A DNA stretch of 64,000 nucleotides from a virus: IMG/VR virus record IMGVR_UViG_3300032235_000623, positions 1 through 64,000 of that record. One strand, given 5' to 3'. A program made the position numbers and the translations under genes. The notes under the pieces were generated by a model. The model had not been told where the DNA came from and ran no database searches. It saw nothing but the letters and a program-made list of their open reading frames with translations. This document shows, piece by piece, positions 1 to 64,000 of this stretch (position 1 is the first letter of the stretch; each line of letters starts with the position of its first letter).

Positions 1-405
1 AAGGGTAAGTCAGTTCCAAAAGCAGCGATGGGCGGTATGGTATCTGGCCCAGGAACTGGAACATCTGATTCAATTCCAGCATATTTATCTAATGGAGAAT
101 TCGTTATAAATGCTGCATCTGCAGCAAAGATAGGATATCCAACACTAGACAGAATAAATAAGTATGCTGGAGGCGGAGTAGTATCATATGATATTCCAAA
201 AATGGCAGGCGGAGGAGTTGTAAGCGGATCACCATTTGGTCAGGTATTTAATGTTGTAAATAGCCCAGAAATAAAGGTCTATGCAGCTGAGGGACAAAAT
301 GCAGAAGAAATAGCTAGAAGCGTTTACAATATGGTAAGTAAAACACAAAGAGATGCTATGATTAAGGTTGGAGAATCAATTAATTACGGAGGAAGAGTTA
401 GATAA
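1..405 (+). CDS. Tape measure protein, C-terminal end (5' partial)
   Basis: The reading frame is open to the window edge, so only about the last 134 residues are present. The Gly-rich segment with the pattern GxSDSIPAxLSNGEFVINA followed by short GGG repeats is typical of the end of siphovirus tape measure proteins, which set tail length and are threaded through the tail tube. The stop overlaps the next start (TAATG). Its position before the distal tail and baseplate genes supports the call. The main body of the gene lies upstream of the window. Confidence 0.8.
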   Translation, partial: KGKSVPKAAMGGMVSGPGTGTSDSIPAYLSNGEFVINAASAAKIGYPTLDRINKYAGGGVVSYDIPKMAGGGVVSGSPFGQVFNVVNSPEIKVYAAEGQNAEEIARSVYNMVSKTQRDAMIKVGESINYGGRVR

Positions 406-1001
406 TGAGTTTTCAAATTTTGCCAAAAGGATCTATACTATACATAGAGTCAACCGACCCTTTAGCCATAGACACTGGAACTACTAATAACTCATTTTCT
501 TTTGGAGGAGCAACTCTTTCAGCTCCAGGTCAAAAATACAGTTCAACGGTAGCAACCAGGAATAAGTTGTCATATTCAGATATAAATAACACTAGATTTA
601 GAAGAGTCTCTGAGCATAATCGTTCAGAGTTTAATATTTCTCCAGTACGTATTGAGCAGCAAAACAGAATGGCAAATGGAACAATGCGTAAGTATTTTGT
701 AGCGGATAAAAAACAATTTACATTATCGTGGGATATGCTTCCTTCATATAGAAATGAAACAGTAGACGGAGCCTGGGCTGCCGAAGATCTAAAATACTTT
801 TATGAGACAAAAGGCAAAGGCTCATTTAGAATTAGAATTAATCCAACAGTTTTTGCTCCAGCAACATATATGGAAGATTCTTCAAGTGCACTTTTAGACG
901 AATATACATACACTGTAATGTTTACTTCTTGCAATTTTACAGTATCTAAGAGAGGTATTCAGCCCTACTGGAATGTAAGCATGACTTTGGAAGAGGTGTA
1001 G
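405..1001 (+). CDS. Putative distal tail protein
   Basis: This 198-residue protein lies directly after the tape measure gene with a one-base start/stop overlap. It has no signal peptide or membrane segment and looks like a beta-rich virion protein. I recognise no family motif. In siphovirus tail modules the gene after the tape measure usually encodes the distal tail or a minor tail protein, so the role is inferred from position only. Confidence 0.6.
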   Translation: MSFQILPKGSILYIESTDPLAIDTGTTNNSFSFGGATLSAPGQKYSSTVATRNKLSYSDINNTRFRRVSEHNRSEFNISPVRIEQQNRMANGTMRKYFVADKKQFTLSWDMLPSYRNETVDGAWAAEDLKYFYETKGKGSFRIRINPTVFAPATYMEDSSSALLDEYTYTVMFTSCNFTVSKRGIQPYWNVSMTLEEV

Positions 1002-1005
1002 TATA

Positions 1006-3219
1006 TTGAATATATCTTCTGAGTTAAAAACAAAATTAAACACATCATATTCTTTGGAAATAAATGCAGGTTGCTATATTGAGTATAATATGAACAATAT
1101 GCTTGATAGCATTTCTGTGTCTTATCCAGAGTCTCTTGAGTCTTTTTATAAAACACATACTAACTCAGATGGTACAGTCGTAGACTCCTTTAATAAATAC
1201 AGAAAGTTATTCCCAGTTGATTCTGTTACAAGACCAGTAAGGCCACTAAATTCTGGCATTAAGTATTTTATATGGACTGAAGATAAAACAGAAGTTTCAG
1301 ATGGTAGCTTTGATTCGCCAAGAGTTTTATCTTATCCAGTAGATAAAGCAAGAATTTACTATCCAGGAGTTGAAAATCAATATAAGTATTGGGTTACACC
1401 AATTAATAAAGATGCAGACTTAACTGTAAACTATTCAGTCTCTAATGCAAAAGTTACACAAGCATATTTTAATGGGAACTCAATTGTTTATAAAACTTTA
1501 TTTCCTCATGCATTTCCTTTAGGAGCCACAGTTAGCATATCAGGAATGTCTATTTCTGTATACAACTTATCAAATGTAGCTATTACAAAAATTGTAGATC
1601 AGTATACGTTTGAAGTTGAGTCACAAGCTACAGGAGCATGGGCTGAGAATCAAAATGGAACTGCTACGTTATCTTCAGCAACAATGCCAGCTGTAGCAAA
1701 TAAGATAGTTATTAGATTTGAAAAGTTTCATGATAAACCAGCATCTGCAGGCATAAAGGTTAATGGCGGAAGCTTAATTACCCTATCAATACCTTCAAGC
1801 AACTGGGATGGAGTTCATACACTATATTATAATGGATCAACATGGTCATCTACACAACCAGCTTCTCCAGCAAGCCCTATAAATGTTTCATCTATACAGG
1901 TGCAAGCAACAAACAGCAATACTGGCAAGGTTATAGGAATTATAGAGATGTCAGCAAGATGGTATAAGGACATATCTTCAGATATAGTATCAATGAAAAT
2001 ATCTAAGGAATCTTCTTCTGATGATACAAGAATTTTACCTGTAGGTTACGTAACAGCAAATGATTTATCACTAAACATAAATAAATATAACCAAGACTCT
2101 TTACAAGTTGTAGAATATAATAGAAATGATCAGATAGATAGCTCAAAAATTTATTTGTATAAAAATGCTGAGCTAACTCCATACATTGAAGTAGAAGGCG
2201 TTAAGGTAAATCAGGGCTATTTCTATATTAGAAATTTTGATGTAGACACCTACGGATCTGCAGATGTAATGGCTTTGGATGCGGCTAAGTTTTTAATGGA
2301 AACTATTGCTCCAGAGATACTATGTGAGTCATATCCAGCAACAGCAGTTTTAAGAAGGCTTCTTGATAGCATAGGTTTTTCAAATTACAGTTTTAATGTT
2401 GAAGAAAATGATGACTCAATACCAGTAATCAATTATTGGTACTCTACAAATACAGAGACTGTCTGGCAATTAATACAGGATTTATGCAGAGATATACAAA
2501 TGAATGCATTCTTTGACGAGTCCAATGTTTTACAATTCTACAGCAGAAACAAGATATATAATAATTTAGACGTCGACTGGCAATTCTTTTACGATACTGA
2601 AATGTCAGGAGCATCAGTAGCAGGACTTCCAAACATTCAGTCTTTAAGCAAGCAAGAAATTGCTTCAGCTAATGAGGTACAGATTTTATGGAGCTCCCCA
2701 GTAACATCTAATTACTTAGGTAATTCTACATTTATATGGAATGCACCAACAAATTTCTTAGGCGCAGGCGGACTGAGAACAAGGATCGATAGCACTACTC
2801 CTCCAGCTGATACAGTTTTGGATATTGATTTAAATACGTATGCCGACGCATATAGCAACGCACAATCGTTATATAGTTTTAGCGGATATGTTTTAATTAA
2901 TTCAGAAGTTATTGAATATGATGCAATTCAATATCAATATGTAGAAAAAGATGCAGCAGATGATTCAGCACCACAAAAGGTTTGGATAACTTCCCCGCTG
3001 GATTTAAATAAATATAGATGGCTTTCAAAGGTTGGGTATAAAGATCCAAAAAAGCCAGAAACTGCTTTTTTCAAACCAACTGGAAAGTATAGAGTTAAAA
3101 CAAGAGGAGCATTAGGCACCTCTCGTGGAGACCACCCAGCCTCAGCAATTGATTTCGTAAATCAAAATTCTGCGGAGGATTTAACAAAGTGGAATCAGAA
3201 AGTGATAGAGTTTAAATGA
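1006..3219 (+). CDS. Minor tail / baseplate protein
   Basis: This 737-residue structural protein appears to start at a TTG codon four bases after the preceding stop; no better start is visible. The sequence is rich in Ser, Asn, Tyr and Asp, with no signal peptide. A central stretch (about residues 340-530) alternating short beta strands and acidic loops resembles baseplate hub or Tal-type minor tail proteins. The gene overlaps the next one by four bases. It is probably part of the tail tip. The exact family is not recognised. Confidence 0.6.
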   Translation: MNISSELKTKLNTSYSLEINAGCYIEYNMNNMLDSISVSYPESLESFYKTHTNSDGTVVDSFNKYRKLFPVDSVTRPVRPLNSGIKYFIWTEDKTEVSDGSFDSPRVLSYPVDKARIYYPGVENQYKYWVTPINKDADLTVNYSVSNAKVTQAYFNGNSIVYKTLFPHAFPLGATVSISGMSISVYNLSNVAITKIVDQYTFEVESQATGAWAENQNGTATLSSATMPAVANKIVIRFEKFHDKPASAGIKVNGGSLITLSIPSSNWDGVHTLYYNGSTWSSTQPASPASPINVSSIQVQATNSNTGKVIGIIEMSARWYKDISSDIVSMKISKESSSDDTRILPVGYVTANDLSLNINKYNQDSLQVVEYNRNDQIDSSKIYLYKNAELTPYIEVEGVKVNQGYFYIRNFDVDTYGSADVMALDAAKFLMETIAPEILCESYPATAVLRRLLDSIGFSNYSFNVEENDDSIPVINYWYSTNTETVWQLIQDLCRDIQMNAFFDESNVLQFYSRNKIYNNLDVDWQFFYDTEMSGASVAGLPNIQSLSKQEIASANEVQILWSSPVTSNYLGNSTFIWNAPTNFLGAGGLRTRIDSTTPPADTVLDIDLNTYADAYSNAQSLYSFSGYVLINSEVIEYDAIQYQYVEKDAADDSAPQKVWITSPLDLNKYRWLSKVGYKDPKKPETAFFKPTGKYRVKTRGALGTSRGDHPASAIDFVNQNSAEDLTKWNQKVIEFK

Positions 3220-4898
3220 CATACGCAGACAGAAATGAGTATGTTGGAGTTTCAGCAGACTTCAATTTAAAAATAGCTCCAACGGTTACTGATAATTTAG
3301 ATGGATCAGTACGTATATCTATAGATACGTCTTTTATGAATCAGGTTCCAGAGCTATATAGAATAGTTTATGTTTTAAAAGATGGTGCACCGAGTTCTTC
3401 AACTACAGTTACATCTACTTCAAGCTCTACAACTATATCTAATTTACAAAGAGGTAAAACTTATGTTTTTAAGATAAGGGCAGAAGACGGATCTTTGTAT
3501 GGTAACTACTATATTGTAGAAAAGTATATATCAAAAGACTCTAGTGTTGCAGGAGAGGCTACAAAGCAGCTAAGCGGATCTAGTCAAAGCAAGTCTTTAC
3601 TAGAGCTTACAAATAGCAAAGATAATTTTAAAAATAAAAAATGGTCTGTTGTTTATAAAAGTTTTGATAGTCTATCTGATGAGCCAGAAGGCAACACTGA
3701 AACATATTACTCTTATGGATCAGCGCTGTACATGGATTCCAATTTTGATAATCCAAATCAAAGCGCAGCAATTGGATTTTTTGTTTCAGACGGAGGACAA
3801 AAGGGTTACTACCTTTCTTTAGAAACCACCAGCCTAGCTGCATCTGCTAATAAAAAAGAATTAAGAATCATGAAAGCCACTGGTGGCGGTAATTTGGTTG
3901 CCATAAAGGATAGTCAGGTATCTATTGCAGAGAGTTTAAATGGTGTGTATGGCGGAAGAGAATATCTTGTAAATATTAAGGTTAGATTTAAAAGATCTAA
4001 TGGTGTTAAAACTGTATATATATATGGTTCTGTTAATGGATATAAGTTTTCTGCAACAGATACAGATTTTGAAGACGCAGAAGAAAAAATTAAAAATGTT
4101 GCGCTGACTCCAACTAAGCAGATAGCATTAGTATGTAAATCTGGAAAGGTTGCATTTGATTATGTTTATGCAACTGACATAAAGGATAAAAAAGAGTTTG
4201 ATAGGTTACAGTTAGTAGGCTCAATCCAGAATGGGATATTCAATAATGATTTCCTAGAGGCGGGATTTGGTAATTTAATATATAATCAAAATGTAGAAGA
4301 TGACTCTAAAATTATTCCTCCAAAAGCTATCGATGAGTTCGGTACAACTGTTAGAGAGATATATACAGCTAAATTAAAATTTGATTCAAGACCAGTATTC
4401 CCAATAAATATATCTACTGGCCTGAATTCTGGTGCCACATTAATAGGATCTAAGATGGGTAGCTTTGACGCAGAATTTTATTTATTAAATAACAGCTCAA
4501 CAACAATACCAGTAGATGGATCAAGCCTTTATATATATGGCAACACGCTTTCTGAGTCTGGACAGCTTGAGTATAAAACAAATGAGACTTCTGAGTATGT
4601 ATCAAAAGAGCCAGTAATATTTGAGACTAAGTGGATACAGAATTTAGAAGACGTTGAAAATTTAGCGAACTGGATTAAAGGTAAGGTTATAAATAAAGGT
4701 AAGCTAGTAGATATGGAAATTTTTGGTAACCCAGCTATTTCAGTCGGTGAAATTATTACCATTAAATATCCTTATGCTGCGTTAAGCGGAGATTCAGAAA
4801 AAGAAAGATTTATAGTAACTTCTGTAAAGCATGAGTATAGGGATGGAGGGTTGGTCACCAATATATCTGGTAGGAAGATTCACTTCTCTAACGTATAA
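3216..4898 (+). CDS. Tail tip protein with Fn3-like N-terminus
   Basis: This protein has 560 residues. Residues about 15-110 read as a fibronectin type III-like beta sandwich, with a YRIVYVLKDG strand and a closing YVFKIRAEDGSLYG strand. The middle resembles a concanavalin-like jelly roll. The last about 90 residues (ISVGEIITIKYP, then ERFIVTSVKHEY) look like the end of baseplate hub (gp27/Tal-like) proteins. It overlaps the previous gene by four bases (ATGA). It is likely a tail tip or receptor-contact component. Confidence 0.6.
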   Translation: MTYADRNEYVGVSADFNLKIAPTVTDNLDGSVRISIDTSFMNQVPELYRIVYVLKDGAPSSSTTVTSTSSSTTISNLQRGKTYVFKIRAEDGSLYGNYYIVEKYISKDSSVAGEATKQLSGSSQSKSLLELTNSKDNFKNKKWSVVYKSFDSLSDEPEGNTETYYSYGSALYMDSNFDNPNQSAAIGFFVSDGGQKGYYLSLETTSLAASANKKELRIMKATGGGNLVAIKDSQVSIAESLNGVYGGREYLVNIKVRFKRSNGVKTVYIYGSVNGYKFSATDTDFEDAEEKIKNVALTPTKQIALVCKSGKVAFDYVYATDIKDKKEFDRLQLVGSIQNGIFNNDFLEAGFGNLIYNQNVEDDSKIIPPKAIDEFGTTVREIYTAKLKFDSRPVFPINISTGLNSGATLIGSKMGSFDAEFYLLNNSSTTIPVDGSSLYIYGNTLSESGQLEYKTNETSEYVSKEPVIFETKWIQNLEDVENLANWIKGKVINKGKLVDMEIFGNPAISVGEIITIKYPYAALSGDSEKERFIVTSVKHEYRDGGLVTNISGRKIHFSNV

Positions 4899-4907
4899 TG
4901 GTATAAT
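4879..4907 (+). promoter_or_regulatory. Promoter with extended -10
   Basis: TTCACT (4879-4884), 17 bases, then TATAAT (4902-4907) preceded by TG (TGGTATAAT). The box ends eight bases before the ATG at 4916, so the mRNA would have almost no leader. It overlaps the end of the preceding gene. Confidence 0.6.
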
Positions 4908-4915
4908 GATTTATC

Positions 4916-5374
4916 ATGGTAAAAGCTACAGATAATAGAATTAACTCTCAGGATATAACAAGAGGCGAACCAGTCGTACTTGTACCTGGCCACCCAGATA
5001 CATTATTTTTAAGACCTGGAGAGTACATAGAAAAAAATGTGCTTTCTTTAACTATAAAGGGAACCGCTTCTGGAATAGGTGGATTTTCTGCTGGCTCTGG
5101 CAGTGGAAACAATGTTGATACAAATAATCCAGAAGAAAGAAAACCATTATTTCCAAGAGAGGTAGTTCATAAATGGGGTCCAAAAAGTCTAGCGTATCCA
5201 ATTGTTTTACCAGACACACCAGATCTTAGCGATATAGAGAGTGTAACATTTACAAAATATTATGACGTTACAAATAAATTGAGGGTAAAGGCAGAAATTA
5301 AAATTAAAAATTCAAGTGTCAGAAAAGACAGTGTTATCGGCGTAGATGCTAGAATATTTAATATTGGAGGATAA
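4916..5374 (+). CDS. Small virion-associated protein
   Basis: This 152-residue protein sits inside the tail module and overlaps the next gene by one base (ATAATG). It contains a short Gly/Ser linker (about residues 55-68), a Pro-rich middle and a beta-strand-rich C-terminus (FTKYYDVTNKLRVKAEIKIK). I recognise no family. It may adapt or decorate the tail tip. The start is supported by the promoter immediately upstream. Confidence 0.6.
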   Translation: MVKATDNRINSQDITRGEPVVLVPGHPDTLFLRPGEYIEKNVLSLTIKGTASGIGGFSAGSGSGNNVDTNNPEERKPLFPREVVHKWGPKSLAYPIVLPDTPDLSDIESVTFTKYYDVTNKLRVKAEIKIKNSSVRKDSVIGVDARIFNIGG

Positions 5375-6306
5375 TGATTAAGGGAACATATATATTTTAT
5401 GAAGATGGCAAAGAGTTATATAGGTCATCTAACATTATAACAAAGTTTGGCAAAAGATTCCTAACAAACTTCATTGCTGGCAGAACATCTTTTAATGAAA
5501 AGTCTATAGCAATAGGTATTGATGACGCTACTGCAACCGAAAATGATACTAGGCTTGGTTTAGAATTTTATAGAACACCAGTCGAGTTTGGCAGTACTGA
5601 TATAAATACAGTAGATGGGGTATCTTCATACTCAGTAATTTATAAAACAACATTACCTCAGTCGTTGGCTGGAATAGTTCATGAAGTTGGACTGTATCCT
5701 CAAAACACAATATCTTTAAATAACTTTGATAGCAAATTCTTGGCTGGATTTGACAGCCAGCTAGACTGGTACAGCTCGTCACAAATAAATCCAGAATATG
5801 TTGCAGAAAACTCAAGAGTAGGTGAAAATATACTAGAGTTACTATCGGGAAATAATGAGCCAAAAGAATATTTCTCTAATATCAATTCTTTAGATCTTTC
5901 TGGATATAGCGTTAATGATACTGTTAGATTTGCATATTATCAAAACGACTTAAACTTATTGGACATAAAGGTTAAACTTTATAGCTCTAATACTGACTAT
6001 TATTCAGCTACCATAACTGCTGATGATTCTTTAGGATACAAGATATCAGATGATATCTCAATGAGCCAGTTTTTAAATAATCCAACTGGTACACCAGATG
6101 TTTCAGACATAACAAAGATAGGTATAGAGGTAACCCCAGTAGACGGAGAGCAGACATCAATTGGTGCAGACGCTTTGCGTATTAACGATGAAGATACATT
6201 TAATCCAGTTTATGGATTAGTTAGCAGATCAGTACTTTCTACACCTCTTGTAAAGCTTGCAGGGCGACAGGTAGATATAGAGTACAGATTGGATTTAACT
6301 TTCTAA
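5374..6306 (+). CDS. Minor tail / baseplate wedge-like protein
   Basis: This 310-residue protein is translationally coupled to the upstream gene. The N-terminus (GKELYRSSNIITKFGKRFL) and the internal GLYP segment (IVHEVGLYPQNT) recall phage tail proteins that hold a fibre at the baseplate and carry a small SIAIGIDD-type beta domain. The C-terminus closes with a strand-rich domain (VDIEYRLDLTF). No enzyme motif is visible. It is probably structural, judged by context. Confidence 0.6.
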   Translation: MIKGTYIFYEDGKELYRSSNIITKFGKRFLTNFIAGRTSFNEKSIAIGIDDATATENDTRLGLEFYRTPVEFGSTDINTVDGVSSYSVIYKTTLPQSLAGIVHEVGLYPQNTISLNNFDSKFLAGFDSQLDWYSSSQINPEYVAENSRVGENILELLSGNNEPKEYFSNINSLDLSGYSVNDTVRFAYYQNDLNLLDIKVKLYSSNTDYYSATITADDSLGYKISDDISMSQFLNNPTGTPDVSDITKIGIEVTPVDGEQTSIGADALRINDEDTFNPVYGLVSRSVLSTPLVKLAGRQVDIEYRLDLTF

Positions 6307-6307
6307 A

Positions 6308-8491
6308 ATGGTATATCAAGATTTACTTAAGGATTCAACAACTCAAAGCTCAGATCCTGGGTACTTTCTTGTCACAATTACAGACTTAGATCCACTTACA
6401 TTATATCCAATACAACTCAGGTGGAAATATAATGATAATACTTTTGGCCCTTGGTCTGCAGTAAAATCAATAACAACTCCGACCGAGACAGTTCCTTCTA
6501 CACCAGACTTGGGGGCTAATGACGTAGTAGGTGGAAACGGTTATATAAAAATAACTTGGAACGGCAAAGACTCTAATGGAAATAATATACAAAATATTGA
6601 TAGAGTTAATATACATATTTCAGGTGGAACATTTGGAGTAGGCACTCAAGTAGTAGATTCCTTTAAGTCAGCTGGAACTAAAACAATAGTAGCAGCACCA
6701 GGAACTTATATTGTTCAGCTAAAATCAATAACTGTTGCAAATACTACGTCTTTCTTCAGCTTATCAAGAACGGTAGAGGTAACTGGAACTGAAGATATAA
6801 TTTCAGATCCAGAAGATCCGTCAGTACCTACACTTACAGCAGGAAAAGCTGCAGTTATTTTAAGTTGGGATGGTAAAAATTCAAGTAATAGTTCATTTAC
6901 TGCAGGAAGTTTCTTTGGTGCTAAGGTATACATAGGAAAGACAGTAAATTTTACACCAAGCGAAAACAACTGGGTTCATACATTAAATTTTGCAAATGGA
7001 TTTAATCAAGTATCAATAGGTGTGGGCACAATAATAAATAAATCTACATCAGAAAAATTAGACTTTGATACAAACTATTATATTAAAATTGGAACACTGA
7101 ATGCAAATGGTGAAACAACTGGAAACTTTATATCAGCAAGTGGAAATCCAATTAAAGTTGAAAAAACTGATTTTAGTGAGATAGAAGCTGGAATTATATC
7201 AGCTGACTCCTATATACAGGCTGGAGCATCTTCTGGACAAAGAGTTGTAATATCTGGAAGCCTTGAGCCTTTTGTTATATATGGATCAGATGGCGTAACA
7301 AAGATTTTAGAGTTTGATGCTTCGATGGGCGGAACTGGAGCGTTAAAGATAATAGGATCTGGCTCATTCTCTGGAAATATATCAGCTGCAACAGGAACAC
7401 TTAGCAATGCTTTAAATATAGGAGTTCCAGTATCTGGACTTTATCCATTCAGCGTAAGCTCAACTGGTGTAATGAGAGCAGTATCTGGAACCATTGGAGG
7501 AATGACTTTAGCTGCTGACGGTATACAGAACAGCACTGGATCTTTTAAATTAGACACTGATGGTAAGGCAAAGTTTGGCTCTATTGACATATCTCCAACA
7601 ATTGGTATATATCATAATAGTGGTTCTTTTAGTCTAGGGGCTAATGGTAGTTTATCGCTAACTGGAAGTGTTACAGCAACAGAAGGAAGCATAGCGAATT
7701 GGCTCATATCTGGCTCAACTTTAACATCAAATAATATAACTTTAGATGCTGCAAGTGGTACCATATTCTCTGGCAATTCAGCGGGATCTCATATTCAGTT
7801 AAGTAATTCATACGGATTAAGACATATGAATAATGCATCTTCTGAAGGAAACTTTGTACTTACACCATTAGGAGATTTAACAATAAGAGGAACAGTAACA
7901 GCAGTTTCTGGATATATTGGAACTCCAGAAAGTGGATGGTATATTGATAGCGTAGGTATTAGAAATTCTGCATATGGCGTAACACCAAATACTTTTCTAT
8001 ATAACCCAAACAGCTTTAGCGATAATAATGTTATTTTTCAAATTAATGATGCTTCAAAATTTAGCGTAACAAAAGCTGGTAATCTAACAGCAACAAATGC
8101 AGATATAAATGGAACAATTAGAGGTTCAGAAGTTATAGGTTCAACTTTCTGGATTGGAGCAAATGCTAACTCAACAGACTATATTAACTGGAATGGAGAT
8201 TTTAGTTTAGGTCATGGAATAATGGTTTACAATGCAGCAACAGATGTTTTTGAGATTAATCCAGAAAATTTACCATATTCTCAATTTAAAATTAAAATGA
8301 ATATTGTTAGCAATGAAGATGGCACTTTTGGAGATTCAACTGTTGTACAAGATGCCAACGGATATCTGACTACTGGAAGAGCTTTCTATTATGGAGGAAA
8401 TAATTATCCAGAAGGTGCTACCTATAGATCAACTTCTCAGGGAGGCAGAGCCTTCGTTACTGGCGACATATGGTTAAGTAGGAAGGCCTAG
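6308..8491 (+). CDS. Tail fibre/spike protein with Fn3 and repeat region
   Basis: This protein has 727 residues. The first about 170 contain two Fn3-like sandwiches (YFLVTITDLDPLTLYPIQLRW and a second ending VEVTGTED). The central and C-terminal parts carry repeated short glycine-turn strands such as GSFSGNISAATGTLSNALNIG-type units, as in beta-helical phage fibres and host-specificity proteins. The gene begins two bases after the preceding stop and ends one base before the next start. It is likely a side fibre or spike that contacts the host surface. Confidence 0.7.
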   Translation: MVYQDLLKDSTTQSSDPGYFLVTITDLDPLTLYPIQLRWKYNDNTFGPWSAVKSITTPTETVPSTPDLGANDVVGGNGYIKITWNGKDSNGNNIQNIDRVNIHISGGTFGVGTQVVDSFKSAGTKTIVAAPGTYIVQLKSITVANTTSFFSLSRTVEVTGTEDIISDPEDPSVPTLTAGKAAVILSWDGKNSSNSSFTAGSFFGAKVYIGKTVNFTPSENNWVHTLNFANGFNQVSIGVGTIINKSTSEKLDFDTNYYIKIGTLNANGETTGNFISASGNPIKVEKTDFSEIEAGIISADSYIQAGASSGQRVVISGSLEPFVIYGSDGVTKILEFDASMGGTGALKIIGSGSFSGNISAATGTLSNALNIGVPVSGLYPFSVSSTGVMRAVSGTIGGMTLAADGIQNSTGSFKLDTDGKAKFGSIDISPTIGIYHNSGSFSLGANGSLSLTGSVTATEGSIANWLISGSTLTSNNITLDAASGTIFSGNSAGSHIQLSNSYGLRHMNNASSEGNFVLTPLGDLTIRGTVTAVSGYIGTPESGWYIDSVGIRNSAYGVTPNTFLYNPNSFSDNNVIFQINDASKFSVTKAGNLTATNADINGTIRGSEVIGSTFWIGANANSTDYINWNGDFSLGHGIMVYNAATDVFEINPENLPYSQFKIKMNIVSNEDGTFGDSTVVQDANGYLTTGRAFYYGGNNYPEGATYRSTSQGGRAFVTGDIWLSRKA

Positions 8492-8492
8492 A

Positions 8493-11400
8493 ATGACCTG
8501 GTGGAGAAAAACAAGTTCAAGCGATACTGGTAATCATAATATAAATGGCTGGGTAAAGCTACAAAGCATATGGAGAAAAGCATCTCCACAAGATGAATAC
8601 AACTCAAGTCTTTCTGCAAATCCATGGGTGGTTGACGGATGGCTTAAGATAAAAACCGCATGGCGATTAGACTCAGTTATCGGAGGCATAGGCATATGGT
8701 ATAAAATCTTCTCTGGATTAAATTTGCCTATTTTTCAAATACCTTTTCCAACATTATTTTTTAAATGGCCTGATGGATTTGAAACTTCAGACTCTCCAAT
8801 TAATGGGTCAAAAATGTTTGTCACCAGGGGGTCTTGGACAGAAGAGCCAAATGAGTTTAGATTAAGAATACAAGAGAAAAGCCCTATTGGTTCATGGACT
8901 ACGGTGTATGATACGACAAAAGTATATACCGAATACTTAGAGTCAGACTCAGAAGATAGGTTTCCAAGCAATGCAAATGATTCTACTAGGCCAACAATAT
9001 CAAAATCAAAAACAATTAATGGCTATTCTTTCAGAGCTGTAGTAGATGCAACAAATGACGCTGGATTAACAAATCAGTATATATCAGATCCAGTAGTTCC
9101 AAGGTTAGATTTTAAAATTAGTTCTTTTTCTGTTTACGACGAGCAATCAGATGGGGCTACCTTTACATGGTCCTACTCACCGTACGTAAACTCTGGCTCG
9201 ATAAATTCAGAAACAGATATATATAGTCAAACAATTATCATCTATGATGAGCTTAATGCTGAAGTCTATAGAGAAGATATTCCAGTTGATTCAACTACTG
9301 TAATAATATCAGATCCATCAATACTTCCAGAGACCACATACGTAGCACGTATAGAAGCAGTAGCAGCAGACGGATATTTCCTGGATAGTCTTCCAACATA
9401 TGAGTTTTTTGATATTGATTTTATAACAGTTGGCGCATTTCCAGAAATTGAAGTTAATCCAACACTCACATTAATTTCTGGGGAGGCATCATGTGTAGGC
9501 TCTGTGTATAGGCTTTCAAGCGGAACTTGGTCTAACAACCCCACTGGATATAGGTACTACTTTGATAGACAAAATTTTGCAGGCAGTAATATATTAACAT
9601 ATCCAGGAACTACAACATATACATCAAATACATATTATGATTATACTCTTTCAAGCGAAAATGCTCAGGGAATAGATGCATATACTATTGCAGCAAACTC
9701 CAAGGGCGAAGCAGATCTTTATGCGTATGCAACATCATCAATTCAGGGCCCAATTAAGCTGCCAAAGCCAACAGATGTATCTGCCACCATTTCTGGCTCT
9801 GGAATAAGTATAAGCTGGACACCACATTCATCAGCAACTAAATATAGAATATACTGGGCTTCAAGTTCTGCCTATCAGCCTGGAGCAGCTTCTTCAACTT
9901 TTGATGAGGAAAAAACCACAAGCTCTTGGACATGGAATAGTTCAGATCCAGATAAAAATGGGATATCCCCATCTGAAGGCTCTTCCTATGTATTTTTTGT
10001 TTCACAGTCAGTTGGAGGAACAATATGGAGCAGCTGGTCATCTCCATCAGTGTCAGTCACAATGCCTGCTACGCCAGAGAACACTTCAAGACCTACATTC
10101 AGCCTACAGTCTGGTACAGCAAATAAAGTAGGGTCTACATATAGACTTTCAAGTGGTTCTTGGACAAATAACCCAACACAGTTTAGATACATCTTTGAGC
10201 TAAATAATGCTGCTGGTTCTCAATTTGTTTTTTACCCCTCATCAACTGGATACACAACTGATACTTATTATGATCATACATTTACTTTAGGTACATCAAG
10301 TTCGGTTGCTGGTGTCGTATATGCATATAATGGCTTACAAAGCCTGGGTGCATACAGCACAACTAGCATCGGTCCAATTACGTATCCTACATATAAAATA
10401 ACATATAACGGTAATGGTGGAACTTCAGCATTAGCATCAGAAGATGTTGTATCAGGAAATTCAACATCATTGCCAAACGCAACAAGAACTTATTATACAT
10501 TTGATGGGTGGTATACTGCTGCGGTAGGCGGATCTTATGTTGGCACATCTACTTCAAGCTATACCCCAACACAAGATATTACTTTGTATGCAAGATGGAG
10601 TGCAATTCAGTGGACAGTAAAATGGAATGGAAATGGTGGAACTGTTAATAATAACGGTAGTTCTACATACTCAGTAACATTTAATGCAGGAACTAGCGTA
10701 ACAGCACCTTATGCAACAAGGTCTGGCTATGTTCATACTGGATGGAGATATCCAGCATCTGGCGATATATGGTACCTGGCAAGCCCAGGTGGTACATTTA
10801 CTCCAGATTCAAATAATATAACAATGTATGCTACTTGGCAGATTGCGCCACCAAGTACACCAAGTTTTACAGCAATAACCACAAACAGAACTGATGGCAT
10901 TAATATGACCTGGGGTGAGGTAGCTGGAGCTACATCTTATGAAATTTGGTATGGTAATAGCGCACCATCAGATAGCTTATCGACACCAGATTTCTACCCA
11001 GGAAATGTTACAACATTTACAGACACGTCTGTCCCAGCTGGTTCTTATAGAACATACTACATACGTGCAAGAAATTCAGGAGGAGCCTCCTCGTGGTCTT
11101 CTGGAGCAACTGGCTATAGAGATTATGTAAGATATACAGTTACATGGAGTGCAAATGGTGGCAATGGAGGAGGATCAACAACAGAGATTGCTGGAAGCTC
11201 ACATACAGCCCCATCTCCAGGAACTAGAGCTGGGTATGTATTTTACGGTTACTATGATAGACCAAGCGGAGACTATACGTATGGCCCAGTATCTTCTGGT
11301 GGAGCATTTACCGCTCCATCATCAATTACAATGTATGCTAGATGGCAGGTTGCAGCTCCGTCAACACCAAGCTTTACATCAGCTACTACGACTAGAACTG

Positions 11401-12230
11401 ATGGAATTAGGTTAGAGTGGGGTGCAGTTGATGGAGCAACATCATATGAAATTTGGTGGGGAAATAGTGCACCATCAGACAGTTTATCAACACCAGACTT
11501 CTACCCAGGAAACACCACGTTTTACCTAGATACCACAGTCTCCGCTGGATCATCAAGAACATACTACATACGTGCAAGAAATTCAACAGGTGCTTCTTCA
11601 TGGTCATTAGGTAAAACTGGAACTAGGGCTTATGAGCAATACACTGTGACTTGGAGTGCTAATGGAGGAACTGGCGGAGGATCAACGACAGCTAATGCTG
11701 GAACTGCTCACACTGCTCCTTCCCCAGGTTCTAGATCTGGATATTCTTTTATCGCTTATTATGATAGGCCAAGTTTAGACTACACGTACGGACCTGTAGC
11801 TTCTGGTGGATCATTTACTCCGCCTTCTTCTATAACTATGTATGCAAGATGGAGCACTAACACCACAACAACTACTACAACTACTACAACTACAACAACG
11901 TCAAATTGCAATACATGTAGTAGTTACGCTCCAACCGACGGAAGCTATGGATATTCAGCAACAGATCCGTATGGTACATGTGCTTCAGGTTCTAGATATT
12001 ATAGAATTTGTGTAACTCCAGGCTCTTGTCCAAATATAACTCAATGGGGTTCTTGCGTTCCAACTACCACAACAACTACTACCACAACAACTTCTGGTAG
12101 ACCAACGGTATACTGGAAGTGTAATTCAACAGATGTTGCAAATGCAAGCAATCCATGTACTTCAGTAGGTCAATGCCGACAGGCTGGAAATACATATTTC
12201 CCTGCAGGATGTGTTTCATGTTGCGATTAG
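8493..12230 (+). CDS. Large tail fibre with Fn3 / Flg_new repeats and poly-Thr tracts
   Basis: This protein has 1245 residues. Several Fn3-like units (ATKYRIYWASSS, ATSYEIWYGNSAPSDS) alternate with Listeria-Bacteroides (Flg_new/InlB B) repeats, recognisable by strings such as YNGNGGTS and FDGWYT ending in LYARW or MYARW. Two units near the C-terminus are near copies with a period of about 169 residues. Residues about 1124-1136 are 13 consecutive threonines and about 1191-1200 are ten more. The segment between them is Cys-rich (CNTC, CVTPGSCP) and the protein ends in a second Cys-rich tip. Such proteins are adhesins that bind glycans or surface proteins. A GT60 glycosyltransferase gene lies about 650 bases downstream. 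Confidence 0.8.
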   Translation: MTWWRKTSSSDTGNHNINGWVKLQSIWRKASPQDEYNSSLSANPWVVDGWLKIKTAWRLDSVIGGIGIWYKIFSGLNLPIFQIPFPTLFFKWPDGFETSDSPINGSKMFVTRGSWTEEPNEFRLRIQEKSPIGSWTTVYDTTKVYTEYLESDSEDRFPSNANDSTRPTISKSKTINGYSFRAVVDATNDAGLTNQYISDPVVPRLDFKISSFSVYDEQSDGATFTWSYSPYVNSGSINSETDIYSQTIIIYDELNAEVYREDIPVDSTTVIISDPSILPETTYVARIEAVAADGYFLDSLPTYEFFDIDFITVGAFPEIEVNPTLTLISGEASCVGSVYRLSSGTWSNNPTGYRYYFDRQNFAGSNILTYPGTTTYTSNTYYDYTLSSENAQGIDAYTIAANSKGEADLYAYATSSIQGPIKLPKPTDVSATISGSGISISWTPHSSATKYRIYWASSSAYQPGAASSTFDEEKTTSSWTWNSSDPDKNGISPSEGSSYVFFVSQSVGGTIWSSWSSPSVSVTMPATPENTSRPTFSLQSGTANKVGSTYRLSSGSWTNNPTQFRYIFELNNAAGSQFVFYPSSTGYTTDTYYDHTFTLGTSSSVAGVVYAYNGLQSLGAYSTTSIGPITYPTYKITYNGNGGTSALASEDVVSGNSTSLPNATRTYYTFDGWYTAAVGGSYVGTSTSSYTPTQDITLYARWSAIQWTVKWNGNGGTVNNNGSSTYSVTFNAGTSVTAPYATRSGYVHTGWRYPASGDIWYLASPGGTFTPDSNNITMYATWQIAPPSTPSFTAITTNRTDGINMTWGEVAGATSYEIWYGNSAPSDSLSTPDFYPGNVTTFTDTSVPAGSYRTYYIRARNSGGASSWSSGATGYRDYVRYTVTWSANGGNGGGSTTEIAGSSHTAPSPGTRAGYVFYGYYDRPSGDYTYGPVSSGGAFTAPSSITMYARWQVAAPSTPSFTSATTTRTDGIRLEWGAVDGATSYEIWWGNSAPSDSLSTPDFYPGNTTFYLDTTVSAGSSRTYYIRARNSTGASSWSLGKTGTRAYEQYTVTWSANGGTGGGSTTANAGTAHTAPSPGSRSGYSFIAYYDRPSLDYTYGPVASGGSFTPPSSITMYARWSTNTTTTTTTTTTTTTSNCNTCSSYAPTDGSYGYSATDPYGTCASGSRYYRICVTPGSCPNITQWGSCVPTTTTTTTTTTSGRPTVYWKCNSTDVANASNPCTSVGQCRQAGNTYFPAGCVSCCD
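10848..11845 (+). repeat. Tandem 507-base coding repeat in fibre gene
   Basis: Two adjacent copies, each an Fn3-like plus Flg_new-like module, are offset by about 507 bases. For example, the segment coding ATSYEIW recurs near 10931 and 11438, and the SGGAFTAPSS-like segment recurs in each copy. The repeat is intragenic and in frame, so recombination between copies would change fibre length without a frameshift. Confidence 0.8.
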
Positions 12231-12232
12231 TG

Positions 12233-12261
12233 TTGACAGAATTTTCATTAATTGGTAGAAT
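12233..12261 (+). promoter_or_regulatory. Sigma-70-type promoter, leaderless gene
   Basis: Consensus TTGACA (12233-12238), 17-base spacer, TAGAAT (12256-12261), then exactly six bases to the ATG at 12268. The start of transcription is expected at or beside the start codon. Confidence 0.85.
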
Positions 12262-12267
12262 TAACAA

Positions 12268-12627
12268 ATGCTATTAAGTAAAGATAAGATACATATAATG
12301 TTAGAGGGTCAGGAGCACAACTATAATCCAGAGATTCACATTTTAGCATGTTTTGTAATAGAAGACATTGTTGTTGAAAATGGAATATATTCATACGAAT
12401 TCTTTAATTTATTTAATAACTCCATTGTAGAGGAAAAAGAAGAGTATGAAGATGGAGATATTCTTTTATCACTTTATGATCAGGCAGATGGATCTAAGCA
12501 ATATATGAGATTACCAGAGAGATTGGGCTCAATAATGTTAAGCAGTCCAAAATTAATTGAGGTTCCAGAAGGTTCTCAGTGGGTTACAATTGGTTCTAAG
12601 TATATAGATGGAGTATTTTATCCATGA
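12268..12627 (+). CDS. Hypothetical acidic protein
   Basis: This 119-residue acidic protein directly follows a strong promoter with no room for a ribosome binding site, so it is probably translated from a leaderless mRNA. It overlaps the next gene by four bases (ATGA). The sequence has beta-type hydrophobic spacing and no motif I know. It is first in an operon with a zinc protein and a GT60 glycosyltransferase, but no function can be assigned. Confidence 0.75.
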   Translation: MLLSKDKIHIMLEGQEHNYNPEIHILACFVIEDIVVENGIYSYEFFNLFNNSIVEEKEEYEDGDILLSLYDQADGSKQYMRLPERLGSIMLSSPKLIEVPEGSQWVTIGSKYIDGVFYP

Positions 12628-12878
12628 CAGAAAAAACAAGGTGGGAAAAGTATTTAGAAAAGCAAAAGCAAAAAAATGGAAGCAGTGATGTAAAGCCATG
12701 GGATCTGATAAATCCACATACTGAATATACAGATAGAGAAACTTCTGACGCAAGGTATGAGATTTGTAAAATTTGCCCTGAGCTTTTTGATCTAACAAAG
12801 CAATGTAAAAAATGTGGATGTTTTATGGCCCTTAAAACTAAAATGAAAGAGGCTTCCTGCCCTATTGGTAAATGGTAA
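12624..12878 (+). CDS. Small cysteine-rich protein, DUF6171-like
   Basis: This 84-residue protein's C-terminal half carries the cysteine pattern CKIC, then CKKCGC, then SCPIGKW, typical of small phage and bacterial DUF6171-like zinc or metal-binding proteins. Six cysteines probably bind one or two metal ions. It is coupled to both neighbours: four-base overlap upstream and TAATG overlap with the glycosyltransferase. The function is unknown; a partner role for the adjacent glycosyltransferase is only a contextual guess. Confidence 0.75.
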   Translation: MTEKTRWEKYLEKQKQKNGSSDVKPWDLINPHTEYTDRETSDARYEICKICPELFDLTKQCKKCGCFMALKTKMKEASCPIGKW

Positions 12879-13780
12879 TGGCTAGTATATTTGTTCAAAT
12901 TCCAGCGTACCACGACTTAGAGTTGTCCAGAACAATTAGAGATTGTTTAGAAAAAAGTTCAGGTCTTCATACCATAAACTTTGGGGTTCATTTAACTTAT
13001 TTTGAAAATAGCGATATTGAAATTCCTAAATTAGATAATGTAAGATTTAGTACGAGCCCTGCCCCAGAGAATATCGGCGTTGGTATGGCAAGGTACCTAG
13101 CAAACGAGTTCTACGACGGGGAAGACTATTACTTGCAGATAGATTCACATATGAAGTTTAGAGAGTCTTGGGATGAAATTTTAGTTAATAATTACATACA
13201 GTATAAATCTATGGGAGCTAACCCAGTTATATCTTGCTACCCTGGCGCATATGAGTATGAAGATTTAGTTCCAAAGATTCTAAATACAGATGCCCATATT
13301 CCTTATACTGACTTTATTCAAGAGTTGAGCTTTATGGGCAACTATGTTCCACACCAAAGAGCAGTCGGAAATTTTTCAAACAATGTTTTTTCTAGATCAG
13401 TTTCTGCTGCTTCAGTATTTGGAAGTGGAGAAATTGCCCTCATAAAACCAAACAAAAAAATGTTTTTTTGGGGTGAGGAGATTCTTATGGCATTGAGGTT
13501 TTATACACACGGCTTTGATATCATGCTGCCAAAAACTCAATGCCTGTATCATCTATACTACGATCCTGCAAAAGGCTATCAAAATTTGAGAAGGCAGGTA
13601 GCAGAAGATTTTCCAGAACAGTCATCAAAGCTTGAAATTGCTTCTCAGAAGGAGCTTGAAAGAATTATAATAAATAAAGCAATTGGCAACCAGGAGCTGG
13701 GTTCAAAAAGAACGCTAGAAGAATTCCAGTCTTTTGCAGGCATTAATTTTATTGACAAAAAGATTATGCCAGTGCTATAA
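12878..13780 (+). CDS. GT60-family polypeptide GlcNAc-transferase-like glycosyltransferase
   Basis: This 300-residue GT-A glycosyltransferase belongs to the GlcNAc family (PF11397/GT60). Residues about 85-95 give YYLQIDSHMKF, the DSH form of the metal-binding DxD motif. FFWGEEI near residue 196, the following LRFYTHGFD and the late YHLYY are family hallmarks. Characterised GT60 enzymes move GlcNAc from UDP-GlcNAc onto hydroxyproline of Skp1 or onto threonine in trypanosome mucins. I chose ATG 12878 because it overlaps the preceding stop (TAATG). It lies just downstream of a tail fibre with long threonine tracts, so that fibre is an attractive but unproven substrate. DNA or host glycans are other possible targets. 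Confidence 0.85.
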   Translation: MASIFVQIPAYHDLELSRTIRDCLEKSSGLHTINFGVHLTYFENSDIEIPKLDNVRFSTSPAPENIGVGMARYLANEFYDGEDYYLQIDSHMKFRESWDEILVNNYIQYKSMGANPVISCYPGAYEYEDLVPKILNTDAHIPYTDFIQELSFMGNYVPHQRAVGNFSNNVFSRSVSAASVFGSGEIALIKPNKKMFFWGEEILMALRFYTHGFDIMLPKTQCLYHLYYDPAKGYQNLRRQVAEDFPEQSSKLEIASQKELERIIINKAIGNQELGSKRTLEEFQSFAGINFIDKKIMPVL

Positions 13781-13781
13781 T
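13752..13781 (+). promoter_or_regulatory. Strong promoter at the end of the GT60 gene
   Basis: TTGACA (13752-13757), 18 bases, TATAAT (13776-13781) with a TG extension (TGCTATAAT). Transcription would start near 13788, just before the AGGGAGG ribosome binding site of the gene at 13800. Confidence 0.75.
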
Positions 13782-13799
13782 ACATAGGGAGGTAATAAA

Positions 13800-14009
13800 A
13801 TGTTATCAAATAGCGACAAACTAGTAATTGTTGAGCAGAAGATCAAGAATCTTGCATACCAAAAGTACGGTATTGAATTAGATCTACAGCTTGAGAATGC
13901 AGCAGCAACACCAGACGAAGAGAACCTTGCGTCTATTAATTCACGACTTGCAGATACAAATGCTAAGTTAGATGTTTTGAATACAGAAAAAGCATCACTA
14001 GAAGAATAG
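13800..14009 (+). CDS. Small coiled-coil protein
   Basis: This 69-residue protein is preceded by a strong AGGGAGG Shine-Dalgarno eight bases before the ATG. Heptad-like spacing (QKIKNLAYQKYGIELDLQLENA and the AKLDVLNTEKASLEE tail) predicts an almost entirely helical coiled coil. It starts a small operon with the next three genes. The function is unknown, perhaps a scaffold or virion-associated helper. Confidence 0.75.
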   Translation: MLSNSDKLVIVEQKIKNLAYQKYGIELDLQLENAAATPDEENLASINSRLADTNAKLDVLNTEKASLEE

Positions 14010-14016
14010 GAAAATT

Positions 14017-14190
14017 ATGTCTGACAAAGCAGAACTGATTGTTCTTGCGCTGCAGCAGCGTATAGGGGAAATTGTTTCAAGCTACGAAACTCAAATTGCA
14101 GTTTTGAGAGCAGAGCTAACTGAATTAATTAGGGAAAAGGAAGAGCGTGAGAAAGCTGTTCAAGAATACTCAAGTTCCCTCCCAGGTTAA
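14017..14190 (+). CDS. Small coiled-coil protein
   Basis: This 57-residue helical protein begins MSDKAELIVLALQQRIGEIV and is rich in Glu, Leu and Arg. It begins seven bases after the preceding stop with GGAAAA as a weak ribosome site and overlaps the next gene by 44 bases. Two successive short coiled-coil proteins suggest a hetero-oligomer. No family is recognised. Confidence 0.65.
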   Translation: MSDKAELIVLALQQRIGEIVSSYETQIAVLRAELTELIREKEEREKAVQEYSSSLPG

Positions 14191-14557
14191 TCAGCCTACC
14201 AACTTCCCCTCTGGCCTAGCAGTTAAAACAGAAAAGGCCACATATTGGATTAAAGATGGCAAAAGGTATAAGATTATTTCTGATAGGGCGGAAAAGTCTT
14301 GGGGTTTTGTTACAGCAAATGCAACTGAAAATGCAATTGCACATCTTAAAGTTGTAGGAAAACTTGGATTCAGAGATGGGTCATTGATAAAAAATATATC
14401 GGACGGAAAGATATATTTGATCTCACAAAATAAAAAAAGGCATATCGTTAGCCCAGATGTTTTTATACGATATGGTTTAAGTAGAGATGCTATAATAGAG
14501 GTATCTGATGCAGAATCAAAAATGCATGAATTAGGAGAAGATTTAAATGCCATATGA
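14147..14557 (+). CDS. Hypothetical protein with short W/Y-x-I repeats
   Basis: This 136-residue protein appears to start at GTG 14147 behind GGAAAAGGAAGAG. It contains two similar motifs, TYWIKDGKRYKI and IYLISQNKKRHIV, followed by short turns, reminiscent of repeats found in phage and actinobacterial secreted proteins that bind a surface. It overlaps the next gene by 11 bases. No enzymatic residues are obvious. Confidence 0.65.
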   Translation: MRKLFKNTQVPSQVNQPTNFPSGLAVKTEKATYWIKDGKRYKIISDRAEKSWGFVTANATENAIAHLKVVGKLGFRDGSLIKNISDGKIYLISQNKKRHIVSPDVFIRYGLSRDAIIEVSDAESKMHELGEDLNAI

Positions 14558-14978
14558 GTTTAAGAGATTTGACGATGGTGAACCACTTGATGTCAATAAG
14601 TTAAATTTAATTGTAGATAATATTACACAATTAATCACAGACACAGCCCCACTAAGAGACTCTACAGACTCTGGCCAAGGGTACTCATTAGTAGAGTCTG
14701 GACTAGTTCAGTTCGAAGATGTAACTGGAAATGGCACACCTGTTCAGCAAGCAATTACATTTAAAAAGATTAGCGCAGAAGCAGCTCAAGCTGGAAAGGT
14801 CCATGTTGTTGCATCATTAAACAACGGGCTACGTGCAGACGAGGACGTATTTGTTTCTGTTGGAGCAATTACAAGTGGAACACCACAGATCATGTTAAAG
14901 GTTAATATAACTGGTAAGTCAATAAAGCCAAGAGCTACTTACAATGTTCGCTGGATAGCGGTAGAAAACAAAGCATAG
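14547..14978 (+). CDS. Putative minor virion protein
   Basis: This 143-residue protein's N-terminus (FKRFDDGEPLDVNKLNLIVDNI) is a pattern often seen at the start of phage fibre and receptor-binding proteins, where it attaches to the baseplate. The rest alternates small beta strands (GKVHVVASL, DEDVFVSVGAI, KPRATYNVRWIAVE) and looks like a beta-sandwich. It is last in its operon; a promoter and terminator follow directly. It may be a short fibre or decoration protein. Confidence 0.6.
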   Translation: MPYEFKRFDDGEPLDVNKLNLIVDNITQLITDTAPLRDSTDSGQGYSLVESGLVQFEDVTGNGTPVQQAITFKKISAEAAQAGKVHVVASLNNGLRADEDVFVSVGAITSGTPQIMLKVNITGKSIKPRATYNVRWIAVENKA

Positions 14979-14980
14979 TA

Positions 14981-15008
14981 TTGACAACTATGTATTTAAT
15001 GCTACACT
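14981..15008 (+). promoter_or_regulatory. Promoter with an inverted repeat across the -10
   Basis: TTGACA (14981-14986), 16 bases, TACACT (15003-15008). The inverted repeat GCTACA (15001-15006) / TGTAGC (15014-15019) covers the -10 box and the start site like an operator for a dimeric repressor. A terminator follows within 15 bases. Confidence 0.65.
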
Positions 15009-15022
15009 ACGGTTGTAGCATC

Positions 15023-15047
15023 AAAGTCACGTACCCGTGACTTTTTT
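15023..15047 (+). terminator. Rho-independent terminator in the leader of the phosphoesterase gene
   Basis: Perfect nine-base stem AAAGTCACG (15023-15031) / CGTGACTTT (15036-15044) with loop TACC and a run of T to 15047. It ends the upstream operon and also sits just downstream of the promoter at 14981, so it could act as an attenuator. Confidence 0.85.
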
Positions 15048-15062
15048 AATATAAGGAATTTA

Positions 15063-15863
15063 ATGAGTAACGATTTAAAGTGGATGTTGTCATCTGATCA
15101 ACAATTCCCTTACCAAGATGATAAAATGATTGAGCTTTGGTTTAAGGTTATGAAGTGGTTCAAACCAGACGTTGTAGACTACCTTGGAGACACTGATGAC
15201 CAGGCTTGCTATAGCAAGTATACTGAAGGAAGATCTGCTGAATTTTTGAACCTTCATAAAACAGATAGTAAAGATTTAATTGTTCCAATGATGAGGCATG
15301 AAGCAAAGGGAGCAAGAGATTTTTATACAAAGACAAGAGAAATGCTTCCAGATGCACAGTTGTTCTCCGCTTTAGGAAATCACGATGTTCGTATTTTTAA
15401 TTATGTTGATGCTAAAATTCCAGACTACATTAACGAGGTGACTCCAGAAGCCCTCTGGTCTCTAGACTCTTTGGGCTATGAGTATATATATTATGATGAG
15501 CTGCCTAAGCGTAGATTCGGAGACATACACGTGCACCATGGACTTTCTATTGCAGCAACTGGATCGGCAAGAAAAGATATGGAAGACATGCAAATATCTT
15601 TAATTAGAGGTCACTCGCATAGAATTGCATCGCATATGGTTACTTATGAATTGAGAAATAATGGCGAGGGAGAAACCCTACGTGGTTATGAAATTGGACA
15701 CATGTGTGATGAAAAGGGTCCAGGTATGAAATATACCCAGCACCACGATTGGCAAAAGGGATTTGCAATTGCTCATATTGTTAATGATTATCCACATATT
15801 CAAATGATACATGTTGCACCAGATTACTCTTGTGTTGTGGATGGAAAGTTATTTAAACTATGA
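15063..15863 (+). CDS. Calcineurin-like metallophosphoesterase
   Basis: This 266-residue protein has the metallophosphoesterase blocks GDTDD (about residue 43), GNHD (about 106) and GHSH (about 183), which hold two metal ions. The first block is SSDQQ rather than the usual DxH, a variation common in phage members. These enzymes cleave phosphomono- or diesters; in phages they may act on DNA ends, nucleotides or RNA. AAGGAATTTA precedes the ATG. The leader carries a promoter and terminator, so expression may be controlled by attenuation. Confidence 0.8.
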   Translation: MSNDLKWMLSSDQQFPYQDDKMIELWFKVMKWFKPDVVDYLGDTDDQACYSKYTEGRSAEFLNLHKTDSKDLIVPMMRHEAKGARDFYTKTREMLPDAQLFSALGNHDVRIFNYVDAKIPDYINEVTPEALWSLDSLGYEYIYYDELPKRRFGDIHVHHGLSIAATGSARKDMEDMQISLIRGHSHRIASHMVTYELRNNGEGETLRGYEIGHMCDEKGPGMKYTQHHDWQKGFAIAHIVNDYPHIQMIHVAPDYSCVVDGKLFKL

Positions 15864-16048
15864 TGAAGTGTAGTAAGTGTAATGGCAGAGTTTTTGTAGA
15901 TCGAGTATTTTCTCAAAAACTGCACGTTGAACTTTTCTGCATAATGTGTGGGAAAAGATGGATGTTGAATAAGGATACGAGTGCACTAGGAAGATGGCTA
16001 GAACAAACAGAAATAAATCAGCAAAAAAACCTAGCTATTTTTTCTTAA
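15860..16048 (+). CDS. Small zinc-ribbon protein
   Basis: This 62-residue protein has two cysteine pairs, CSKC near the start and CIMCGKRW in the middle, forming a treble-clef or zinc ribbon. The motif GRVFVDR lies between them. It overlaps the phosphoesterase stop (ATGA) and the next gene by 55 bases, so translation is coupled. Role unknown; DNA or RNA binding is likely for such ribbons. Confidence 0.65.
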   Translation: MMKCSKCNGRVFVDRVFSQKLHVELFCIMCGKRWMLNKDTSALGRWLEQTEINQQKNLAIFS

Positions 16049-16479
16049 ATAATAAAATACATAAAGTATTAAGATTATCTAGGGCTAAAGATGAGCTGGT
16101 TGCCTGGTGCTACCCAGATAAAAAAAGAGTTCTTTATTCATATTCTCAGGCAAAAAAAAGTATGGATAACGCATATAGTACAAAGCAAGTAGCGGAAATG
16201 CTTCAAAGGCATAAAGTTACTATAGAAGACTATATTCTTGAGGGTAAGATCAAAAGACCTCAAGTGGTATATCCAATAGGTAACCCAGAGAGTAGTTGGT
16301 ATAAATTTATGTTTTCTACAAAAGATATACTAGACCTTCATGAGTTTATATTAGATTCAGGTTATTCTAATAATATGCCATCTAAAAACGAACTACTTGC
16401 CAGAATTAGGCATAATATGATATTGTATACCAAAACAACAGATGGAGATTTTGTGCCAGTTTGGAAAGCAGAAGAATGA
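15994..16479 (+). CDS. MerR/excisionase-like helix-turn-helix protein
   Basis: In this 161-residue protein, residues about 61-85 (YSTKQVAEMLQRHKVTIEDY, then ILEGKIKRPQ) match the winged helix of excisionase/MerR-type DNA-binding domains, where the second helix enters DNA. The N-terminus is basic. It starts behind AGGAAG and overlaps its upstream neighbour. It may regulate phage transcription. A recombination directionality factor is unlikely because no integrase is visible in the window. Confidence 0.7.
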   Translation: MARTNRNKSAKKPSYFFLNNKIHKVLRLSRAKDELVAWCYPDKKRVLYSYSQAKKSMDNAYSTKQVAEMLQRHKVTIEDYILEGKIKRPQVVYPIGNPESSWYKFMFSTKDILDLHEFILDSGYSNNMPSKNELLARIRHNMILYTKTTDGDFVPVWKAEE

Positions 16480-16586
16480 GCGGTAGATTTGTGATATGTA
16501 ATGTTTGTAAAAAAGAAATTGAAGTTCGTTCGGGAATATTTGCACACGAAACACTTCGTCGTCATATTATTAAGGAGCATAAGTAA
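16476..16586 (+). CDS. Mini C2H2-like zinc finger protein
   Basis: This is a 36-residue protein that starts ATGA-overlapped with the previous gene and ends TAATG-overlapped with the next. It has CNVC followed by His residues in the arrangement AHETLRRHIIKEH, a C-x2-C...H-x4-H zinc finger. The double overlap and finger pattern argue that this very short gene is real. It is probably a nucleic-acid or protein-binding module. Confidence 0.7.
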   Translation: MSGRFVICNVCKKEIEVRSGIFAHETLRRHIIKEHK

Positions 16587-16795
16587 TGTCTGAAACAAAA
16601 GTAAAGGTCGATCTTTCTTTTACTAGAAATTTAGGTAACTATGAAAGTATTAAGATCGGCATTGGGGTAGAAGATAATGTTCGTGACGGAGAAAATGTAG
16701 ATACTGCTACAGAAAGAGTATATAAGTTTGTTGAAAGTAAGCTTATTGAGAAAACAAATGAAGTGGAAGAGGAATTAAAGGGTGGCGGAAAATAA
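16586..16795 (+). CDS. Hypothetical small protein
   Basis: This 69-residue protein begins with a beta hairpin (KVKVDLSFTRNLGNYESIKIGIGVED), followed by a helix rich in Lys and Glu. The pattern resembles small phage proteins found before helicase genes. It overlaps the next gene by 14 bases. No function can be given. Confidence 0.65.
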   Translation: MSETKVKVDLSFTRNLGNYESIKIGIGVEDNVRDGENVDTATERVYKFVESKLIEKTNEVEEELKGGGK

Positions 16796-17093
16796 ACAAC
16801 CATATATTCTTTTAAGCTTATATCAGGCATTATATAAAGATAAATATAATAAGCAGCCTAAGCTTAATAAGTATCGGGATAAATGGGCTATGCAAGATGT
16901 AATAGATACTGTAGGATATGACAGGGCTAAAGAACTTGTTGAGTACTATTTTAAAACTGGTAAGATTGGTCATCCTTTACAGTTCTTCTTTTATAATTTC
17001 GATTCTATGGATAGAATAAAAGAAGAGTCAGATAAAGATAAGCTTAATAGAATTAAGTTAAGAGAACAAACTAAGAGAATGGTTGAGGAGTAA
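16782..17093 (+). CDS. Small protein preceding the helicase, possible helicase loader
   Basis: This 103-residue helical protein starts at GTG 16782 (GGGTGG upstream) and overlaps the helicase start by one base (TAATG). Its KWAMQDVIDTVGYDRAKELVEYYF segment and very basic C-terminal helix are seen in small phage proteins encoded just before DnaB. A helicase-loading or replication-organising role is suggested by position only. Confidence 0.6.
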   Translation: MAENKQPYILLSLYQALYKDKYNKQPKLNKYRDKWAMQDVIDTVGYDRAKELVEYYFKTGKIGHPLQFFFYNFDSMDRIKEESDKDKLNRIKLREQTKRMVEE

Positions 17094-18343
17094 TGAATAC
17101 AGAGGCGGAACTAATTTCTGCAGTATGCAAGAATAAAGATATCAGTGTGCTTTTAGCAGATAACGTAGATGAAATATTTACCTCTCATAAAGATATTTGG
17201 GAAGGCCTAAAGAGCTATTACTATAAATTCCGTGCAGTACCAGAAGCTGGAATCCTACAAGAAAAATTTAACGATTTTGAGCCAGTATCTACGAAGGCTG
17301 AGACTGGGTATTATTTAGAAAAATTAAAGAATGAGTATCTAACCTCCAGACTCAAATCAATTATTTTGCATGCAGGTAATTCATTAAAGGAAGATGCAGC
17401 AGCAAGAGTATTAGCTGACGTTCAAGGTAAGCTGTCTAATTTAAGTAGATACACTAATAACGTACGTGATATTGATGTTACTGATGTAGAAGCAGCAGAA
17501 AAACATTTTCTTTCTGTAAAGGAAAGATCTGCTGTTATGGGAGGAAGCCCAGGAATCCTTACTGGCTTTGATGCCATTGATAAAGCTTACCCTACAGGAA
17601 TGGCTCCAGGACACCTTATCGTGGCCATTGGATGGCCAGGTAGGGGTAAGACATGGTTTACATCCTACTTGGCTTGTAAGGCCTGGGAGCAGGGTTTTAG
17701 GCCCATGATTATTTCTCTTGAAATGTCTCCAGAAAATATGCGAGACAGAATCTATACCTTGCTTGGCTCTGGCTTATTTAAGGCAAGCGATTTATCAAAG
17801 GGTGATATCAATATTGATGACTTTAGATCATGGAGTAAAAAGAAGTTTGAGAATAAGGGAAGTTTTGTTCTTGTATCAAATGAAGGTTTTGGTGAGGTTA
17901 CACCAGCAACAGTACAAGGTAAAATCGATCAACATAAACCAGACTTAGTTATTCTTGATTACCATCAGTTATTTAATGATAATAAGAGAAGTAATTCAGA
18001 AGTAGAAAGAAATAGAAATATTTCTCGTGAGTTTAAGCTTCTTGCTGTAACAAATAATATACCAATTATTGATATTACTGCTGCAACCGCAGATGATGTT
18101 TCTGATCAAGATGACCCACCTATGATGAGCCAAGTAGCTTGGTCGAAGGCTATTGAGTACGATGCTGATATGGCTATGGCTATTCATAAAACTCCAGGAA
18201 CCAATATGATTGAGGTTGTAAGTAGAAAGAATAGACACGGAAATGAGTTTGACTTCTTTCTTGATTGGGATATTAATAGAGGAATTATTACTCCTATTTA
18301 TGAGAATTTGCCAGATATGAAAAATGCTTCACAGGCAAATTAA
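17093..18343 (+). CDS. dnaB: Replicative DnaB-like DNA helicase
   Basis: This 416-residue RecA-fold hexameric helicase unwinds DNA at the fork. Residues about 180-188 give the Walker A GWPGRGKTW, about 282-290 the Walker B LVILDYHQ, and a late SRKNRHG is the DnaB motif H4 region that touches DNA. The N-terminal domain (about residues 1-110) is a short helical DnaB-N-like region with lower similarity. It lies in the replication operon directly before the primase and overlaps the next ORF by 20 bases. Confidence 0.92.
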   Translation: MNTEAELISAVCKNKDISVLLADNVDEIFTSHKDIWEGLKSYYYKFRAVPEAGILQEKFNDFEPVSTKAETGYYLEKLKNEYLTSRLKSIILHAGNSLKEDAAARVLADVQGKLSNLSRYTNNVRDIDVTDVEAAEKHFLSVKERSAVMGGSPGILTGFDAIDKAYPTGMAPGHLIVAIGWPGRGKTWFTSYLACKAWEQGFRPMIISLEMSPENMRDRIYTLLGSGLFKASDLSKGDINIDDFRSWSKKKFENKGSFVLVSNEGFGEVTPATVQGKIDQHKPDLVILDYHQLFNDNKRSNSEVERNRNISREFKLLAVTNNIPIIDITAATADDVSDQDDPPMMSQVAWSKAIEYDADMAMAIHKTPGTNMIEVVSRKNRHGNEFDFFLDWDINRGIITPIYENLPDMKNASQAN

Positions 18344-18620
18344 AAGATTTCAGGTAAACGTAGAATTTAGGGATGACTCTGATATTATACGAATCAGAAA
18401 TCAATACGAAAACATTTTAGTTTCTGATATGAGACAAAAGGGGTATGTAAGATTACTTGACATAGATCCCGTGTTTTCGGTAGAATTTACGGGTGAGACA
18501 TGGAAGTTCTTAATGACTGTCTATGGTATATATGTTGGAAAGAAGAAGGCATGGGATTCAGAGGGAGTAGCACAGTGGAAAATCATTCCACGTACACGCC
18601 ATCGCATATCAAGTCTGTAG
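18324..18620 (+). CDS. Hypothetical replication-operon protein
   Basis: This 98-residue protein lies between helicase and primase, overlapping the helicase end by 20 bases and the primase start by 46. It has mixed alpha/beta composition (VEFRDDSDIIRI, GETWKFLMTVYGIYVG) and a basic tail. The reading frame is clean and fits the operon pattern, but I recognise no family. Confidence 0.65.
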   Translation: MLHRQIKRFQVNVEFRDDSDIIRIRNQYENILVSDMRQKGYVRLLDIDPVFSVEFTGETWKFLMTVYGIYVGKKKAWDSEGVAQWKIIPRTRHRISSL

Positions 18621-19546
18621 TTAGAAATCTTGGGTTAAATGTACTCTCCGAGTCTAATGATAACCTAAGTCTATATTGCCCATTTCATAACAACACAAAC
18701 ACATATAGCTTCAGCATAAGTGCAAGGAATGGGGCGTGGCTTTGTTTTAATCCTTCTTGCGGGGAATCTGGTTCCCTAACCGACCTGGTAAAGAAAATTC
18801 TTAATAAGAATGACTTTCAAGCTTTAAGATTTATTATGTCTCATGCAAATACTGACGACGACACCTTTGGTGAAGAGTTGCAATCTATACTTGAAGACAA
18901 GCCAGAGTTTGAAGAGTTTTCTCAAGAAACATTAGACAGGCTTCATGCAGACCTGTCAGGAAGCTACCAGGCTAAGGATTATTTTAAATCAAGAGGAATT
19001 AATGACGAGTCAATGGAACACTTTTGGCTAGGTTACTCTAATTCTATGGGTATGGTTATTACCCCAATACATAGCCCAGATGGTACTCCAGTTGGTCTAG
19101 TTGGAAGATCTATCTCTGATAAGAGATTTAAAAATAGTGTAAACTTACCAAAAAATAAAACTATGTTTAATATTCATAGGGCAAAAAAAATTGGAAGTCA
19201 TGTTATTGTAGTTGAATCAGCATTCGATGCAATTAGAGTTCACCAAGCTGGGTTTCCAAATGTTGTTGCTACTTTGGGTGGACATATATCAAAAGAAAAT
19301 ATATCCTCTCTAAATAGATATTTTAATAAAATAACAGTCATGACTGATGCAGATGAAGCAGGTAGAAAGCTTGGATCTAATATATCAGAAAGACTAAAGA
19401 ATAAAGAGGTCTTGTGGGCTTCTTATGAATATGGTAAGATATACCCACATGGTGCAAAAGATGCTGGCGATATGACAGACAATGAAATAAAGCAATGTAT
19501 CAATAATGCAGTTTCCGATATCGAATATCGATCTTGGAACCCATAG
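18575..19546 (+). CDS. DnaG-like DNA primase
   Basis: This 323-residue primase has an N-terminal CHC2 zinc finger (CPFH at about residues 36-39, then CFNPSCG at about 57-63) and a TOPRIM domain (VVESAFDA near 212 and TDADEAG near 258), which holds the metal ions for RNA primer synthesis. It is shorter than host DnaG and lacks the C-terminal helicase-binding region. I chose GTG 18575 because AGAGGGAG sits seven bases before it. It works with the DnaB helicase encoded just upstream. Confidence 0.88.
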   Translation: MENHSTYTPSHIKSVVRNLGLNVLSESNDNLSLYCPFHNNTNTYSFSISARNGAWLCFNPSCGESGSLTDLVKKILNKNDFQALRFIMSHANTDDDTFGEELQSILEDKPEFEEFSQETLDRLHADLSGSYQAKDYFKSRGINDESMEHFWLGYSNSMGMVITPIHSPDGTPVGLVGRSISDKRFKNSVNLPKNKTMFNIHRAKKIGSHVIVVESAFDAIRVHQAGFPNVVATLGGHISKENISSLNRYFNKITVMTDADEAGRKLGSNISERLKNKEVLWASYEYGKIYPHGAKDAGDMTDNEIKQCINNAVSDIEYRSWNP

Positions 19547-19592
19547 TATAAAGTAATAGATGGATATATACCATCAAGTATAAGGAGAAAAA

Positions 19593-20270
19593 ATGGGTAT
19601 CGTAAAAGGTCTAAAAGATCTAAACAAAGCACTCGATAAGCCGCAGTCTAGCGGTGGCGAAGGTTCAAAGGCACGTTGGCTAAAGTTGGAGGATGGCGAA
19701 AGCATCAAAATTCGTTTTCTTCAGGAGCTCGATCCAGATTCACCAGAGTATAGTGATGCACTAGGTCTAGGTTTTATTGCCGTAGAGCACACAAATCCAA
19801 AGGACTATCGACGCAAAGCATTATGCTCAATGGATGACCAAGGCAAATGCTGGGGATGCGAACAGCATCGCAGGGACTACAAGGCTGGATGGAAGGGTCG
19901 TTCTAGGCTGTATATCAATGTATTAGTTGATGACGGTAAGGAAGATCCATACGTCGCAGTACTATCACAGGGTAGCAGTGGCAAGACAATCACTCCTACA
20001 GTAATTGAGTATGCTGGAGAAATGGGCTCAATTACAAATCTTATGTGGCGCATTAAGCGTTCAGGAACCAAAACAGATACAAGCTATACAATCATCCCTC
20101 TTGCAAAAGATGAAACAAAGTTTGATTATTCTGCACTAGAGCTTTATAAGCTTGAAGAGGTTGCTATTCGTGATTTGCCATATACAGAGCAAGAGGCTTT
20201 CTTTAACGGAGAAGGCGGACAAGACGGAAATGATGAATCAGATTCTACATCTAGTACTGTAGACTGGTAA
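19593..20270 (+). CDS. Single-stranded DNA-binding protein (phage type)
   Basis: In this 225-residue protein the middle is an OB-fold-like stretch with a zinc-type cluster (CSMDDQGKCWGCEQH at about residues 78-92), as in T4 gp32-like and actinophage SSB proteins. The C-terminus is acidic and ends in DW, the tail by which SSBs recruit other replication proteins. A GGAG site precedes the ATG. It lies between primase and polymerase, fitting the role of coating unwound DNA. Confidence 0.75.
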   Translation: MGIVKGLKDLNKALDKPQSSGGEGSKARWLKLEDGESIKIRFLQELDPDSPEYSDALGLGFIAVEHTNPKDYRRKALCSMDDQGKCWGCEQHRRDYKAGWKGRSRLYINVLVDDGKEDPYVAVLSQGSSGKTITPTVIEYAGEMGSITNLMWRIKRSGTKTDTSYTIIPLAKDETKFDYSALELYKLEEVAIRDLPYTEQEAFFNGEGGQDGNDESDSTSSTVDW

Positions 20271-20290
20271 TATAAGGGAGGCGGAGAGTT

Positions 20291-23200
20291 ATGTCATTTG
20301 TACACCTGCATGTGCATTCTTATTATTCTTTAATGGATGGGCTTAACTCTCCTGCCGAACTTGCTCAGGCAGCAAAAGATGCAGGACAAAAAGCTTTAGC
20401 TATAACAGATCATGGCACATTATCTTCACACAGAGATTTTCAAAAAGCTTGTGCCGATATTGGAATCAAGCCTATCCTTGGAGTTGAAGCATACATATCA
20501 CCAACAGATAGATTTGACCGCTCTTCTAAAACGGACAAGTCTATTCAGGCTTATAACCACATCATCCTACTGGCTAAGAATCAAGTAGGTTTAAATAATA
20601 TTCATGCATTGCAGGAGATAGCATGGAATGAAGGTTTTTATCACAAGCCACGTATTGATAGAGAGGTGTTGAAAGAATATGCAGAAGGTATTATCGTACT
20701 TAGCGGATGTCTCAATGGGCTTATTAGTAAAGCTATTGAACGCCAGGAGTTCTCGGAAGCAAAACTTATACTCAAAGATTTTAAGCAAACTTTTGGTGAA
20801 GATTTTTACATTGAGGTACAATCCCATAACCCGAAAGAAATAAACTCAAAGCTTTTAGAGTTAGCAGACGAATTAAATATTAAAGCCGTAGCAACTGGAG
20901 ATGCTCACTTTGCTAAGGGTGAGGATAAGGTTATTGAAGAAGCTATGCTAATCTTATCAACAAACCCTAAGATGGATAAAGATGCTACATTCGAGATGTC
21001 AAAGCAAATGAATGATATCTTAGATAGATTTAATTATATGTACCCAGATAGAAGAATCTCTTTTCAAGACTACAATTTGTTTATTCAAACAAGAGAAGAG
21101 ATAGAAAATGATTTTAATTTAAACTCAGTATCTAGAACTGATATCTATGATAATACCCTAGAGATTGCAGATAAGGTTGGCGAATATGAGTTCTATCAAA
21201 ACCTAGACTTGCTTCCTGTACCAAAAACTAATGCAGACAAAAAGCTACAAGAAATGGCAGAGTCTGGACTATCTAAGCTTGGTTTGTCTGGTATGCAAGA
21301 GTATGATGATAGACTAAAAGAAGAGCTGTCTATTATTAAAGATAAAAAGTTTGCTTCTTATTTTCTTGTAGTTGCCGATATGATTAACTGGGCTAAGTCA
21401 GAAAAAATACTTGTTGGACCAGGACGTGGTTCTGCAGCAGGCTCGCTAGTCTGTTATGCATTAGGAATAACAGACGTAGATCCAATTAAGTATGGACTGC
21501 TATTTTTTAGATTTATTAATCCAGAACGTAACGATTTCCCAGATATTGATACAGATTTTGAAGATAGACGTAGAAAAGAAGTTAAGGATTATTTAAAGAA
21601 AAAGTTTAAGCACGTAGCCTCGATTTCTACATTTACATATTTTAAAGATAAAGGTGTAGTTCGTGATGCTGCACGAGTTTTCATGGTACCTCTGGGCGAT
21701 GTAAATAAAGCTTTAAAGTCAGTAGATACTTTTGAAGACTATTTGGATTCTCCAAATACAAAAGAATTCAGATCTAAGTACCCAGAGGTAACTTGGCTTG
21801 CAGAAAGACTTCGTGGAAAGATTAGATCTGTAGGTGTGCATGCTGCAGGAGTTGTTGTTGCTAAGGACGATATCAGAAAGTATGCTCCAATAGAGTCTCG
21901 TGAAGACTCACAGGATAAGGTGTCAGGAAGAATACCAGTTGTAGCGTATGATATGGACACAGTTGCTGATATTGGTCTTATTAAGCTAGATGCATTAGGA
22001 CTTAAAACATTATCAGTTATTTCTGATACATTAAAGTCAATTAAAGAAAGAGCGAATAAAGATATTGTTTTGTCTTCTATTCCATTAAATGATGAAACAG
22101 TTTATAAGACTTTAAATGAAGGGTATACGAAGGGTGTATTTCAGGCAGAAGCAACTCCATATACAAACCTATTAATAAAGATGGGAGTTAGTTCATTTGA
22201 AGATTTAGCTGCATCAAATGCATTGGTAAGGCCAGGAGCCATGAACACTGTAGGTGCTTCATATATTGCAAGAAAAAATGGCCAAGAAGCTGTTTCGTAT
22301 GTACATCCCATCATGAAGCCTTTTACAGAAAATACATATGGTGTTATTATATATCAAGAGCAGGTTATGCAGGCTTGTGTACACCTAGGAGGGATGAGTT
22401 GGTCTGAAGCTGATAAGGTTCGTAAGATCATCGGTAAGAAAAAAGATGCAAGAGAGTTCGACCAATTCAAAGATAAATTTATTGATGGCGCTTCAAAGCA
22501 CATTTCTAAGAAGGAGGCGGAGTCGCTTTGGCATACATTTGAGGCTCATGCTGGCTATTCCTTTAACCGTTCTCATGCTGTTGCTTATTCTATGCTCAGC
22601 TATTATACTGCTTGGCTTAAGTCCTATTATCCTCTTGAGTTCATGTTTTCAGTACTTAAAAATGAAAACGATAAGAATGCAAAAACAGAATATCTGATTG
22701 AAGCAAAAAGATTAGGCATCAAGGTAATGCTTCCTCATATCAATGAGTCTGATATTTATTTTTCATTAAAGAAAGATGGAATTATATTTGGACTTGCAGA
22801 AGTAAAATTTATTTCAGATAATATTGCTAACAAAATTATTGAAAAAAGACCTTTTGCTAACTATAATGATTTTATATCGCAAGCTTCTAAAAAGGGTAGC
22901 GGTATTAATTCAAGAGCTGTCTCTGCATTAAATTCAATTGGCGGTGCTGCATTCGAGGACAACCCTAGAAGTGGCAAAGAGTCTGATAATTATTATGAGT
23001 ATCTAGGCATACCATCATTCAACCTAGACTCCATACCACCTAGAATTAAAGCACAGGCTAGACCTATTGAAGAATTTGATGAGCTAGGATCTTTTGTAAT
23101 GTTTGGTATGGTTAAAAATATTAAAAGAGGAAATGGCTGGGCTAGAGTTGAGCTAGTAGATGAGAGCGGATCCATAGGACTATTCCATCATGAGCAAACA

Positions 23201-23560
23201 CAGATAGAAACTAATCAGATGTACTTCATCCTTGTCGGTGATAATAGAATATCTAGATACGTAAAGGTTTCAGATATTAAGCCAGATTCAGAAGATCTTT
23301 TTGTGCAGTACCTATACAGAAAGCAGTACGATTTAGAGGAAGACCAGATGTACGTGGTTAACTTTAATCCATATAAAACTAAACAAGGAAAAACTATGTC
23401 ACACATTGTTATGTGTGATAAAAATAAAAAATTGACCAGAGCTATTGCATTTCCATCAATGTATAAAACAACTTTGGCAAAGATGAGAGAAGGAATGACT
23501 TGTACACCAGTACTGTCAAAATTAGATGATGGAACACTTATGATAAAGGAGATAAAATGA
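20291..23560 (+). CDS. dnaE: DNA polymerase III alpha subunit (DnaE-type)
   Basis: This 1089-residue replicative C-family polymerase starts with an N-terminal PHP domain (HLHVHSYYSLMDG, residues about 5-17). The polymerase palm follows, with PGRGSAAGS near 376 and DIDTDFEDRRR near 419, which carries catalytic aspartates. A tandem HhH and OB domain occupy the C-terminus. The length is close to bacterial DnaE, so it is a full polymerase. AGGGAGGCGGAG lies before the ATG. It uses the helicase, primase and SSB encoded upstream, making this phage partly self-sufficient for replication. Confidence 0.95.
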   Translation: MSFVHLHVHSYYSLMDGLNSPAELAQAAKDAGQKALAITDHGTLSSHRDFQKACADIGIKPILGVEAYISPTDRFDRSSKTDKSIQAYNHIILLAKNQVGLNNIHALQEIAWNEGFYHKPRIDREVLKEYAEGIIVLSGCLNGLISKAIERQEFSEAKLILKDFKQTFGEDFYIEVQSHNPKEINSKLLELADELNIKAVATGDAHFAKGEDKVIEEAMLILSTNPKMDKDATFEMSKQMNDILDRFNYMYPDRRISFQDYNLFIQTREEIENDFNLNSVSRTDIYDNTLEIADKVGEYEFYQNLDLLPVPKTNADKKLQEMAESGLSKLGLSGMQEYDDRLKEELSIIKDKKFASYFLVVADMINWAKSEKILVGPGRGSAAGSLVCYALGITDVDPIKYGLLFFRFINPERNDFPDIDTDFEDRRRKEVKDYLKKKFKHVASISTFTYFKDKGVVRDAARVFMVPLGDVNKALKSVDTFEDYLDSPNTKEFRSKYPEVTWLAERLRGKIRSVGVHAAGVVVAKDDIRKYAPIESREDSQDKVSGRIPVVAYDMDTVADIGLIKLDALGLKTLSVISDTLKSIKERANKDIVLSSIPLNDETVYKTLNEGYTKGVFQAEATPYTNLLIKMGVSSFEDLAASNALVRPGAMNTVGASYIARKNGQEAVSYVHPIMKPFTENTYGVIIYQEQVMQACVHLGGMSWSEADKVRKIIGKKKDAREFDQFKDKFIDGASKHISKKEAESLWHTFEAHAGYSFNRSHAVAYSMLSYYTAWLKSYYPLEFMFSVLKNENDKNAKTEYLIEAKRLGIKVMLPHINESDIYFSLKKDGIIFGLAEVKFISDNIANKIIEKRPFANYNDFISQASKKGSGINSRAVSALNSIGGAAFEDNPRSGKESDNYYEYLGIPSFNLDSIPPRIKAQARPIEEFDELGSFVMFGMVKNIKRGNGWARVELVDESGSIGLFHHEQTQIETNQMYFILVGDNRISRYVKVSDIKPDSEDLFVQYLYRKQYDLEEDQMYVVNFNPYKTKQGKTMSHIVMCDKNKKLTRAIAFPSMYKTTLAKMREGMTCTPVLSKLDDGTLMIKEIK

Positions 23561-23760
23561 GTGAGGATAAGTTAAACGAAGTTATGCAATTGATGAGCGC
23601 ATCACGTATCTTGGTTTCTATTTTAGAACAGATTGGACCTATATCTGTTCCGACAGAAAAGTTTATGTCTGCAAATAAAAATGACAGAGACCTAGCTGTT
23701 AATTATAATGAAGAAACTTTGTCTTTTGAATTTAGCTTAACGGAGAAGACAGATGGATAA
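23557..23760 (+). CDS. Hypothetical small protein
   Basis: This 67-residue protein overlaps the polymerase stop (ATGA) and the MazG start by eight bases. Its N-terminus is helical (LNEVMQLMSASRILVSILEQIG) and its C-terminus is charged. The tight coupling implies coexpression with the polymerase. No family is recognised. Confidence 0.65.
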   Translation: MSEDKLNEVMQLMSASRILVSILEQIGPISVPTEKFMSANKNDRDLAVNYNEETLSFEFSLTEKTDG

Positions 23761-24094
23761 TGTTTTAAATGAATACGGACTAGACGCATTAGCTGCAGTG
23801 CTTCATGAAATTGCAAAAGAAAAAGGATTTTGGGATGGTGAGGTAACTCATGATAAGGTCGGGAATAAGCTTGCTCTAGTGCATTCAGAAGTTACTGAGG
23901 TTTTAGAGGCTATTCGTAAAAATAAAGGCTCTCAGGAAATTGTAGAAGAGATGGCAGATATTATTATTAGATTACTTGATCTTTATGCTGCGATGAGAAA
24001 TGAAGATATGATCTTGCATAGCTTAGAAGAAATGCTAGAAAAGAAAATTGAAAAAAATAAAGAGAGGCCAAAGCTTCACGGCAATTTGTTTTAA
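23753..24094 (+). CDS. mazG: MazG-like nucleotide pyrophosphohydrolase
   Basis: This 113-residue MazG/all-alpha NTP pyrophosphatase has the four-helix pattern with HSEVTEVLEAIRK (the E-x-x-E metal motif), EEMADIIIRLLDL and a C-terminal KNKERPKLHG. Such enzymes hydrolyse NTPs to NMPs and pyrophosphate. In phages they tune the nucleotide pool and may lower host (p)ppGpp signalling. It is encoded between the polymerase and RecA. Confidence 0.8.
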   Translation: MDNVLNEYGLDALAAVLHEIAKEKGFWDGEVTHDKVGNKLALVHSEVTEVLEAIRKNKGSQEIVEEMADIIIRLLDLYAAMRNEDMILHSLEEMLEKKIEKNKERPKLHGNLF

Positions 24095-24103
24095 TGGTAT
24101 ACT
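24095..24103 (+). promoter_or_regulatory. Extended -10 promoter for recA
   Basis: TGGTATACT (24095-24103), with TTCACG 17 bases upstream of the TATACT (24075-24080). Transcription would begin near 24110, and AAAGAGAGAAG is the ribosome site for ATG 24124. Confidence 0.6.
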
Positions 24104-24123
24104 TTAGGTAAAGAGAGAAGAAT

Positions 24124-25128
24124 ATGACAATTGTATTAGATGAAATTCTAGCTAAGCTAGATCCAAAAACAAGAAATAGAGTGCAATCTGCACAAAGCGT
24201 AAAGGTTGAAAAACAAGTTACACCCAGCATCGGATTAAACATGGCCTTAAAGGGTGGGCTTGGTTATGGCAGGCAGGTACTAGTTTGGGGAAACAAGTCT
24301 GCAGGAAAGTCTTCGTTTTGTTTGCAGATGATAGCTATTGCACAAAAAGAAGGAAAGACATGTGCATGGATTGATGCTGAGGCTTCTTATGACCAAGCAT
24401 GGGCAGAGGCTTTGGGAGTAGATTCTTCTGCTCTAATATATTCACCAGCAAAAACAGTAAATGACATGGTAGATGTTGCAACCAAGTTAATGGATGCTGG
24501 TGTTGATATGATAGTAGTAGATTCAATATCTGCACTACTGCCAGCAATTTATTTTGAAAAAGATGGAAATGAAATGAAGGATTTGCAAGATACAAAGCAA
24601 ATCGGCGCTGAAGCAAAGGATATGACCCACGCAGTCAAAATGTTAAATTATGCAAACAAAAACACATTACTTGTTCTCATCTCTCAACAACGAAATCAAT
24701 TTGGATCTATGCATGCTAGTCACATCCCAACAGGTGGCATGGCAGTCAAGTTCTTTTCTTCAACCGTCATTAAGCTCTGGTCTTCTGAGGCTGAGGCTAA
24801 TGCTATTAAGGCTGGCGTTAAAGTTGGCGACAAAATTATCGAACAAAGAGTTGGACGGCCAGTTAACTGGATTATTGATTACAACAAACTCGGCCCCCCA
24901 AATTTATCAGGACAGTATGACTTTTACTACCAAGGGGAAACTCTTGGTGTAGATAGAGTTGGAGAAACTCTTGATGTCGCAGAGATGTGTGGAATTGTAG
25001 AAAAGGGTGGAGCATGGTATACAGTCAATGGAGAACGTTTTCAAGGACGTGCAAAGGCTGTCGCATATTTAAGAGAAAATCCAGATGTTGTAGACAGCTT
25101 AATTGGAGAGATAAATGCCAAATCTTAA
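24124..25128 (+). CDS. recA: Phage RecA/UvsX-like recombinase
   Basis: This 334-residue protein contains Walker A GNKSAGKSS (about residues 56-64), the DAEASYDQAWAEALGV segment that follows the MAW-type region of RecA, VDSISAL (Walker B) and the ISQQRNQFG L2-like loop. It would form filaments on single-stranded DNA and promote strand exchange in recombination-dependent replication and repair. It is close to bacterial RecA in length but diverged. It has its own promoter. Partners are the SSB, the RecB-like nuclease and RuvC encoded nearby. Confidence 0.93.
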   Translation: MTIVLDEILAKLDPKTRNRVQSAQSVKVEKQVTPSIGLNMALKGGLGYGRQVLVWGNKSAGKSSFCLQMIAIAQKEGKTCAWIDAEASYDQAWAEALGVDSSALIYSPAKTVNDMVDVATKLMDAGVDMIVVDSISALLPAIYFEKDGNEMKDLQDTKQIGAEAKDMTHAVKMLNYANKNTLLVLISQQRNQFGSMHASHIPTGGMAVKFFSSTVIKLWSSEAEANAIKAGVKVGDKIIEQRVGRPVNWIIDYNKLGPPNLSGQYDFYYQGETLGVDRVGETLDVAEMCGIVEKGGAWYTVNGERFQGRAKAVAYLRENPDVVDSLIGEINAKS

Positions 25129-25303
25129 TGAATTTTTTCATAAGCCAGAAATTCTTCATAAAGAAAATTTGGAAAAGATAACTGGAATTAAGCCGTGTGG
25201 CAAGTGTAAGCTTGATGCCGAAGAAGCTTTCTGGGATCCAGCTACGCTAACTATGACCTGGAAGTGTCCAGAGGGTCATGATAATCAATACAAGGTCAGT
25301 TAA
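25115..25303 (+). CDS. Small zinc-ribbon protein
   Basis: This 62-residue protein carries CGKC and a later CPEGH, giving a possible Cys3His metal site. It overlaps the recA end by 14 bases and the next start by one. Function unknown; a nucleic-acid binding helper in the recombination operon is plausible. Confidence 0.7.
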   Translation: MPNLNEFFHKPEILHKENLEKITGIKPCGKCKLDAEEAFWDPATLTMTWKCPEGHDNQYKVS

Positions 25304-25608
25304 TGTCAGAAAGATCTGAAGTTAAACGTGATGGAGCTAAGGCTCAAAAAAATAGTGGACGAGGTGATTATCAAAAAGGCGATGCAAAATGGAAAAGTTT
25401 TGTAGTTGATTATAAAGAGGCTTCTAAGTCATTTACATTAAACAAACCAGTATGGTCAAAGATATGCACAGACACATTTAAGGTCAGTAGAGACATGCAC
25501 CCAGCATTAAAAATTATTATAGGAGAAGATTCCAAGGTTAGACTTGGAATTATTGAGTGGAGTGTATTAGAAGAGCTAATGCAATTTTGGGAGGATAACC
25601 ATGATTAA
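25303..25608 (+). CDS. Putative PD-(D/E)XK-like small nuclease or resolvase-like protein
   Basis: This 101-residue protein has a conserved layout: GRGDYQKGDAKWKSFVVDYK, then SFTLNKPVW and LKIIIGEDSKVRLGII. It matches small phage proteins with a GD...DxK arrangement (here GD followed by VVDYK), as in the PD-(D/E)XK nuclease fold used by Holliday-junction resolvases. The likely catalytic residues are Asp of GD, Asp of VVDYK and its Lys. Nuclease function is inferred from this motif and the recombination-gene setting; no activity is shown. Confidence 0.5.
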   Translation: MSERSEVKRDGAKAQKNSGRGDYQKGDAKWKSFVVDYKEASKSFTLNKPVWSKICTDTFKVSRDMHPALKIIIGEDSKVRLGIIEWSVLEELMQFWEDNHD

Positions 25609-25759
25609 AGAGATTTTATTAACAACATTAACTGGAGCAGGAGTTGGAGCAGTGTTTGCTTTATTTAAGTTACCAGTACCAGCTCCACCAGTATTTGCTG
25701 GCGTCATGGGTATTGTAGGCTTGTGGCTTGGGTATGGATTAATTGCGAGATCATTGTAA
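25601..25759 (+). CDS. XapX-domain membrane protein
   Basis: This 52-residue protein has two hydrophobic helices separated by FKLPVPAPPVFAGV. This matches the XapX domain, a small bacterial and phage membrane protein signature of the form LPVPAPPxxAG...GLWLGY. It overlaps both neighbours by a few bases. The biological role of XapX proteins is unknown. Confidence 0.8.
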   Translation: MIKEILLTTLTGAGVGAVFALFKLPVPAPPVFAGVMGIVGLWLGYGLIARSL

Positions 25760-25863
25760 TGACTACTTTTTTATTAGGATTAATGATTGGATTTATAATT
25801 GGATATCCAATTGGATTGTTTATAGATAAGTTAGACAAGAGGATTAAAAATGGCAGAAGATAA
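25759..25863 (+). CDS. Small single-pass membrane protein
   Basis: This 34-residue protein starts ATG inside the preceding stop (TAATG). One transmembrane helix (FLLGLMIGFIIGYPIGLFI) is followed by a charged KLDKRIKNGRR tail pointing to the cytoplasm. It is one of three tiny membrane proteins in this operon, which might act together at the membrane. Confidence 0.65.
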   Translation: MTTFLLGLMIGFIIGYPIGLFIDKLDKRIKNGRR

Positions 25864-26188
25864 AAATACTTTAGAGCTAATTAGCACAATTACTGAATTC
25901 AATGATCTACATGACTTTATGAAAGACGAGCACCTGGATAAAGCCATGGCTATAGTTGTTAAGCTACTTATGAACCCAGATGTTCCATCTGCAAAGGCAC
26001 CACATCTTATTATGGAATTGCAGGCAATGTCAACTAAGTTTGCTGTTCTTGCCTCAGTATATTCAACTATCGCAAAAGACAAAGCTGGTACAGAAAACAA
26101 TAATAAAAAGAACATTTATTATTCAGTAAAGGAGTCTATAGACAAACTTGTAGATGCACTTAAGTATGTCGTTAGGTATAATTCATGA
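25850..26188 (+). CDS. Hypothetical helical protein
   Basis: This 112-residue protein has amphipathic helices (DLHDFMKDEHLDKAMAIVVKLL, then AMSTKFAVLASVYSTIAKD) and ends YYSVKESIDKLVDALKYVV. It is coupled to both neighbours. It resembles small phage proteins that lie between recombination genes; no function is known. Confidence 0.65.
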   Translation: MAEDKNTLELISTITEFNDLHDFMKDEHLDKAMAIVVKLLMNPDVPSAKAPHLIMELQAMSTKFAVLASVYSTIAKDKAGTENNNKKNIYYSVKESIDKLVDALKYVVRYNS

Positions 26189-26262
26189 ATTGGATACAGG
26201 CAGCAATTATATTTGGTCCCATTATTGTTTTATTGGTGGCTTTTTGGGAGGACATTAAATAA
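26185..26262 (+). CDS. Tiny membrane protein
   Basis: This is a 25-residue protein consisting almost entirely of one hydrophobic helix (WIQAAIIFGPIIVLLVAFW) plus EDIK. It is overlapped at both ends (ATGA and TAATG), which favours a real gene over chance. A third small membrane component in the operon. Confidence 0.6.
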   Translation: MNWIQAAIIFGPIIVLLVAFWEDIK

Positions 26263-27029
26263 TGGGTAGAGATATAGTAAATAATTTAAAGTTTAAAAAG
26301 ATAAGCGGAAACTTTGATACATCATTATTTTCTAAAATGTTAGATGATGCGTATAGATCTACAAAAAAAATAGATGAGGTTAGAACAAAAAATAGTTTTA
26401 GTCCAAGTAGTTTTGGTTATGGTTACGGAAATTGTCCTAGGTATTGGTACTTAGCATTCTCTGGCGCAATGTTTATAGATAATAATGACGCAATAGCAAT
26501 TGCAAATATGTCTCAAGGTACGCAAGCACACGAAAGACTTCAGTCTATAATTGAAAAAACTGGAACTTTAAAGTATGAAGAATTAGAAATTAAAAATGAA
26601 TACCCGCCAATTAGAGGATTTATTGATCTAATCCTAGACTGGAATGGGGAAGAGGTTGTCGGAGAAATTAAAACTGCAAAACAAGAAGTTTGGGATACTA
26701 AGCAGGCTGAGATGGAGCCATCTGCAAACCATTTACTTCAGCTATTGACTTATATGAAGCTTAGGAATGCCAAAGAAGGCTTTTTGATGTATGAAAATAA
26801 AAATACACAAGAACTTCTTCTTATTCCAGTTCATATGAATGAGAAAAATATTGCTAAGATTGATGGTTTATTTATTTGGCTGCAAGAAGTTTATGATAAC
26901 TTTAAGGATGGCGGTCTCCCAATGAGACCATTTAAGAAGACTTCTTCTGCATGTAAGTATTGTCCTATAAGGAAGCATTGCTGGGATTCTGAAGTTGGAG
27001 AGGTTCAGATAGAGCCTTATGAGGTATAA
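26262..27029 (+). CDS. RecB/Cas4-like PD-(D/E)XK nuclease
   Basis: This 255-residue protein shows the exonuclease core RGFIDLILDW (D) near 118 and VGEIKTAK (E-x-K) near 134. One Cys (NCPRYW, about 58) plus a C-terminal CKYCPIRKHC cluster near 230 would hold an iron-sulfur cluster, as in Cas4/AddB-type nucleases. It probably trims DNA ends in recombination or replication, working with RecA. It starts TAATG-overlapped with the preceding tiny membrane gene. Confidence 0.85.
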   Translation: MGRDIVNNLKFKKISGNFDTSLFSKMLDDAYRSTKKIDEVRTKNSFSPSSFGYGYGNCPRYWYLAFSGAMFIDNNDAIAIANMSQGTQAHERLQSIIEKTGTLKYEELEIKNEYPPIRGFIDLILDWNGEEVVGEIKTAKQEVWDTKQAEMEPSANHLLQLLTYMKLRNAKEGFLMYENKNTQELLLIPVHMNEKNIAKIDGLFIWLQEVYDNFKDGGLPMRPFKKTSSACKYCPIRKHCWDSEVGEVQIEPYEV

Positions 27030-27031
27030 AA

Positions 27032-27316
27032 TTGATATGCTCTAATAAGGAATGCTCAAAAGATTTTGATGCTAAGACCCATAATCAAAAATATTGTTCC
27101 GATGACTGTTGCAGGGTTGCAACAAATAAAAAGATTATGGAAAAATATTATGAAAAAAAAGCAATACGGAATGGTGCAAAAAGATTATGTCGTTCGTGTA
27201 AAGCAAGCCTAAGCAGATATAATTCAGAAAATATATGCTCTCTGTGCCTTAAATCAATAAAATCAAAACATAATAACAATATATTGGAGGCATTAAATGA
27301 GTCTGGCATCTCTTAA
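27032..27316 (+). CDS. Zinc-binding small protein
   Basis: This 94-residue protein appears to start at TTG 27032. It has two clusters: CSNKEC followed by CSDDCC, and CRSCKAS followed by CSLC. This is a zinc-ribbon-like layout with eight or nine cysteines. The stop overlaps the RuvC start by 20 bases. It probably binds DNA or RNA; family not identified. Confidence 0.6.
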   Translation: MICSNKECSKDFDAKTHNQKYCSDDCCRVATNKKIMEKYYEKKAIRNGAKRLCRSCKASLSRYNSENICSLCLKSIKSKHNNNILEALNESGIS

Positions 27317-27863
27317 AAAAGTTAACGCTTCAAGAGTTTTGGGTATAGACGCATCCACAAATTCTTTTGGGTTTTCTTTAATTGAAAATAATATTCCAGT
27401 CAAATGGGGTAAGGTGGAGTTTACTGGGGCAGATATATATGAAAAAATATATGATGCCAAAATTAAAACAAGAGCCATGCTTAAAGAATTAGAGTGTGAT
27501 TATATTGCAATGGAAGGTGCCGTACTTGTCAGATCTCCAGATGCTGTGATAAAATTGTCATATGTCTACGGTGTTGTTATCGCTGAACTTATGTCTACTG
27601 GCGCTTCCGTTATTACTATATCCCCTAGTGCTTGGCAGGCACATATCGGTAATAAAAACCCAACAAAAGCAGAAAAGGAAGCTATCCGTTTAAAGAGTCC
27701 AGGGTATGCCGATTCCTGGTATAAGAATCAGATAAGAAATATGAGAAAGCAAAGAACTGCAGATTATTTTAACAAAAAATATGGACTTAGCATAACAGAC
27801 TTTGATGTTGCAGATTCTATGGGAATTGCTTACTATGCAAATGAGGTTTTGACTAAAAGATGA
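27297..27863 (+). CDS. ruvC: RuvC-like Holliday junction resolvase
   Basis: This 188-residue RuvC/RNase H-fold nuclease has GIDASTNSFGFSL near the N-terminus (first catalytic Asp), AMEGAV near 72 (Glu) and the late DVADSMGIAYY (Asp pair). It cuts four-way DNA junctions produced during recombination and replication and prepares branched concatemers for packaging. It lies between the nuclease genes and the terminase. The fold and the carboxylate spacing are clear. Confidence 0.85.
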   Translation: MSLASLKKVNASRVLGIDASTNSFGFSLIENNIPVKWGKVEFTGADIYEKIYDAKIKTRAMLKELECDYIAMEGAVLVRSPDAVIKLSYVYGVVIAELMSTGASVITISPSAWQAHIGNKNPTKAEKEAIRLKSPGYADSWYKNQIRNMRKQRTADYFNKKYGLSITDFDVADSMGIAYYANEVLTKR

Positions 27864-28003
27864 AACTGTATCAAAGTAAAGATTGGCTACGCAGAAGATA
27901 TACATTACAGCGAAAAACTGTTACAGAAATAGCAGCAGAGTGTGGGGTTTCTGCAATGACAATACAAAGATATTTAGAAAAATTTGGATTAATTAGAAAA
28001 TGA
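27860..28003 (+). CDS. Small helix-turn-helix DNA-binding protein
   Basis: This 47-residue protein contains a single HTH: KTVTEIAAECGVSAMTIQRY, like sigma-region-4 or Hin-type recognition helices. It is joined to RuvC (ATGA) and to the next gene by overlapping starts. It may bind DNA in regulation or packaging; the length allows only one domain. Confidence 0.75.
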   Translation: MKLYQSKDWLRRRYTLQRKTVTEIAAECGVSAMTIQRYLEKFGLIRK

Positions 28004-28602
28004 TAAAAAATATTTTTATTATTGGTGAATCGCAGATAGCATATATGTCTGGAGGCCCCATACACTCTGGACCACCAAAGGCACTTGAGTTTGGATCTTA
28101 TGTTAGAGAAAAAAATGGATACAGGCTTATTTTCTTGTGGCAACACAGTAGGACTGCATTTAAAGTAGATTTTAATTACTTAGAAACTCTATTTAAAGAT
28201 TATTTAGATGAATTAAATAGTGAATCTATAATAGTTTCTGAGTTTGGCGGTATGGATGCAGCACTTGGGCAATACCAGAAGCATAATAATATGTCTCAGA
28301 TAATGACAAAGTATACAAATGAGTGTATCAGTTTTGCTAATAAATATAAAACTAATTTAGTTTTTATGGCACCGTGGTGGCAGGTAGATGATGATAATGT
28401 ATATCAGCTATGGCATGAAATAACAGATTTATTAAAAGATATATCAACAAAAAATAACTTGCCAAGCCCAATAGAAATAATGTATACTGTTGTAGGAAGA
28501 CAATACCCAGTCTTAGACGAATGGAAACACCATACTCCAGAAGATTCTGAGAGGATAGTAGAATATACTATATCACAAATAGAAAAGATGAATAATGCTT
28601 GA
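28000..28602 (+). CDS. Hypothetical protein with SGNH-like N-terminus
   Basis: In this 200-residue protein the first strand, IFIIGESQIAYMSGG, resembles the GDS block of SGNH hydrolases, and residues about 80-90 (SEFGGMDAAL) recall the later glycine block. A typical catalytic His near the end (KHHTPEDS) is present. Related phage-encoded proteins at 31506, 34433 and 54117 show the same theme. The hydrolase assignment is tentative. Confidence 0.5.
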   Translation: MIKNIFIIGESQIAYMSGGPIHSGPPKALEFGSYVREKNGYRLIFLWQHSRTAFKVDFNYLETLFKDYLDELNSESIIVSEFGGMDAALGQYQKHNNMSQIMTKYTNECISFANKYKTNLVFMAPWWQVDDDNVYQLWHEITDLLKDISTKNNLPSPIEIMYTVVGRQYPVLDEWKHHTPEDSERIVEYTISQIEKMNNA

Positions 28603-28924
28603 GCCAGTATTTGATGATTCAAAAGATTTTAAATGCCAAGATTTAACTCTACTTACAGTTGGTACAGCAGCGGGTAAAGAGATATTGGATACATGTCATG
28701 AAATTGCTCATATGCTTGTAAAAAAGAATATCGCATATGGCAACTCCGCCCTAGATCCAATTCGTATATTTTCAAAGGCGGGCTCAAGAGAGCAGCTACA
28801 CGTTAGAATTGACGATAAATTAAATAGACTTATGAAGGGTACTGATTATCCAGGGGATAACGATATTGATGATTTAATTGGATATTTAGTGCTTTTAAAA
28901 ATAGCCAAGTCTAAATCTATTTGA
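28595..28924 (+). CDS. MazG-fold / nucleotide modification associated domain-like protein
   Basis: This 109-residue protein contains KKNIAYGNSALDPIRIFSK, then HVRIDDKLNRL and a C-terminal DIDDLIGYLVLLK. This is the signature of the small DUF1599/nucleotide-modification-associated all-alpha family that shares the MazG fold. It may act on nucleotides or DNA-linked nucleotides, perhaps alongside the MazG at 23753. Confidence 0.7.
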   Translation: MLEPVFDDSKDFKCQDLTLLTVGTAAGKEILDTCHEIAHMLVKKNIAYGNSALDPIRIFSKAGSREQLHVRIDDKLNRLMKGTDYPGDNDIDDLIGYLVLLKIAKSKSI

Positions 28925-28949
28925 TTTTTTAGTCAACTAGGAATATACT
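28921..28949 (+). promoter_or_regulatory. Promoter for the terminase operon
   Basis: TTGATT (28921-28926), 17 bases, TATACT (28944-28949). It lies at the end of the preceding gene and eight bases before the ATG at 28958, so this start is also nearly leaderless. Confidence 0.6.
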
Positions 28950-28957
28950 ATAACTAT

Positions 28958-29497
28958 ATGGAAATTGAATTAGCTGATCATTATGATCGTATGAATAGGG
29001 TTGTTGGTGAACTGCTCAAGGGCAACACACCAACCCAGATTGCCTCTATAACAGGTTTTAAGAGGGCAGAGGTTGTCGGATATATAGACGAGTGGAAAGA
29101 AGTCGTTAGAAGCGATTCTGGGACTCGTGAGAGGGCAAAAGAAGCCGTATCTGGAGCAGACCAACATTACGCTATGCTCATTAAAGAGGCTTGGAAGACT
29201 GTAGAAGATGCTGATACGCAAGGGCAGTTAAATGTAAAAGCTACGGCATTAAAATTAATTGCAGATATTGAAGGCAAAAGAATAGGGATGCTTCAGGAGG
29301 TTGGTCTCCTTGATAACGCAGAGCTTGCAACACAAATTGCTGAAACAGAGCATAAGCAGGATATCCTTGTTAAAATATTAAAAGAGGTTACAGCAACCTG
29401 TCCTAAGTGTAAGCTAGAGGTAGCAAAAAGGCTTTCACAGATTACTGGAGTGGTTGAGCCAGTCGTACTAGAATCAGAGCAGATTAGTGGATCTTGA
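28958..29497 (+). CDS. Terminase small subunit
   Basis: This 179-residue protein's N-terminal region (GNTPTQIASITGFKRAEVVGYIDEW) is a helix-turn-helix as expected for DNA recognition by TerS. The middle is helical, and the C-terminus has a CPKCKLE cysteine pair. It sits directly before the large subunit gene and overlaps it by 11 bases. The identification rests on position and HTH, not on a family motif. Confidence 0.7.
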   Translation: MEIELADHYDRMNRVVGELLKGNTPTQIASITGFKRAEVVGYIDEWKEVVRSDSGTRERAKEAVSGADQHYAMLIKEAWKTVEDADTQGQLNVKATALKLIADIEGKRIGMLQEVGLLDNAELATQIAETEHKQDILVKILKEVTATCPKCKLEVAKRLSQITGVVEPVVLESEQISGS

Positions 29498-31271
29498 TTT
29501 TAATGACCTCATAGATATACTAGACGGAGAAGAGTTTGAAGAACGTCCAGTAGATTTACGTACATTTGTTACCAGTCCAGAATACCTTGGACTCCCACCA
29601 CTTTCTGATTATCAATATACTTTAATTGAAAAGTCTTCTCAGATATACAAAGAGTCTACTCTTATTAAACTTTTTGGGGAAGAAGAAGGTCGAAGAATAT
29701 TTAAGCAAACATGCAATGAGATAATTGCACAGCTAGGCAAAGGTTCTGGAAAAGATTACTGCTCAACAATATCTGTTGCTTATCAAGTATATTTACTTTT
29801 ATGTCTAAAGGATCCAGCTTCGTACTACGGTAAGCCTCCAGGAGATACGATAGATATTCTTAATATTGCCATCAACGCACAGCAGGCAAATAATGTTTTC
29901 TTTAAGGGATTTAAAACAAGAATAGAAAGATGCCCGTGGTTTGCTGGCAAGTATGATCCAAAAGCATCTGAAATTAAATTTGATAAGAATGTAAGCGTGT
30001 ACTCTGGGCACTCAGAAAGAGAAGCCTGGGAAGGATATAACGTACTCACAGTAATCCTAGACGAAATATCTGGTTTCGCAACAGAAAATACCACTGGACA
30101 CGATCAGGCAAAAACCGCAGATGCAATATATGATATGTATAGAGGATCTGTTATTTCACGTTTTCCAGAGTATGGAAAAATTATTTTACTTTCATTTCCA
30201 AGATTTAAAAATGATCCGATACAAAAGTTTTATGAGTCTGTTATTGCAGAAAAAGAAGTTGTTGTAAGAACAAAAACATTAAAAATGGATGATGAATTGC
30301 CAGATGGAACTCAGGGTAATGAGATTACTGTTGAGTGGGAAGAAGATCACATCATATCTTACAAAATACCAAGAACCTATGCAATTAAGAGACCGTCATG
30401 GGAAGTGAATCCAACTAAAAGTATTGAGAATTATAAGGTAGAGTTTTATAAAAATATGCCAGATGCTCTTGGAAGATTTGCATGTATGCCATCAGAAGCC
30501 GTAGACGCTTTCTTTAAATCAAGAGATAAAATAGAAAAAGCTTTTAATAATACTGCACTCGCAGTTGATAGATTCGGTAGATTAGAAAGCTGGTTTGCTC
30601 CAGATCCAGACAAAGAATATTTTATACACGTAGACTTAGCTCAAAAACATGACCATTGCGCTGTTGCGATGTCACATGTTCAGAAGTGGGTAAATGTTAA
30701 GGTTACAGATTCTTACTCTCAGCCAGCCCCAATAGTTGAGGTTGATGCAGTCATGTACTGGACACCTACAACAGACAAATCTGTTGATTTTACTGAAGTC
30801 AAGGACTATATTCTTTCCCTAAGAACAGCTGGATTTAATATTAGGCTTTGTACATTTGACAGATGGAATTCTCATGATATGATGCAACAACTTAAGGCTT
30901 ATGGAATTAATACTGAAACTTTATCTGTTGCTAAAAAACATTATGATGACATGGCAATGATTGTGCTTGAAGAAAGACTTAGTGGCCCCAATATATCTCT
31001 TTTGATTGATGAATTGCTTCAGTTAAGAATTATGAGAGATAAGGTAGATCACCCAAGAAAAGGATCAAAAGACTTGTCTGACGCAGTGTGTGGCTCAATA
31101 TATAACGCTATTAGCATGACAAGGTTAAATTTAAATCAAGAAATTGATGTGCATACTTATGACTCTATTAAATATGATAACGTAGAGGATGAAGTAAGAT
31201 TAAATATGATTAGGGCTCCAAGGATGCCAAAAAATTTATCAGCAGTATTAGACGGGATGGAAATATTATGA
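29487..31271 (+). CDS. terL: Terminase large subunit
   Basis: This 594-residue packaging ATPase and nuclease starts at GTG 29487. The Walker A region GKGSGKD (about residues 84-90) ends in Asp rather than Ser/Thr, a noted TerL variation. VILDEISGF near 190 is Walker B plus the coupling Glu. The RNase H-like nuclease follows with FIHVDLAQKHDH near 380 and LSDAVCGSIYNA near 530. The enzyme cuts concatemers and pumps DNA into the head. The adjacent portal gene is not in the window. Confidence 0.92.
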   Translation: MDLDFNDLIDILDGEEFEERPVDLRTFVTSPEYLGLPPLSDYQYTLIEKSSQIYKESTLIKLFGEEEGRRIFKQTCNEIIAQLGKGSGKDYCSTISVAYQVYLLLCLKDPASYYGKPPGDTIDILNIAINAQQANNVFFKGFKTRIERCPWFAGKYDPKASEIKFDKNVSVYSGHSEREAWEGYNVLTVILDEISGFATENTTGHDQAKTADAIYDMYRGSVISRFPEYGKIILLSFPRFKNDPIQKFYESVIAEKEVVVRTKTLKMDDELPDGTQGNEITVEWEEDHIISYKIPRTYAIKRPSWEVNPTKSIENYKVEFYKNMPDALGRFACMPSEAVDAFFKSRDKIEKAFNNTALAVDRFGRLESWFAPDPDKEYFIHVDLAQKHDHCAVAMSHVQKWVNVKVTDSYSQPAPIVEVDAVMYWTPTTDKSVDFTEVKDYILSLRTAGFNIRLCTFDRWNSHDMMQQLKAYGINTETLSVAKKHYDDMAMIVLEERLSGPNISLLIDELLQLRIMRDKVDHPRKGSKDLSDAVCGSIYNAISMTRLNLNQEIDVHTYDSIKYDNVEDEVRLNMIRAPRMPKNLSAVLDGMEIL

Positions 31272-31519
31272 GTATATATCAAGATAAAGCAAAAGAGTGC
31301 AAATGCTGTGGAAAGCATGTGCCTCTTCCAACAGTTTTAAAAAGTTTTAATGGGATTACAGTTTGTCCAACAACCTTTGAAAATATTGTTGAGTATAAAA
31401 AGATATGGGATTCAATAGGTTCAAGACCGCCAGGTAGCATAAGAAAACATTTTTCTGAATATGTACAGCAAATTGTTGAGTCGATTGATACAGGAGGGGT
31501 AGAAGATGGCAGAATATGA
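31268..31519 (+). CDS. Small cysteine-containing protein
   Basis: This 83-residue protein has one CKCCGKHVPLP motif and a single later Cys, followed by helices (ENIVEYKKIWDSIG, HFSEYVQQIVE). Similar small zinc-knuckle proteins follow terminase genes in some actinophages. It is coupled to both neighbours by overlapping starts. Confidence 0.65.
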   Translation: MSIYQDKAKECKCCGKHVPLPTVLKSFNGITVCPTTFENIVEYKKIWDSIGSRPPGSIRKHFSEYVQQIVESIDTGGVEDGRI

Positions 31520-32543
31520 AATTAATGAAGAAGAAGTAAAAGAAGTAAGTGATCAATTTGATGAAACATTATTCCAGGCCATACTAGATAAATCCAGTAA
31601 CTCTAATTATGACTACAATGATGAAACTTTAAGATATATATATACAAACACTCTTGAAGAATCAGGTAAGAATACAAATACTCCATATGGCTTAGTTTAT
31701 GATTTTAATGAGAACGGATACAGATCAAATAGCTTTAAGGCTGGAACGGACATGCTCGTTACTGGTTGCTCATTTACCTTTGGATCTGGAATACCAACAG
31801 AATTACGTTGGGGTGACATACTATCAAAAAACTTAAATTTATCCTATTCCAATATGGCGATGCCTGGCAGTAGTGTAACTAGACAAGTTAGAGATATTTT
31901 TGCTTACTTTAAAGAATTTGGGCACCCAAAATATATATTTGCAATGTTTCCAGTTTTTAACAGAATGGAAATAATTTCAAACCCAAAGTATTTGATACCT
32001 GGTGCCTGGGAAAGATCTATAAAGAGAAAGAAAAAGTATAAAGCTTTAAGTACCGTGGATTTATATAGGCAAACATGTAATGTCAACATGGCACCTAGAG
32101 AACAAAAATTTTTAACTCAACCGTTAATCTTTGAGGATATCATGCCTTCAGAAATACCACAGTTCTATTCAAGCCTGCATGTATCAATGTTGCAACAGTA
32201 CTGCGACCTTGCTGGGATAAAGTTAATTTGGTCTACGTGGCATGATCCACAGAATAAAGTACTCAATTTAGTAAATCAAGAATATCCAGACACCTACAGG
32301 GGCATGGTAGACACTAATCCAGGTGGGTGGTCATTTAATAAAAAAACCAATGAGTCTGAATATAGAGAAAATAACGTTTTAATAAATTGTCATGAAGATT
32401 ACAAAATAATATCTGAAGACATGTTTCATACGGCAAGAGATATAGAATTTGGTATTGAGTGGGCACATTGGGGCACACATAGACATCTACATGTTGCTGA
32501 AGCATTCGAAAAATATTTTAAGGAAAACATACAAAATGATTAA
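31506..32543 (+). CDS. SGNH/GDSL-like hydrolase (paralogue A)
   Basis: This 345-residue protein has TGCSFTFGSGI near 81-91 with the catalytic-type Ser, and a closing EWAHWGTHRHLH near 318 that resembles the catalytic His block of SGNH esterases. Similarity to the gene at 34433 is visible in the NGYRSNSF / FGFRCEDF strand, in SNMAMPGSSVT / YNVGKAGLT, and in LIWSTWHDP / LIWSSWHHP. Such enzymes remove acyl groups from sugars or lipids, so an envelope or glycan role is possible, but substrate is unknown. The last bases overlap a tiny ORF. Confidence 0.75.
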   Translation: MAEYEINEEEVKEVSDQFDETLFQAILDKSSNSNYDYNDETLRYIYTNTLEESGKNTNTPYGLVYDFNENGYRSNSFKAGTDMLVTGCSFTFGSGIPTELRWGDILSKNLNLSYSNMAMPGSSVTRQVRDIFAYFKEFGHPKYIFAMFPVFNRMEIISNPKYLIPGAWERSIKRKKKYKALSTVDLYRQTCNVNMAPREQKFLTQPLIFEDIMPSEIPQFYSSLHVSMLQQYCDLAGIKLIWSTWHDPQNKVLNLVNQEYPDTYRGMVDTNPGGWSFNKKTNESEYRENNVLINCHEDYKIISEDMFHTARDIEFGIEWAHWGTHRHLHVAEAFEKYFKENIQND

Positions 32544-32628
32544 AGATATACATAAATACATATATGTTTTTTATCAAAAGCTATTAAAGAAAAAAAGGGA
32601 TAAAAAGAAAACAGATTACACCTACTAG
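32536..32628 (+). CDS. Tiny lysine-rich protein after SGNH A
   Basis: This 30-residue ORF overlaps the SGNH stop by eight bases and has net charge near +8. It ends DYTY. A second ORF of the same kind (lysine-rich, ending RYTY) follows the other SGNH gene at 35241, which argues for function. It may bind nucleic acid or membranes, or serve as a coupling peptide. Confidence 0.5.
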   Translation: MIKDIHKYIYVFYQKLLKKKRDKKKTDYTY

Positions 32629-32633
32629 TGCTA

Positions 32634-32662
32634 TTGACTATATTGTATGTTAATTATATACT
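32634..32662 (+). promoter_or_regulatory. Promoter for tRNA-Met
   Basis: TTGACT (32634-32639), 17 bases, TATACT (32657-32662). Transcription would start near 32669, five bases before the mature 5' end of the tRNA. Confidence 0.75.
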
Positions 32663-32673
32663 ATTGACTACTA

Positions 32674-32747
32674 GCACCAGTAGCTTAGTTGGTCAGAGCC
32701 CCGAACTCATAATTCGGTAGTCGTAGGTTCAAGTCCTACCTGGTGTA
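32674..32747 (+). tRNA. tRNA-Met(CAT)
   Basis: Acceptor stem GCACCAG / CTGGTGT with discriminator A, D arm, anticodon stem CCGAA / TTCGG around the loop CTCATAA (anticodon CAT) and a normal TTCAAGT T loop. CCA is not encoded. It stands alone between an SGNH gene and the next ORF. From sequence alone initiator, elongator and Ile-decoding (lysidine) roles cannot be separated. Confidence 0.9.
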
Positions 32748-32760
32748 CAAGGGAGAATAT

Positions 32761-33078
32761 ATGGAAGAAGAAGAGTATATGGAAAAACTGAGGCACTATA
32801 TAGAAATAGGTGCTATCAGAGAAGCTGGCATTGATCAAAATGGAGAGATAATATTTGAGATTGATGAAGAGCATACTAAAGAGTTAGCCCCAGAATTATG
32901 GGAAGCTCATATGGAGTACGTAGATGAAGCCTTTCTTGATATGTATAAAGATGGTTTAGTGGATATAGAATATGATGAAGAGCTAAATGCTACTGTTCAC
33001 TTTACTAAAGAGGGTTACGAGTTAGCTGCAGAAAAGGGCTTGATTCCAATAAATATGGATGACATACCAAATAACTAA
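32761..33078 (+). CDS. Hypothetical acidic protein
   Basis: This 105-residue, strongly acidic protein starts behind AAGGGAGAATAT just after the tRNA. Acidic helices predominate (MEEEEYMEKLRHYIEIG, ELWEAHMEYVDEAFLDMYKDG) and the protein could mimic DNA. No family known. Confidence 0.65.
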   Translation: MEEEEYMEKLRHYIEIGAIREAGIDQNGEIIFEIDEEHTKELAPELWEAHMEYVDEAFLDMYKDGLVDIEYDEELNATVHFTKEGYELAAEKGLIPINMDDIPNN

Positions 33079-33079
33079 A

Positions 33080-33478
33080 ATGAATTTTGATGATGAAGTT
33101 TTCCAAGAGCGTAGATTTTTATTTCAAAATATAGCCTCTGTTTTACCAGATAATCCTTGGGTTATTAAAGCTACTGAAAAAATGAAAACTTATTCAAAAG
33201 ATGAATATTCTATTATGCTAAAAGAAGCATATGAATTTCAAGATGTATTTGATAGAGCAGTTCAATTAAATATCTCTGCAAAAACAGAAGAAGCACATGA
33301 GCTTTTTGTTTTATTCATTAAGCATATAAGATGGTTTTTTGAAATAGATAAAGAGTCTTATGACGAGCTACTAGAGCTTTGTAGTCCAAATATGAATCAA
33401 TTTCTTATTGTAAATAAATCATACTCTGATTTATTATTTGATATACTTAATGAGTATAGACTGGAAGTAGGAGTTTAA
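33080..33478 (+). CDS. Hypothetical protein
   Basis: This 132-residue protein starts MNFDDEVFQERRF one base after the preceding stop. An earlier ATG (33059) overlaps it in frame. The sequence is helical and acidic. The stop overlaps the oxidoreductase ATG (TAATG), so it probably belongs to the island operon. Function unknown. Confidence 0.6.
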   Translation: MNFDDEVFQERRFLFQNIASVLPDNPWVIKATEKMKTYSKDEYSIMLKEAYEFQDVFDRAVQLNISAKTEEAHELFVLFIKHIRWFFEIDKESYDELLELCSPNMNQFLIVNKSYSDLLFDILNEYRLEVGV

Positions 33479-34443
33479 TGAAGGCAATCGTAGTAAAATC
33501 ATTTGGCGGTCCAGAGGTTATGGAGTATGTCGATTATCGAGATCCAACACCTGTAAAAAATCAAGTTTTGGTAGATACAAGAATGATAGGCGTCAACTAT
33601 GCAGATACCTATCAAACAGAGAATAGCTATTTGGTACAGTCTTTGCCACCAGTCATCCCTGGCATAGAGGCATCATTTATGATAGATGGTGATTTATTTG
33701 TTGGGCACACTTCAAGCGGTGCATATGCAGAAAAAATTCTTGTTAATAGAGATAGAATGTTTAAGGTGCCAGATGGTGTCAGTGAGCAGGAAGCACTCTC
33801 TGTAGTATGTCAGGGAACTACTGCATATGGAATAGTAAATGATATATGCAATATTAAAGATGGAGATTTGGTTTTAGTAAATGGAGCTTCAAGTGCAGTT
33901 GGCATGATACTAATTCAGCTATGCAAACTTTATGGCGCTACAGTCATAGGTGTTACTGGAAGTGAAAAGAAGATAGATTTTGTAAAAGACTTAGGTGCTG
34001 ACTTCGTATGCATTGATAGCATGTCTGAAATAAAAAAAATTACTGATTCAATTGGGAAAAAGCCAAAATTTATTTTAGAGTCTTACGGCGGTAAGCATTT
34101 CATGCAATACTATAGCATGCTAGATACTGCTGGTCATATATGTTCGTACGGTGCATCCTCTAGAGAAGGCTTGCCACCAATGCATATACGTGATCTTTTA
34201 AAGGATACCAAGATAGTTTCTGGATTCTGGGGAACTAAAATTTTTGCAGACTCAGAAAAATTATCTACTGCGGTTAACGATTTGTTTGATTTGATTAAAA
34301 ATAAAAAAATAAAAATTGTTATTGGAGATACAATGTATCTAAGCAATGCAAAGGAAATGCATGAAAAAATTAGAAACAGAGATACAGTTGGAAAGCTTAT
34401 TTTAATAAACGATATGAATGAAGCTTTAAAAAATGAAGTTTAG
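33478..34443 (+). CDS. Quinone oxidoreductase-like medium-chain dehydrogenase
   Basis: This 321-residue zinc-independent MDR/QOR enzyme has an N-terminal GroES-like part (KAIVVKSFGGPEVMEYVD, PVIPGIEASFMI) and a Rossmann fold with NGASSAVGMILIQLCK near 138 for NADPH. Cys residues for structural zinc are absent. It probably reduces an enoyl or quinone-type substrate using NADPH. It is coupled upstream and overlaps the second SGNH gene by 11 bases, within an island of SGNH, carbamoyltransferase and oxygenase genes. Confidence 0.85.
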   Translation: MKAIVVKSFGGPEVMEYVDYRDPTPVKNQVLVDTRMIGVNYADTYQTENSYLVQSLPPVIPGIEASFMIDGDLFVGHTSSGAYAEKILVNRDRMFKVPDGVSEQEALSVVCQGTTAYGIVNDICNIKDGDLVLVNGASSAVGMILIQLCKLYGATVIGVTGSEKKIDFVKDLGADFVCIDSMSEIKKITDSIGKKPKFILESYGGKHFMQYYSMLDTAGHICSYGASSREGLPPMHIRDLLKDTKIVSGFWGTKIFADSEKLSTAVNDLFDLIKNKKIKIVIGDTMYLSNAKEMHEKIRNRDTVGKLILINDMNEALKNEV

Positions 34444-35272
34444 CATTAGTAGTAATTTTACTGAAAATAAATATTTTGGTATTTTAAATCCAAATACTGA
34501 AGATTTTCTGATGCCATACGAAAAAGATCTTGGAATTGATCCAGACCACAGCCTAGTTTATAGCTATAATAATTTTGGTTTCAGGTGTGAAGATTTTGTA
34601 AAAAATCATAATGGGTTACATATACTTTTTGCGGGATGCTCTGAGACAGAGGGCGCTGCAAATAAACTAGAGGATACTTGGTCGCATATTTTATATAGCA
34701 AGATAAAAAAATCTGAAGACATGTCTGGCTACTATAACGTAGGTAAAGCTGGACTTACTATATCTGCAATTGTAATGAATATATTTCAATACATAGATGA
34801 TTTTGGATTGCCCGATTGTATTTTTGTGCAGTTTCCAGATCAAACAAGATACGTAACCTGGTCCCAAGAGGATGGGTTTTATCCAAAGTATCAGGTTTTA
34901 GGAGATAATGTAAGTAATATAGAGTGGGATATATTTTTTACCAAACATGACGATCCAAAAGCACTAAATATAAATATACTTTATAATTACCTATTGTTAA
35001 AAAATTTAATTCAGTTTTGTAAAATAAATAATATAAGATTAATCTGGTCTAGCTGGCACCATCCAAGTATTGAAAAATTTAGTTCTGATACCAGTTTGCT
35101 TGATGGCTATATAAACACAAGTACGCTTAATAAAGAGCATTGGGATATTAAAATAAAGGACTTAAAAGCAAGAGATGGATATCATTTTGGGAGAGGCTTT
35201 CATAAAATATGGGCTGACCAGTTCTATAAGGAGTTTTTAAATGATAAAGATCATAAAAAGAATAATAGTTAA
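34433..35272 (+). CDS. SGNH/GDSL-like hydrolase (paralogue B)
   Basis: This 279-residue protein is related to the gene at 31506. The GCSETEG block near 66 carries Ser in the SGNH position, VGKAGLT is the block-II-like turn, and DGYHFGRGFHKIW near 250 carries the candidate catalytic His. The FVQFPDQTRYV strand matches the FAMFPVFNRME strand of the paralogue. It may act on an acylated sugar or peptide. A tiny basic ORF follows, then the carbamoyltransferase. Confidence 0.7.
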   Translation: MKFSISSNFTENKYFGILNPNTEDFLMPYEKDLGIDPDHSLVYSYNNFGFRCEDFVKNHNGLHILFAGCSETEGAANKLEDTWSHILYSKIKKSEDMSGYYNVGKAGLTISAIVMNIFQYIDDFGLPDCIFVQFPDQTRYVTWSQEDGFYPKYQVLGDNVSNIEWDIFFTKHDDPKALNINILYNYLLLKNLIQFCKINNIRLIWSSWHHPSIEKFSSDTSLLDGYINTSTLNKEHWDIKIKDLKARDGYHFGRGFHKIWADQFYKEFLNDKDHKKNNS

Positions 35273-35318
35273 AAGAAAAATAAAACAAATGTTAAAGAAG
35301 AATAGGTATACCTACTAA
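35241..35318 (+). CDS. Tiny lysine-rich protein after SGNH B
   Basis: This 25-residue ORF overlaps the SGNH end by 32 bases. Its stop overlaps the carbamoyltransferase ATG (TAATG). Its sequence is nearly all Lys, Ile and Arg and ends NRYTY, as the ORF after paralogue A ends DYTY. A shared design next to two paralogous genes supports real translation. Confidence 0.5.
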   Translation: MIKIIKRIIVKRKIKQMLKKNRYTY

Positions 35319-36757
35319 TGATTATTTTAGGCATTAATGAAACATCACACGATGCATCAATATCCTTGATAAAGGATGGTGAGATACTATTTGCTGGACA
35401 TGCTGAAAGATACAGTAAAAAAAAGAATGACTGGTATAACAATAATGAAATTTATCTTGATATGCTTAATTATGGAACACCAACCCATATAGCATACTAT
35501 GAGCATCCAAGATTAAAACAATCAAGAATTATGTTGAGAGGCGGTGCTTCAGACTGGAAGCCAAGCATACCATTTGATCTACCAGTTAAATACTTTAGTC
35601 ACCACTATTCTCATGCATGTGCTGGATATTATACAAGTAAATTTAAAGATGCAGTAATTGTTGTTCTTGATGCAATAGGTGAATGGAATACATCAACAAT
35701 ATGGGTAGGCGAAGGCGAAGAAGTTAAATCGGTAAAGAAATTTAATTATCCAACAAGTTTTGGTTTATTCTATTCTGCATTTACTAAGCTACTTGGCTTA
35801 AAGCCAAATGAAGAAGAATATATAATGATGGGGATGGCTGGGTACGGTGATCCAGACAGATACTTTGATAAAGTTAATTCTTATTTTCCATCAATTAGAA
35901 AACAAAAATATAATTTTCATAAAGGAATAAATGACTGGGATATTGAGATAACAGATCAAAATAAATTTGATATTGCAGCAGCAGTACAAAAAGTATATGA
36001 GCATAGACTTTTAGAATTTATGGAGTATGCAAAGATACTTACGGGGAAAACAAATCTTGTATTTATGGGTGGATGTGCATTAAATTGTTCTGCTAACACC
36101 AAACTATGGGATTTGTTTAATAATATTTGGATTATGCCAAATCCAGGAGATGCGGGTAGCTCATTGGGTGCAGCAGCAGCCTTATACGGCTCTCATTTAA
36201 ATTGGGAAGGCCCATATCTAGGCACTAATTTGCAAAGTAATTGGCCTAGACACGAAATACTAAAAGAGCTAAAAGAAAATAAAATTGTAGCGGTTGCGTC
36301 TGGAAGGGCAGAGTACGGTCCAAGAGCACTTGGTAATAGAAGTATATTGGCAGATCCAAGAGATCCTAATATTAAAGATAAGGTAAATCAAATTAAACAA
36401 AGAGAAAAGTTTAGGCCATTTGCCCCAGTTGTTTTAGAGCATTTTGCAAATGAATGGTTTGACATGCCAACAAGATCAACACCATATATGCAATATGCAG
36501 TTAGGTGCAAATATCCAGAAAAAATACCTTCTGTCGTACATGTCGACGGAACTTCAAGAGTCCAGACTGTAAATGAATATGACCACCCAGAACTACACAT
36601 GCTTCTCAGGCAGTGGTATTGGGAAACAGGCGTACCTATTTTATTAAATACTAGCTTAAATATTAAGGGTCAGCCACTCCTTAATGATCAAAATGATATA
36701 ATTGAGTGGCAAAATAGATATAACACTAAAATATACGGAGGAAATAATGTTTTATGA
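35318..36757 (+). CDS. NodU/CmcH-type O-carbamoyltransferase
   Basis: This 479-residue protein opens with the Kae1-like ATP-binding domain GINETSHDASISLIKDG and carries GHAERYSK. Later come GGCALNCSAN near 250 and the C-terminal carbamoyltransferase block RAEYGPRALGNRSILADPR near 330. The enzyme makes carbamoyl-adenylate from carbamoyl phosphate and ATP and transfers the carbamoyl group to a hydroxyl on sugars or antibiotics. Related viral enzymes are known to act on 5-hydroxymethylcytosine. It is somewhat shorter than typical members. Substrate here is unknown; the neighbouring oxygenase could supply a hydroxyl. Confidence 0.88.
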   Translation: MIILGINETSHDASISLIKDGEILFAGHAERYSKKKNDWYNNNEIYLDMLNYGTPTHIAYYEHPRLKQSRIMLRGGASDWKPSIPFDLPVKYFSHHYSHACAGYYTSKFKDAVIVVLDAIGEWNTSTIWVGEGEEVKSVKKFNYPTSFGLFYSAFTKLLGLKPNEEEYIMMGMAGYGDPDRYFDKVNSYFPSIRKQKYNFHKGINDWDIEITDQNKFDIAAAVQKVYEHRLLEFMEYAKILTGKTNLVFMGGCALNCSANTKLWDLFNNIWIMPNPGDAGSSLGAAAALYGSHLNWEGPYLGTNLQSNWPRHEILKELKENKIVAVASGRAEYGPRALGNRSILADPRDPNIKDKVNQIKQREKFRPFAPVVLEHFANEWFDMPTRSTPYMQYAVRCKYPEKIPSVVHVDGTSRVQTVNEYDHPELHMLLRQWYWETGVPILLNTSLNIKGQPLLNDQNDIIEWQNRYNTKIYGGNNVL

Positions 36758-37529
36758 CAACCCAAATGTAGAAAAAGTTGGACACAAAGTTTATGTATAC
36801 AGGAATTTTGTTTCTCCAGAAAAAATGGCAGAGATAAATAAAATTTTAAAAGACATAAATGTTGATGATTTAAGAGTAGATACTTCAGATCACACGATAG
36901 ACTGGTATTACGATAAGTTTACTCAGCCTATTCCAGCTTTGTATGACGTATGGAAGGATTTAAATGATCTACTTCTTCCAGAATACTGTATTCACCCATG
37001 CCTTACCCTACTTAGTACTAAAGAGGGAGAAGAAATGTACGCTCACTCAGATAGTCCAGGAGAAGATATGGAAGACGAGCTTATTGCTTCAGATGTATGG
37101 AACACTTGTTGTGTTATCCACTACGGCGCTATAGTTTATTTTGGAGAATTTGAAGGCGGAGAGGTATACTATCCAAACTTAGATGCAGATGGTAACTTTG
37201 TAGGAAATGAAGAACCATTAAAGGCTGGCAATGAATTTAGAGTAAAGCCTAATGCTGGAGACTTGATAATTCATGGAGCTCATAGCGATACATATCATGG
37301 AGTTAAGAAGATAACATCTGGCGTAAGATATGCTTTCTCAAACTTTGTTTTACCAGTTGAAAAGAATCCAGGAACATTCCCAGTATGTGGTACTCCAGAA
37401 AATGAAGAAAGATGGAATAAGGGTCATGCAGAATGGCTAACACCAATTAATTTTAAATGGCAGCCTTCTGAAAAACTACAAAATGAAATAGACGCTGGAG
37501 TTACTGGCGTAAGATATAGAGATATGTAG
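36747..37529 (+). CDS. 2OG-Fe(II) oxygenase (prolyl-4-hydroxylase-like)
   Basis: This 260-residue dioxygenase has HSD near 98, the later HGV within DTYHGVKKITSGVRY (second His plus the Arg that binds 2-oxoglutarate), and jelly-roll strands between. It would hydroxylate a protein, sugar or small molecule using oxygen and 2-oxoglutarate. I chose ATG 36747 because GGAGGAAATA lies directly upstream. It overlaps the carbamoyltransferase end by 11 bases, suggesting sequential hydroxylation and carbamoylation. Confidence 0.82.
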   Translation: MFYDNPNVEKVGHKVYVYRNFVSPEKMAEINKILKDINVDDLRVDTSDHTIDWYYDKFTQPIPALYDVWKDLNDLLLPEYCIHPCLTLLSTKEGEEMYAHSDSPGEDMEDELIASDVWNTCCVIHYGAIVYFGEFEGGEVYYPNLDADGNFVGNEEPLKAGNEFRVKPNAGDLIIHGAHSDTYHGVKKITSGVRYAFSNFVLPVEKNPGTFPVCGTPENEERWNKGHAEWLTPINFKWQPSEKLQNEIDAGVTGVRYRDM

Positions 37530-37579
37530 TCTATACCTATAGACAAAATCAGCGACTAATAGTATTATTAGGTTACTAA

Positions 37580-37652
37580 GCCTTTGTAGCTCAGCGGACA
37601 GAGCAGTAGCCTTCTAAGCTATTGGTCGCTGGTTCGATTCCAGCCAAAGGCG
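37580..37652 (+). tRNA. tRNA-Arg(TCT)
   Basis: Acceptor GCCTTTG / CAAAGGC, anticodon loop CTTCTAA (TCT, reads AGA/AGG), T loop TTCGATT, discriminator G; CCA follows directly in the DNA (37653-37655). AGA is common in this phage, matching the AT-rich codon use. Confidence 0.9.
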
Positions 37653-37656
37653 CCAT

Positions 37657-37729
37657 TGGGGATTAGCTCAGCAGGCAGAGCGGGAAGCTGTTAACTTCTA
37701 GGTCGCTGGTTCGAATCCAGCATCCCCAG
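37657..37729 (+). tRNA. tRNA-Asn(GTT)
   Basis: Acceptor TGGGGAT / ATCCCCA, anticodon loop CTGTTAA (GTT), T loop TTCGAAT, discriminator G. Four bases separate it from the tRNA-Arg discriminator, so the two are on one transcript. Confidence 0.9.
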
Positions 37730-37741
37730 CAAAACATATTT

Positions 37742-37814
37742 GCCCCTATAGCTCAGTTGGTAGAGCAACAGACTTTTAATCTGTGGGTCGTAGGATCGAT
37801 GCCTACTGGGGGTA
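37742..37814 (+). tRNA. tRNA-Lys(TTT)
   Basis: Acceptor GCCCCTA / TGGGGGT, anticodon loop CTTTTAA (TTT). The T stem GTAGG / CCTAC encloses the loop ATCGATG, which has A where T54 is expected, so the T loop is atypical. AAA is a very frequent codon here. Confidence 0.85.
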
Positions 37815-37815
37815 C

Positions 37816-37943
37816 GATACTAAGGTTGCGTTGCAGGTATAGAGACTGACTCCCGACGGGGACAACTGGAGGTCAACGAGCTTATGTAAAGCCTCATGTA
37901 TCAGATTAATAAGTTAGTTTGCTCGTAGACTTATTAATCGCTT
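37816..37943 (+). ncRNA. Unexplained structured stretch between tRNA-Lys and tRNA-Trp
   Basis: GATAC (37816-37820) can pair with GTATC (37898-37902) around a smaller hairpin TCCC / GGGA (37851-37862). A second perfect ten-base inverted repeat, GATTAATAAG (37904-37913) / CTTATTAATC (37930-37939), stops four bases before tRNA-Trp. No tRNA, ORF or terminator fits. It may be a small RNA, a degenerate tRNA or a processing element. Confidence 0.4.
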
Positions 37944-38014
37944 AGGGTCTAAGTGTTACGGAAGCACTACCGTCTCCAAAGCGGTAAGCCTAGGTTCGAC
38001 TCCTAGAGACTCTG
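37944..38014 (+). tRNA. tRNA-Trp(CCA)
   Basis: Acceptor AGGGTCT / AGACTCT (one G-T pair), anticodon stem ACCGT / GCGGT around CTCCAAA (anticodon CCA), T stem CTAGG / CCTAG with loop TTCGACT, discriminator G. The D arm is somewhat irregular. CCA is not encoded. Confidence 0.85.
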
Positions 38015-38021
38015 CAGCAGA

Positions 38022-38130
38022 CCACACCTCTACACCTGCCGTCGGTTGCAGAAGTACGTGTGTGCAGTTCGGGCCTAGCTAGACGACTGCATTGTGTTGA
38101 GAACGCACAAGTACGAGCCTTACGGTGTGG
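38022..38130 (+). ncRNA. Candidate multibranched structured RNA
   Basis: Four consistent stems nest within 109 bases: CCACACC (38022-38028) / GGTGTGG (38124-38130), CTGC / GCAG (38036-38051), GTACGTG / CAC-GTAC (38054-38060 with 38106-38114) and TGCAGT / ACTGCA (38063-38068 with 38086-38091). It lies between tRNA-Trp and tRNA-Ser. It has no cloverleaf or anticodon and no good ORF. Confidence 0.45.
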
Positions 38131-38153
38131 CACTCTATAAACCGAGTTCTCAA

Positions 38154-38242
38154 GGAAGATTGGCTGAGTGGTCTAAAGCAATCGGTTGCTAACTGATCGT
38201 GGGAGTTAAATTTCACCATAGGTTCGAATCCTATATCTTCCG
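38154..38242 (+). tRNA. tRNA-Ser(GCT)
   Basis: Acceptor GGAAGAT / ATCTTCC, anticodon loop TTGCTAA (GCT), long variable arm typical of class II tRNAs, T loop TTCGAAT, discriminator G, CCA encoded at 38243-38245. Confidence 0.92.
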
Positions 38243-38246
38243 CCAA

Positions 38247-38319
38247 GCCCTTATAGCCCAGCGGTAGAGGCAGTGGACTTAAAATCCATACAGCGTTGGT
38301 TCGAATCCAACTAAGGGCA
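38247..38319 (+). tRNA. tRNA-Leu(TAA), class I shape
   Basis: Acceptor GCCCTTA / TAAGGGC, anticodon stem TGGA / TCCA around CTTAAAA (anticodon TAA, reads TTA/TTG), T loop TTCGAAT, discriminator A. The variable loop is only about five bases (73 bases in all). Leucine tRNAs normally have a long variable arm, so this is structurally odd and its charging enzyme should be tested. Confidence 0.8.
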
Positions 38320-38323
38320 CAAA

Positions 38324-38332
38324 TGGTATAAT
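38324..38332 (+). promoter_or_regulatory. Extended -10 promoter before hsp20
   Basis: TGGTATAAT (38324-38332). No good -35 is present. Transcription would start near 38339 with a leader of about 50 bases ending in AAAGGAGGAATAAA before ATG 38391. Confidence 0.6.
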
Positions 38333-38390
38333 TATTTAGGGTCGCCATAAGGGGCCTTAATTTAATTTATTCGCTTAAAGGAGGAATAAA

Positions 38391-38801
38391 ATGGTAACAC
38401 AGTTCGGTATGGATATTTTTAATGATCCATTTTTTATAGGGTTTGACAGATTAACAAATAGAATATCTGCAGCTCATTCAAGTTCAAATGGTTTTCCGCC
38501 ATATAATGTAAGAAAAGTAGATGAAGATACATTTATTGTAGAGTTAGCTGTTGCTGGCTATAATCGTGAATCCTTATCCGTAGTAGAAAATGACGGAACA
38601 TTAGAGATTAAGGGTGAAAAGCCAGAGGATGCAGAAACATATCTTCACAAAGGAATTGCTGGAAGAAAATTTACACGTACTTTTGCATTAAGTGAGTACA
38701 TGTATGTAGATTCAGCTGACCTAAATGATGGAATGCTTTATGTTGTTGTAAAGAGAGAAATTCCAGAAGAAAAAAAGCCAAAGACAATCACAATTAAATA
38801 G
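38391..38801 (+). CDS. Small heat shock protein (Hsp20/IbpA-like)
   Basis: This 136-residue protein has an alpha-crystallin domain (YNVRKVDEDTFIVELAVAGY near 38-57, then GTLEIKGEKPE and KFTRTFALSEY) and the C-terminal IEYKPKTITIK-like tail that swaps between subunits. It binds unfolding proteins. Phage Hsp20 may protect virion proteins or support infection under stress. A strong AAAGGAGG precedes the ATG. Confidence 0.88.
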   Translation: MVTQFGMDIFNDPFFIGFDRLTNRISAAHSSSNGFPPYNVRKVDEDTFIVELAVAGYNRESLSVVENDGTLEIKGEKPEDAETYLHKGIAGRKFTRTFALSEYMYVDSADLNDGMLYVVVKREIPEEKKPKTITIK

Positions 38802-38816
38802 ATCGCAAGAAGGTAA

Positions 38817-38920
38817 CCACTCCAAGCACTAGTGGCTTTAGGGACCGCCCTAAACAAAAGCATGATAGTGTTGGACGCTCCCACTTATGTTAATGTGGAC
38901 ATGCAGACCTGAGTAAGTCT
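38817..38920 (+). promoter_or_regulatory. Structured leader with tandem hairpins
   Basis: Successive stems: CCACT / AGTGG (38817-38821 with 38831-38835), TTTAGGG / CCCTAAA (38837-38854, perfect seven), GCATG / CATGC (38860-38864 with 38900-38904) enclosing CCAC / GTGG, and AGAC / GTCT (38905-38920). It lies between hsp20 and a small zinc-ribbon gene, has no run of T, and is neither a tRNA nor a terminator. Candidate cis-regulatory RNA or small RNA. Confidence 0.45.
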
Positions 38921-38951
38921 TTAAACTGCTCACTAAGATTAAGGAAAAGAT

Positions 38952-39128
38952 ATGCCAACGTATGAATACAATTGTGTTAATTGTAAAATTAATAAGGAAA
39001 TTCCAAAGTCATTTAACGATGCAGATAGTCCTGAGCTGTGCGAAAAGTGCGGTGAAGCAATGAATAAAGTTTATAGCACATTTGGTATACAGTTTAAGGG
39101 TGGAGGATTCTACTCCACTGGAGGGTAA
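38952..39128 (+). CDS. FmdB-family zinc ribbon protein
   Basis: This 58-residue protein opens MPTYEYNCVNC and continues with CEKCGEAM. This is the CxxC...CxxC ribbon of the FmdB/putative regulatory protein family, often one domain long. The C-terminus is Gly-rich (GIQFKGGGFYSTGG). Weak AAGGAAAAG before ATG. It may be regulated by the structured RNA ahead of it. Confidence 0.75.
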   Translation: MPTYEYNCVNCKINKEIPKSFNDADSPELCEKCGEAMNKVYSTFGIQFKGGGFYSTGG

Positions 39129-39141
39129 CTAACTTTTTCAA

Positions 39142-39150
39142 TGATATAAT
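39142..39150 (+). promoter_or_regulatory. Extended -10 promoter
   Basis: TGATATAAT (39142-39150). The transcript would begin near 39157, inside a hairpin CTTGTTAT (39154-39161) / ATAACAAG (39169-39176) that partly covers the AAGGAG ribosome site of the TTG start at 39186. Confidence 0.55.
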
Positions 39151-39185
39151 TAACTTGTTATAGATGTTATAACAAGGAGTTATAG

Positions 39186-41321
39186 TTGACTAGGACTAAG
39201 TTATGGAGATTATCATTAGCAGCCATTTTGGGGTTTGGCTGGCTATTTATGACACCTGCATACAGTGACGATCCTTTAACATTAGCCGCTAAAGAAATTG
39301 AATTATTAAATAGTGCAGTAGATAAATTAGACTATAAAGAAGGTCTAATTAATATGATTGATATCGCAGAAAATAAGTTCACATATGCCAAAAATCTACA
39401 GGATGTTAGAAATACAGCAATTGCAGACTATGAAGATGCAGTTGATGCAGAAGCCTCAGCATTAGAAGAATTAGAAATTGCTCAGTCAAATGTAGATGGA
39501 CAAACAGCAACAGTAGCCCTTGCACTTGATAATAGGGACAATGCTTTTCAAAATAAAAATAACGCACAAGATGCTCTCAATATAGCTAATATTAATCTAC
39601 AAACAGCACAATCTAATATGCAATCTGCAGGTGGATCAGGACTGCAATACACTGTATATAATCTTGCAAGAGTTTGGCCAAGCATAGCTGTGCCAGATTC
39701 CGTTATATGCTCTGGAACATGGAATTCAAACTCTATGCAACTTCCTGTTTGTGGCAATAGATATGAGAATATAGTAGTTAAGTTTACAGGACAAATAACA
39801 GTTCCAGATCATTGGACATCAACATATTTTGCAGGCTATACAGATGATGGGTTTAGAATGTACATTGATGGACAACTTGCAGTAAACAACTGGGTAGAGC
39901 AAGGTGTAAGGTGGAGCAACTATTCACCAGTTTATGATGTTACAACAGACAAGACATTTGATGTAGAAATTTGGTGGTACAACGGTGGAGGACCAGGATC
40001 TTATCACCTTGGTTGGGCTATTCCTGGAGGATGGACTGGAGCAGGATGCGACTATACTGGTGGTTGGGGAGTAGGATTTAGTTGTAATCTTGGAACATTC
40101 TCTTCTGGATCAGGACCAACACAGGCACAAATAGATGCTTATAACCAAGCACTTGAAACAAGAAATGCAGCACAACAAGATTATAATAATGCACTATCAG
40201 AATATAATGACAAACTAAATGTATACAACCAAGAGGTTGCAACACTAAACTCATTAAATCAAACATTAACTAATAAAGAATCTGAGTATGATAATGCAGT
40301 AAATGACACAGAGGATGCTTTGTCTGAAAAGAATAATGCTATAAATGATTTTAATAACGCTATAAATGATCTAAATAGCGCAATTGATGACGCATGGCGT
40401 TACTATGATGAGCAGTCAAAAAGAGAAATTCAGAGAGCAATCGCTCAAGCAGCTGCCAACGCTGCTGCAAACCAGCCAAAGCCAGAGCCATCCCCAAAAC
40501 CAACAATTGAACCAGAAAAGCCAAAGCCTTCTCCGCCACCAACAGATAAACCTGAGCCTAAGCCAAGCAATGCTACTGGAACAGAAGAACCAGGTCCAAA
40601 GCCAACACAGCCAGGACCTAAGCCAGAGCCAACACAGCCAGAAAAGCCTAAACCTGAACCAACAAAGACAAAAGAGCCTAAACCAACACCTGCTCCAAGT
40701 CCTGAACCAAAACCAGAACCTACTATTGAGCCAGAGCCTAAACCACTGCCAAGACCAGAATTTAAGCCAGCAGAAAATATTGATCCAGTTATCAAAGATG
40801 CAGAGCTAGCAGCACTTATTCCAGAAAAAGGAAGCGGAAGCACAGAGGATCTTTCTGGAGTTATTGCTAATCTAACTAGCAAAGATAATAAATTAGTTAA
40901 GCTTTCTCCAGAGCAAACAGCAGCAGTAAGTCAGACCCTCAAGGCTTTGACTCAAGAAGCAAAGAAAGAAATTGCTTCAGATCTTGGAATTTCATCATCA
41001 GAAGTTACAAAGGTTGCGGATGCAATGAAGTCGGATCCCAATATAGCATCAGCATTTGTTGAGTTCTCGGAAAGAGCAGAGCAGGCTGGAGACACATCTA
41101 TGCCATTTACCTTGGCAGATGCAACAACTGAAGTTGCAACAGAAGCATTTTTATCTGATCCAATAGGAGCAATTTCGGACATTAATTTTGAAAAATTACT
41201 TAGCCCATCAGAATGGGGTAAAGATATGACTGACGATCAGAGAGAAAAGGCACAAGAGGTAGTTGTGCCTGTAATTATTGCTGGAAATATTGTGGCAGCA
41301 GCCATGACAAGGAGGATATGA
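39186..41321 (+). CDS. Secreted PA14-domain surface protein with Pro-rich stalk
   Basis: This 711-residue protein begins at a TTG start with a Sec signal peptide (RLSLAAILGFGWLFMTPAYS). Coiled coils follow at about residues 35-145. A PA14/GLEYA-type carbohydrate-binding domain (about 150-310) contains FAGYTDDGFRMYIDG and DVEIWWYNGGGPGSYHLGW. A long Pro/Lys/Glu stalk (about 430-520) is next, and the C-terminus is hydrophobic (VVVPVIIAGNIVAAAMTRR). It may be a virion or host-surface component that binds glycans. It overlaps the holin-like gene and so may help lysis. Confidence 0.75.
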   Translation: MTRTKLWRLSLAAILGFGWLFMTPAYSDDPLTLAAKEIELLNSAVDKLDYKEGLINMIDIAENKFTYAKNLQDVRNTAIADYEDAVDAEASALEELEIAQSNVDGQTATVALALDNRDNAFQNKNNAQDALNIANINLQTAQSNMQSAGGSGLQYTVYNLARVWPSIAVPDSVICSGTWNSNSMQLPVCGNRYENIVVKFTGQITVPDHWTSTYFAGYTDDGFRMYIDGQLAVNNWVEQGVRWSNYSPVYDVTTDKTFDVEIWWYNGGGPGSYHLGWAIPGGWTGAGCDYTGGWGVGFSCNLGTFSSGSGPTQAQIDAYNQALETRNAAQQDYNNALSEYNDKLNVYNQEVATLNSLNQTLTNKESEYDNAVNDTEDALSEKNNAINDFNNAINDLNSAIDDAWRYYDEQSKREIQRAIAQAAANAAANQPKPEPSPKPTIEPEKPKPSPPPTDKPEPKPSNATGTEEPGPKPTQPGPKPEPTQPEKPKPEPTKTKEPKPTPAPSPEPKPEPTIEPEPKPLPRPEFKPAENIDPVIKDAELAALIPEKGSGSTEDLSGVIANLTSKDNKLVKLSPEQTAAVSQTLKALTQEAKKEIASDLGISSSEVTKVADAMKSDPNIASAFVEFSERAEQAGDTSMPFTLADATTEVATEAFLSDPIGAISDINFEKLLSPSEWGKDMTDDQREKAQEVVVPVIIAGNIVAAAMTRRI

Positions 41322-41515
41322 TGAAAATAATTAAAGGTTTATTTAATTGGATATTAGAAGCAGTTAAAGAAAGTATTGCCCAGGTATGGACCCTTCTTGG
41401 CTTCTTTATTGCTTGGCTAACACTGACTGGAACAGCCCAAGATGTTGTTGCGGTAGCTACTATTGCTGCCACTATTATATGGCTGGTAACTATCCCTCTT
41501 CGTAAAGACGAGTAA
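41318..41515 (+). CDS. Holin-like small membrane protein
   Basis: This 65-residue protein begins with a basic amphipathic helix. Two strongly hydrophobic stretches (VWTLLGFFIAWLTL, then TIAATIIWLVTIPL) are followed by a charged RKDE tail. It lies directly upstream of a lipoprotein, a membrane coiled-coil protein and an endolysin, the usual place of a holin that opens the membrane at lysis. Family motif not recognised. Confidence 0.65.
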   Translation: MMKIIKGLFNWILEAVKESIAQVWTLLGFFIAWLTLTGTAQDVVAVATIAATIIWLVTIPLRKDE

Positions 41516-41516
41516 A

Positions 41517-41525
41517 TGCTATAAT
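41517..41525 (+). promoter_or_regulatory. Extended -10 promoter, leaderless gene
   Basis: TGCTATAAT, six bases before ATG 41532. No good -35 is visible. Confidence 0.6.
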
Positions 41526-41531
41526 AGTGGT

Positions 41532-41735
41532 ATGAGGAAGCTAATTGCTATTGCCCTGTCTGGGCTATTAATGGTATCATTGAGTAGTTGTGGGGTACCA
41601 CAGGATAGATATCGTTATCCATGCCAAGATCCAGCTAATTGGAAAAAGGCAGAGTGTAATCCTCCAATATGTGAATCTTCTGGCACATGCACAAAAGATT
41701 TAGTTAAAGACTATGAGGTAGTTCAGAATGGCTAA
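41532..41735 (+). CDS. Small lipoprotein
   Basis: This 67-residue protein has a signal peptide ending in LSSC, a type II lipobox; Cys at about residue 20 would be lipidated and anchored outside the cell. Downstream it has further cysteines (YPCQDP, ECNPPICESSGTCTK). Because it lies in the lysis block it could act as a spanin-like or superinfection-exclusion factor, though neither is shown. Confidence 0.75.
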   Translation: MRKLIAIALSGLLMVSLSSCGVPQDRYRYPCQDPANWKKAECNPPICESSGTCTKDLVKDYEVVQNG

Positions 41736-42174
41736 AGTACGTAGAAATCCTGCAGAGCTGGATGCGTTACTAAAATTTATCCTAGGTATCACTTTAGGAA
41801 GCATTTTATTTTTTACAGCAGTAGGAATTTTGTATGGATTGCTATTTGTACAGCAACCACTAAACGGTCAATCCGAAAACGATAAAATGTTTTTTAATGT
41901 TCTTGGATCAGTTGCAACATTTATTACAGGAACACTAGCTGGACTATTAATAGGTCAGAGTGGTGCTAAGGATATCATGAAGGCACAACTTGATAATAAA
42001 GAAATGGATGCAAGAAATACTCAGGCTGACAAAAAGTTAGAATCAGAATTAGAGATTGCAGAAAAAAAAGTTGATGTTGAACTAGATGCAGTAAGAGCTC
42101 GTTTAGCTGCTAAGCCAGATGGAGCAATGCCAGCAGAACAAGCAGTCGACACAGATTGGGATAAGGAAGACTAA
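41728..42174 (+). CDS. Membrane protein with coiled coil
   Basis: This 148-residue protein has two transmembrane segments (FILGITLGSILFFTAVGILY and FNVLGSVATFITGTLAGLLIG), followed by a long charged coiled coil (KDIMKAQLDNKEMD through RARLAAKP). The topology suggests a cytoplasmic helical tail. A role in lysis or in the membrane is possible. Eight-base overlap with the lipoprotein gene. Confidence 0.65.
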   Translation: MAKVRRNPAELDALLKFILGITLGSILFFTAVGILYGLLFVQQPLNGQSENDKMFFNVLGSVATFITGTLAGLLIGQSGAKDIMKAQLDNKEMDARNTQADKKLESELEIAEKKVDVELDAVRARLAAKPDGAMPAEQAVDTDWDKED

Positions 42175-42176
42175 TA

Positions 42177-42776
42177 ATGGCACAAGATGATTTTCCAGTA
42201 CCAGCAGAAACTGCTAAGGCTCCAAAAGGTAGCGTTGCTCGTCTTATTCAAATCGCTAAGTCTCAAGTTGGATACATTGAAGGTCCAAAAGACAATGAAA
42301 CAAAGTATGGTGCTTACACAAAGGCTAACTTCCAGCCATGGTGTGGCTCATTTGTAAACTGGTGTGCAAACGAAGCTGGCGTAAAGATTCCTAATACAGT
42401 TTATACTCCAGGTGGTGCAGCAGCATTTAAGAAGGCTGGTGCATGGATTGATGGAGACATTGCAGATCCAGAGCCAGGTGATATTGCCTATTTTGATTTC
42501 CCATCAGATGGTGTCGATAGAATTTCTCACGTAGGTATTGTTGTTGAAGACAACGAAGACGGAACAGTCTGGTGTATTGAAGGAAATACTTCTTCTAATA
42601 AAAAGGGAAGTCAAAGAAATGGCGGAGAAGCTTGTAAGCAGCTTCGTGCATATAAGAAAAATAAAGCAGGAGTAATGGTTTCAATTGTAGGGTTTGGACG
42701 TCCAAAATTTAAATCTACATCAACCAAGTCATCATCTCCATCAGATGGAAAAGTCTGCCCAACTTGTGGCAAATAA
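42177..42776 (+). CDS. CHAP-domain endolysin
   Basis: This 199-residue protein has a CHAP-type cysteine amidase core (VARLIQIAKSQVGYIE, then QPWCGSFVNWCANE with the catalytic Cys, then RISHVGIVVED with the catalytic His and WCIEGNTS). It cuts peptidoglycan peptides at lysis. The C-terminus ends with a CPTCGK cysteine pair instead of a clear wall-binding domain. There is no signal peptide, so it depends on the holin encoded upstream. Confidence 0.88.
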   Translation: MAQDDFPVPAETAKAPKGSVARLIQIAKSQVGYIEGPKDNETKYGAYTKANFQPWCGSFVNWCANEAGVKIPNTVYTPGGAAAFKKAGAWIDGDIADPEPGDIAYFDFPSDGVDRISHVGIVVEDNEDGTVWCIEGNTSSNKKGSQRNGGEACKQLRAYKKNKAGVMVSIVGFGRPKFKSTSTKSSSPSDGKVCPTCGK

Positions 42777-42791
42777 AATTGAAGGATAAAA

Positions 42792-43571
42792 ATGTCTAAA
42801 GAAGGATATAAGCCAACATCAGGAATGCAGTCTGCAGCAAGACGTGCCATTAAGCTAAAAGAACAGGGAAAAGCAAAAGGTGCTGGAACTGCAGTTGGTT
42901 GGACAAGAGCTGGACAATTAGCAAGAGGAGAAACTTTAAGTCTTTCTACAGTTAAACGTATGTACTCTTATTTTTCTCGACATGAAGTAGATAAAAAAGG
43001 AAAAGACTGGGATAATGCAGAAAGCCCATCAAATGGTAAGATCATGTGGCTTGCCTGGGGCGGAGATGCAGGATATTCATGGTCAAGAAAAATTGTTGAA
43101 AGAGAGAAGAATATGAAAAAATCATTAGAATTAAATGAGATAGTGGAAGAGATTAAAGATATCCTTGATGACGTAGTTAACCCAATTACCAAGGCAATTG
43201 AAGTTGAGATTGAAGAAGACGACGAAGAGGATGACATGGAAGACACTGAGGGTTGTGACTGTGAAGGTTGCAAGGAGTGCAAAGCAAATGGTGGATGCAC
43301 AGAAAAGATGTGTTCAGGACATAAGAAGATGAAGAAGTCTGATGATCTATCAGATGAAGATATCTCAAAGTCTTATGAGTCAGATAACGAAGAAGAAGAC
43401 AAGTGGGATAACATGGAGAAGGCTTGCTGGAGTGGTTATGTGCAGCAAGGCATGAAAGAAAAAAATGGTAGAAAAGTTCCTAACTGTGTACCAATTAAAA
43501 AGGCTACAGATGTAGAGGAAAAAGAAGAGCCTGTAAAAAAGTCTATATGGAGTGGAACTTTTTTAAAATAA
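42792..43571 (+). CDS. Conserved phage protein with GMQSAARRAIK-type domain
   Basis: In this 259-residue protein, residues 1-95 (SGMQSAARRAIKLKEQGKAKG, LSLSTVKRMYSYFSRHEVDKK, IMWLAWGGDAGYSWSRK) form a domain widely seen in actinophages, often fused to head maturation or portal-associated proteins. The middle is very acidic and Cys-rich (EGCDCEGCKECK). The end repeats the motif WSGxxxK. Function unknown. The charged middle is unlike its neighbours. Confidence 0.7.
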   Translation: MSKEGYKPTSGMQSAARRAIKLKEQGKAKGAGTAVGWTRAGQLARGETLSLSTVKRMYSYFSRHEVDKKGKDWDNAESPSNGKIMWLAWGGDAGYSWSRKIVEREKNMKKSLELNEIVEEIKDILDDVVNPITKAIEVEIEEDDEEDDMEDTEGCDCEGCKECKANGGCTEKMCSGHKKMKKSDDLSDEDISKSYESDNEEEDKWDNMEKACWSGYVQQGMKEKNGRKVPNCVPIKKATDVEEKEEPVKKSIWSGTFLK

Positions 43572-43575
43572 ACTA

Positions 43576-43604
43576 TTGACATAGATAGCATACCTCTGTA
43601 TACT
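43576..43604 (+). promoter_or_regulatory. Consensus sigma-70 promoter
   Basis: TTGACA (43576-43581), 17 bases, TATACT (43599-43604). Expected start near 43611, giving a leader of about 25 bases before ATG 43636. Confidence 0.85.
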
Positions 43605-43635
43605 ATTACAGTAGGTTCAACCAAAAAATGGACTT

Positions 43636-43869
43636 ATGTTACATTTATATGAAAATGGAGTAGAGATACTCAGAAAAAAGATATCTAGTAAAAATGTAGA
43701 TACCTATTGGGATAACTATAATTTTATTATATGGGAAAAAAATCAAGGCGGATATTCAGATACAAAAGGTGTATTTAGAAACAATTCTTGGGGAATAGCT
43801 AATACTATTCATATAAACCAAAACGGAACTTGGATATTACCGCTAAAGTATGTCAAATATTTTAAATGA
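43636..43869 (+). CDS. Hypothetical protein
   Basis: This 77-residue protein is beta-rich (YENGVEILRKKI, YNFIIWEKNQGGYSD). It heads an operon with a WhiB protein and overlaps it by 20 bases. No family recognised. Confidence 0.6.
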   Translation: MLHLYENGVEILRKKISSKNVDTYWDNYNFIIWEKNQGGYSDTKGVFRNNSWGIANTIHINQNGTWILPLKYVKYFK

Positions 43870-44164
43870 ATTAGGAACAGACGAAGACAAGTTCGCTTGG
43901 TGGGACATTGCAGTCTGTTCTGGCATGGAAACAAATCTTTTTTATGATACATACGAGTCTGATCATAATATTGCAAAAAATATTGATCAAGCTTGTTTAT
44001 CTTGTCCAGTTATTGCAATATGCTATAAGAATGGAACTGAGAATAATGAGTATGGAGTTTGGGGCGGAGTTTATTTAAATTTCGGCCAGCACGATAAGCA
44101 AAGAAATACGCATAAGAGTAAAGAGATTTGGAAGGAATTGAAACGTAAACATGCCCAAATCTAA
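43850..44164 (+). CDS. WhiB-family iron-sulfur transcription factor
   Basis: This 104-residue protein has WhiB signature cysteines in AVCSG, QACLSC and VIAICY (C...C-x2-C...C), binding a 4Fe-4S cluster, followed by YGVWGG, the turn that precedes the DNA-binding tail. WhiB proteins are restricted to actinobacteria and their phages and alter sigma-factor activity. This is strong evidence for an actinobacterial host. It may help switch phage or host transcription. Confidence 0.9.
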   Translation: MSNILNELGTDEDKFAWWDIAVCSGMETNLFYDTYESDHNIAKNIDQACLSCPVIAICYKNGTENNEYGVWGGVYLNFGQHDKQRNTHKSKEIWKELKRKHAQI

Positions 44165-44480
44165 TATGCACGACAATAAACATTTTAAGCATGGAATCAA
44201 TATGTGGACTGGTGAGCCAAATAAACCAGTTTTTTATAATGATGAAATGAGAAAAAGATTAAGAGAAATAAAAAGACCACATATGCTAATGATGGATGTA
44301 GCTATGTACCCAGAATTTTTAGCTTTAAGATTATATGAAGATAATTTTATTCAATTTAGTGGAACTAAAAAAGAAGAGGTTATCGATTATGTTACAAAGG
44401 TTAAAAAAATGATCGAGTCTTACGGAGTAAGATGCGAATTAGAAGGGGTCCCAAGTGATAAGTCCATCGGAAAAATTTAA
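44151..44480 (+). CDS. Hypothetical protein
   Basis: This 109-residue basic protein has His-rich N-terminus (MHDNKHFKHGINMWTG) and mixed alpha/beta body. It overlaps WhiB by 14 bases and the next small gene by 26. Probably co-regulated with WhiB. No family recognised. Confidence 0.6.
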   Translation: MPKSNMHDNKHFKHGINMWTGEPNKPVFYNDEMRKRLREIKRPHMLMMDVAMYPEFLALRLYEDNFIQFSGTKKEEVIDYVTKVKKMIESYGVRCELEGVPSDKSIGKI

Positions 44481-44628
44481 TGTATATATACCTTCTGAAG
44501 AAGAGTACGGATATATAGAATCATTAGGAGCTTTTGTTTCAGAAGTTTCTTATACAAAAAATGGAGTTGTTTACAAAGAAATGATTGAGAACGAAGATTT
44601 TGTGATTATTGATGAGGAGTCTAATTAA
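44455..44628 (+). CDS. Small hypothetical protein
   Basis: This 57-residue ORF starts at GTG 44455 behind AGAAGGGG with six bases spacing. Acidic, with KFNVYIPSEEEYGYIESLG then a beta hairpin. Stop and next ATG overlap (TAATG), consistent with the local operon pattern. Confidence 0.6.
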   Translation: MISPSEKFNVYIPSEEEYGYIESLGAFVSEVSYTKNGVVYKEMIENEDFVIIDEESN

Positions 44629-44864
44629 TGGAAAAGATATTGTGTTATTCATGCAACAAAAGTAAAGCAAACCTTACACTTGTCAAATCTTCACTGCTTG
44701 GCATAAACTTATTCATGTGCGAATCTTGCAAATCAGAAAAGATGGAGCCAAGATGGGTTGTAATTATCGCTGGAAGACAAAATGGATCTGAGTCTGTAAA
44801 AGATTTTATAGCAAAAAAGCGATATCTTGGAAATGAAATTTCGGCTTCTGAATTATTAATTTAA
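44628..44864 (+). CDS. Small zinc-ribbon protein
   Basis: This 78-residue protein has a CYSC pair and a CESC pair around a hydrophobic LLGINLF strand, typical of a single zinc ribbon. The remainder has an IIAGRQNGSESVKDFI helix. It is coupled to the preceding gene. Function unknown. Confidence 0.7.
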   Translation: MEKILCYSCNKSKANLTLVKSSLLGINLFMCESCKSEKMEPRWVVIIAGRQNGSESVKDFIAKKRYLGNEISASELLI

Positions 44865-44882
44865 TTAAATATATTTATCAGG

Positions 44883-44888
44883 TATAAT
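44883..44888 (+). promoter_or_regulatory. -10 box
   Basis: TATAAT nine bases before ATG 44898; the -35 is weak. Short leader or leaderless start likely. Confidence 0.45.
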
Positions 44889-44897
44889 ATATCTATA

Positions 44898-45218
44898 ATG
44901 AAAATAGATATAGCTACCCTTATTTTGTCATTACTTGCAGCAATTTTGAGCGGAATGGGAACCGCCATAATTGCTGGAATTAAAGACTCAAAAAAGGAAA
45001 AGGTTAGACGCCAAGAGCGTGACCAAGACCATCTTAAAATGGAAATAAAAGATTTAAAAATTCAATTATATGAGCTAGAAAAGCAGTTGACTGAATGGAA
45101 AGATAAATATTATCATGCAATTCAGCAATTAATTGAAGTTAAGTCTGAATTAGAACAAACATTAATTCAATTAGACCATATTAATATACATGTGGAAGAG
45201 CAGTCTAGCAATCAATAA
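44898..45218 (+). CDS. Membrane-anchored coiled-coil protein
   Basis: This 106-residue protein has one N-terminal transmembrane helix (LILSLLAAILSGMGTAIIAG) followed by a long coiled coil (about residues 30-97). The layout resembles phage spanin-like or holin-regulator proteins, but no motif proves this. It has its own -10 box. Confidence 0.65.
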   Translation: MKIDIATLILSLLAAILSGMGTAIIAGIKDSKKEKVRRQERDQDHLKMEIKDLKIQLYELEKQLTEWKDKYYHAIQQLIEVKSELEQTLIQLDHINIHVEEQSSNQ

Positions 45219-45228
45219 ATAAAAATAG

Positions 45229-45234
45229 TACAAT
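45229..45234 (+). promoter_or_regulatory. -10 box of a leaderless gene
   Basis: TACAAT ending six bases before ATG 45241. The -35 region is weak. Confidence 0.5.
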
Positions 45235-45240
45235 AGAAGC

Positions 45241-45807
45241 ATGACTTGTATTGTAGCCGTTATCCATGAAAACAAAGTTTATCTTGGCGGAGATTCCGCT
45301 GCATCAGACGACAAAACTGGGCTCATAGTTCAAAGAACTGATCCAAAAGTTTTTAAGGTTGGACAATTCGGTATTGGGTTCACAGATTCTTTTAGAATGG
45401 GACAGATACTTCAGTATAATTGGACGCCACCTAAGTATGTTCCAACAGTTGGCAATAAAAATTTAGATAAATTTATGCGAACTAAATTCGTTGATTCAAT
45501 CAAGGAAGTATTCAAAGAACATGGATACGGAAACTTTGGATCCAACACTGAAGATGGAGATGAGGGTGGCATATTCCTTGTGGCGGTAGCTGGAACTGGA
45601 AGAATATTCACTATAGATTTAGACTATCACATCGGAGAGGCTGACGTAATGTACATGGCTGAAGGAAGTGGTCAGCAAGTCGCATTGGGATCATTATTCT
45701 CAACAGCACAAGTAAAAACACCACGTAAGCGTGTCAGAATGGCCCTAGAAGCCTCAGCAAAATTTATTATGAGCGTACGTGGCCCCTTTACAATAATAGA
45801 AGTATAA
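45241..45807 (+). CDS. Proteasome-like Ntn-hydrolase
   Basis: This 188-residue protein resembles 20S proteasome beta/HslV-type peptidases: MTCIVAV with Thr2 as the candidate N-terminal nucleophile once Met is removed, GGDSAAS, then FKVGQFGIGFTDSF. The other usual residues of the fold are present in order but diverged. Actinobacteria carry proteasomes, so it may mimic or compete with the host enzyme. Because the nucleophile is already at position 2, no propeptide is needed. It has its own leaderless promoter. Confidence 0.7.
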   Translation: MTCIVAVIHENKVYLGGDSAASDDKTGLIVQRTDPKVFKVGQFGIGFTDSFRMGQILQYNWTPPKYVPTVGNKNLDKFMRTKFVDSIKEVFKEHGYGNFGSNTEDGDEGGIFLVAVAGTGRIFTIDLDYHIGEADVMYMAEGSGQQVALGSLFSTAQVKTPRKRVRMALEASAKFIMSVRGPFTIIEV

Positions 45808-45815
45808 AGTATAAT
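45787..45815 (+). promoter_or_regulatory. Promoter, leaderless gene
   Basis: TTTACA (45787-45792), 17 bases, TATAAT (45810-45815), then six bases to ATG 45822. The -35 lies in the end of the preceding gene. Confidence 0.75.
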
Positions 45816-45821
45816 TAAACT

Positions 45822-46037
45822 ATGAAGGATCCCAAGGATATCAATCACTTAAAGCCCAATTATGATAAAGCTATGGATATTCGTGGTGTCCCAACACATG
45901 TGTGTCCCTGCGGATGTGAAGTGTTTAACTTAAAAGTAATTTTTCATAACTATGAGATAGCAAGTTACTTTATAGATATGGAATGTGCGAGCTGTGGAAC
46001 AATCGCAACAGCGCCAACCCCCTTAGATATGGAATAG
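45822..46037 (+). CDS. Small zinc-binding protein
   Basis: This 71-residue protein has CPCGCEVF and a later CASCG, giving four or five cysteines for a zinc ribbon. It is predicted leaderless. Similar small proteins occur throughout this phage. Function unknown. Confidence 0.7.
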   Translation: MKDPKDINHLKPNYDKAMDIRGVPTHVCPCGCEVFNLKVIFHNYEIASYFIDMECASCGTIATAPTPLDME

Positions 46038-46042
46038 TATAA

Positions 46043-46213
46043 ATGAGAAAATCTGAAAGAATGCTCAATCTAGAATTAGAAATTTATAAGTTAAGAATAG
46101 AATTAGATTTAGTTTATGAAATATTAAACAATATTGTTGCAGCAAACGAAGCTGCAAGCATAGAAGCTGGCAAGTGGTATGTAAGAAGACCACGATTCGA
46201 TTCAGAAAATTAG
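46043..46213 (+). CDS. Small helical protein
   Basis: This 56-residue protein is an almost continuous amphipathic helix (LNLELEIYKLRIELDLVYEI) with a basic C-terminus. It starts five bases after the previous stop. Probably a coiled-coil dimer; function unknown. Confidence 0.6.
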   Translation: MRKSERMLNLELEIYKLRIELDLVYEILNNIVAANEAASIEAGKWYVRRPRFDSEN

Positions 46214-46215
46214 TA

Positions 46216-46244
46216 TTGACAGAACTCAATAATTATTGTATTAT
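46216..46244 (+). promoter_or_regulatory. Consensus promoter, leaderless gene
   Basis: TTGACA (46216-46221), 17 bases, TATTAT (46239-46244), six bases to ATG 46251. Confidence 0.85.
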
Positions 46245-46250
46245 TCATTT

Positions 46251-47186
46251 ATGAAAAAAACACTAACTGCTATTGCTGTGATTGCGATTTCGGCGGTATC
46301 GCTTCCAGCTAATGCAGCACTAAAAAACTCTACCGCCCAGTTACCAACACTTGCTATCATCGATACTGCTCTAGATACTTCAATTCCATCTATTAAAGAA
46401 AAACTGATCGGAGAAGTTTGTATCCTGGATTGGAATTCATGCCCTAATGGACAACCTTTTATGGAGGGTACAGGGGCATCAGTGCTTCCAATGAATATTT
46501 TATCAACTAATAACTTTAACCATGGTACACAGATGGCTTCTGTAGCAGTAAAAAATAATCCAAACATGAATATTCTATTTATTAGAATTATTGGTCATAC
46601 TGCTGACGGTCGTAGACAAGTAACAAGAGCCAACCTTGTCCCTAGAGTTTTAGAGTGGATTAATGCAAATAAAGATAGATATAATGTTCAATCTATTGCA
46701 ATGTCACAAGGTCATCACAATCTAGTAAAAACTGGTGATTATTGCCCTAAAAATGTCGAGCTAGATGTTGCATTAGAAAAGCTAAATTCTGCTAACATTC
46801 CAGTGATGTTCGCTGTTGGAAATGATAGAGACTACTCAAGAATTGACTGGCCAGCATGCCACATGTCTCCAAACGTTTTTGCTATAGCTGGGTCAGAAAA
46901 CCACAACGCCCCAGCAACCTATAATAATCACGATTCAACTAGAACAGACTTTTTTGATTATGGAAATCAGCAAGTTGTTAGACCTGGAAATATTCAGGCG
47001 TACGCTGCTGGATCATCTGTAGCAAATGTTTCGTTTGCTGCAAAATGGTTGGGTATCAAAACTTCTAAATCATATGTTTCTATATCTGATATTTCTAATG
47101 TTATTAAAAATACATCTTTGTCAATCAAGAACTCACGTGGGGTATCTGGACTTCTAATTGATTATGGAAAGGCTACAAATGGCTAA
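46251..47186 (+). CDS. Secreted subtilisin-like serine protease
   Basis: This 311-residue S8 peptidase has a signal peptide (KKTLTAIAVIAISAVSLPANA). The catalytic triad is visible as Asp in IIDTALD (about 37), His in NFNHGTQMA (about 90) and Ser in AAGSSVANVSF (about 254). I chose ATG 46251 because it begins the signal peptide and lies exactly six bases after the -10 box; the longer TTG start at 46236 would disrupt this. A secreted subtilase in a phage could cut host surface proteins or process virion proteins. There is no visible propeptide, which is unusual. Confidence 0.85.
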   Translation: MKKTLTAIAVIAISAVSLPANAALKNSTAQLPTLAIIDTALDTSIPSIKEKLIGEVCILDWNSCPNGQPFMEGTGASVLPMNILSTNNFNHGTQMASVAVKNNPNMNILFIRIIGHTADGRRQVTRANLVPRVLEWINANKDRYNVQSIAMSQGHHNLVKTGDYCPKNVELDVALEKLNSANIPVMFAVGNDRDYSRIDWPACHMSPNVFAIAGSENHNAPATYNNHDSTRTDFFDYGNQQVVRPGNIQAYAAGSSVANVSFAAKWLGIKTSKSYVSISDISNVIKNTSLSIKNSRGVSGLLIDYGKATNG

Positions 47187-47388
47187 AGATTTAACGGTGC
47201 TTGAAGAAATCATAGGTGAGGTTGCAGAAGATGTCTATAATAAATGGGCACTTGCTTTGCCAGAAGAACAGAAGACAGATGATGCTCTATCTGCATTAAG
47301 CAAGAATGCTTATGAAGTCACTGTAATGATTATTCAGAACTTTATGAAGCGTTTTAACGAAGCAGCAGAAGAGCTAAAAGATAAGTAA
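47179..47388 (+). CDS. Hypothetical helical protein
   Basis: This 69-residue acidic helical protein starts at ATG 47179, eight bases into the subtilase end, behind GGAAAGG. An upstream in-frame TTG is less likely. It is followed by a terminator. Function unknown. Confidence 0.6.
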   Translation: MAKDLTVLEEIIGEVAEDVYNKWALALPEEQKTDDALSALSKNAYEVTVMIIQNFMKRFNEAAEELKDK

Positions 47389-47393
47389 AATTA

Positions 47394-47419
47394 TGGGGGA
47401 GGGTATTGACTCTCCCCCA
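47394..47419 (+). terminator. Rho-independent terminator carrying the next -35
   Basis: Eight-base stem TGGGGGAG (47394-47401) / CTCCCCCA (47412-47419). The loop GGTATTGACT contains the TTGACT (47406-47411) that serves as the -35 of the next promoter. Confidence 0.8.
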
Positions 47420-47434
47420 ATTATTTAGTAGGAT
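47406..47434 (+). promoter_or_regulatory. Promoter inside a terminator, leaderless gene
   Basis: TTGACT (47406-47411), 17 bases, TAGGAT (47429-47434), six bases to ATG 47441. Two stop/start signals share the same bases. Confidence 0.7.
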
Positions 47435-47440
47435 ATGGGT

Positions 47441-47914
47441 ATGCAAACATTTCTTCCACACAAAGACTTTTCCGAGACAGCAAAACATTTAGACCGTAAG
47501 CGTTTAATCAAGCAGAGTGTAGAAAACCTTCAGGTACTTAAGTCTCTCTCTGGACACTACGATAAAACTGGTGCTTGGGTAAACCACCCAGCAGTAAAGA
47601 TGTGGCGTGGTCACGAAGACTGGCTATTCTTATATAACGAGGCAATTGTAAGAGAGATTATTCTTAGAGGGTATAAGAATAGCACAAGAGAAACATTTGA
47701 CTCAATCTATCAAGAGAATTTTATTGCTCTTGAGTCTGATTCACCTTGGTGGCTTGGTAATGAGAGCCTCCACTACTCTCATAAGGGTAGATTATACGAA
47801 AAAGATCAAGAATCATATTATTTCTATGCGGAATTTGCTGATTATAAGGAATTAGGATATACTTGCTGCGTGTCCTGCAACTATTACTGGCCTACTCATG
47901 TGGAGAATCTATGA
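47441..47914 (+). CDS. Pyrimidine dimer glycosylase (Pyr_excise)-like protein
   Basis: In this 157-residue protein, the N-terminal TFLPHKDFSETAKHLDRKRL, IKQSVENLQVL and NHPAVKMWRGHEDWL match a family often annotated with pyrimidine-dimer DNA glycosylases (PF03013-like). It would excise UV-damaged bases, useful for a phage in sunlit water. ATG 47441 is chosen over 47435 because it fits the six-base -10 spacing seen elsewhere. Overlaps the thioredoxin start. Glycosylase activity is inferred. Confidence 0.65.
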   Translation: MQTFLPHKDFSETAKHLDRKRLIKQSVENLQVLKSLSGHYDKTGAWVNHPAVKMWRGHEDWLFLYNEAIVREIILRGYKNSTRETFDSIYQENFIALESDSPWWLGNESLHYSHKGRLYEKDQESYYFYAEFADYKELGYTCCVSCNYYWPTHVENL

Positions 47915-48216
47915 TAGTAAACGACGAAAATTTCGATAATACTATCAGTTCACACAGGCTTGTAATGATAGATTTTTGGGCTGAATGGTGCAGACCTTGC
48001 AAAATTTTTAGTCCAATTATTGAAGAAGTCTCAAACGAGACTGGAATATGGCTTGGAAAGATTAACATTGACGATAATCAAATTAAGCCAGCAGAGTACG
48101 AAGTATCTTCTATACCAACAACTATTTTATTTCAAGATGGTGTTCCAGTAAAAAGAATTATAGGCGCAAAGCCAAAGCATGTAATGTTACAGGAGCTTTC
48201 AGAATGGGTGAACTAG
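47911..48216 (+). CDS. trx: Thioredoxin-like protein
   Basis: This 101-residue protein has a thioredoxin fold with active site WCRPC (about residues 26-30; CxxC with Arg in place of the usual Gly), then the cis-Pro SIPTT and a hydrophobic GxxxKR-like strand. It likely reduces disulfides in phage or host proteins, or supports phage ribonucleotide metabolism. ATG 47911 overlaps the preceding stop (ATGA). Confidence 0.85.
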   Translation: MIVNDENFDNTISSHRLVMIDFWAEWCRPCKIFSPIIEEVSNETGIWLGKINIDDNQIKPAEYEVSSIPTTILFQDGVPVKRIIGAKPKHVMLQELSEWVN

Positions 48217-48377
48217 ATTTTAATAGCTGGATAAAATATGGCTATGAAAAGGGGTGGACTTCTGATGTATTTTGTAATACTCATGATGGCCCACCTATGA
48301 ATGATATAGAGATGCAAGAATGGGAAGATGGAGGAGATCCGTGTTCCTTCCACATTCGTTTGTGGGAATTAGACTAA
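48204..48377 (+). CDS. Small hypothetical protein
   Basis: This 57-residue acidic protein overlaps thioredoxin by 13 bases. It has one SDVFCNTHDGPPMND segment and a late CSFHIRLWE, giving two cysteines. No family recognised. Confidence 0.6.
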   Translation: MGELDFNSWIKYGYEKGWTSDVFCNTHDGPPMNDIEMQEWEDGGDPCSFHIRLWELD

Positions 48378-48427
48378 AATTCTGTGCCTAACAATGGGGG
48401 CAGATAAATTAAGGAGAAAGAAATTAA

Positions 48428-49534
48428 ATGAAGTCATTTAATAAAATCGCACTAGCCATGGTTGCAGCCATGGCTATGGGCACAATCGTAGCAACACCTG
48501 CAAGTGCTGCTGTAATGACAGTCGCTGTAACTCTTGATGGAACGGCTAATACAACCGCTTCCTCAGTTTCTACACCTGCTGCATTGCCAGTTCCTGCAGA
48601 CAACTCAGTTGATGCTGCTGACGCACTTAAGTTTGTAGCAACAGTTGACACAGGAACATCAGTTTCTGTAACAGCAACAAATGCAACAATCGTGTCTGCA
48701 CTACACACATCTGCTGCACCAGTCGGAGCATCATCAGGATCATCATCTTTGACAATTGCTACTGGTACAGGAACAACTGCAACATTTTATGTCTACACAA
48801 AGACAACAGCAATTGGTACAGTTGTAGTTACAAACCAGGGAACACAACTTACATACTACGTACAGGGTACTGCTGGCAAGATTAATAACCTTGCTGTTTC
48901 AGCACCAGCAAACGGTGCTGCTGGAACAAAGCAGGATATTACAGTTACTGCAACAGACGTATTCGGAAACAAGGTTTCTGGTAAGTCAATTACAGCAACA
49001 GTATTTGCTTCAACAGCAACACTTGATACAGCAACAGCAACAACTGGTGCTACTCTTTCAGACTTTGGAGTTGCAAAGTTTTCTGCAACACTTCCAACAA
49101 CTGGAACACGATCACTTATTACATTTGCACCAACAAACTCAGGAGATGCAACATCTGCTGATGTAACTGGTTTAACTGCTCGTACTCTTGCACCTTTTGC
49201 AGAGATTGCAGTTCGTGATCTAGTATCAGAACTTGCTGCACAGACAGCTGCTAAGACAGCTGCTGAAAGAGCTCTTGCAGATGCAGTAGCAAAGGCTGCA
49301 TCTGATTCAGCAGCAGCAAAGGCTGCAGCAGAAGCAGCAGCTCTAACAGCTGCAGCAGAAATTGCTAAGCTAAAGGCAGAAGCTGTAACAGCAAAGCTTG
49401 CACACGATGCAGAAATTGCTAAGCTAAAGGCGGATAATGCGGTAGCGATTAAGGCAATCAAGGATGCTTTCAATAAGTTGGCTCGCCAATGGAATGCAAA
49501 GAATCCAAAGTCAAAAGTTACTCTAGTAAAGTAA
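48428..49534 (+). CDS. Secreted Ala-rich protein with Ig-like and coiled-coil regions
   Basis: This 368-residue protein has a signal peptide ending ATPASAA. A Thr/Ala-rich region and an invasin/Big-like immunoglobulin domain (about 150-230, DITVTATDVFGNKVSGKS) follow. The C-terminal part is an almost perfect Ala-rich coiled coil and ends NAKNPKSKVTLVK. Composition (very high Ala and Thr, codons richer in GC) differs from neighbouring phage genes. It resembles abundant surface proteins of freshwater actinobacteria, so host origin is possible. Strong AAGGAGAAAG before ATG. Confidence 0.75.
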   Translation: MKSFNKIALAMVAAMAMGTIVATPASAAVMTVAVTLDGTANTTASSVSTPAALPVPADNSVDAADALKFVATVDTGTSVSVTATNATIVSALHTSAAPVGASSGSSSLTIATGTGTTATFYVYTKTTAIGTVVVTNQGTQLTYYVQGTAGKINNLAVSAPANGAAGTKQDITVTATDVFGNKVSGKSITATVFASTATLDTATATTGATLSDFGVAKFSATLPTTGTRSLITFAPTNSGDATSADVTGLTARTLAPFAEIAVRDLVSELAAQTAAKTAAERALADAVAKAASDSAAAKAAAEAAALTAAAEIAKLKAEAVTAKLAHDAEIAKLKADNAVAIKAIKDAFNKLARQWNAKNPKSKVTLVK

Positions 49535-49540
49535 TTTAAT

Positions 49541-49574
49541 AATAAAGGGGCAGGGGAGACCTTGCCCCTTTATT
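49541..49574 (+). terminator. Rho-independent terminator carrying the next -35
   Basis: Perfect 12-base stem AATAAAGGGGCA (49541-49552) / TGCCCCTTTATT (49563-49574). The TTGCCC at 49562-49567 is the -35 of the following promoter. Confidence 0.85.
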
Positions 49575-49590
49575 GTATTAATGATAGAAT
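49562..49590 (+). promoter_or_regulatory. Promoter overlapping a terminator, leaderless gene
   Basis: TTGCCC (49562-49567), 17 bases, TAGAAT (49585-49590), six bases to ATG 49597. Confidence 0.65.
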
Positions 49591-49596
49591 ATGGAT

Positions 49597-49752
49597 ATGG
49601 ATTTAGATAGTTTATATGTTTTTATAAAAAAACAGTCTATAAATGATATTATTAAAGACTTAGAAGACTTAGAATTTCCACCAGAGTGGAGACCAAGAGA
49701 CGTTCTTGGGTTTGTGATCAGAAAATTGCAAGAAAAGGAAATGCAATGTTAA
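49597..49752 (+). CDS. Small hypothetical protein
   Basis: This 51-residue acidic protein (SLYVFIKKQSINDIIKDLED, WRPRDVLGFVI) starts at ATG 49597, six bases after the -10, and overlaps the next gene by seven bases. Function unknown. Confidence 0.65.
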   Translation: MDLDSLYVFIKKQSINDIIKDLEDLEFPPEWRPRDVLGFVIRKLQEKEMQC

Positions 49753-49985
49753 AAAATATTAGTAAAAAAATAAATAAATGGCTTTCACCTACAACTTATG
49801 TTGATTTGGATGTAATCCTTGAAGATATCAATGCTGAAAAGGTTGTTAAGAAGACAGCTAAGAAGGCACCAGTAAAGAAAACTGCTTCTAAGAAGGCTCC
49901 TGCAAAGAAGGTTGCTAAGAAGGCTCCTGCGAAGAAGAAGCCAGCAGCTAAGAAGGTAGCAAAGAAAGCGCCTGCTAAGAAGTAA
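49746..49985 (+). CDS. Lysine-rich histone H1-tail-like protein
   Basis: This 79-residue protein has a short N-terminal helix (MLKNISKKINKWL) followed by about nine KKAPAKK-like repeats, like bacterial and actinobacterial HU/histone tails. It should bind DNA nonspecifically and could condense or protect phage DNA. The true start is ATG 49746; the in-frame GTG upstream is inside the previous gene. The end abuts the next start. Confidence 0.8.
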   Translation: MLKNISKKINKWLSPTTYVDLDVILEDINAEKVVKKTAKKAPVKKTASKKAPAKKVAKKAPAKKKPAAKKVAKKAPAKK

Positions 49986-50186
49986 ATGGAATCTAAAAAG
50001 CGAAGTATTATCAAAGCCATTACATGGCAATTTGTTCACCTAGGATTCGTGGCTGGCTTAATATACATATATACACGTGAGTGGGAGTATGCATCACTTG
50101 GGGCTATAGGCTACCTAGCCTGGGAATCAACAGCCTATTATTTTCATGAGCGGGCATGGATAAGATTTGGAAATAATATCAAGTAA
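49986..50186 (+). CDS. DUF2061-like membrane protein
   Basis: This 66-residue protein has KKRSIIKAITWQFVHLG, a transmembrane helix (FVAGLIYIYT), and ends YYFHERAWIRFGNNIK, matching the DUF2061 signature (two helices and a HExW motif). It starts directly after the preceding stop. Function of the family is unknown. Confidence 0.7.
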   Translation: MESKKRSIIKAITWQFVHLGFVAGLIYIYTREWEYASLGAIGYLAWESTAYYFHERAWIRFGNNIK

Positions 50187-50308
50187 TGGATTTATTAGAT
50201 ATTTGCGAAATAAAGGATTGTAATAGTCAGGCTGAGCGCATAACAAGCACTGAAACAAAGATAATCCAAGTATGCATAGAATGCTACAATAAAAAATATA
50301 AAAAATGA
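50186..50308 (+). CDS. Small cysteine-containing protein
   Basis: This 40-residue protein has CEIKDC and a later CIEC, enough for one zinc site, and a basic end (YNKKYKK). Its stop contains part of the promoter for the next unit. Starts inside the previous stop (TAATG). Confidence 0.55.
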   Translation: MDLLDICEIKDCNSQAERITSTETKIIQVCIECYNKKYKK

Positions 50309-50321
50309 TATAATGTATAAT
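50306..50321 (+). promoter_or_regulatory. Tandem -10 boxes
   Basis: TGATATAAT (50306-50314) and TATAAT (50316-50321) side by side. The first allows a leaderless start at ATG 50322. Confidence 0.6.
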
Positions 50322-50351
50322 ATGGAAGGATTTCTAGACCCTTCTAAATAA
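50322..50351 (+). CDS. Nine-residue possible leader peptide
   Basis: ATG directly after the promoter codes for MEGFLDPSK and stop. A strong AGGAGATAAG for the next gene follows. It may only be the start of a leader or a translation-priming peptide. Confidence 0.3.
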   Translation: MEGFLDPSK

Positions 50352-50370
50352 ACCCTATAGGAGATAAGAA

Positions 50371-50532
50371 ATGTCAGATGGAAAGAATTTAACAGGTTTT
50401 GGCGAGACAAAGCCAGCAGGCGTAACACCATGGAACAACAACGAGCAGTATGCTCAGGATCCAAAGGCTGCATTCCCTGCAACAGATAAGTCATCACAAG
50501 ACGGCGCTGGACTTAACAACGGCGGTAAGTAA
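50371..50532 (+). CDS. Small hypothetical protein
   Basis: This 53-residue protein is rich in Gly, Asn and Asp with TPWNNNEQYAQDP and a GGK end, probably disordered. Strong AGGAGATAAG site before ATG. Could be virion- or cell-associated. No family. Confidence 0.6.
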   Translation: MSDGKNLTGFGETKPAGVTPWNNNEQYAQDPKAAFPATDKSSQDGAGLNNGGK

Positions 50533-50534
50533 TA

Positions 50535-50690
50535 ATGTGCGTAGAATGTGGCTGCCAAATGGTTGGCAGCGAAACTGGTATTGTTGGAATTAACGGTGGC
50601 ATGTTAGACGTATCTACAGACGGAGATTCTGGACTAACACTAAACATGACAGCAAACCGTGAACAAAGAGAAAGATTCATTAACGAATAA
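50535..50690 (+). CDS. Small cysteine-containing protein
   Basis: This 51-residue protein has CVECGC at the N-terminus and a short IVGINGGMLDVSTDG beta hairpin. Overlaps the next start by one base. A metal-binding or iron-sulfur role is possible. Confidence 0.6.
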   Translation: MCVECGCQMVGSETGIVGINGGMLDVSTDGDSGLTLNMTANREQRERFINE

Positions 50691-50902
50691 TGTCTGAAAA
50701 CGGATCAGAGACCGTTACCGCTTCAAATGCAGAGCCATCTGGAGCGGTAACTTCTACCGAAGCTACTAGAAAAAACCCTAGTCAGGGTAAATTTAAGTCT
50801 GGAATTAATAAAAAAGTTCCGATGAAGGTAGATGTAAATAAGCACGGAATTAGAAGAGAGACTAGCATCCAGCCTAAAAAGGTTGGAAGAAAAAAGGTTT
50901 AA
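50690..50902 (+). CDS. Small basic low-complexity protein
   Basis: This 70-residue protein has a Ser/Thr/Ala-rich first half and a Lys/Arg-rich end (RRETSIQPKKVGRKKV). It is likely disordered and nucleic-acid binding. Start overlaps previous stop. Confidence 0.55.
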   Translation: MSENGSETVTASNAEPSGAVTSTEATRKNPSQGKFKSGINKKVPMKVDVNKHGIRRETSIQPKKVGRKKV

Positions 50903-50934
50903 TCTAACCTTTGTAACTAGAAAAGAGAGTATCT

Positions 50935-51639
50935 TTGTACATAGTAACTGGATCAGGATCTGGCATAGGTAAATCAGTATATAAAACTTTAAAAGAAACT
51001 GATCCAGTTATTGGTATTGATATTTTGCAATCAGACATTGTTTGTGATCTATCTTACGAAAAAAATATAAAAGAATTAGTATCCGAAATAACAAATTCCA
51101 ATAAAGAAATAAGTGGTGTCATCACATGTGCTGGAGTTGTTGGTGGAGATAGTGTAATATCAACTAATTATTTTGGATCTATCAGACTTGTAGAATACTT
51201 ATATGCCCATTATGGCAAAATAAATGCAATACTAATTGGGTCTATTATATTTACACACACAAAAGTTAATAATGAGTTAATAGATTTATTGCTAGATGGT
51301 AGTGAATCAGATGCAATATATTTTGCAAGGAAGAATAATCTTACAGATACAGAGATATATGCATCCTGCAAGCTAGCCCTTAATTTTTGGGCAAGACGTT
51401 TTATTAAGAATAACCCAAACTCTAGAATAAACGTCATACATCCATCATTAACTAAAACTGGAATGACAGAAAAGTATTTAAAGAGTGAAGTTATAAAAAT
51501 TATTTTTGCTGAAGATATACATAAGGCATATTTGGGCGAGCCAGAAGAAGTATCTGGCTTAGTATGCTATCTAATAAAAAATTCAAAGTTTGTAAATGGA
51601 CAATCTATATTTATAGATGACGGTGTGTACAGTGTGTAA
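50935..51639 (+). CDS. Short-chain dehydrogenase/reductase (SDR)
   Basis: In this 234-residue SDR, TGSGSGIGKS near the start binds NAD(P) and YASCK (about residues 141-145) is the catalytic YxxxK. The C-terminal GQSIFIDDGV is characteristic. Appears to start at TTG 50935 behind AAAAGAGAG. It reduces or oxidises a hydroxyl/keto substrate. It opens a block with a P450, a flavin monooxygenase and a 2OG oxygenase, so it may belong to one pathway. Confidence 0.85.
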   Translation: MYIVTGSGSGIGKSVYKTLKETDPVIGIDILQSDIVCDLSYEKNIKELVSEITNSNKEISGVITCAGVVGGDSVISTNYFGSIRLVEYLYAHYGKINAILIGSIIFTHTKVNNELIDLLLDGSESDAIYFARKNNLTDTEIYASCKLALNFWARRFIKNNPNSRINVIHPSLTKTGMTEKYLKSEVIKIIFAEDIHKAYLGEPEEVSGLVCYLIKNSKFVNGQSIFIDDGVYSV

Positions 51640-51721
51640 GACATGCGGAAACTGCTCTCAAGAGCACAATAAAACAATTGATGATGCAGTAGATAATATC
51701 TTAGATTCGAGTATAATATAA
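51632..51721 (+). CDS. Tiny cysteine-containing ORF
   Basis: This 29-residue ORF starts at GTG 51632, overlapping the SDR end by eight bases. It has CKTCGNC then a helix. Its bases also form the promoter of the next gene. It could be chance. Confidence 0.35.
   Translation: MCKTCGNCSQEHNKTIDDAVDNILDSSII
51712..51717 (+). promoter_or_regulatory. -10 box, leaderless gene
   Basis: TATAAT six bases before ATG 51724. The -35 is weak. Confidence 0.55.
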
Positions 51722-51723
51722 GA

Positions 51724-51957
51724 ATGAAAAGAAAGCTATTAGATGGGTCTGCGGTAGACTCTTTAGAAAGCCCTGTACAGTTAGTTATTCATACTAAGGC
51801 TCCACAAAAATGGAAGATAATAGATATGGAAACTGGCGAAGAGTACATTGGTTCAGAAATATCGCATCCAGTTTTTAGCAAAACATTAAAAAGTAAGGTT
51901 TTAGCTGGTCATATCGGATCGTGGAAAAAAATAAAATTTAGGAATAAAAATGAGTAA
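51724..51957 (+). CDS. Hypothetical beta-rich protein
   Basis: This 77-residue protein has LVIHTKAPQKWKIIDMETGEEYIG-type strands, an SH3-like or OB-like size, and a basic end. Predicted leaderless. It overlaps the next gene by eight bases. No family recognised. Confidence 0.6.
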   Translation: MKRKLLDGSAVDSLESPVQLVIHTKAPQKWKIIDMETGEEYIGSEISHPVFSKTLKSKVLAGHIGSWKKIKFRNKNE

Positions 51958-52081
51958 ATATTCTATTAAAAAAGAACAAAAGTGCTACTACTGCACTGAG
52001 GAAGGTCTTTATTTTGACTATGCTGATTATAGATGTATAAGTGTTTGTAAAAATCATTTAAATATGGAAGCCTCAAGCTAA
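51950..52081 (+). CDS. Small zinc-binding protein
   Basis: This 43-residue protein has CYYC, then a later CISVC and His, giving a possible treble-clef zinc site. Its stop contains the ATG of the P450 gene. It could be an expression partner. Confidence 0.6.
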   Translation: MSKYSIKKEQKCYYCTEEGLYFDYADYRCISVCKNHLNMEASS

Positions 52082-53328
52082 TGTCAATTCAAAATAATTT
52101 AAAAAAAGCTGGTCCAGAATTTCTTTTAAATTTAAAAAAACAAAATGGTGAAGTATTTTGGATACAGGATTATTTATTTGCATTCAATGAAAACTACGTA
52201 AATGAAATTTATGTTAAGCAGTACAACAACTTTACAAAAGCTGGCGGATGGCATAAGATTAAAGAGGGAATAGGATCAGGGTTGCTCACTAGTGAAGAGC
52301 CAAAGCACCTAGTCAATAGAAGAATACTAAACCCTGCATTTCATGTGAATAAGATTAATAAGCATATTGATGAAATGCGTTCAATAATTTCAAAAGAATT
52401 AAGTAATTTACAAAGTCAGAGTGAATTTAATATATCAGATTATTTTTTAAACTTGAGCTATATAGTATTAACTAATACCTTATTTAATGATAAAAACCTA
52501 TCTGAATCAAAAGAATTTAAAGATATATTTTATTCAATTATGAAGAAAACTGTTGATGACGAAGATCCGCACCATGAATCTTTGGAAGAGTATAGGAGCA
52601 GTTTATATAATTTAATATCAAAAGTAGTTTTGGATAGAGTCTCTAACGAAGAACATAATGATGACTTCCTAGACCTATTAATTGAATCATTCAATGATGG
52701 CGAGATGTCATTGCATGAAATAGTGGATGAGATACTCAGTATGCTACTTGCTGGACATGAAACAACGGCTAACGTCGTATCATGGGCAATATGTCATGTG
52801 TCATTAAATCAGGAAATAAAGAATAATATAAAAATAGAATCAGACTTATTTATAAATAAAATAAATACCAATGGAGTTCTTGATTCTTTAAAGGATTTAA
52901 CAAATTCAGAATATGCTATAAAGGAAACATTAAGACTCTATCCTCCAGTCTGGTCTAGCCCAAGGGAGGCAATTAGTGATTGCTATATAGAGGACACCTT
53001 CATTCCAAAGGGAACAAAAATTATATTAAGCTCATATGTTTCCCATAGAGATGAAAAGTATTTTGATGATCCAGAATTATTTATGCCAGATAGATGGGAT
53101 AATAATTTTGAGGACACCCTACCTCAAGGCTCATACTTTCCATTCCATCTTGGTCCAAGAAAGTGTATCGGATATCGTTTTGGAGAAATACAGGCAAAAA
53201 TTACATTACTAGAATTTTTTAAAAACTTTGAGATTGATTTATTGAACGGAATGCCTAAAGGTGTGCCATATGCAACATATAGAATATCTGAAAATTTCTG
53301 TGTTGAATTAAGAAAGAGTGATCAGTGA
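52081..53328 (+). CDS. Cytochrome P450
   Basis: In this 415-residue protein, the I-helix AGHETTANV (about residue 223), KETLRLYPP (ExxR, about 281) and heme-ligand FHLGPRKCIGYRFGE (about 354, axial Cys) are all intact. P450s use oxygen and reducing power to hydroxylate or oxidise substrates. No ferredoxin or reductase is visible nearby, so it would borrow host redox partners. P450s are very rare in phages. It is coupled to the luciferase-like monooxygenase (four-base overlap). Confidence 0.92.
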   Translation: MSIQNNLKKAGPEFLLNLKKQNGEVFWIQDYLFAFNENYVNEIYVKQYNNFTKAGGWHKIKEGIGSGLLTSEEPKHLVNRRILNPAFHVNKINKHIDEMRSIISKELSNLQSQSEFNISDYFLNLSYIVLTNTLFNDKNLSESKEFKDIFYSIMKKTVDDEDPHHESLEEYRSSLYNLISKVVLDRVSNEEHNDDFLDLLIESFNDGEMSLHEIVDEILSMLLAGHETTANVVSWAICHVSLNQEIKNNIKIESDLFINKINTNGVLDSLKDLTNSEYAIKETLRLYPPVWSSPREAISDCYIEDTFIPKGTKIILSSYVSHRDEKYFDDPELFMPDRWDNNFEDTLPQGSYFPFHLGPRKCIGYRFGEIQAKITLLEFFKNFEIDLLNGMPKGVPYATYRISENFCVELRKSDQ

Positions 53329-54113
53329 AGATTCATTACATGACAGACTCAGGAAACGATCTATCTGAGCTATCAAATATCCTAGATGATGCAGGCTACT
53401 ACTCTCTCCTTCTGGTATATCATTCAACAAAACCAGATGCCTGGATTAAATGTGCTAATGCTTTAAATAAAAAACATAAGTTTAAGTACATGATAGCCAT
53501 GAGGCCGTATGCAATTAGCCCAGAGTACTTTTCTATGATGTGCAACGCATTTAATGAGCTGTCTCCAAACAGGATAATGTTTAACATAGTAGCTGGAGAC
53601 TTACATAAAGAAGAGAAAAGCGTAGAGCATGCTTTATTTATCGGCGACCTTATAGAAACATCAGAAAAGAGAGTAAAGTATACTGCTGAATGGATAAAGA
53701 AATTAAAAGAAATTAATAAGATAAGGCCATTCCCAGAGATAGTAATGTCTGGGTTTTCTGATAAAACATTAGAAACTGCTGCAGAGTTTGCGGACTATAA
53801 TTTATGTATGATTGATACATACAAAGAGCATACAGATAGATTTAATAAAAATAAAAATAGAATGGTTTCTGCTCAGATTATAATAAGGGATACGTATGAG
53901 GAAGCAAAAGAGTTTGCTGATAAATATGTGCCAGAAGAGCACAAAAGAAGGTGGACAATTTTTGGAACAGAGTCTGACATTATTAATGAGTTTGAATATC
54001 TTGAGTCTATTGGGGTCACAGACATAATGCTTAGATCGCATAATTCAGATTTAAAGGTTAATTTAACTCACAATTTTGTAAAAAAATATAACTCAAGAGA
54101 AATGGTACAATAA
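53325..54113 (+). CDS. Luciferase-like flavin-dependent monooxygenase
   Basis: This 262-residue TIM-barrel LLM-type flavoprotein has the N-terminal MTDSGNDLSELSNILDDAGYYSLLLVY and FKYMIAMRPYAISPEYF, and later IGVTDIMLRSH. These enzymes use reduced FMN and oxygen to oxidise aldehydes, nitriloacetate or alkanesulfonates, or to N-oxidise amines. Starts at GTG 53325, overlapping the P450 end. Substrate unknown; it probably acts with the P450 and the downstream oxygenase. Confidence 0.78.
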   Translation: MKIHYMTDSGNDLSELSNILDDAGYYSLLLVYHSTKPDAWIKCANALNKKHKFKYMIAMRPYAISPEYFSMMCNAFNELSPNRIMFNIVAGDLHKEEKSVEHALFIGDLIETSEKRVKYTAEWIKKLKEINKIRPFPEIVMSGFSDKTLETAAEFADYNLCMIDTYKEHTDRFNKNKNRMVSAQIIIRDTYEEAKEFADKYVPEEHKRRWTIFGTESDIINEFEYLESIGVTDIMLRSHNSDLKVNLTHNFVKKYNSREMVQ

Positions 54114-54116
54114 GAT

Positions 54117-54797
54117 ATGACTAAAATTTATGCAATAGGTGACTGCCACCTATCAAGAGTGCAGGAACATTATAATCCAAGCGAAAGCGATGTGGATTTT
54201 GTTATATGGGGCAAGGCTGCGAAGAAGATATGGGACATTAATTTTGCAGAGATGCTGACGCTGGACGAGGTATCCTCTGGTAAAGAGCAGCAAAGATTTG
54301 ATGGAGACGGTGTAACGCTATTTAGCCAAATTAAAGATGAAGATATATTGTTCGCATGGTTTGGATATGTTGATATTAGAACATTTTTATCTAAATATAA
54401 CAATGCTGATGAGGTTGCTAAAAGGTATGTAGATCAGCTTAAATCTTATTTTAAAAATTCTTTAATTGTTATTATAGAGCCTCTACCTCAGTTTACTGAA
54501 ATGTTATTAAAGTACGAAGGTATTAGTCCATCATATACATATGAAGAAAGATTGAACCAAAATAAACTCTTTATAGAGTCTTTGCACAAATATGCATCAG
54601 ATGCAGGAATTACACATTTTATAACTCAAGACGATATAAAAAAGGCCATAGGAAGCGATGAGTTAACGCCTGCTATGACTCACACAAAAGCCCCTCACCC
54701 AGTTGATGGCTTGAAGGACGAATATAACCAAAATATATTTTTCTTGTTTGAAAGATATGCCAAAAAAATTATAGAGGAGAACTTTAATGACAACTAA
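54117..54797 (+). CDS. SGNH-hydrolase-like protein
   Basis: This 226-residue protein has GDCHLSRV near the start (GDxx block with C where Ser is usual), LFAWFGYVDIRTF (block III-like), and APHPVDGLKDEYN (His block, Asp-x-x-His-like). It resembles SGNH esterases but the nucleophile position is Cys, so activity is uncertain. Lies in the oxidative island. Confidence 0.6.
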   Translation: MTKIYAIGDCHLSRVQEHYNPSESDVDFVIWGKAAKKIWDINFAEMLTLDEVSSGKEQQRFDGDGVTLFSQIKDEDILFAWFGYVDIRTFLSKYNNADEVAKRYVDQLKSYFKNSLIVIIEPLPQFTEMLLKYEGISPSYTYEERLNQNKLFIESLHKYASDAGITHFITQDDIKKAIGSDELTPAMTHTKAPHPVDGLKDEYNQNIFFLFERYAKKIIEENFNDN

Positions 54798-55338
54798 CCA
54801 CGAAATGGTAACAGATAAAATTGTACAGTTTAATGATGTATTTGAGGACTTGGATGCTGTAGTTTCCAAGGTAGAGTCTGGATCCTGGGAGCACTGGGGT
54901 AGAGCAAATAATGAACGTGTTGGAACATTAAGATGGATCTATAAGATAGAAGGCTATCTTTATAATGAAATTAATTCAGCTGTTACAAAAGCAGCAGACG
55001 AATATTTTGAGAACCAATCTATTAAAAAGAATGAGTATATGTTTTCGAACAGCTCATATCATATTAGAAAATGGGATGCACCAATGAGAGGCATGGAGCC
55101 TCATTCAGACTTTTCAGCAAATGAGGATGGAAGCAGAAGCAACCCCTCATACACCATATGTGGTTATATCACAGAGGATTACGAGGGCGGGCACCTAGAA
55201 TTTCCTAAGCACAACATATCTATTAAGCCAAAAGCTGGATCTATTATAATATTTCCATCTGATGAATGGCACGGAGTTTCTGATGTAATAAGCGGAAATA
55301 GAATGATGTTTAGCTTATTTATACATAAAACCCATTGA
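54787..55338 (+). CDS. 2OG-Fe(II) oxygenase (second copy)
   Basis: This 183-residue protein has HSD near 106, DEWHGVSD near 160 and SGNRMMF (Arg) near 171. This is the H-x-D...H triad plus 2-oxoglutarate Arg of prolyl-hydroxylase-like enzymes. It is shorter than the copy at 36747. It would hydroxylate a small molecule or protein side chain. It overlaps the SGNH gene by 11 bases. Confidence 0.82.
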   Translation: MTTNHEMVTDKIVQFNDVFEDLDAVVSKVESGSWEHWGRANNERVGTLRWIYKIEGYLYNEINSAVTKAADEYFENQSIKKNEYMFSNSSYHIRKWDAPMRGMEPHSDFSANEDGSRSNPSYTICGYITEDYEGGHLEFPKHNISIKPKAGSIIIFPSDEWHGVSDVISGNRMMFSLFIHKTH

Positions 55339-55363
55339 CAAAACTTCAGTTATTTTATATGAT
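55335..55363 (+). promoter_or_regulatory. Consensus promoter, leaderless gene
   Basis: TTGACA (55335-55340), 17 bases, TATGAT (55358-55363), six bases to ATG 55370. Confidence 0.8.
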
Positions 55364-55369
55364 TATCTC

Positions 55370-55456
55370 ATGTCCATAAAAGAATATAACTCATCCTACT
55401 CTGAATGCGAGTGTGGAAAGATAATGTGCCCTAAGTGCTCAGAGGTAGGTAGATAA
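55370..55456 (+). CDS. Tiny zinc-ribbon protein
   Basis: This is a 28-residue protein with CECGKIMCPKC, a complete C-x-C...C-x2-C metal site. It starts exactly where the leaderless promoter predicts, which strongly supports this very short gene. Its stop holds the next ATG. Confidence 0.7.
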   Translation: MSIKEYNSSYSECECGKIMCPKCSEVGR

Positions 55457-55734
55457 TGATAAGCTTAGTTGACTGGTTTATTAACAGATTATTTAGTAAT
55501 AGATACCTTAGAGAGGCTATCTTTGCTGAGGTACATTTCTATGATCATATAGAGGCAGCTCTAAAAGAGCCTACAACAAACCTATCCTGGGAAGAAGGCG
55601 GACTTTGGTATGGGTATACCTTTAATGAAATGCATAAGTTATATCTATTTGATGATACTGGATATGAGACAATGACAGAACTCTGGGACAACCTATGGAC
55701 CAGAGACATGGAGCACGGATTGAGTTATAGATGA
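55456..55734 (+). CDS. Hypothetical protein
   Basis: This 92-residue protein has amphipathic helices (DWFINRLFSNRYLREAIFAE) and an aromatic-rich middle. Overlaps both neighbours. No family. Confidence 0.6.
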   Translation: MISLVDWFINRLFSNRYLREAIFAEVHFYDHIEAALKEPTTNLSWEEGGLWYGYTFNEMHKLYLFDDTGYETMTELWDNLWTRDMEHGLSYR

Positions 55735-56027
55735 CAGAGTACTGGTCGTATCTCTTAGCAGCAATTGGCGTTACAGGCATATTCTTTGTTGGTCGAAAGA
55801 CCATTTGGGGATGGCTGATCTTATTATTAAATGAATGTATATGGATAGCATACGCATTAGCCACGGATCAATATGGGTTCATTATCATGGCTACAGCCTA
55901 TTCTGCTGTATATATTAAATCTTTTATATCTTGGAAGAAAGAAGAAAAAGAAGAACATATCTCACAATATGAGATTAATACTCATGGTCAAATAGATCAT
56001 AGATATATACATATTGATCGCAATTAG
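55731..56027 (+). CDS. Small membrane protein
   Basis: This 98-residue protein has about three transmembrane segments (YLLAAIGVTGIFFVG, IWGWLILLLNECIWIAYAL, FIIMATAYSAVYI) and a charged cytoplasmic tail. Reminiscent of small PnuC-like or transporter fragments, but not assignable. Overlaps the HNH gene. Confidence 0.6.
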   Translation: MTEYWSYLLAAIGVTGIFFVGRKTIWGWLILLLNECIWIAYALATDQYGFIIMATAYSAVYIKSFISWKKEEKEEHISQYEINTHGQIDHRYIHIDRN

Positions 56028-56497
56028 TGAAGCGCAAAAGTAGAGAGCAGAATTTCGAATATATGACAAAAAAAGAGATCATATTCGCCTTATATAATCA
56101 AGGCATGTCGTACCGACAAATCAAAGAGCAAACTGGCTTTTCAAAAGGCACCATTTCCTATCATTTGGGCGAAGGGGTCAAAGAGAGGGCAATGGATCGG
56201 CGGAAGCAGGATAGACATAAAATTACCACCTATATCAGAGAAGAAAAGGTGGGCAAGGTATGTATGGACTGCAGAGAAGATTATCCCCATTGGATTCTAG
56301 AATTTGACCATAGACCAGGGGAGGAAAAGAAATTTACCATTGGTACCCATAATATCGCTAGAGACAAATCACTAGATGAAGTTAAAGATGAAATAGCTAA
56401 ATGTGATATCGTATGTGCTAATTGCCATAAGAATAGGACATACTGGAGAAAGCTCAAGAATGGAGTCTATCCAGCAACCAAGGAACTATACGACTAG
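56027..56497 (+). CDS. HNH endonuclease with HTH
   Basis: In this 156-residue protein, residues about 28-50 are a helix-turn-helix (MSYRQIKEQTGFSKGTISYH). The C-terminal half is an HNH nuclease: CMDC, LEFDH, CDIVCANCHKNR. The two Cys pairs structure the zinc, and DH...H...N form the active site. Start GTG 56027, with an in-frame ATG at 56063. Probably a homing-type or packaging-associated endonuclease. Confidence 0.82.
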   Translation: MKRKSREQNFEYMTKKEIIFALYNQGMSYRQIKEQTGFSKGTISYHLGEGVKERAMDRRKQDRHKITTYIREEKVGKVCMDCREDYPHWILEFDHRPGEEKKFTIGTHNIARDKSLDEVKDEIAKCDIVCANCHKNRTYWRKLKNGVYPATKELYD

Positions 56498-56498
56498 G

Positions 56499-57026
56499 AT
56501 GAACTCTTGGCAATATGGGCTTACAGCCCAAGAAGAAGCCTTGTGTGTAGAGGTAGGATATCAGCGTCAAAAGCCATACTTTGGCGATCCTAGCAAAAAC
56601 ATTAATTATGCTGAAGGTGACCTATGGGAGATGTGGCAGCATGTCATATGTGCAGGGTCTGAGCTAGCATTTGCCAGAATGATGGGTAATAAGGAATTTG
56701 TACCTCATGTGAACAAATGGAAGACTGAATTAGATATCCCAGGTGTTGGTGAGATAAGATACTCGTTTAATCCAGATGGTGGACTTAGATTCACAAATAG
56801 GGATAATCCTGATCTCAAATATGTATTATTAATTGACGGGATGGCTATCAAAAATAGGACGGGGAAGAACGAAGAAAGACGAAGTACTCCCTATAAAGCT
56901 ATAGGATGGCTATATGGACATGAATGTATGAAGGATGAATATCTATCTAAATACAATAATAGAACATGGGTTGTACCTCAGAGCAAATTAAAACCTATGC
57001 CTAACCATATTAAACCAGTTGACTAG
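56499..57026 (+). CDS. Conserved hypothetical phage protein
   Basis: This 175-residue protein starts at ATG 56499 just after the HNH stop. It has MNSWQYGLTAQEEALC then GELRYSFN-type beta strands and LLIDGMAIKNRTG near the middle. Codon use matches neighbours. Likely nucleic-acid related given its HNH neighbour, but not identified. Confidence 0.6.
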   Translation: MNSWQYGLTAQEEALCVEVGYQRQKPYFGDPSKNINYAEGDLWEMWQHVICAGSELAFARMMGNKEFVPHVNKWKTELDIPGVGEIRYSFNPDGGLRFTNRDNPDLKYVLLIDGMAIKNRTGKNEERRSTPYKAIGWLYGHECMKDEYLSKYNNRTWVVPQSKLKPMPNHIKPVD

Positions 57027-57037
57027 AATATATATAG

Positions 57038-57043
57038 TATAAT
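57038..57043 (+). promoter_or_regulatory. -10 box, leaderless gene
   Basis: TATAAT six bases before ATG 57050. No convincing -35. Confidence 0.5.
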
Positions 57044-57049
57044 ATAGAT

Positions 57050-57202
57050 ATGAGCATACTCGACAATTTAGAAGCATATCTAGAATTAGAAGAATTAGAT
57101 CCACTTGGTAAATCTTGGAAAGATGCACCAGATTGGTGTGACGATTGTGTAGCAAATCCTGGAGAGAAATGTCCAGATTGTGGCTATACACATAATTGCT
57201 GA
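57050..57202 (+). CDS. Small zinc-binding protein
   Basis: This 50-residue acidic protein has CDDCVANPGEKCPDCGY, two C-x2-C pairs. It is the last rightward gene. Predicted leaderless. Confidence 0.65.
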   Translation: MSILDNLEAYLELEELDPLGKSWKDAPDWCDDCVANPGEKCPDCGYTHNC

Positions 57203-57270
57203 AGCTCCACAAAATAGGACATATTAGCTCCTAGCTCCTATATCCCCCTCCTAATTATCTCCTCTCTATG

Positions 57271-57288
57271 AGCCTCCTAGAGGCTTTT
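57271..57288 (+). terminator. Rho-independent terminator
   Basis: Stem AGCCTC (57271-57276) / GAGGCT (57280-57285), loop CTA, then a short T run (57285-57288). Ends the rightward gene block. Confidence 0.75.
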
Positions 57289-57430
57289 AAAGTGGAGTAA
57301 AGTGGAGTATTGTGGAGAATATTACTATCAATTCATGTCTAATTACTATTATTATATATAGATAAAGATATATGAGTAATTGAACACCATCTCACAATAT
57401 GGACGTAATCCCAATTTGAGCAATTTGCAG

Positions 57431-57480
57431 CATATTCTGCCATTTCTGTCAATAGTGGCATATTCAGGCAATTTTGTCAA
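57431..57480. repeat. Tandem imperfect 22-base repeats
   Basis: CATATTC-type units at 57431-57452 and 57459-57480 agree at 18 of 22 positions and end TGTCAA. Period 28 bases. The second copy overlaps the TTCAGG-N16-TCGTAAA element. Confidence 0.7.
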
Positions 57481-57491
57481 GCCTTCGTAAA
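57463..57491. repeat. Intergenic element TTCAGG-N16-TCGTAAA, copy 1
   Basis: TTCAGG (57463-57468), 16 bases, TCGTAAA (57485-57491). Confidence 0.7.
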
Positions 57492-57616
57492 GGAAAAATT
57501 GTGCCCATTTCGCCAAAAATTTGATCCAAATTCTGACAGATATTATATCTATTTTATTATATTGTTATAACATTTTGTTATATTCTATATTCATTTTGTC
57601 TTATTCTGATCAAAAT

Positions 57617-57645
57617 TTCAGGGACATTTTATAAGCTGTCGTAAA
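57617..57645. repeat. Intergenic element TTCAGG-N16-TCGTAAA, copy 2
   Basis: TTCAGG (57617-57622), 16 bases, TCGTAAA (57639-57645). Just beyond the AT-rich stretch. Confidence 0.7.
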
Positions 57646-57680
57646 CGAATTATTTGGCCCATAATTTTTTCATAGAAAAA

Positions 57681-57731
57681 GGACCTATACATCCAAAATG
57701 TACATCATGTACAAATCGGACATATAGGTCC
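57681..57731 (-). terminator. Leftward terminator with nested palindrome
   Basis: GGACCTATA (57681-57689) / TATAGGTCC (57723-57731) with an inner perfect TGTACA-TCA-TGTACA. On the minus strand the stem is followed by TTTTTCTAT, so it ends the leftward gene at 57755. Confidence 0.75.
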
Positions 57732-57754
57732 AGTGGAAATATGTTTATTTAGTT

Positions 57755-58162
57755 TTATGGACCAACTGTTGCAACTGCCTGGAAATGAGCTGTTTCTCCA
57801 TGGTAGTCTCCATGTAGCCATTTCTTATCAGATTCTTGATATAGGTTCTCAATTGATTTAGTTTTATGTTGTTTTACATTAGGGATTTTGATATTATTAA
57901 ATTCCCGCTTTTCTTTAACTAAGTTAATTGCTTTATGTAGGTTATTGGCTAGGATTAAGCCTTCGCTTGTATTGCCTTCCGCCAACTCAACATCATATCG
58001 TTGCTTCATTGAGAATACGATATTTACAACGAGTTCCATTACCTTATCAACTGTATAAATTGGCTGATTAGATAAATGCCGTGCCACCGCTGCCGTGTTG
58101 AAGAAATGGTCTTCGACACATGAAGCAACTGTGTCTGCTAGTTTTGTTTCTCTTGGTTGCAT
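57755..58162 (-). CDS. Hypothetical leftward protein
   Basis: This 135-residue helical protein has N-terminal RETKLADTVASCVEDHF and central LILANNLHKAINLVKEKRE. RBS AAAGGCGGAAA. Its promoter TGATATAAT lies at 58192-58200 on the minus strand, just after the terminator of the next gene. No family. Confidence 0.65.
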   Translation of the reverse strand: MQPRETKLADTVASCVEDHFFNTAAVARHLSNQPIYTVDKVMELVVNIVFSMKQRYDVELAEGNTSEGLILANNLHKAINLVKEKREFNNIKIPNVKQHKTKSIENLYQESDKKWLHGDYHGETAHFQAVATVGP

Positions 58163-58191
58163 TTGTTTCCGCCTTTTCTATAGAACCGTTG

Positions 58192-58200
58192 ATTATATCA
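58192..58200 (-). promoter_or_regulatory. Extended -10 promoter for the leftward gene at 57755
   Basis: Minus-strand TGATATAAT (plus-strand ATTATATCA). Follows directly after a terminator at 58203-58226. Confidence 0.6.
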
Positions 58201-58202
58201 GA

Positions 58203-58226
58203 AAGGGCTGACTTGCGCCAGCCCTT
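58203..58226 (-). terminator. Leftward terminator
   Basis: Perfect eight-base stem AAGGGCTG (58203-58210) / CAGCCCTT (58219-58226), followed by TTTCT on the minus strand. Ends the Lsr2-like gene. Confidence 0.8.
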
Positions 58227-58240
58227 CCCACATTATGAGA

Positions 58241-58387
58241 TTACTTCTTTGAGCTTGGGGTTTCTGCTGTAAACTTGATACCCTGCTTCTCTGCCTCTGC
58301 AAGTACGTTCTTTGCAGCTGATGAGAAACGACCACGGCGGCCTACAGAGATTCCCTTTGATACTAGATATTCACGCTTTGTTGTCAT
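58241..58387 (-). CDS. Lsr2 C-terminal-like DNA-binding protein
   Basis: This 48-residue protein has REYLVSKGISVGRRGRFSS and a helix AAKNVLAEAEKQ. The GRRGRF motif is the AT-hook-like minor-groove binder of Lsr2-type nucleoid proteins, and small actinophage proteins of this sort are common. GAAAGGATC before ATG. Likely regulates AT-rich phage or host genes. Confidence 0.65.
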   Translation of the reverse strand: MTTKREYLVSKGISVGRRGRFSSAAKNVLAEAEKQGIKFTAETPSSKK

Positions 58388-58435
58388 TTGATTTGATCCT
58401 TTCATGATCGGTTGTTATATATATTATATAAGATA

Positions 58436-58462
58436 TTCACGAATTTGTAAATACCCTCGTAA
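58436..58462. repeat. Possible degenerate fourth copy of the intergenic element
   Basis: TTCACG (58436-58441) and TCGTAA (58457-58462) with 15 instead of 16 bases between. It lies in the promoter gap of the Lsr2-like gene. Confidence 0.35.
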
Positions 58463-58513
58463 CTATTTTTTTTATCCCTTATATGTTTATTTAGTTATAT
58501 TAAATTAGTTATA

Positions 58514-58684
58514 TTAATTAACTAATTCGTAGTCATATGGGTCAATAGAGTTATCTATCTCTAATTGGATCCATTCTGTTCTATCTGCAGCATCAGCCTT
58601 TTCATAGGCCTCCTGCAAGCTTTCCGCCTCCACCTCCAGATAATACTTGTCTACAAGGTCTCCGAATATTTTGAATTTAGTCAT
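58514..58684 (-). CDS. Small hypothetical protein
   Basis: This 56-residue acidic protein starts at ATG 58684 (MTKFKIFGDLVDKYYLEVEAE) behind GAGGAGGAAGAGG. The reading frame also runs further upstream but overlaps a neighbouring gene. Probably a small regulatory or adaptor protein. Confidence 0.6.
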   Translation of the reverse strand: MTKFKIFGDLVDKYYLEVEAESLQEAYEKADAADRTEWIQLEIDNSIDPYDYELVN

Positions 58685-59006
58685 CCTCTTCCTCCTCATC
58701 TTCTTCAAACATTAAGTCTGTCATAATATCATTATCTGTCATCCAGTCACGTACATCTTCGTAGTGCTGTTCTGCCCCGTATTCTAGAGAGAACCCGTGT
58801 CCGTTTTTAACAGACTCACACAGCCTGTCCCATACCTCATCCTCTGACATCTCAAAGCGGTACTCCTCATCGGCCATAAAACCCTTGATTGTGCTCCAGG
58901 TCCATAGCCAAACCAGGGATAGCCCCAGGTCCGTTGTATCTAGGATATCGAGACATTGGTTTAGTTTATCTTTATCTTGTGGCTTCACGTTGCTTGGTCC
59001 TTTCAT
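58677..59006 (-). CDS. Acidic hypothetical protein
   Basis: This 109-residue protein has a Trp-rich middle (VWLWTWSTIKGF) and a very acidic end (MFEEDEEEEDD). Overlaps both neighbours. It might mimic DNA or block a host protein. No family. Confidence 0.6.
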   Translation of the reverse strand: MKGPSNVKPQDKDKLNQCLDILDTTDLGLSLVWLWTWSTIKGFMADEEYRFEMSEDEVWDRLCESVKNGHGFSLEYGAEQHYEDVRDWMTDNDIMTDLMFEEDEEEEDD

Positions 59007-59262
59007 TAATTGAGAATGCTAATTGATAAGTTAATCCATATACAGCAGTCAAGGCGTCCATATAGCCTTCGTTGTACAGCCGCTCCACAGTGTCATCGTA
59101 GTCTTCATCTGAGCCCAATTCATTTGAGTTCTGTAGAAGAGGAACGAGGACCTGCTCGCATTCATACATCATGTTCTTCAATTCACCATGCAGAATGTCT
59201 GTCCCTGACTCACCAAGGTCGACGAGTTTCTGCAGGCGTGGTTCTAGTTCTGTAGTGTTCAT
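58972..59262 (-). CDS. Hypothetical helical protein
   Basis: This 96-residue protein has acidic helices (LEPRLQKLVDLGESGTDILHG, YMDALTAVYGLTYQLAF). Start overlaps the stop of the upstream gene by four bases. Unknown function. Confidence 0.6.
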   Translation of the reverse strand: MNTTELEPRLQKLVDLGESGTDILHGELKNMMYECEQVLVPLLQNSNELGSDEDYDDTVERLYNEGYMDALTAVYGLTYQLAFSINERTKQREATR

Positions 59263-59465
59263 TGGGCCATTATATCCTCTGCCACTGACAAAAAGTGGCG
59301 GGTAGCAATAATCTGTCCATTGATAGAGATATCCTCAATCTCTAAAGACTGATACTCATTTGATTCCATTTCTTCAAATAAATCCATTTCAGCCTGTAGA
59401 GCCTCAGAATCTTGCTCTAAACTAATTAGATGTAACTTCATATATTCGATTAATTGATTAGACAT
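59259..59465 (-). CDS. Hypothetical small protein
   Basis: This 68-residue acidic protein contains HLISLEQDSEALQAEMDLFEEM and a NGQIIATRHFLS strand-helix. Starts four bases from the stop of the tiny gene above it. No family. Confidence 0.6.
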   Translation of the reverse strand: MSNQLIEYMKLHLISLEQDSEALQAEMDLFEEMESNEYQSLEIEDISINGQIIATRHFLSVAEDIMAQ

Positions 59466-59571
59466 TTACTACCTCATATCTTTGAGTTAATCTATCATAA
59501 TATCTAGCAGCCTGACATGTGCAACTAAATATACCTGGTACATCTGAACATTCCCATTTATGTTCATGCAT
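59458..59571 (-). CDS. Tiny cysteine-containing protein
   Basis: This 37-residue protein has CSDVPGIFSCTC and a basic end. Overlaps the next gene. Three cysteines could bind one metal ion. Weak AAGGGTA before ATG. Confidence 0.5.
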   Translation of the reverse strand: MHEHKWECSDVPGIFSCTCQAARYYDRLTQRYEVVNV

Positions 59572-59728
59572 GATCGAAATACCCTTCTGCCCATAGGCCT
59601 TGTAAGAAATCATGAGCCATAACTAAATAATTATGAATTGCAGGATTATCATCAGCATTGACCAATAGGTCAGCTTGATAAACACCATACGTCATATCTG
59701 CTAAATCTTTTTGTGTGTAGCCCAACAT
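59564..59728 (-). CDS. Hypothetical protein
   Basis: This 54-residue protein starts at ATG 59728, inside the stop of the upstream gene (TAATG). It has GYTQKDLADMTYGVYQAD, recalling a helix-turn-helix-like pattern, and acidic end. Unknown function. Confidence 0.6.
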   Translation of the reverse strand: MLGYTQKDLADMTYGVYQADLLVNADDNPAIHNYLVMAHDFLQGLWAEGYFDHA

Positions 59729-59895
59729 TATTTTACTTCCCAATACTCTAGTATTAGATTTAATGCAGAATGGATATTGCAATCACAATCCCCACCCATG
59801 TTATCCATAAATTCTAGATGACTATAATTGTCATCATAGATTTCATCTACTAATTGACCTACTGTCATTGCTCTTAGTTTGCTAATAGTTCTCAT
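59728..59895 (-). CDS. Hypothetical small protein
   Basis: This 55-residue protein starts at ATG 59895, with its stop overlapping the next start. Contains LEFMDNMGGDCDCNIHSAL, with three candidate metal ligands. Unknown function. Confidence 0.55.
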   Translation of the reverse strand: MRTISKLRAMTVGQLVDEIYDDNYSHLEFMDNMGGDCDCNIHSALNLILEYWEVK

Positions 59896-60665
59896 GCTTC
59901 CACCTTTTCTGTAGATTCCAATAATACACTATGGGTCTGACATTCTTTCATAGCCTCTTCATCCTGCCAAGAGCCTTGGTTGCATTCTGAGCAGAATTCA
60001 CCACAGTCATCTTCACAATAATCTAATGTATTAAATGATTGGCAAGCATAGCAGCGATTCTCATATTCTAGAATCTCTTTTACTTCACCACGGACAATCT
60101 CATATTCCCCACCCCAACCTGTTTCTTCCTCATACTCCAATGTGAGCAGGCAGTTTGGAACAAGATTAGATAGTTTAGTTAGAATAGTTACAGCAGGTGA
60201 CCATGCAGTCTCATATTTATAGACAACCCAGTTGTCATCACCATCTGACTTATATTCAATTATTTCTGTGTTTGGATACTTGTCATCATCAGATACAGCC
60301 ACATCCCATTTGGTGCCCCAATTAGAATTATTCCATGAGTACCAATCCTTTTGAGTCTTAGCAAACTCAACAGATTTAGCAAACCAATTAGGGTCCTTCA
60401 TATCTACACCATCACGTGCAGGCTGGCAGGCATACTCCTCATCAGTAATACCTTCATCTTTATATGAGTGGATATTAAAGAAAGCAAAGACAGGATTAGA
60501 ATAAGTTACTTCTTTAAATTTGGTGGGGAAACCCATAGATGAAATATCACCCATACCATGTGTCTCAATAGCCAATGTAAAAGGCTTATTCAATCTATCT
60601 TTAATCATATCTACCTCAGACTTAGGTCCTTGGATAGTCAATGTGTTATATACCCAATTTGGCAT
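59892..60665 (-). CDS. DUF1281-like (ferredoxin-like) phage protein
   Basis: This 257-residue protein starts MPNWVYNTLTIQGPKSEVDMIKD, typical of the DUF1281/YubB-like ferredoxin-fold domain in phages and plasmids. The C-terminus has a cysteine cluster CYACQSFNTLDYC and CSEC for zinc. The start (60665) overlaps the preceding stop (TAATG). Confidence 0.7.
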   Translation of the reverse strand: MPNWVYNTLTIQGPKSEVDMIKDRLNKPFTLAIETHGMGDISSMGFPTKFKEVTYSNPVFAFFNIHSYKDEGITDEEYACQPARDGVDMKDPNWFAKSVEFAKTQKDWYSWNNSNWGTKWDVAVSDDDKYPNTEIIEYKSDGDDNWVVYKYETAWSPAVTILTKLSNLVPNCLLTLEYEEETGWGGEYEIVRGEVKEILEYENRCYACQSFNTLDYCEDDCGEFCSECNQGSWQDEEAMKECQTHSVLLESTEKVEA

Positions 60666-60826
60666 TATCGGCACACTCGCTTTGTTACATATTTGTAATA
60701 TGTATATGCTTTAGAAGATTTATCCTTAACTTGATATCTCTTATATGTACATACCTCAGCATTTGCTGGGGCGGAAACAATAGGAAGTAATCCTAGTATA
60801 ATACCTGCGATAATAGTTTTACGCAT
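60665..60826 (-). CDS. Small secreted protein
   Basis: This 53-residue protein has a signal peptide (RKTIIAGIILGLLPIVSAPANA) and a mature part of about 30 residues with two cysteines (EVCTYKRYQ and VTKRVCR), probably a disulfide. I chose ATG 60826 with RBS GAAAGGAT. Could coat the surface or block superinfection. Confidence 0.7.
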   Translation of the reverse strand: MRKTIIAGIILGLLPIVSAPANAEVCTYKRYQVKDKSSKAYTYYKYVTKRVCR

Positions 60827-60853
60827 TTTATATCCTTTCGTTGATATAAGAGA

Positions 60854-60859
60854 ATTATA
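60854..60859 (-). promoter_or_regulatory. -10 box for the leftward secreted-protein operon
   Basis: Minus-strand TATAAT (plus-strand ATTATA), with TTCCAT at about 17 bases upstream. Feeds genes from 60826 leftward. Confidence 0.5.
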
Positions 60860-60909
60860 CATTGGACCACCGACAAATGGAATAGATATGCTGTGTGAAT
60901 TGGACCACA

Positions 60910-60983
60910 TTGTTAGGTTTTGATCAAAGCTTGTTAGGTTTAATTAGATCTATTGTTAGATTTTATCAATCATTGTTAGGTTT
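60910..60983. repeat. Iteron-like array, four TTGTTAGGTTT units
   Basis: TTGTTAGGTTT at 60910, 60931 and 60973, and TTGTTAGATTT at 60953. Spacing of 21, 22 and 20 bases puts all on the same face of the helix. No ORF here. Candidate origin or repressor binding array. Confidence 0.75.
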
Positions 60984-61002
60984 GTGGTCAATATCACAGA
61001 AT

Positions 61003-61031
61003 TTCAGGAGATTTTGACTTGACCTCGTAAA
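61003..61031. repeat. Intergenic element TTCAGG-N16-TCGTAAA, copy 3
   Basis: TTCAGG (61003-61008), 16 bases, TCGTAAA (61025-61031). Directly beside the iteron array. Confidence 0.7.
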
Positions 61032-61072
61032 AGAAATAATGTACTCTCTTGTCTTTGTGGGCATAAAAAGAT

Positions 61073-61103
61073 CCCCCGCCGATACCGCAGTATCAAGCGG
61101 GGG
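61073..61103 (-). terminator. Leftward terminator with inner stem
   Basis: Perfect seven-base stem CCCCCGC (61073-61079) / GCGGGGG (61097-61103) holding an inner GATAC / GTATC. On the minus strand the stem is followed by ATCTTTTT. Ends the small transcript started at 61234. Confidence 0.8.
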
Positions 61104-61138
61104 AATTATAGTAGGGCTGCCTGGCCAAACGAAAGGAA

Positions 61139-61198
61139 TTAAGTAAATGCCTGCGTACTTAGCGACTTGGCGAATGCCTTAGTAGCCGCACCCCACAT
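61139..61198 (-). CDS. Possible 19-residue peptide in a short transcript
   Basis: ORF of 19 residues (WGAATKAFAKSLSTQAFT) between an extended -10 promoter (61226-61234, minus) and the terminator at 61073-61103. The transcript would be about 150 bases. It may instead be a small RNA; the ORF has no clear ribosome site. Confidence 0.3.
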   Translation of the reverse strand: MWGAATKAFAKSLSTQAFT

Positions 61199-61225
61199 CC
61201 AAAGACAAACTAGTTGCCTAGGATT

Positions 61226-61234
61226 ATTATATCA
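61226..61234 (-). promoter_or_regulatory. Extended -10 promoter for the short transcript
   Basis: Minus-strand TGATATAAT, directly after the stop of the upstream gene. No good -35. Confidence 0.6.
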
Positions 61235-61636
61235 TACTGGAAGAAGTTCGTCCGAATACTTTTCACAGAATGCGGACAGGTCCATGGTAAATAAAGCCTC
61301 ATTCTTCATTCCACGTACCTTGTTTGACTGATTCCTAAAGTCATCTTGCTCATGAAGACTAAAGGTTTGGTCCTTCCAATTAATTACAGGAATCTTGTGC
61401 TCATTGTCTGATAGAGAGTTGACCTGTAGACCCCAGCCAGTCTCCATATTCCATTGGTCACCAATTAGACGTGATGTAGCAATGCGTGTTGCATATGAAT
61501 CATCGTTCCAACGTGCTCGTGCATGGACTACAGCATCCGCTAAATTCTTTAGCATGTCATAGCCAGCCCAGTGTCCGTATAGTACAATTGTCTCTCCGCT
61601 ATCCTGTACGAATACGAAGTTTGCTCTGTTACCCAT
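61232..61636 (-). CDS. Conserved hypothetical phage protein (MGNRANFVFV-type)
   Basis: This 134-residue protein begins MGNRANFVFVQDSGETIVLYGHWAGYD, a distinctive N-terminus found in many actinophage proteins. It contains MGNRANF and ends with a short helix. RBS GGCGGAAT before ATG. Function unknown; likely an early gene. Confidence 0.65.
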   Translation of the reverse strand: MGNRANFVFVQDSGETIVLYGHWAGYDMLKNLADAVVHARARWNDDSYATRIATSRLIGDQWNMETGWGLQVNSLSDNEHKIPVINWKDQTFSLHEQDDFRNQSNKVRGMKNEALFTMDLSAFCEKYSDELLPV

Positions 61637-61637
61637 T

Positions 61638-61844
61638 TTATTCCGCCGTTTCTAGTTGAGGTGTTTCTTCTGTCTTATTCAATTCTATAATTTCATATGA
61701 CACCTTGTCAAGTGCCTCTTTATTTTTATTGTAGTGGTGCCCGCAGAAAGCTAGCTCGCCTTCTACTAATTTAATTAAATACATAGCTTGGGCGGACCCA
61801 CATTGGTCGCAGCCAATCCATCTATTTAAATCGTCTGTGCTCAT
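61638..61844 (-). CDS. DUF7455-like zinc protein
   Basis: In this 68-residue protein, CDQCGSAQAMYLIKL and FCGHHYNK match the actinobacterial DUF7455 pattern (CxxC...CxHH). Typical of actinobacterial and actinophage genomes. Probably a small regulator or structural zinc protein. Confidence 0.75.
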   Translation of the reverse strand: MSTDDLNRWIGCDQCGSAQAMYLIKLVEGELAFCGHHYNKNKEALDKVSYEIIELNKTEETPQLETAE

Positions 61845-61987
61845 ATATTATTCTCTTCGATCATATCAGCAAGACGGTCAAGCAACCAGGTATCGATATC
61901 GTTAATATCAATCTCTCGTAACTTTTCTATGATTTCTTCACGAGCAAATTTATACCCGTCATCAAATCCATCTTTATAATCTGACAT
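61841..61987 (-). CDS. Small helical protein
   Basis: This 48-residue acidic helical protein (YKDGFDDGYKFAREEIIEKL) has overlapping stop with the downstream gene start. A similar MSDYKDGFDDGY-type N-terminus occurs in other actinophages. Function unknown. Confidence 0.6.
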   Translation of the reverse strand: MSDYKDGFDDGYKFAREEIIEKLREIDINDIDTWLLDRLADMIEENNI

Positions 61988-61995
61988 ATTATCTC

Positions 61996-62199
61996 CTAAT
62001 AACCTGTTGTTTCATATTCGCTAAAATAAGTTTCAGTTAAGTTAAACTTATCTCTAATGCGACTTACTTTCTCAATACTACCAGTTCCAATGTTGAAAGT
62101 CAACGGTCCAATTAGTTGAGGGTCAAGTCCAGTTATCTCGGCATCCCAGAAGGCCCTTTGCAGGGCCAACTGAGATGGAGCGGTGAGTTCAAAATACAT
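61996..62199 (-). CDS. Hypothetical small protein
   Basis: This 67-residue protein has FELTAPSQLALQRAFWDAEI and a beta tail. Its start codon overlaps the upstream gene's stop. No family. Confidence 0.6.
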   Translation of the reverse strand: MYFELTAPSQLALQRAFWDAEITGLDPQLIGPLTFNIGTGSIEKVSRIRDKFNLTETYFSEYETTGY

Positions 62200-62855
62200 T
62201 AGTAAGCCTCACGAACATGGCAGACTTCTTGCTCATCAATAACGATGTTGCCATCCTGTGCATCGACATATAGCGCATCTGTAATTTCTGATTCAAGGTC
62301 ATAATCTTCTAATAGATTTAGTGTAATTGTTCCGCTAACTTCAACAGTTGCGGTAAATTCCACATCCTTGGTTAATTCAATGCCAAGCGCTTCAGCAATT
62401 GACTGCAAAGTATCTTGGTCGTCTGAATCAGCATATGACTCAAGAATAATATCTTTAACTGTATTAATCTTAGACTGAAGCAGGCTAACAGTTTTCTGTG
62501 ACTGTCGTCCATTGTGCAGGTCCCACTCAAGAGATGCAACCTTTGATGTTGTATATTCAGGGTCAGAATATCCGTGAATAACTTTATATGTAACTAGTAA
62601 ATCAGGATTGTAAGCAACTGCAGGTGAATGAAATGCATCTGAGCCAATTGTTGTTGTTTCCATCGTTTCCTCTTTCGTTGTAGTTATAGGTGGTATTGTA
62701 GCATCTTCCACTGACAATAATGTGCAATTAGAGTTGCAACGACATGTGAGGTCCATCACACCCGCTGGCCATCCATATCCATCTTTAATTGTATATTCGA
62801 TTAAAGCATCACAGTCTCCCGTGCATACCCAGGTGTATTTCTGATATGTTGTCAT
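62199..62855 (-). CDS. Hypothetical protein with cysteine-rich N-terminus
   Basis: This 218-residue protein begins WVCTGDCDAL and continues with LTCRCNSNC (five cysteines, a likely metal site). The C-terminal half is acidic and beta-rich. The start is placed at ATG 62855, seven bases after TACAAT, so it may be leaderless. A second in-frame ATG at 62663 carries a strong AGAGGAAACG site and could give a shorter form. Confidence 0.6.
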   Translation of the reverse strand: MTTYQKYTWVCTGDCDALIEYTIKDGYGWPAGVMDLTCRCNSNCTLLSVEDATIPPITTTKEETMETTTIGSDAFHSPAVAYNPDLLVTYKVIHGYSDPEYTTSKVASLEWDLHNGRQSQKTVSLLQSKINTVKDIILESYADSDDQDTLQSIAEALGIELTKDVEFTATVEVSGTITLNLLEDYDLESEITDALYVDAQDGNIVIDEQEVCHVREAY

Positions 62856-62862
62856 GGCGAGT

Positions 62863-62891
62863 ATTGTACAGGACCCCACTGACATTTACAA
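62863..62891 (-). promoter_or_regulatory. Leftward promoter, leaderless gene
   Basis: Minus-strand TTGTAA, 17 bases, TACAAT, then seven bases to the start codon. Confidence 0.6.
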
Positions 62892-62980
62892 GGATTTTCG
62901 GGAAAAAGCTTTGTGATACGTAACACATTTTTTTGGCCTTCAGATCTGGGGGCATCTCATTATCTGAGATTCAAATCTTG

Positions 62981-63054
62981 CGATCTGTATGGGACTTGAA
63001 CCCACGACCTCTACCGTGACAGGGTAGCGCTCTAACCAACTGAGCTAACAGACC
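62981..63054 (-). tRNA. tRNA-Asp(GTC)
   Basis: Acceptor GGTCTGT / ACAGATC, anticodon loop CTGTCAC (GTC) on stem CTACC / GGTAG, normal T arm, discriminator G, no CCA. It is the only tRNA on the leftward strand in this window. Confidence 0.9.
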
Positions 63055-63095
63055 AAATGGTGAGCAGTTTTAAATCTTGCTCAGGATTTTATTAT

Positions 63096-64000
63096 TTAGA
63101 AGGCTTTAACCAACTTCATAATTTTATTTTTTTCTGCAGTTAAGATTGGGTCAAAACCGCTTGCACCCGCCATTAGGGATTCAGAATTTCCACGTGATGT
63201 GCGGAAATAATCTAGACGTTCAGTTAGCGCATTGAATGCACCCCACTTTGTGCCCTTGATATTAGCGTTAGTTGGTGAGTTATGATACAAGTCATCAAGA
63301 AGAACAACTTTGTTTTCCCACTTTGTGAGAGCAATTTTAGATGCATCTTCTTTTGGCTTTGGATAAATTGTCTGAATCAACTTTGAAAATTCGGCGTTAG
63401 TAATCTCTTGCTTGAAGAGTTCCTGCGCTTCTTTTTCAAATTCATCAAAGTAACCAAGTGCAAGACCAAGAGTCTCACGAGCAACTTGAATGCGACCTTC
63501 TACAGATTGCGTGTGGCGAATCTTGAAAGATTGCTTTGCATTACGCATTGCAAGATTCAAAGTGTTTTGGCATACAACACGAACAGGGGTAATTGCTGCT
63601 TGAACAGCAACAGAACCGTCGTGTGATGTCCATACAATTAAATAAAGTTTAGTTGCATCGTTAGCGCCTTGTGGGTCAAGCACCATTGTGCGAGGAATAT
63701 CCACAGTGCCGAAAACAACTTTGCCCTTTTTCAATGAGCCAGCAGATTCCCAACGGCAGTCAGCGTTGGCATCATGAATTGCATCAGCGAATGCAAACAA
63801 TTCTTCATTCTGCACAGGCTTGTAGCGCTTTCCAACAGTTGCAAGAACATCAGTCCCGCCATTGAATGGATTAGTGCGAACAACTAAAGATGAATTTGAA
63901 ACATCGTTCCAAGATTCGTCAATGTGATTTGTGATTGGAGATAAACGAACATCCCAATTTGCTAACTTTGCTTCTTCAAGCATTGTTGCAGTTGTAACTT
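63096..64000 (-). CDS. DUF932/phage-plasmid-like protein, 5' partial
   Basis: About 301 visible residues; the reading frame is open to the window end, so the true N-terminus lies outside. WDVRLSPI, GKRYKPVQNEELFAFADAI, RVVCQNTLNLA and KWGAFNALTERLDYF mark the DUF932 (TIGR03299-type) family, often early phage or plasmid genes. Function unknown. Confidence 0.85.
   Translation of the reverse strand, partial: VTTATMLEEAKLANWDVRLSPITNHIDESWNDVSNSSLVVRTNPFNGGTDVLATVGKRYKPVQNEELFAFADAIHDANADCRWESAGSLKKGKVVFGTVDIPRTMVLDPQGANDATKLYLIVWTSHDGSVAVQAAITPVRVVCQNTLNLAMRNAKQSFKIRHTQSVEGRIQVARETLGLALGYFDEFEKEAQELFKQEITNAEFSKLIQTIYPKPKEDASKIALTKWENKVVLLDDLYHNSPTNANIKGTKWGAFNALTERLDYFRTSRGNSESLMAGASGFDPILTAEKNKIMKLVKAF

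Follow-up and report, generated by a model that had tools for sequence, protein, structure and literature searches.

Threonine-tract tail fibres and a GT60 glycosyltransferase occupy a shared phage gene neighbourhood that probably serves fibre O-glycosylation

The GT60 glycosyltransferases of T. cruzi are eukaryotic Golgi enzymes that transfer GlcNAc to threonines of mucins (PMC9472816). In the Skp1 pathway of Dictyostelium and Toxoplasma, the substrate is an E3-ligase adaptor, and the GT60 enzyme Gnt1 acts on a hydroxyproline of Skp1, which is required for the modification (PMC6939170). Dense modification of Thr/Pro tracts is also the logic of the ppGalNAc-transferases of family GT27. Among phages, glycosylation of virion proteins by phage enzymes has been proposed for mycobacteriophages, such as Maravista (PMC11256854), and marine phages widely encode prolyl-hydroxylase-like oxygenases (PMC12774648). 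In the open-access literature, we found no description of phage GT60 enzymes paired with Thr-tract fibres, of DUF6171, or of Thr-rich glycosylated fibres. Phage virion glycosylation and the GT60 family are already known, and what is new, as judged from that literature, is the pairing of a phage GT60 with a Thr-tract fibre. Low-complexity repeats and collagen-like fibres are known in phages, and the regions adjacent to phage fibre genes often gather accessory genes.

The locus described here lies within a 64,000-nt stretch of viral DNA (the window), which belongs to a viral record of 108,849 bases. Tail genes are followed in the window by genes for a helicase, primase, ssb, and a DnaE-like DNA polymerase, by recombination genes, and by tRNAs. 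Among cultured phages, those of Streptomyces encode the closest relatives of the DNA polymerase (~58% identity), from which we guess that the host may be actinobacterial.

The tail-fibre gene (positions 8493 to 12230, positive strand) encodes a protein of 1245 aa that matches the phage tail-fibre families phrog_31 (central tail fibre J) and phrog_7440. In a profile search, four stretches of the protein matched PF09479 (Flg_new; E = 3.3e-25). An Ig/fn3-like region is followed by the Flg_new beta repeats and then by C-terminal Cys-rich modules linked by Thr tracts. A reading made from the sequence alone (the sequence-only reading) had described runs of 13 and 10 threonines around a Cys-rich module, and both were located near the C-terminus of the fibre: T13 at 11862 to 11900 and T10 at 12063 to 12092, both on the positive strand. 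A scan of all six frames found no other run of six or more threonines in the window. Each tract, a proposed O-glycosylation acceptor, precedes a Cys-rich module. The first module (SNCNTCSSYAPTDG...GSCVP, 11901 to 12062, positive strand) separates the two tracts and recurs in a related locus, L016; the second (SGRPTVYWKCN...CVSCCD, 12093 to 12227, positive strand) forms the C-terminal tip and is kept in close relatives.

When the fibre's residues were shuffled 20,000 times, the longest Thr run to appear was 8. All 69 of the 69 runs of at least six threonines that we analysed used mixed ACN codons, none being built from a single codon, and adjacent identical codons were rarer than expected (0.267 observed versus 0.312 expected). 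Thus, the fibre tracts are not microsatellites. Threonine itself appears to be under selection, which would make the tracts features of the protein, and the fibre in this respect resembles a mucin-like acceptor, i.e., a dense low-complexity Thr/Ser/Pro tract selected at the amino-acid level.

The gap between the fibre and GT60 genes, which the sequence-only reading had put at about 650 bases, measures 641 bp and contains two small genes. The first (12268 to 12627, positive strand), an ORF of 119 aa, had no match in the family searches and is perhaps a small fibre-associated protein. The second (12624 to 12878, positive strand) encodes an 84-aa DUF6171 protein (phrog_13558; PF19668, E = 2.7e-07, 31.3 bits versus a cut-off of 27) with the invariant cysteine pattern CxxC...CxxCxC...C, and the GT60 start codon lies inside its end. 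DUF6171 is the constant partner of the Thr/Pro-tract fibres within the group of the GT60 clade. Directly past the fibre stop codon is a putative sigma-70-like promoter, TTGACA-17-TAGAAT with an extended TG (12233 to 12261, positive strand), and the same site is present in six relatives. The number of promoter-like sites in this region is close to chance, so the case for this promoter rests on its conservation. A perfect promoter-like site, TTGACA-18-TATAAT, where the GT60 gene ends (13752 to 13781, positive strand) would serve the genes downstream.

The GT60 gene (12872 to 13780, positive strand) encodes a putative polypeptide O-(GlcNAc)-transferase of 302 aa. Its assignment to PF11397 (GlcNAc), already made in the sequence-only reading, proved secure: at 123 bits, the match is far above the cut-off of 21 (E = 2.4e-35) and spans profile positions 97 to 349 of 352. 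The QIDSHMKF motif, likewise reported there, occupies residues 89 to 96, of which Q89, I90, D91, H93, and F96 are invariant among 42 homologues, as are R74, E84-D85, E202-E203, and H227. We found no solved structure similar in sequence, but the AlphaFold2 model is confident (mean pLDDT 93), and each of the 39 PDB entries that match it best is a ppGalNAc-transferase (E down to 2e-10), with TM-scores of 0.5 to 0.6 on the query at 12 to 16% sequence identity. The enzyme therefore combines a predicted GT-A fold with an invariant DxH metal motif (D91 and H93) and a third invariant histidine, H227, which by analogy would be a metal ligand. No obvious membrane segment was detected.

The phage enzyme shares PF11397 with the T. 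cruzi mucin enzymes and, as proposed here, action on threonines of a low-complexity mucin-like protein. Unlike those Golgi enzymes, it is a short protein without an obvious membrane segment, encoded beside its presumed substrate and a DUF6171 gene. The ppGalNAc-transferases provide the closest solved folds, whereas the phage GT60 belongs to a different sequence family, has no lectin domain, presumably uses another sugar, is viral, and would act in the cytoplasm. The proposal resembles that for mycobacteriophages in that phage-encoded enzymes would glycosylate the phage's own structural proteins (capsid or tail in mycobacteriophages). Mycobacteriophage virion glycosylation is not known to us to involve acceptor tracts of low-complexity Thr/Pro sequence or a partner from DUF6171.

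We evaluated how GT60 is distributed relative to tracts at loci selected by DUF6171 alone, not for GT60. Two scans yielded 100 usable loci. GT60 was present in 18/18 loci with a Thr run (TTTT-containing), in 18/59 loci with other Thr/Pro tracts, and in 0/23 loci without a tract. Collapsing DUF6171 at 85% left 14 loci with and 0 without GT60 in the Thr-run class, 12 and 26 in the class of other tracts, and 0 and 17 in the tract-less class (p = 6e-8, Thr-run versus the rest); the loci share ancestry, and the association tests, here and below, treat them as independent. Single-linkage clustering of DUF6171 at ≤70% merges nearly all loci and is therefore uninformative. In the second scan, for which the rule had been fixed beforehand after the first set, GT60 was found in 10/10 Thr-run loci versus 9/23 others. 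A tree-based paired test contained just 1 to 4 supported contrasts, mostly favourable or uninformative, and had no power. In the seven DUF6171-encoding isolates inspected (phages of Synechococcus, Stenotrophomonas, Rhizobium, and Variovorax), no clear tract was found nearby; S-CRES2 alone had a marginal Thr-rich stretch.

The association was also apparent from the side of the enzyme. In a first viral scan, all nine of the nine GT60 relatives (40 to 75% identity) had an ORF with a Thr run upstream. A wider scan gave 80 viral GT60 loci, 66 of them in the core clade to which the window belongs. An ORF with a low-complexity Thr/Pro tract was encoded on the same strand within 7 kb upstream in 54/66 core loci, and no tract was found in 530 kb on the downstream side. 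In eight of the 12 core loci without a detected tract, the contig stops short of, or close to, the place where one would be expected, and L016 has T5 tracts below the detection threshold. L028 is a real exception with GT60, but neither a tract nor DUF6171. Two further core loci, L037 and L038, have a T5 run only. The tracts themselves are varied, including T22, (ATT)n, (PTTTTTTTAA)n, (TP)n, (GTTPPP)n, and (ATPPPII)n, and once these are masked, the tract ORFs fall into 19 clusters. Thus, the pairing is not accounted for by hitchhiking of a single fibre gene.

Distant GT60s (25 to 31% identity) had no tract within 7 kb, barring one Pro-rich exception (G005), and in the Xanthomonas phage XacN1 a distant GT60 adjoins DNA polymerase and carbamoyltransferase genes, a non-fibre context. 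It follows that the substrate is predicted by membership of the core clade and not by the mere presence of a GT60 domain, and the proposition that all GT60s accompany tracts is ruled out. Among cultured phages, a relaxed E-value limit returned GT60 relatives of only ~21% identity, in three Xanthomonas/Stenotrophomonas phages, and no cultured isolate with the GT60-tract-fibre cassette was found (of these three, XacN1 was inspected). A search of bacterial genomes returned only SAR86 and a Lokiarchaeota fragment, and no tract lay beside the SAR86 copies.

As controls, 50 phages were picked by DNA polymerases 82 to 89% identical to that of the window. Seven of the 50 encoded GT60; a run of at least seven threonines occurred in one, which was GT60 positive, and in none of the 43 GT60-negative phages. 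Matching regions of 33 GT60-negative relatives (656 kb) contained weak Thr- or Pro-rich stretches only and no clear low-complexity tract. In the reverse test, 50 viral contigs were selected for their T10 runs, and GT60 was present in one of them. Thr-run proteins in viruses therefore do not generally depend on GT60, and the proposition that Thr runs always need GT60 is excluded. The co-occurrence of GT60 with Thr-rich fibres that the sequence-only reading called for held in the core clade and at DUF6171 loci, and failed for the distant GT60s and for the 49 T10-run contigs without GT60. The same reading regarded GT60 homologues commonly present without Thr-rich fibres as counterevidence; GT60s without any tract are found in distant clades, and GT60 also accompanies (TP)n tracts.

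Tracts of different composition are accompanied by different enzymes. Over 81 loci, a 2OG oxygenase was adjacent in 44/49 loci with tracts of at least 20% Pro versus 5/32 low-Pro loci (Fisher 1e-11), and the link was replicated (19/21 versus 2/12). Low-Pro loci with Thr runs were mostly without an adjacent oxygenase. The main oxygenase group gave a confident model (pLDDT 93) whose best PDB matches are prolyl hydroxylases, the Dictyostelium enzyme first. In many (TP)n loci, a radical SAM/SPASM gene adjoins GT60. The slot genes sampled at GT60-less Pro-tract loci included a clear sugar epimerase/GDP-mannose dehydratase, and others that weakly matched glycosyltransferase families, protein O-fucosyltransferase among them. 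Judging from gene content, the relatives with Pro-rich tracts may plausibly use a Skp1-like route: there, the slot also contains prolyl-hydroxylase-like oxygenases, which may create hydroxyproline acceptors for GT60, a pairing that these phages share with the Skp1 pathway. What sets these loci apart from the 2OG-Fe(II) oxygenases and collagen-like fibres of aquatic phages is that tract composition, DUF6171, and a putative polypeptide glycosyltransferase co-vary as one cassette.

On these grounds, we consider it probable that the window phage encodes a cassette that O-glycosylates the Thr tracts of the adjacent fibre. The genes between 12268 and 13780 would form a small unit, in which GT60, as a DxH metal-dependent enzyme of GT-A fold, would transfer a sugar, most likely GlcNAc from the host UDP-GlcNAc pool, in alpha linkage straight to the threonine hydroxyl groups in T13 and T10. 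We infer threonine as the acceptor from co-occurrence. Modification would take place in the cytoplasm of the infected cell, before or during tail assembly, and DUF6171, given its conserved cysteines, may serve as a small adaptor of the metal- or disulfide-binding type, which would present or protect the Cys-rich tip or act as its chaperone for modification. The resulting mucin-like spacers would be stiff, extended, and resistant to proteases, and would separate the exchangeable Cys-rich modules of the tip; that the phage benefits through protease resistance or altered binding is a guess. The mucin-type O-glycosylation of the fibre suggested by the sequence-only reading is thus favoured by the co-occurrence pattern and by the ppGalNAc-transferase-like fold, and its link to the phage's own hydroxylases is not upheld.

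It is rather unlikely that the Thr tracts are mere flexible linkers for the shuffling of tip modules, with GT60 modifying another virion protein or the host surface. Cys-rich modules are swapped between tracts among close relatives, and L016, in which the window's inter-tract module is followed by others to give three in a row with T5 tracts between them, illustrates how tracts flank exchangeable modules. Proteins with Thr runs are widespread without GT60, and the gathering of accessory genes near fibres could have placed GT60 there. However, GT60 follows tract composition through the three classes of loci in a fixed DUF6171 context, and the presence of the oxygenase follows Pro content, for which there is no apparent reason if the enzymes act elsewhere. 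Membrane segments are typical of surface-modifying Gtr systems, and none is obvious in this GT60.

We regard as quite improbable a reading in which GT60 glycosylates hydroxyprolines made by the window phage's own 2OG oxygenases, by analogy with Skp1. The characterized Gnt1 does require hydroxyproline, the Pro-tract relatives place a hydroxylase-like enzyme beside DUF6171 and GT60, and the window encodes, as the sequence-only reading had noted, two prolyl-hydroxylase-like oxygenases (36702 to 37529 and 54787 to 55338), one of them under the Pfam cut-off. However, these lie 23 and 41 kb from GT60, unlike the adjacent enzymes of the Pro-tract loci, and the window's Thr tracts are only ~6% Pro. 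In close relatives with the same fibre type, no such oxygenase was found in the sequence flanking GT60, which was covered out to at most 10 kb. Because the tracts contain almost no Pro and the oxygenases are distant, we reject the hydroxyproline route for the window phage, whose presumed substrate, a virion fibre, differs in this from that of the Skp1 pathway.

Modification of phage DNA bases or of host lipopolysaccharide, as may be carried out by distant phage GT60s, is more improbable still. The gene context in XacN1 and the absence of tracts beside distant viral GT60s would suit it, but GT60s of the core clade are linked with tract fibres and with DUF6171, and the fold of the window GT60, the enzyme covered by the comparison, is nearest to polypeptide transferases. 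Finally, it is barely credible that the tracts are DNA-level repeats, i.e., slippage or recombination sites devoid of meaning for the protein: ACN runs are inherently repetitive and mark module boundaries, but their mixed codons contradict this, and tracts unrelated to each other, among them (ATT)n, (TP)n, and T-runs, substitute for one another beside the same genes.

Glycosylation of the Thr tracts by GT60 may be one case of a wider arrangement. There is about an even chance that the DUF6171 cassette is a widespread modular phage system that decorates tail-fibre tips after translation, with DUF6171 marking a slot where low-complexity tracts and the enzymes suited to them co-evolve. Thr runs would be served by GT60, and Pro-rich tracts by prolyl hydroxylases together with either GT60 or another glycosyltransferase. 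If so, phages would produce two types of glycoprotein fibre, mucin-like and hydroxyproline-rich, that are otherwise known from eukaryotes, and shuffled modules for receptor binding would lie between the glycoprotein tracts. Bacterial viruses would then independently apply mucin-type and Skp1-like O-glycosylation to receptor-binding fibres, with the genes for substrate and enzyme adjacent to each other and the pairing legible in the composition of the sequence. DUF6171, phage GT60s, and part of the abundant prolyl-hydroxylase-like oxygenases of phages would thereby acquire a function, and the system would provide a source of compact cytoplasmic polypeptide O-glycosyltransferases amenable to direct study in E. 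coli. It would also mean that predictions of host range from fibre sequences overlook a glycan layer.

Many loci with (TP)n fibres, whose tracts are rich in threonine and proline, carry a gene for a radical SAM/SPASM protein alongside GT60, the PF11397 glycosyltransferase. This gene (L055:4226-5182 and its homologues) lies directly upstream of GT60, and its product might further modify the fibre or the sugar. In two other loci (L058:4227-7293 and L046), four or five oxygenase-like genes, a JmjC_2 protein among their products, stand in a row between an (ATPPPII)n fibre and GT60.

Three loci that combine a (TP)n fibre with DUF6171, a small Cys-pattern protein, lack GT60 (L350:3726-6855, L354:9793-11501 and L353:7196-7972). 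Some of their genes weakly match glycosyltransferase families, O-FucT and GT15 among them, and there is also an epimerase/GDP-mannose dehydratase; these are possible alternative glycosylation genes occupying the same slot in the fibre neighbourhood as GT60. In Synechococcus phage S-SRM01 (L429:4390-5847), a tryptophan halogenase is encoded between tail-fibre genes, with a DUF6171 gene adjoining, and is possibly another fibre modification. In a further locus (L433), a fibre with collagen-like (GTT)n/(GAQ)n repeats is found upstream of DUF6171, and neither GT60 nor an oxygenase was found there.

The distant GT60 of Xanthomonas phage XacN1 (L430) adjoins DNA polymerase, RNase H and carbamoyltransferase genes, which suggests that it does something else, for example modifying DNA. 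GT60 relatives with 29-31% identity are also present in SAR86 genomes (L342 and L343), with no Thr/Pro tract nearby; they may belong to the host or be left over from a prophage.

Several other proteins are encoded in the window. A subtilase-family protease and a PA14-domain protein are located at 46236-47186 and 39186-41321, respectively. At 33478-37529, a tRNA cluster is adjoined by genes for a zinc alcohol dehydrogenase, a carbamoyltransferase and a weakly matching 2OG oxygenase, which may together serve to modify nucleotides or sugars. Finally, a cytochrome P450 (PF00067 match, 8.8e-62), a luciferase-like monooxygenase, a 2OG oxygenase and a 226-aa ORF form a single cluster at 52081-55338, an unusual set for a phage.

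Follow-up and report, generated by a model that had tools for sequence, protein, structure and literature searches.

Island II, a block of oxidation and hydrolysis genes at positions 50935-55338 of the window (the whole 64,000-nucleotide stretch of viral DNA analysed, positions 1 to 64,000 of IMG/VR record IMGVR_UViG_3300032235_000623), encodes an SDR-family oxidoreductase, a cytochrome P450, a luciferase-like enzyme (LLM), an SGNH-fold protein and a 2OG-Fe(II) oxygenase. The initial annotation treated the five genes as a single unit. In the sister phage L125/G021 the corresponding slot holds SDR-o51724-P450 but no LLM-SGNH-2OG, and other phages carry LLM-SGNH-2OG without P450; island II is therefore two units. 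Furthermore, the slot is a hot spot that repeatedly acquires such enzymes in this phage group. Island II is proposed to be a variable locus for tailoring enzymes that joins two mobile modules, SDR-o51724-P450 and LLM-SGNH-2OG(B). Oxidative tailoring, the role initially assigned, is still the best class of function. With confidence a little short of even, the swappable module is suggested to tailor a surface component made by the phage, for which the leading candidate is the (PPxFFx)n repeat found in a fibre-like protein.

The phage is an actinophage related to Streptomyces phages Faust and Gilson. Its TerL matches those of Streptomyces phages at 64%, and the host is probably actinobacterial. 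The sister phage is mostly 75-95% identical, and divergence between the two is fastest in the tailoring genes and fibre-like genes.

Gene organisation of island II

The SDR, P450, LLM, SGNH and 2OG ORFs all lie on the plus strand and all frames are open, so the initially annotated row of five is real: its genes are co-directional and overlap or abut, and Pfam confirms SDR, P450, LLM and 2OG. P450 and LLM overlap by 4 bases, LLM and SGNH are spaced by 3 bases, and SGNH and 2OG overlap by 11 bases, which suggests translation coupling from P450 to 2OG. Three small ORFs occupy the SDR-P450 gap. The array is thus packed closer than initially annotated, the 77-aa ORF at 51724-51957 and two tiny Cys-rich ORFs having been overlooked. 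A promoter scan gave a site count not above that of shuffled sequences.

Table 1. Coordinates of island II genes and related genes in the window
Feature	Position	Strand	Evidence or remark
GT60-type GlcNAc transferase	12872..13780	+	PF11397 2.4e-35; near tail-protein gene 8493-12230
Zinc-type alcohol dehydrogenase/quinone oxidoreductase, island I	33478..34443	+	PF00107 5.8e-20
NodU/CmcH-type carbamoyltransferase, island I	35318..36757	+	PF16861 1.3e-54; PF02543 6.6e-41
2OG(A) homologue, island I	36702..37529	+	42-49% identical to gene upstream of LLM at 7 non-redundant loci; PF13640 weak, below cut-off
SDR-family oxidoreductase, 234 aa	50935..51639	+	Pfam PF13561 1.5e-13; motifs TGSGSGIG, YASCK
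Tiny Cys-rich ORF, MTVCTVCKTCGNCSQEHNKTIDDAVDNILDSSII or shorter form	51618..51722	+	start codon uncertain; overlaps SDR 3' end
o51724, 77 aa, PHROG 4098 C-terminal-like	51724..51957	+	PHROG match
43-aa Cys-rich ORF (CYYC...CKNH)	51951..52082	+	stop overlaps P450 start; conserved in sister
Cytochrome P450, 415 aa	52081..53328	+	PF00067 8.8e-62, 209.8 bits
Compact luciferase-like (TIM-barrel) oxidoreductase (LLM), 262 aa	53325..54113	+	PF00296 3.7e-10
SGNH-fold protein, Cys10 at nucleophile position (GDCH)	54117..54797	+	fold searches
2OG-Fe(II) oxygenase, 2OG(B) of module	54787..55338	+	PF13640 5.4e-11

The SDR-P450 unit

The SDR gene starts at a TTG codon preceded by the Shine-Dalgarno-like sequence GAGAG. 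Its product carries both superfamily motifs, TGxxxGxG and YxxxK, and is 36% identical to the SDR in the matching slot of the sister phage. Downstream, the first tiny ORF keeps the pattern CxxCGxC..EHN..IDD.VD at the equivalent place in the sister, which also has a 54% identical copy of o51724. Homologues of o51724 occur in many relatives that lack P450, so o51724 is not specific to P450; for the same reason it was ruled out as a RiPP precursor.

As initially annotated, the P450 keeps its catalytic motifs, with AGHETT at 224, ETLR at 282 and FHLGPRKCIG at 355. Fold profile and motifs (FxxGxRxCxG, ExxR and AGxET) together place it in the P450 superfamily, and the motifs are also present in the sister copy, which is 56% identical. 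With dN at 0.37 and dS saturated at about 1.7, dN/dS is well below 1 and the gene is under purifying selection. Models for Fer2, Fer4_15, Flavodoxin_1 and NAD_binding_1 had no match anywhere in the 108,849-base record, in line with the ferredoxin and reductase initially noted as missing. As no phage-encoded ferredoxin, flavodoxin or reductase was found, the P450 would need a host electron donor.

Among viral contigs, a single-sequence P450 query returned no relatives, and a query including the sister sequence returned the sister only. A short-motif scan of genome contigs, which detects close relatives only, found no cellular relatives of the pair. Two further candidates were set aside. The P450 of Pseudomonas 'phage' Y1 has adenylate kinase-like, RND-pump-like and TetR-like neighbours that look chromosomal, and an ORF at L002:15484-16008 that by eye resembled a P450 start had no Pfam match and was left out of the counts.

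The LLM-SGNH-2OG unit

The LLM scores 40.1 bits against PF00296 (cut-off 27.9). Its structural model (pLDDT 87) matches SfnG, MsuD, SsuD and the F420 enzyme KvPepI with a TM of about 0.75. The FMNH2-dependent alkanesulfonate/dimethylsulfone monooxygenases SsuD, MsuD and SfnG are nearest to the LLM in both sequence and fold, but it is about 100 residues shorter, lacks an adjacent flavin reductase gene, and falls outside SsuD/MsuD by family score (TIGR03565, 47 bits vs a cut-off of 518). In the alignment, the long SsuD insertion and the SsuD active-site residues Cys54, Arg226 and His228 have no counterparts. The LLM is conserved at 11 non-redundant phage loci, and a short-motif scan of genome contigs, again sensitive to close relatives only, found no cellular relatives.

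The SGNH ORF has no match in Pfam, NCBIfam or PHROG. Its AlphaFold model (pLDDT 89.6) matches SGNH esterases and acyltransferases (best E 1.7e-6), so the initially annotated identity holds by fold. Homologues occur at 80 phage loci, and D9-C10-H11 is invariant in a 29-sequence alignment. The classical Ser-Asp-His triad is altered, since invariant Cys10 replaces Ser, and most, not all, of the aligned members have the block V His; the product is therefore termed an SGNH-like protein, possibly an acyltransferase.

In 2OG(B), the HxD..H..R residues of the iron triad and the 2OG-binding Arg are present, and counterparts in module loci are 40-45% identical. The array thus holds three different kinds of oxygen-using enzyme, as initially claimed, with motifs intact where these are testable. 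That the island II genes are degenerate, inactive passengers is hardly credible: the residues and insertion missing from the LLM and the Cys-for-Ser exchange in SGNH would fit decay, but the frames are open throughout, the P450, SDR and 2OG motifs are kept, P450 substitutions are constrained, and 42 LLM residues are invariant across 12 phages.

Carbamoyltransferases are present in some phage DNA-modification clusters, and 2OG(B) has a weak Tet_JBP match (9.8e-5; 22.1 bits, under the cut-off of 34.9). DNA hypermodification, with the 2OG oxygenase and carbamoyltransferase acting on bases, is nevertheless very improbable. PF13640 outscores Tet_JBP, inspection of the ORFs by eye revealed neither a DNA glycosyltransferase nor a hypermodification thymidylate synthase, and we know of no P450 or LLM in DNA hypermodification pathways. 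A defence-system reading, whose one basis was a generic CRISPR-associated 2OG profile match, was rejected.

A hot spot for probable tailoring enzymes

The order 2OG(A)-LLM-SGNH-2OG(B) recurs at 7 of the 11 non-redundant phage LLM loci. In the present phage, P450 sits at the usual place of 2OG(A), and the 2OG(A) homologue lies in island I beside the carbamoyltransferase, which is itself 82% identical in the sister and 72% identical in the LLM phage L099. Syntenic slots of relatives contain 2OG oxygenases, SGNH or a Trp halogenase; some lack all three. More islands of like kind lie at 28000-37529 in the window and at 69183-71845 outside it. Loss of most of the genes in relatives, or their scattering, was named at the outset as grounds for rejecting the initial annotation, and this is half the case: relatives keep conserved sub-modules rather than random scatter.

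These distributions bear on whether the hot spot simply collects unrelated morons, five genes being co-transcribed with no common pathway. Slot content varies, with no such enzyme in 6 of the roughly 12 syntenic slots inspected, the two modules differ in distribution, and SDR and P450 have a GC of 0.30-0.31, lower than the 0.34-0.37 of LLM-SGNH-2OG, all of which a collector would explain. This reading is unlikely, as the module order is repeated in seven loci and the overlaps from P450 to 2OG suggest coupled translation. The tailoring reading draws instead on the recurring module order, the 2OG(A)/P450 swap, the slot contents, purifying selection on P450 and the fast divergence of tailoring and fibre-like genes from the sister.

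Comparison with known systems

P450s in one CYP family usually share at least 40% identity. At 21.6% identity to the Adler P450, below this threshold (<40%), the P450 lies outside the Adler-type family. Mycobacterium phage Adler has a cytochrome P450, viral P450s being described by Lamb et al. 2019 (via PMC9405906). Both phages have a complete P450 gene and no phage-encoded redox partner, and both are actinobacterial phages, the host here being a predicted one. They differ in sequence (about 22% identity) and in that the SDR-o51724-P450 module is here joined to LLM-SGNH-2OG.

Cyanophages carry sporadic sets of a prnA Trp halogenase, a carbamoyltransferase and multiple 2OG-Fe(II) oxygenases (PMC3037559). 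Such sets resemble those described here, the hot spot in relatives of island II also holding a Trp halogenase, but cyanophages are another lineage, PMC3037559 makes no mention of P450 or LLM, and the four-gene module here is conserved. The array was initially called unusual in any phage, which needs qualifying, since the hot spot keeps gaining such enzymes and cyanophages have comparable sets. P450s in phages and tailoring genes in cyanophages had been described before; the conserved module, the hot spot and the repeat association appear to be new. Literature searches found nothing direct on phage P450 with LLM or on phage prolyl hydroxylation of fibres.

Proposed function and candidate substrate

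The island II enzymes are most likely active and would act with the carbamoyltransferase, alcohol dehydrogenase and 2OG enzyme of island I; catalytic activity, step order and substrate are all inferred. The 2OG enzymes and the P450, the latter with host electron carriers, would hydroxylate; the LLM would oxidise or reduce with host FMNH2 or F420; the Cys-SGNH would add or remove acyl groups; and the carbamoyltransferase would carbamoylate the phage-made surface component. The best candidate for the substrate is a collagen-like repeat, (PPxFFx)n, in the fibre-like protein; GT60 could also glycosylate it.

The gene for this protein (83686-85047) is directly upstream of five 2OG genes. Across viral contigs, a 2OG gene lies within 4 kb (<=4 kb) of the repeat ORF at 56 of 71 loci, all in one broad phage group, and the association may reflect lineage inheritance. 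The repeat is found in 11 of 15 LLM/P450 phage records, the four without it being fragments of 12-52 kb; among 13 SGNH phages with no known LLM, 9 have it too. In L002, GT60-2OG(A)-LLM-SGNH-2OG(B) comes immediately after the repeat protein, with a PF11397 gene (GT60) ahead of the module. GT60 enzymes glycosylate hydroxyproline in Skp1. In the Skp1-type system a prolyl 4-hydroxylase is followed by GT60, and the present genome likewise encodes a PF11397 GlcNAc transferase alongside 2OG-FeII_Oxy_3 enzymes; the Skp1 system is eukaryotic, whereas here a phage has many more oxygenases and its own candidate substrate. Compact LLM-type enzymes can act on peptides, as LxmJ does (PMC8498797); KvPepI and LxmJ, compact F420 hydride transferases from peptide biosynthesis, resemble the LLM in fold and size (about 270 aa), but identity is about 15%. 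The repeat-2OG linkage, L002 gene order, GT60 precedent and peptide-acting enzymes together make the repeat the candidate substrate. Against it stand the distance of about 28 kb between repeat gene and island II, the single broad group and the repeat in SGNH phages with no known LLM.

The module might instead make or alter a small molecule, or else a glycan or lipid of the host surface, for auxiliary metabolism or superinfection exclusion. This is possible, though somewhat unlikely. Small molecules or sugars are the main substrates of the P450, SDR, LLM and carbamoyltransferase families, and the family models nearest to the P450, though it scores far under their cut-offs, describe enzymes that tailor terpenes, cyclodipeptides and RiPPs. 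Next to the module, L011 has what look by eye like nucleotide-sugar and glycosyltransferase genes, L099 and L103 have extra sulfotransferase-like genes, and L103 also has an FkbM methyltransferase. No scaffold-building enzyme (NRPS, PKS, terpene synthase, carrier protein), however, was noticed by eye among the record's ORFs, and the close-relative motif scans found no bacterial relatives of the LLM or P450 pair.

Tailoring of a surface component could extend to a phage pathway of post-translational modification. In this reading, which is doubtful, 2OG oxygenases, joined in some lineages by P450, LLM, Cys-SGNH, Trp halogenase and carbamoyl- and sulfotransferases, would modify Pro and Phe of the (PPxFFx)n repeat and GT60 would glycosylate it; exchange of modules would then leave every phage with a surface chemistry of its own. 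Phages have long been known to carry scattered halogenases, carbamoyltransferases, 2OG oxygenases and, rarely, P450s, to which no pathway or substrate had been assigned. The module, hot spot and repeat-2OG linkage turn them into a testable question, whether these phages chemically decorate their own virion; if they do, both phage surface variation and protein-acting oxygenases would have a new source. In L004 and L011, the module adjoins apparent glycosyltransferase and methyltransferase genes (by eye), and these neighbours fit a glycan target equally well.

Island II gene content

The five genes of island II (window 50935–55338), encoding a short-chain SDR-type protein (SDR), a P450, a luciferase-like enzyme (LLM), an SGNH protein and a 2OG oxygenase, 2OG(B), lie where the initial annotation had placed them. 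The SDR, P450, luciferase-like and 2OG proteins are each supported by Pfam, and the complete P450 motifs reported earlier were confirmed; the SDR and 2OG motifs are likewise intact. Searches of Pfam, NCBIfam and PHROGs gave zero matches for the SGNH protein. Its confident model (pLDDT 89.6) matches the folds of SGNH esterases and acyltransferases, and alignment reveals an invariant Cys at the nucleophile position. Neighbours among the P450, LLM, SGNH and 2OG genes either overlap or are separated by 3 bases.

The SDR–P450 interval contains three small ORFs that are kept in the sister phage (L125/G021). Two are Cys-rich and may have a redox or zinc role; the first carries CxxCxxCxxC in the present phage versus only CxxCxxC in the sister. 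Ferredoxin, flavodoxin and NAD-reductase domains were sought across the whole record and none was found, so the earlier proposal that the P450 needs host redox partners stands. Compared with the sister copy, the P450 is constrained (dN 0.37, dS about 1.7), dS being saturated but near that of the terminase. PMC9405906, citing Lamb et al. 2019, describes a phage P450 precedent in Mycobacterium phage Adler.

The viral record (G000) is 108,849 bases long, and the window is its first 64 kb. The terminase shares 64% identity with those of Streptomyces phages including Francob, Gilson and Faust, which places it in an actinophage lineage; the host would probably be actinobacterial.

Features in G000 (coordinates shared with the window)
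Feature	Position	Description
Island I	window 28000–37529	zinc ADH, NodU/CmcH-type carbamoyltransferase, 2OG(A) homologue, three SGNH-reading proteins (no Pfam match)
Tiny Cys-rich ORF between SDR and P450	window 51618–51722	conserved in sister
Tiny Cys-rich ORF between SDR and P450	window 51951–52082	conserved in sister
GT60-type GlcNAc transferase	window 12872–13780	PF11397, 2.4e-35; close downstream of tail-protein gene
Fibre-like repeat protein	G000:83686–85047, outside window	fibronectin III domain; PPxFFx hexapeptide present about eleven times

Two modules with separate distributions

Island II had been read as one unit of five genes. Instead, it comprises two modules with separate distributions, and both the gene identities and this modular structure are secure. 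Syntenic relatives were collected by scanning viral contigs with the island-flanking gene 56403–57026. The sister record (109,615 bases) is colinear save for a circular permutation, with proteins mostly 75–95% identical. Its same slot, bounded by genes 84–88% identical to those of the present phage, holds in conserved order the SDR (36%), the 77-residue protein o51724 (54%) and the P450 (56%). LLM-SGNH-2OG is absent from this slot, and no LLM was found elsewhere in the sister's record.

No P450 was found in the SGNH/LLM phage records (0/20). Of 11 non-redundant LLM loci, 7 contain LLM-SGNH-2OG(B), and in all seven LLM is preceded by another oxygenase, 2OG(A). In the present phage, the P450 takes the usual place of 2OG(A), whose homologue (36702–37529) adjoins an island I carbamoyltransferase with both Pfam domains. 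In the other LLM loci, LLM is accompanied by a carbamoyltransferase plus a sulfotransferase-like gene in L099, and by 2OG, an FkbM methyltransferase and a member of the sulfotransferase family in L103; in L101 and L102 it lies among apparent tail-fibre genes. Contig L002, which has the LLM module, also encodes a WS/DGAT-like acyltransferase (L002:14195–15058; under the Pfam cut-off).

Among syntenic relatives, L105 has two 2OG-like genes plus a Trp halogenase in the slot, L109 and L117 have 2OG-like genes there, and L113 has SGNH plus 2OG; the slots of L107, L108, L111, L119, L121 and L124 are without 2OG-like, Trp halogenase or SGNH genes. An accessory-gene hot spot without a common pathway is the third-ranked reading of island II, and an improbable one. 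A 2OG cluster accompanies 74 of 80 SGNH loci in other phages; TylF-type methyltransferase and Trp-halogenase-like clusters are present at some of the 80. Island III encodes a methyltransferase (G000:69183–69938); at the matching position the sister has a gene (G021:26107–26835) that reads as a sulfotransferase but gives no Pfam match.

Halogenases, carbamoyltransferases and 2OG oxygenases are already known from cyanophages (PMC3037559). In the literature searched, coverage of which was partial, no description was found of the 2OG-LLM-SGNH-2OG module, the hot spot or the repeat-2OG linkage. OQ572403.1 (Pseudomonas phage Y1) is deposited as a phage and marked unverified; the stretch examined resembles bacterial chromosome.

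The luciferase-like enzyme

SsuD, MsuD and SfnG are nearest to LLM (262 residues) by sequence and fold. LLM nevertheless scores far under the SsuD family cut-off, and it lacks both the SsuD residues compared by alignment and SsuD's long insertion. It has further similarity to KvPepI, a compact F420 enzyme. It is therefore assigned to the luciferase-like family and not to the sulfonate monooxygenases. LxmJ, an F420-dependent relative, reduces peptide dehydroalanine (PMC8498797).

A repeat protein as candidate substrate

Decoration of a phage-made surface component is tentatively favoured, with the (PPxFFx)n repeat of the fibre-like protein as leading candidate substrate. Tailoring of a small molecule or glycan ranks second and is rather unlikely. 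This protein has a Collagen profile match (1.9e-4) under the cut-off. The record encodes nine 2OG proteins, eight over the Pfam cut-off and one (36702) under it; five genes with Pfam 2OG domains lie between 86189 and 91156, downstream of the repeat gene. This conserved array, with a DUF6065 protein, recurs after the repeat gene in many viral contigs.

In a repeat scan of viral contigs, a 2OG gene lay within 4 kb of 56 of 71 repeat ORFs; because these loci share ancestry, the individual linkages do not count as independent. The repeat was present in 11 of 15 LLM/P450 phage records, and the four lacking it are fragments of 12–52 kb. It was also present in 9 of another 13 records (11 SGNH phages and two from the syntenic slot set). 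In L002, the repeat protein also has an S74 chaperone domain, and its gene stands immediately before that of a PF11397 (GT60-type) transferase, with the module coming next. Hydroxyproline in Skp1 is modified by GT60 enzymes.

Elsewhere in the window, a subtilase-family protein (PF00082; 46236–47186) has a signal-peptide-like start, and its gene adjoins those of a thioredoxin (47863–48216) and a secreted-looking protein (48428–49534).
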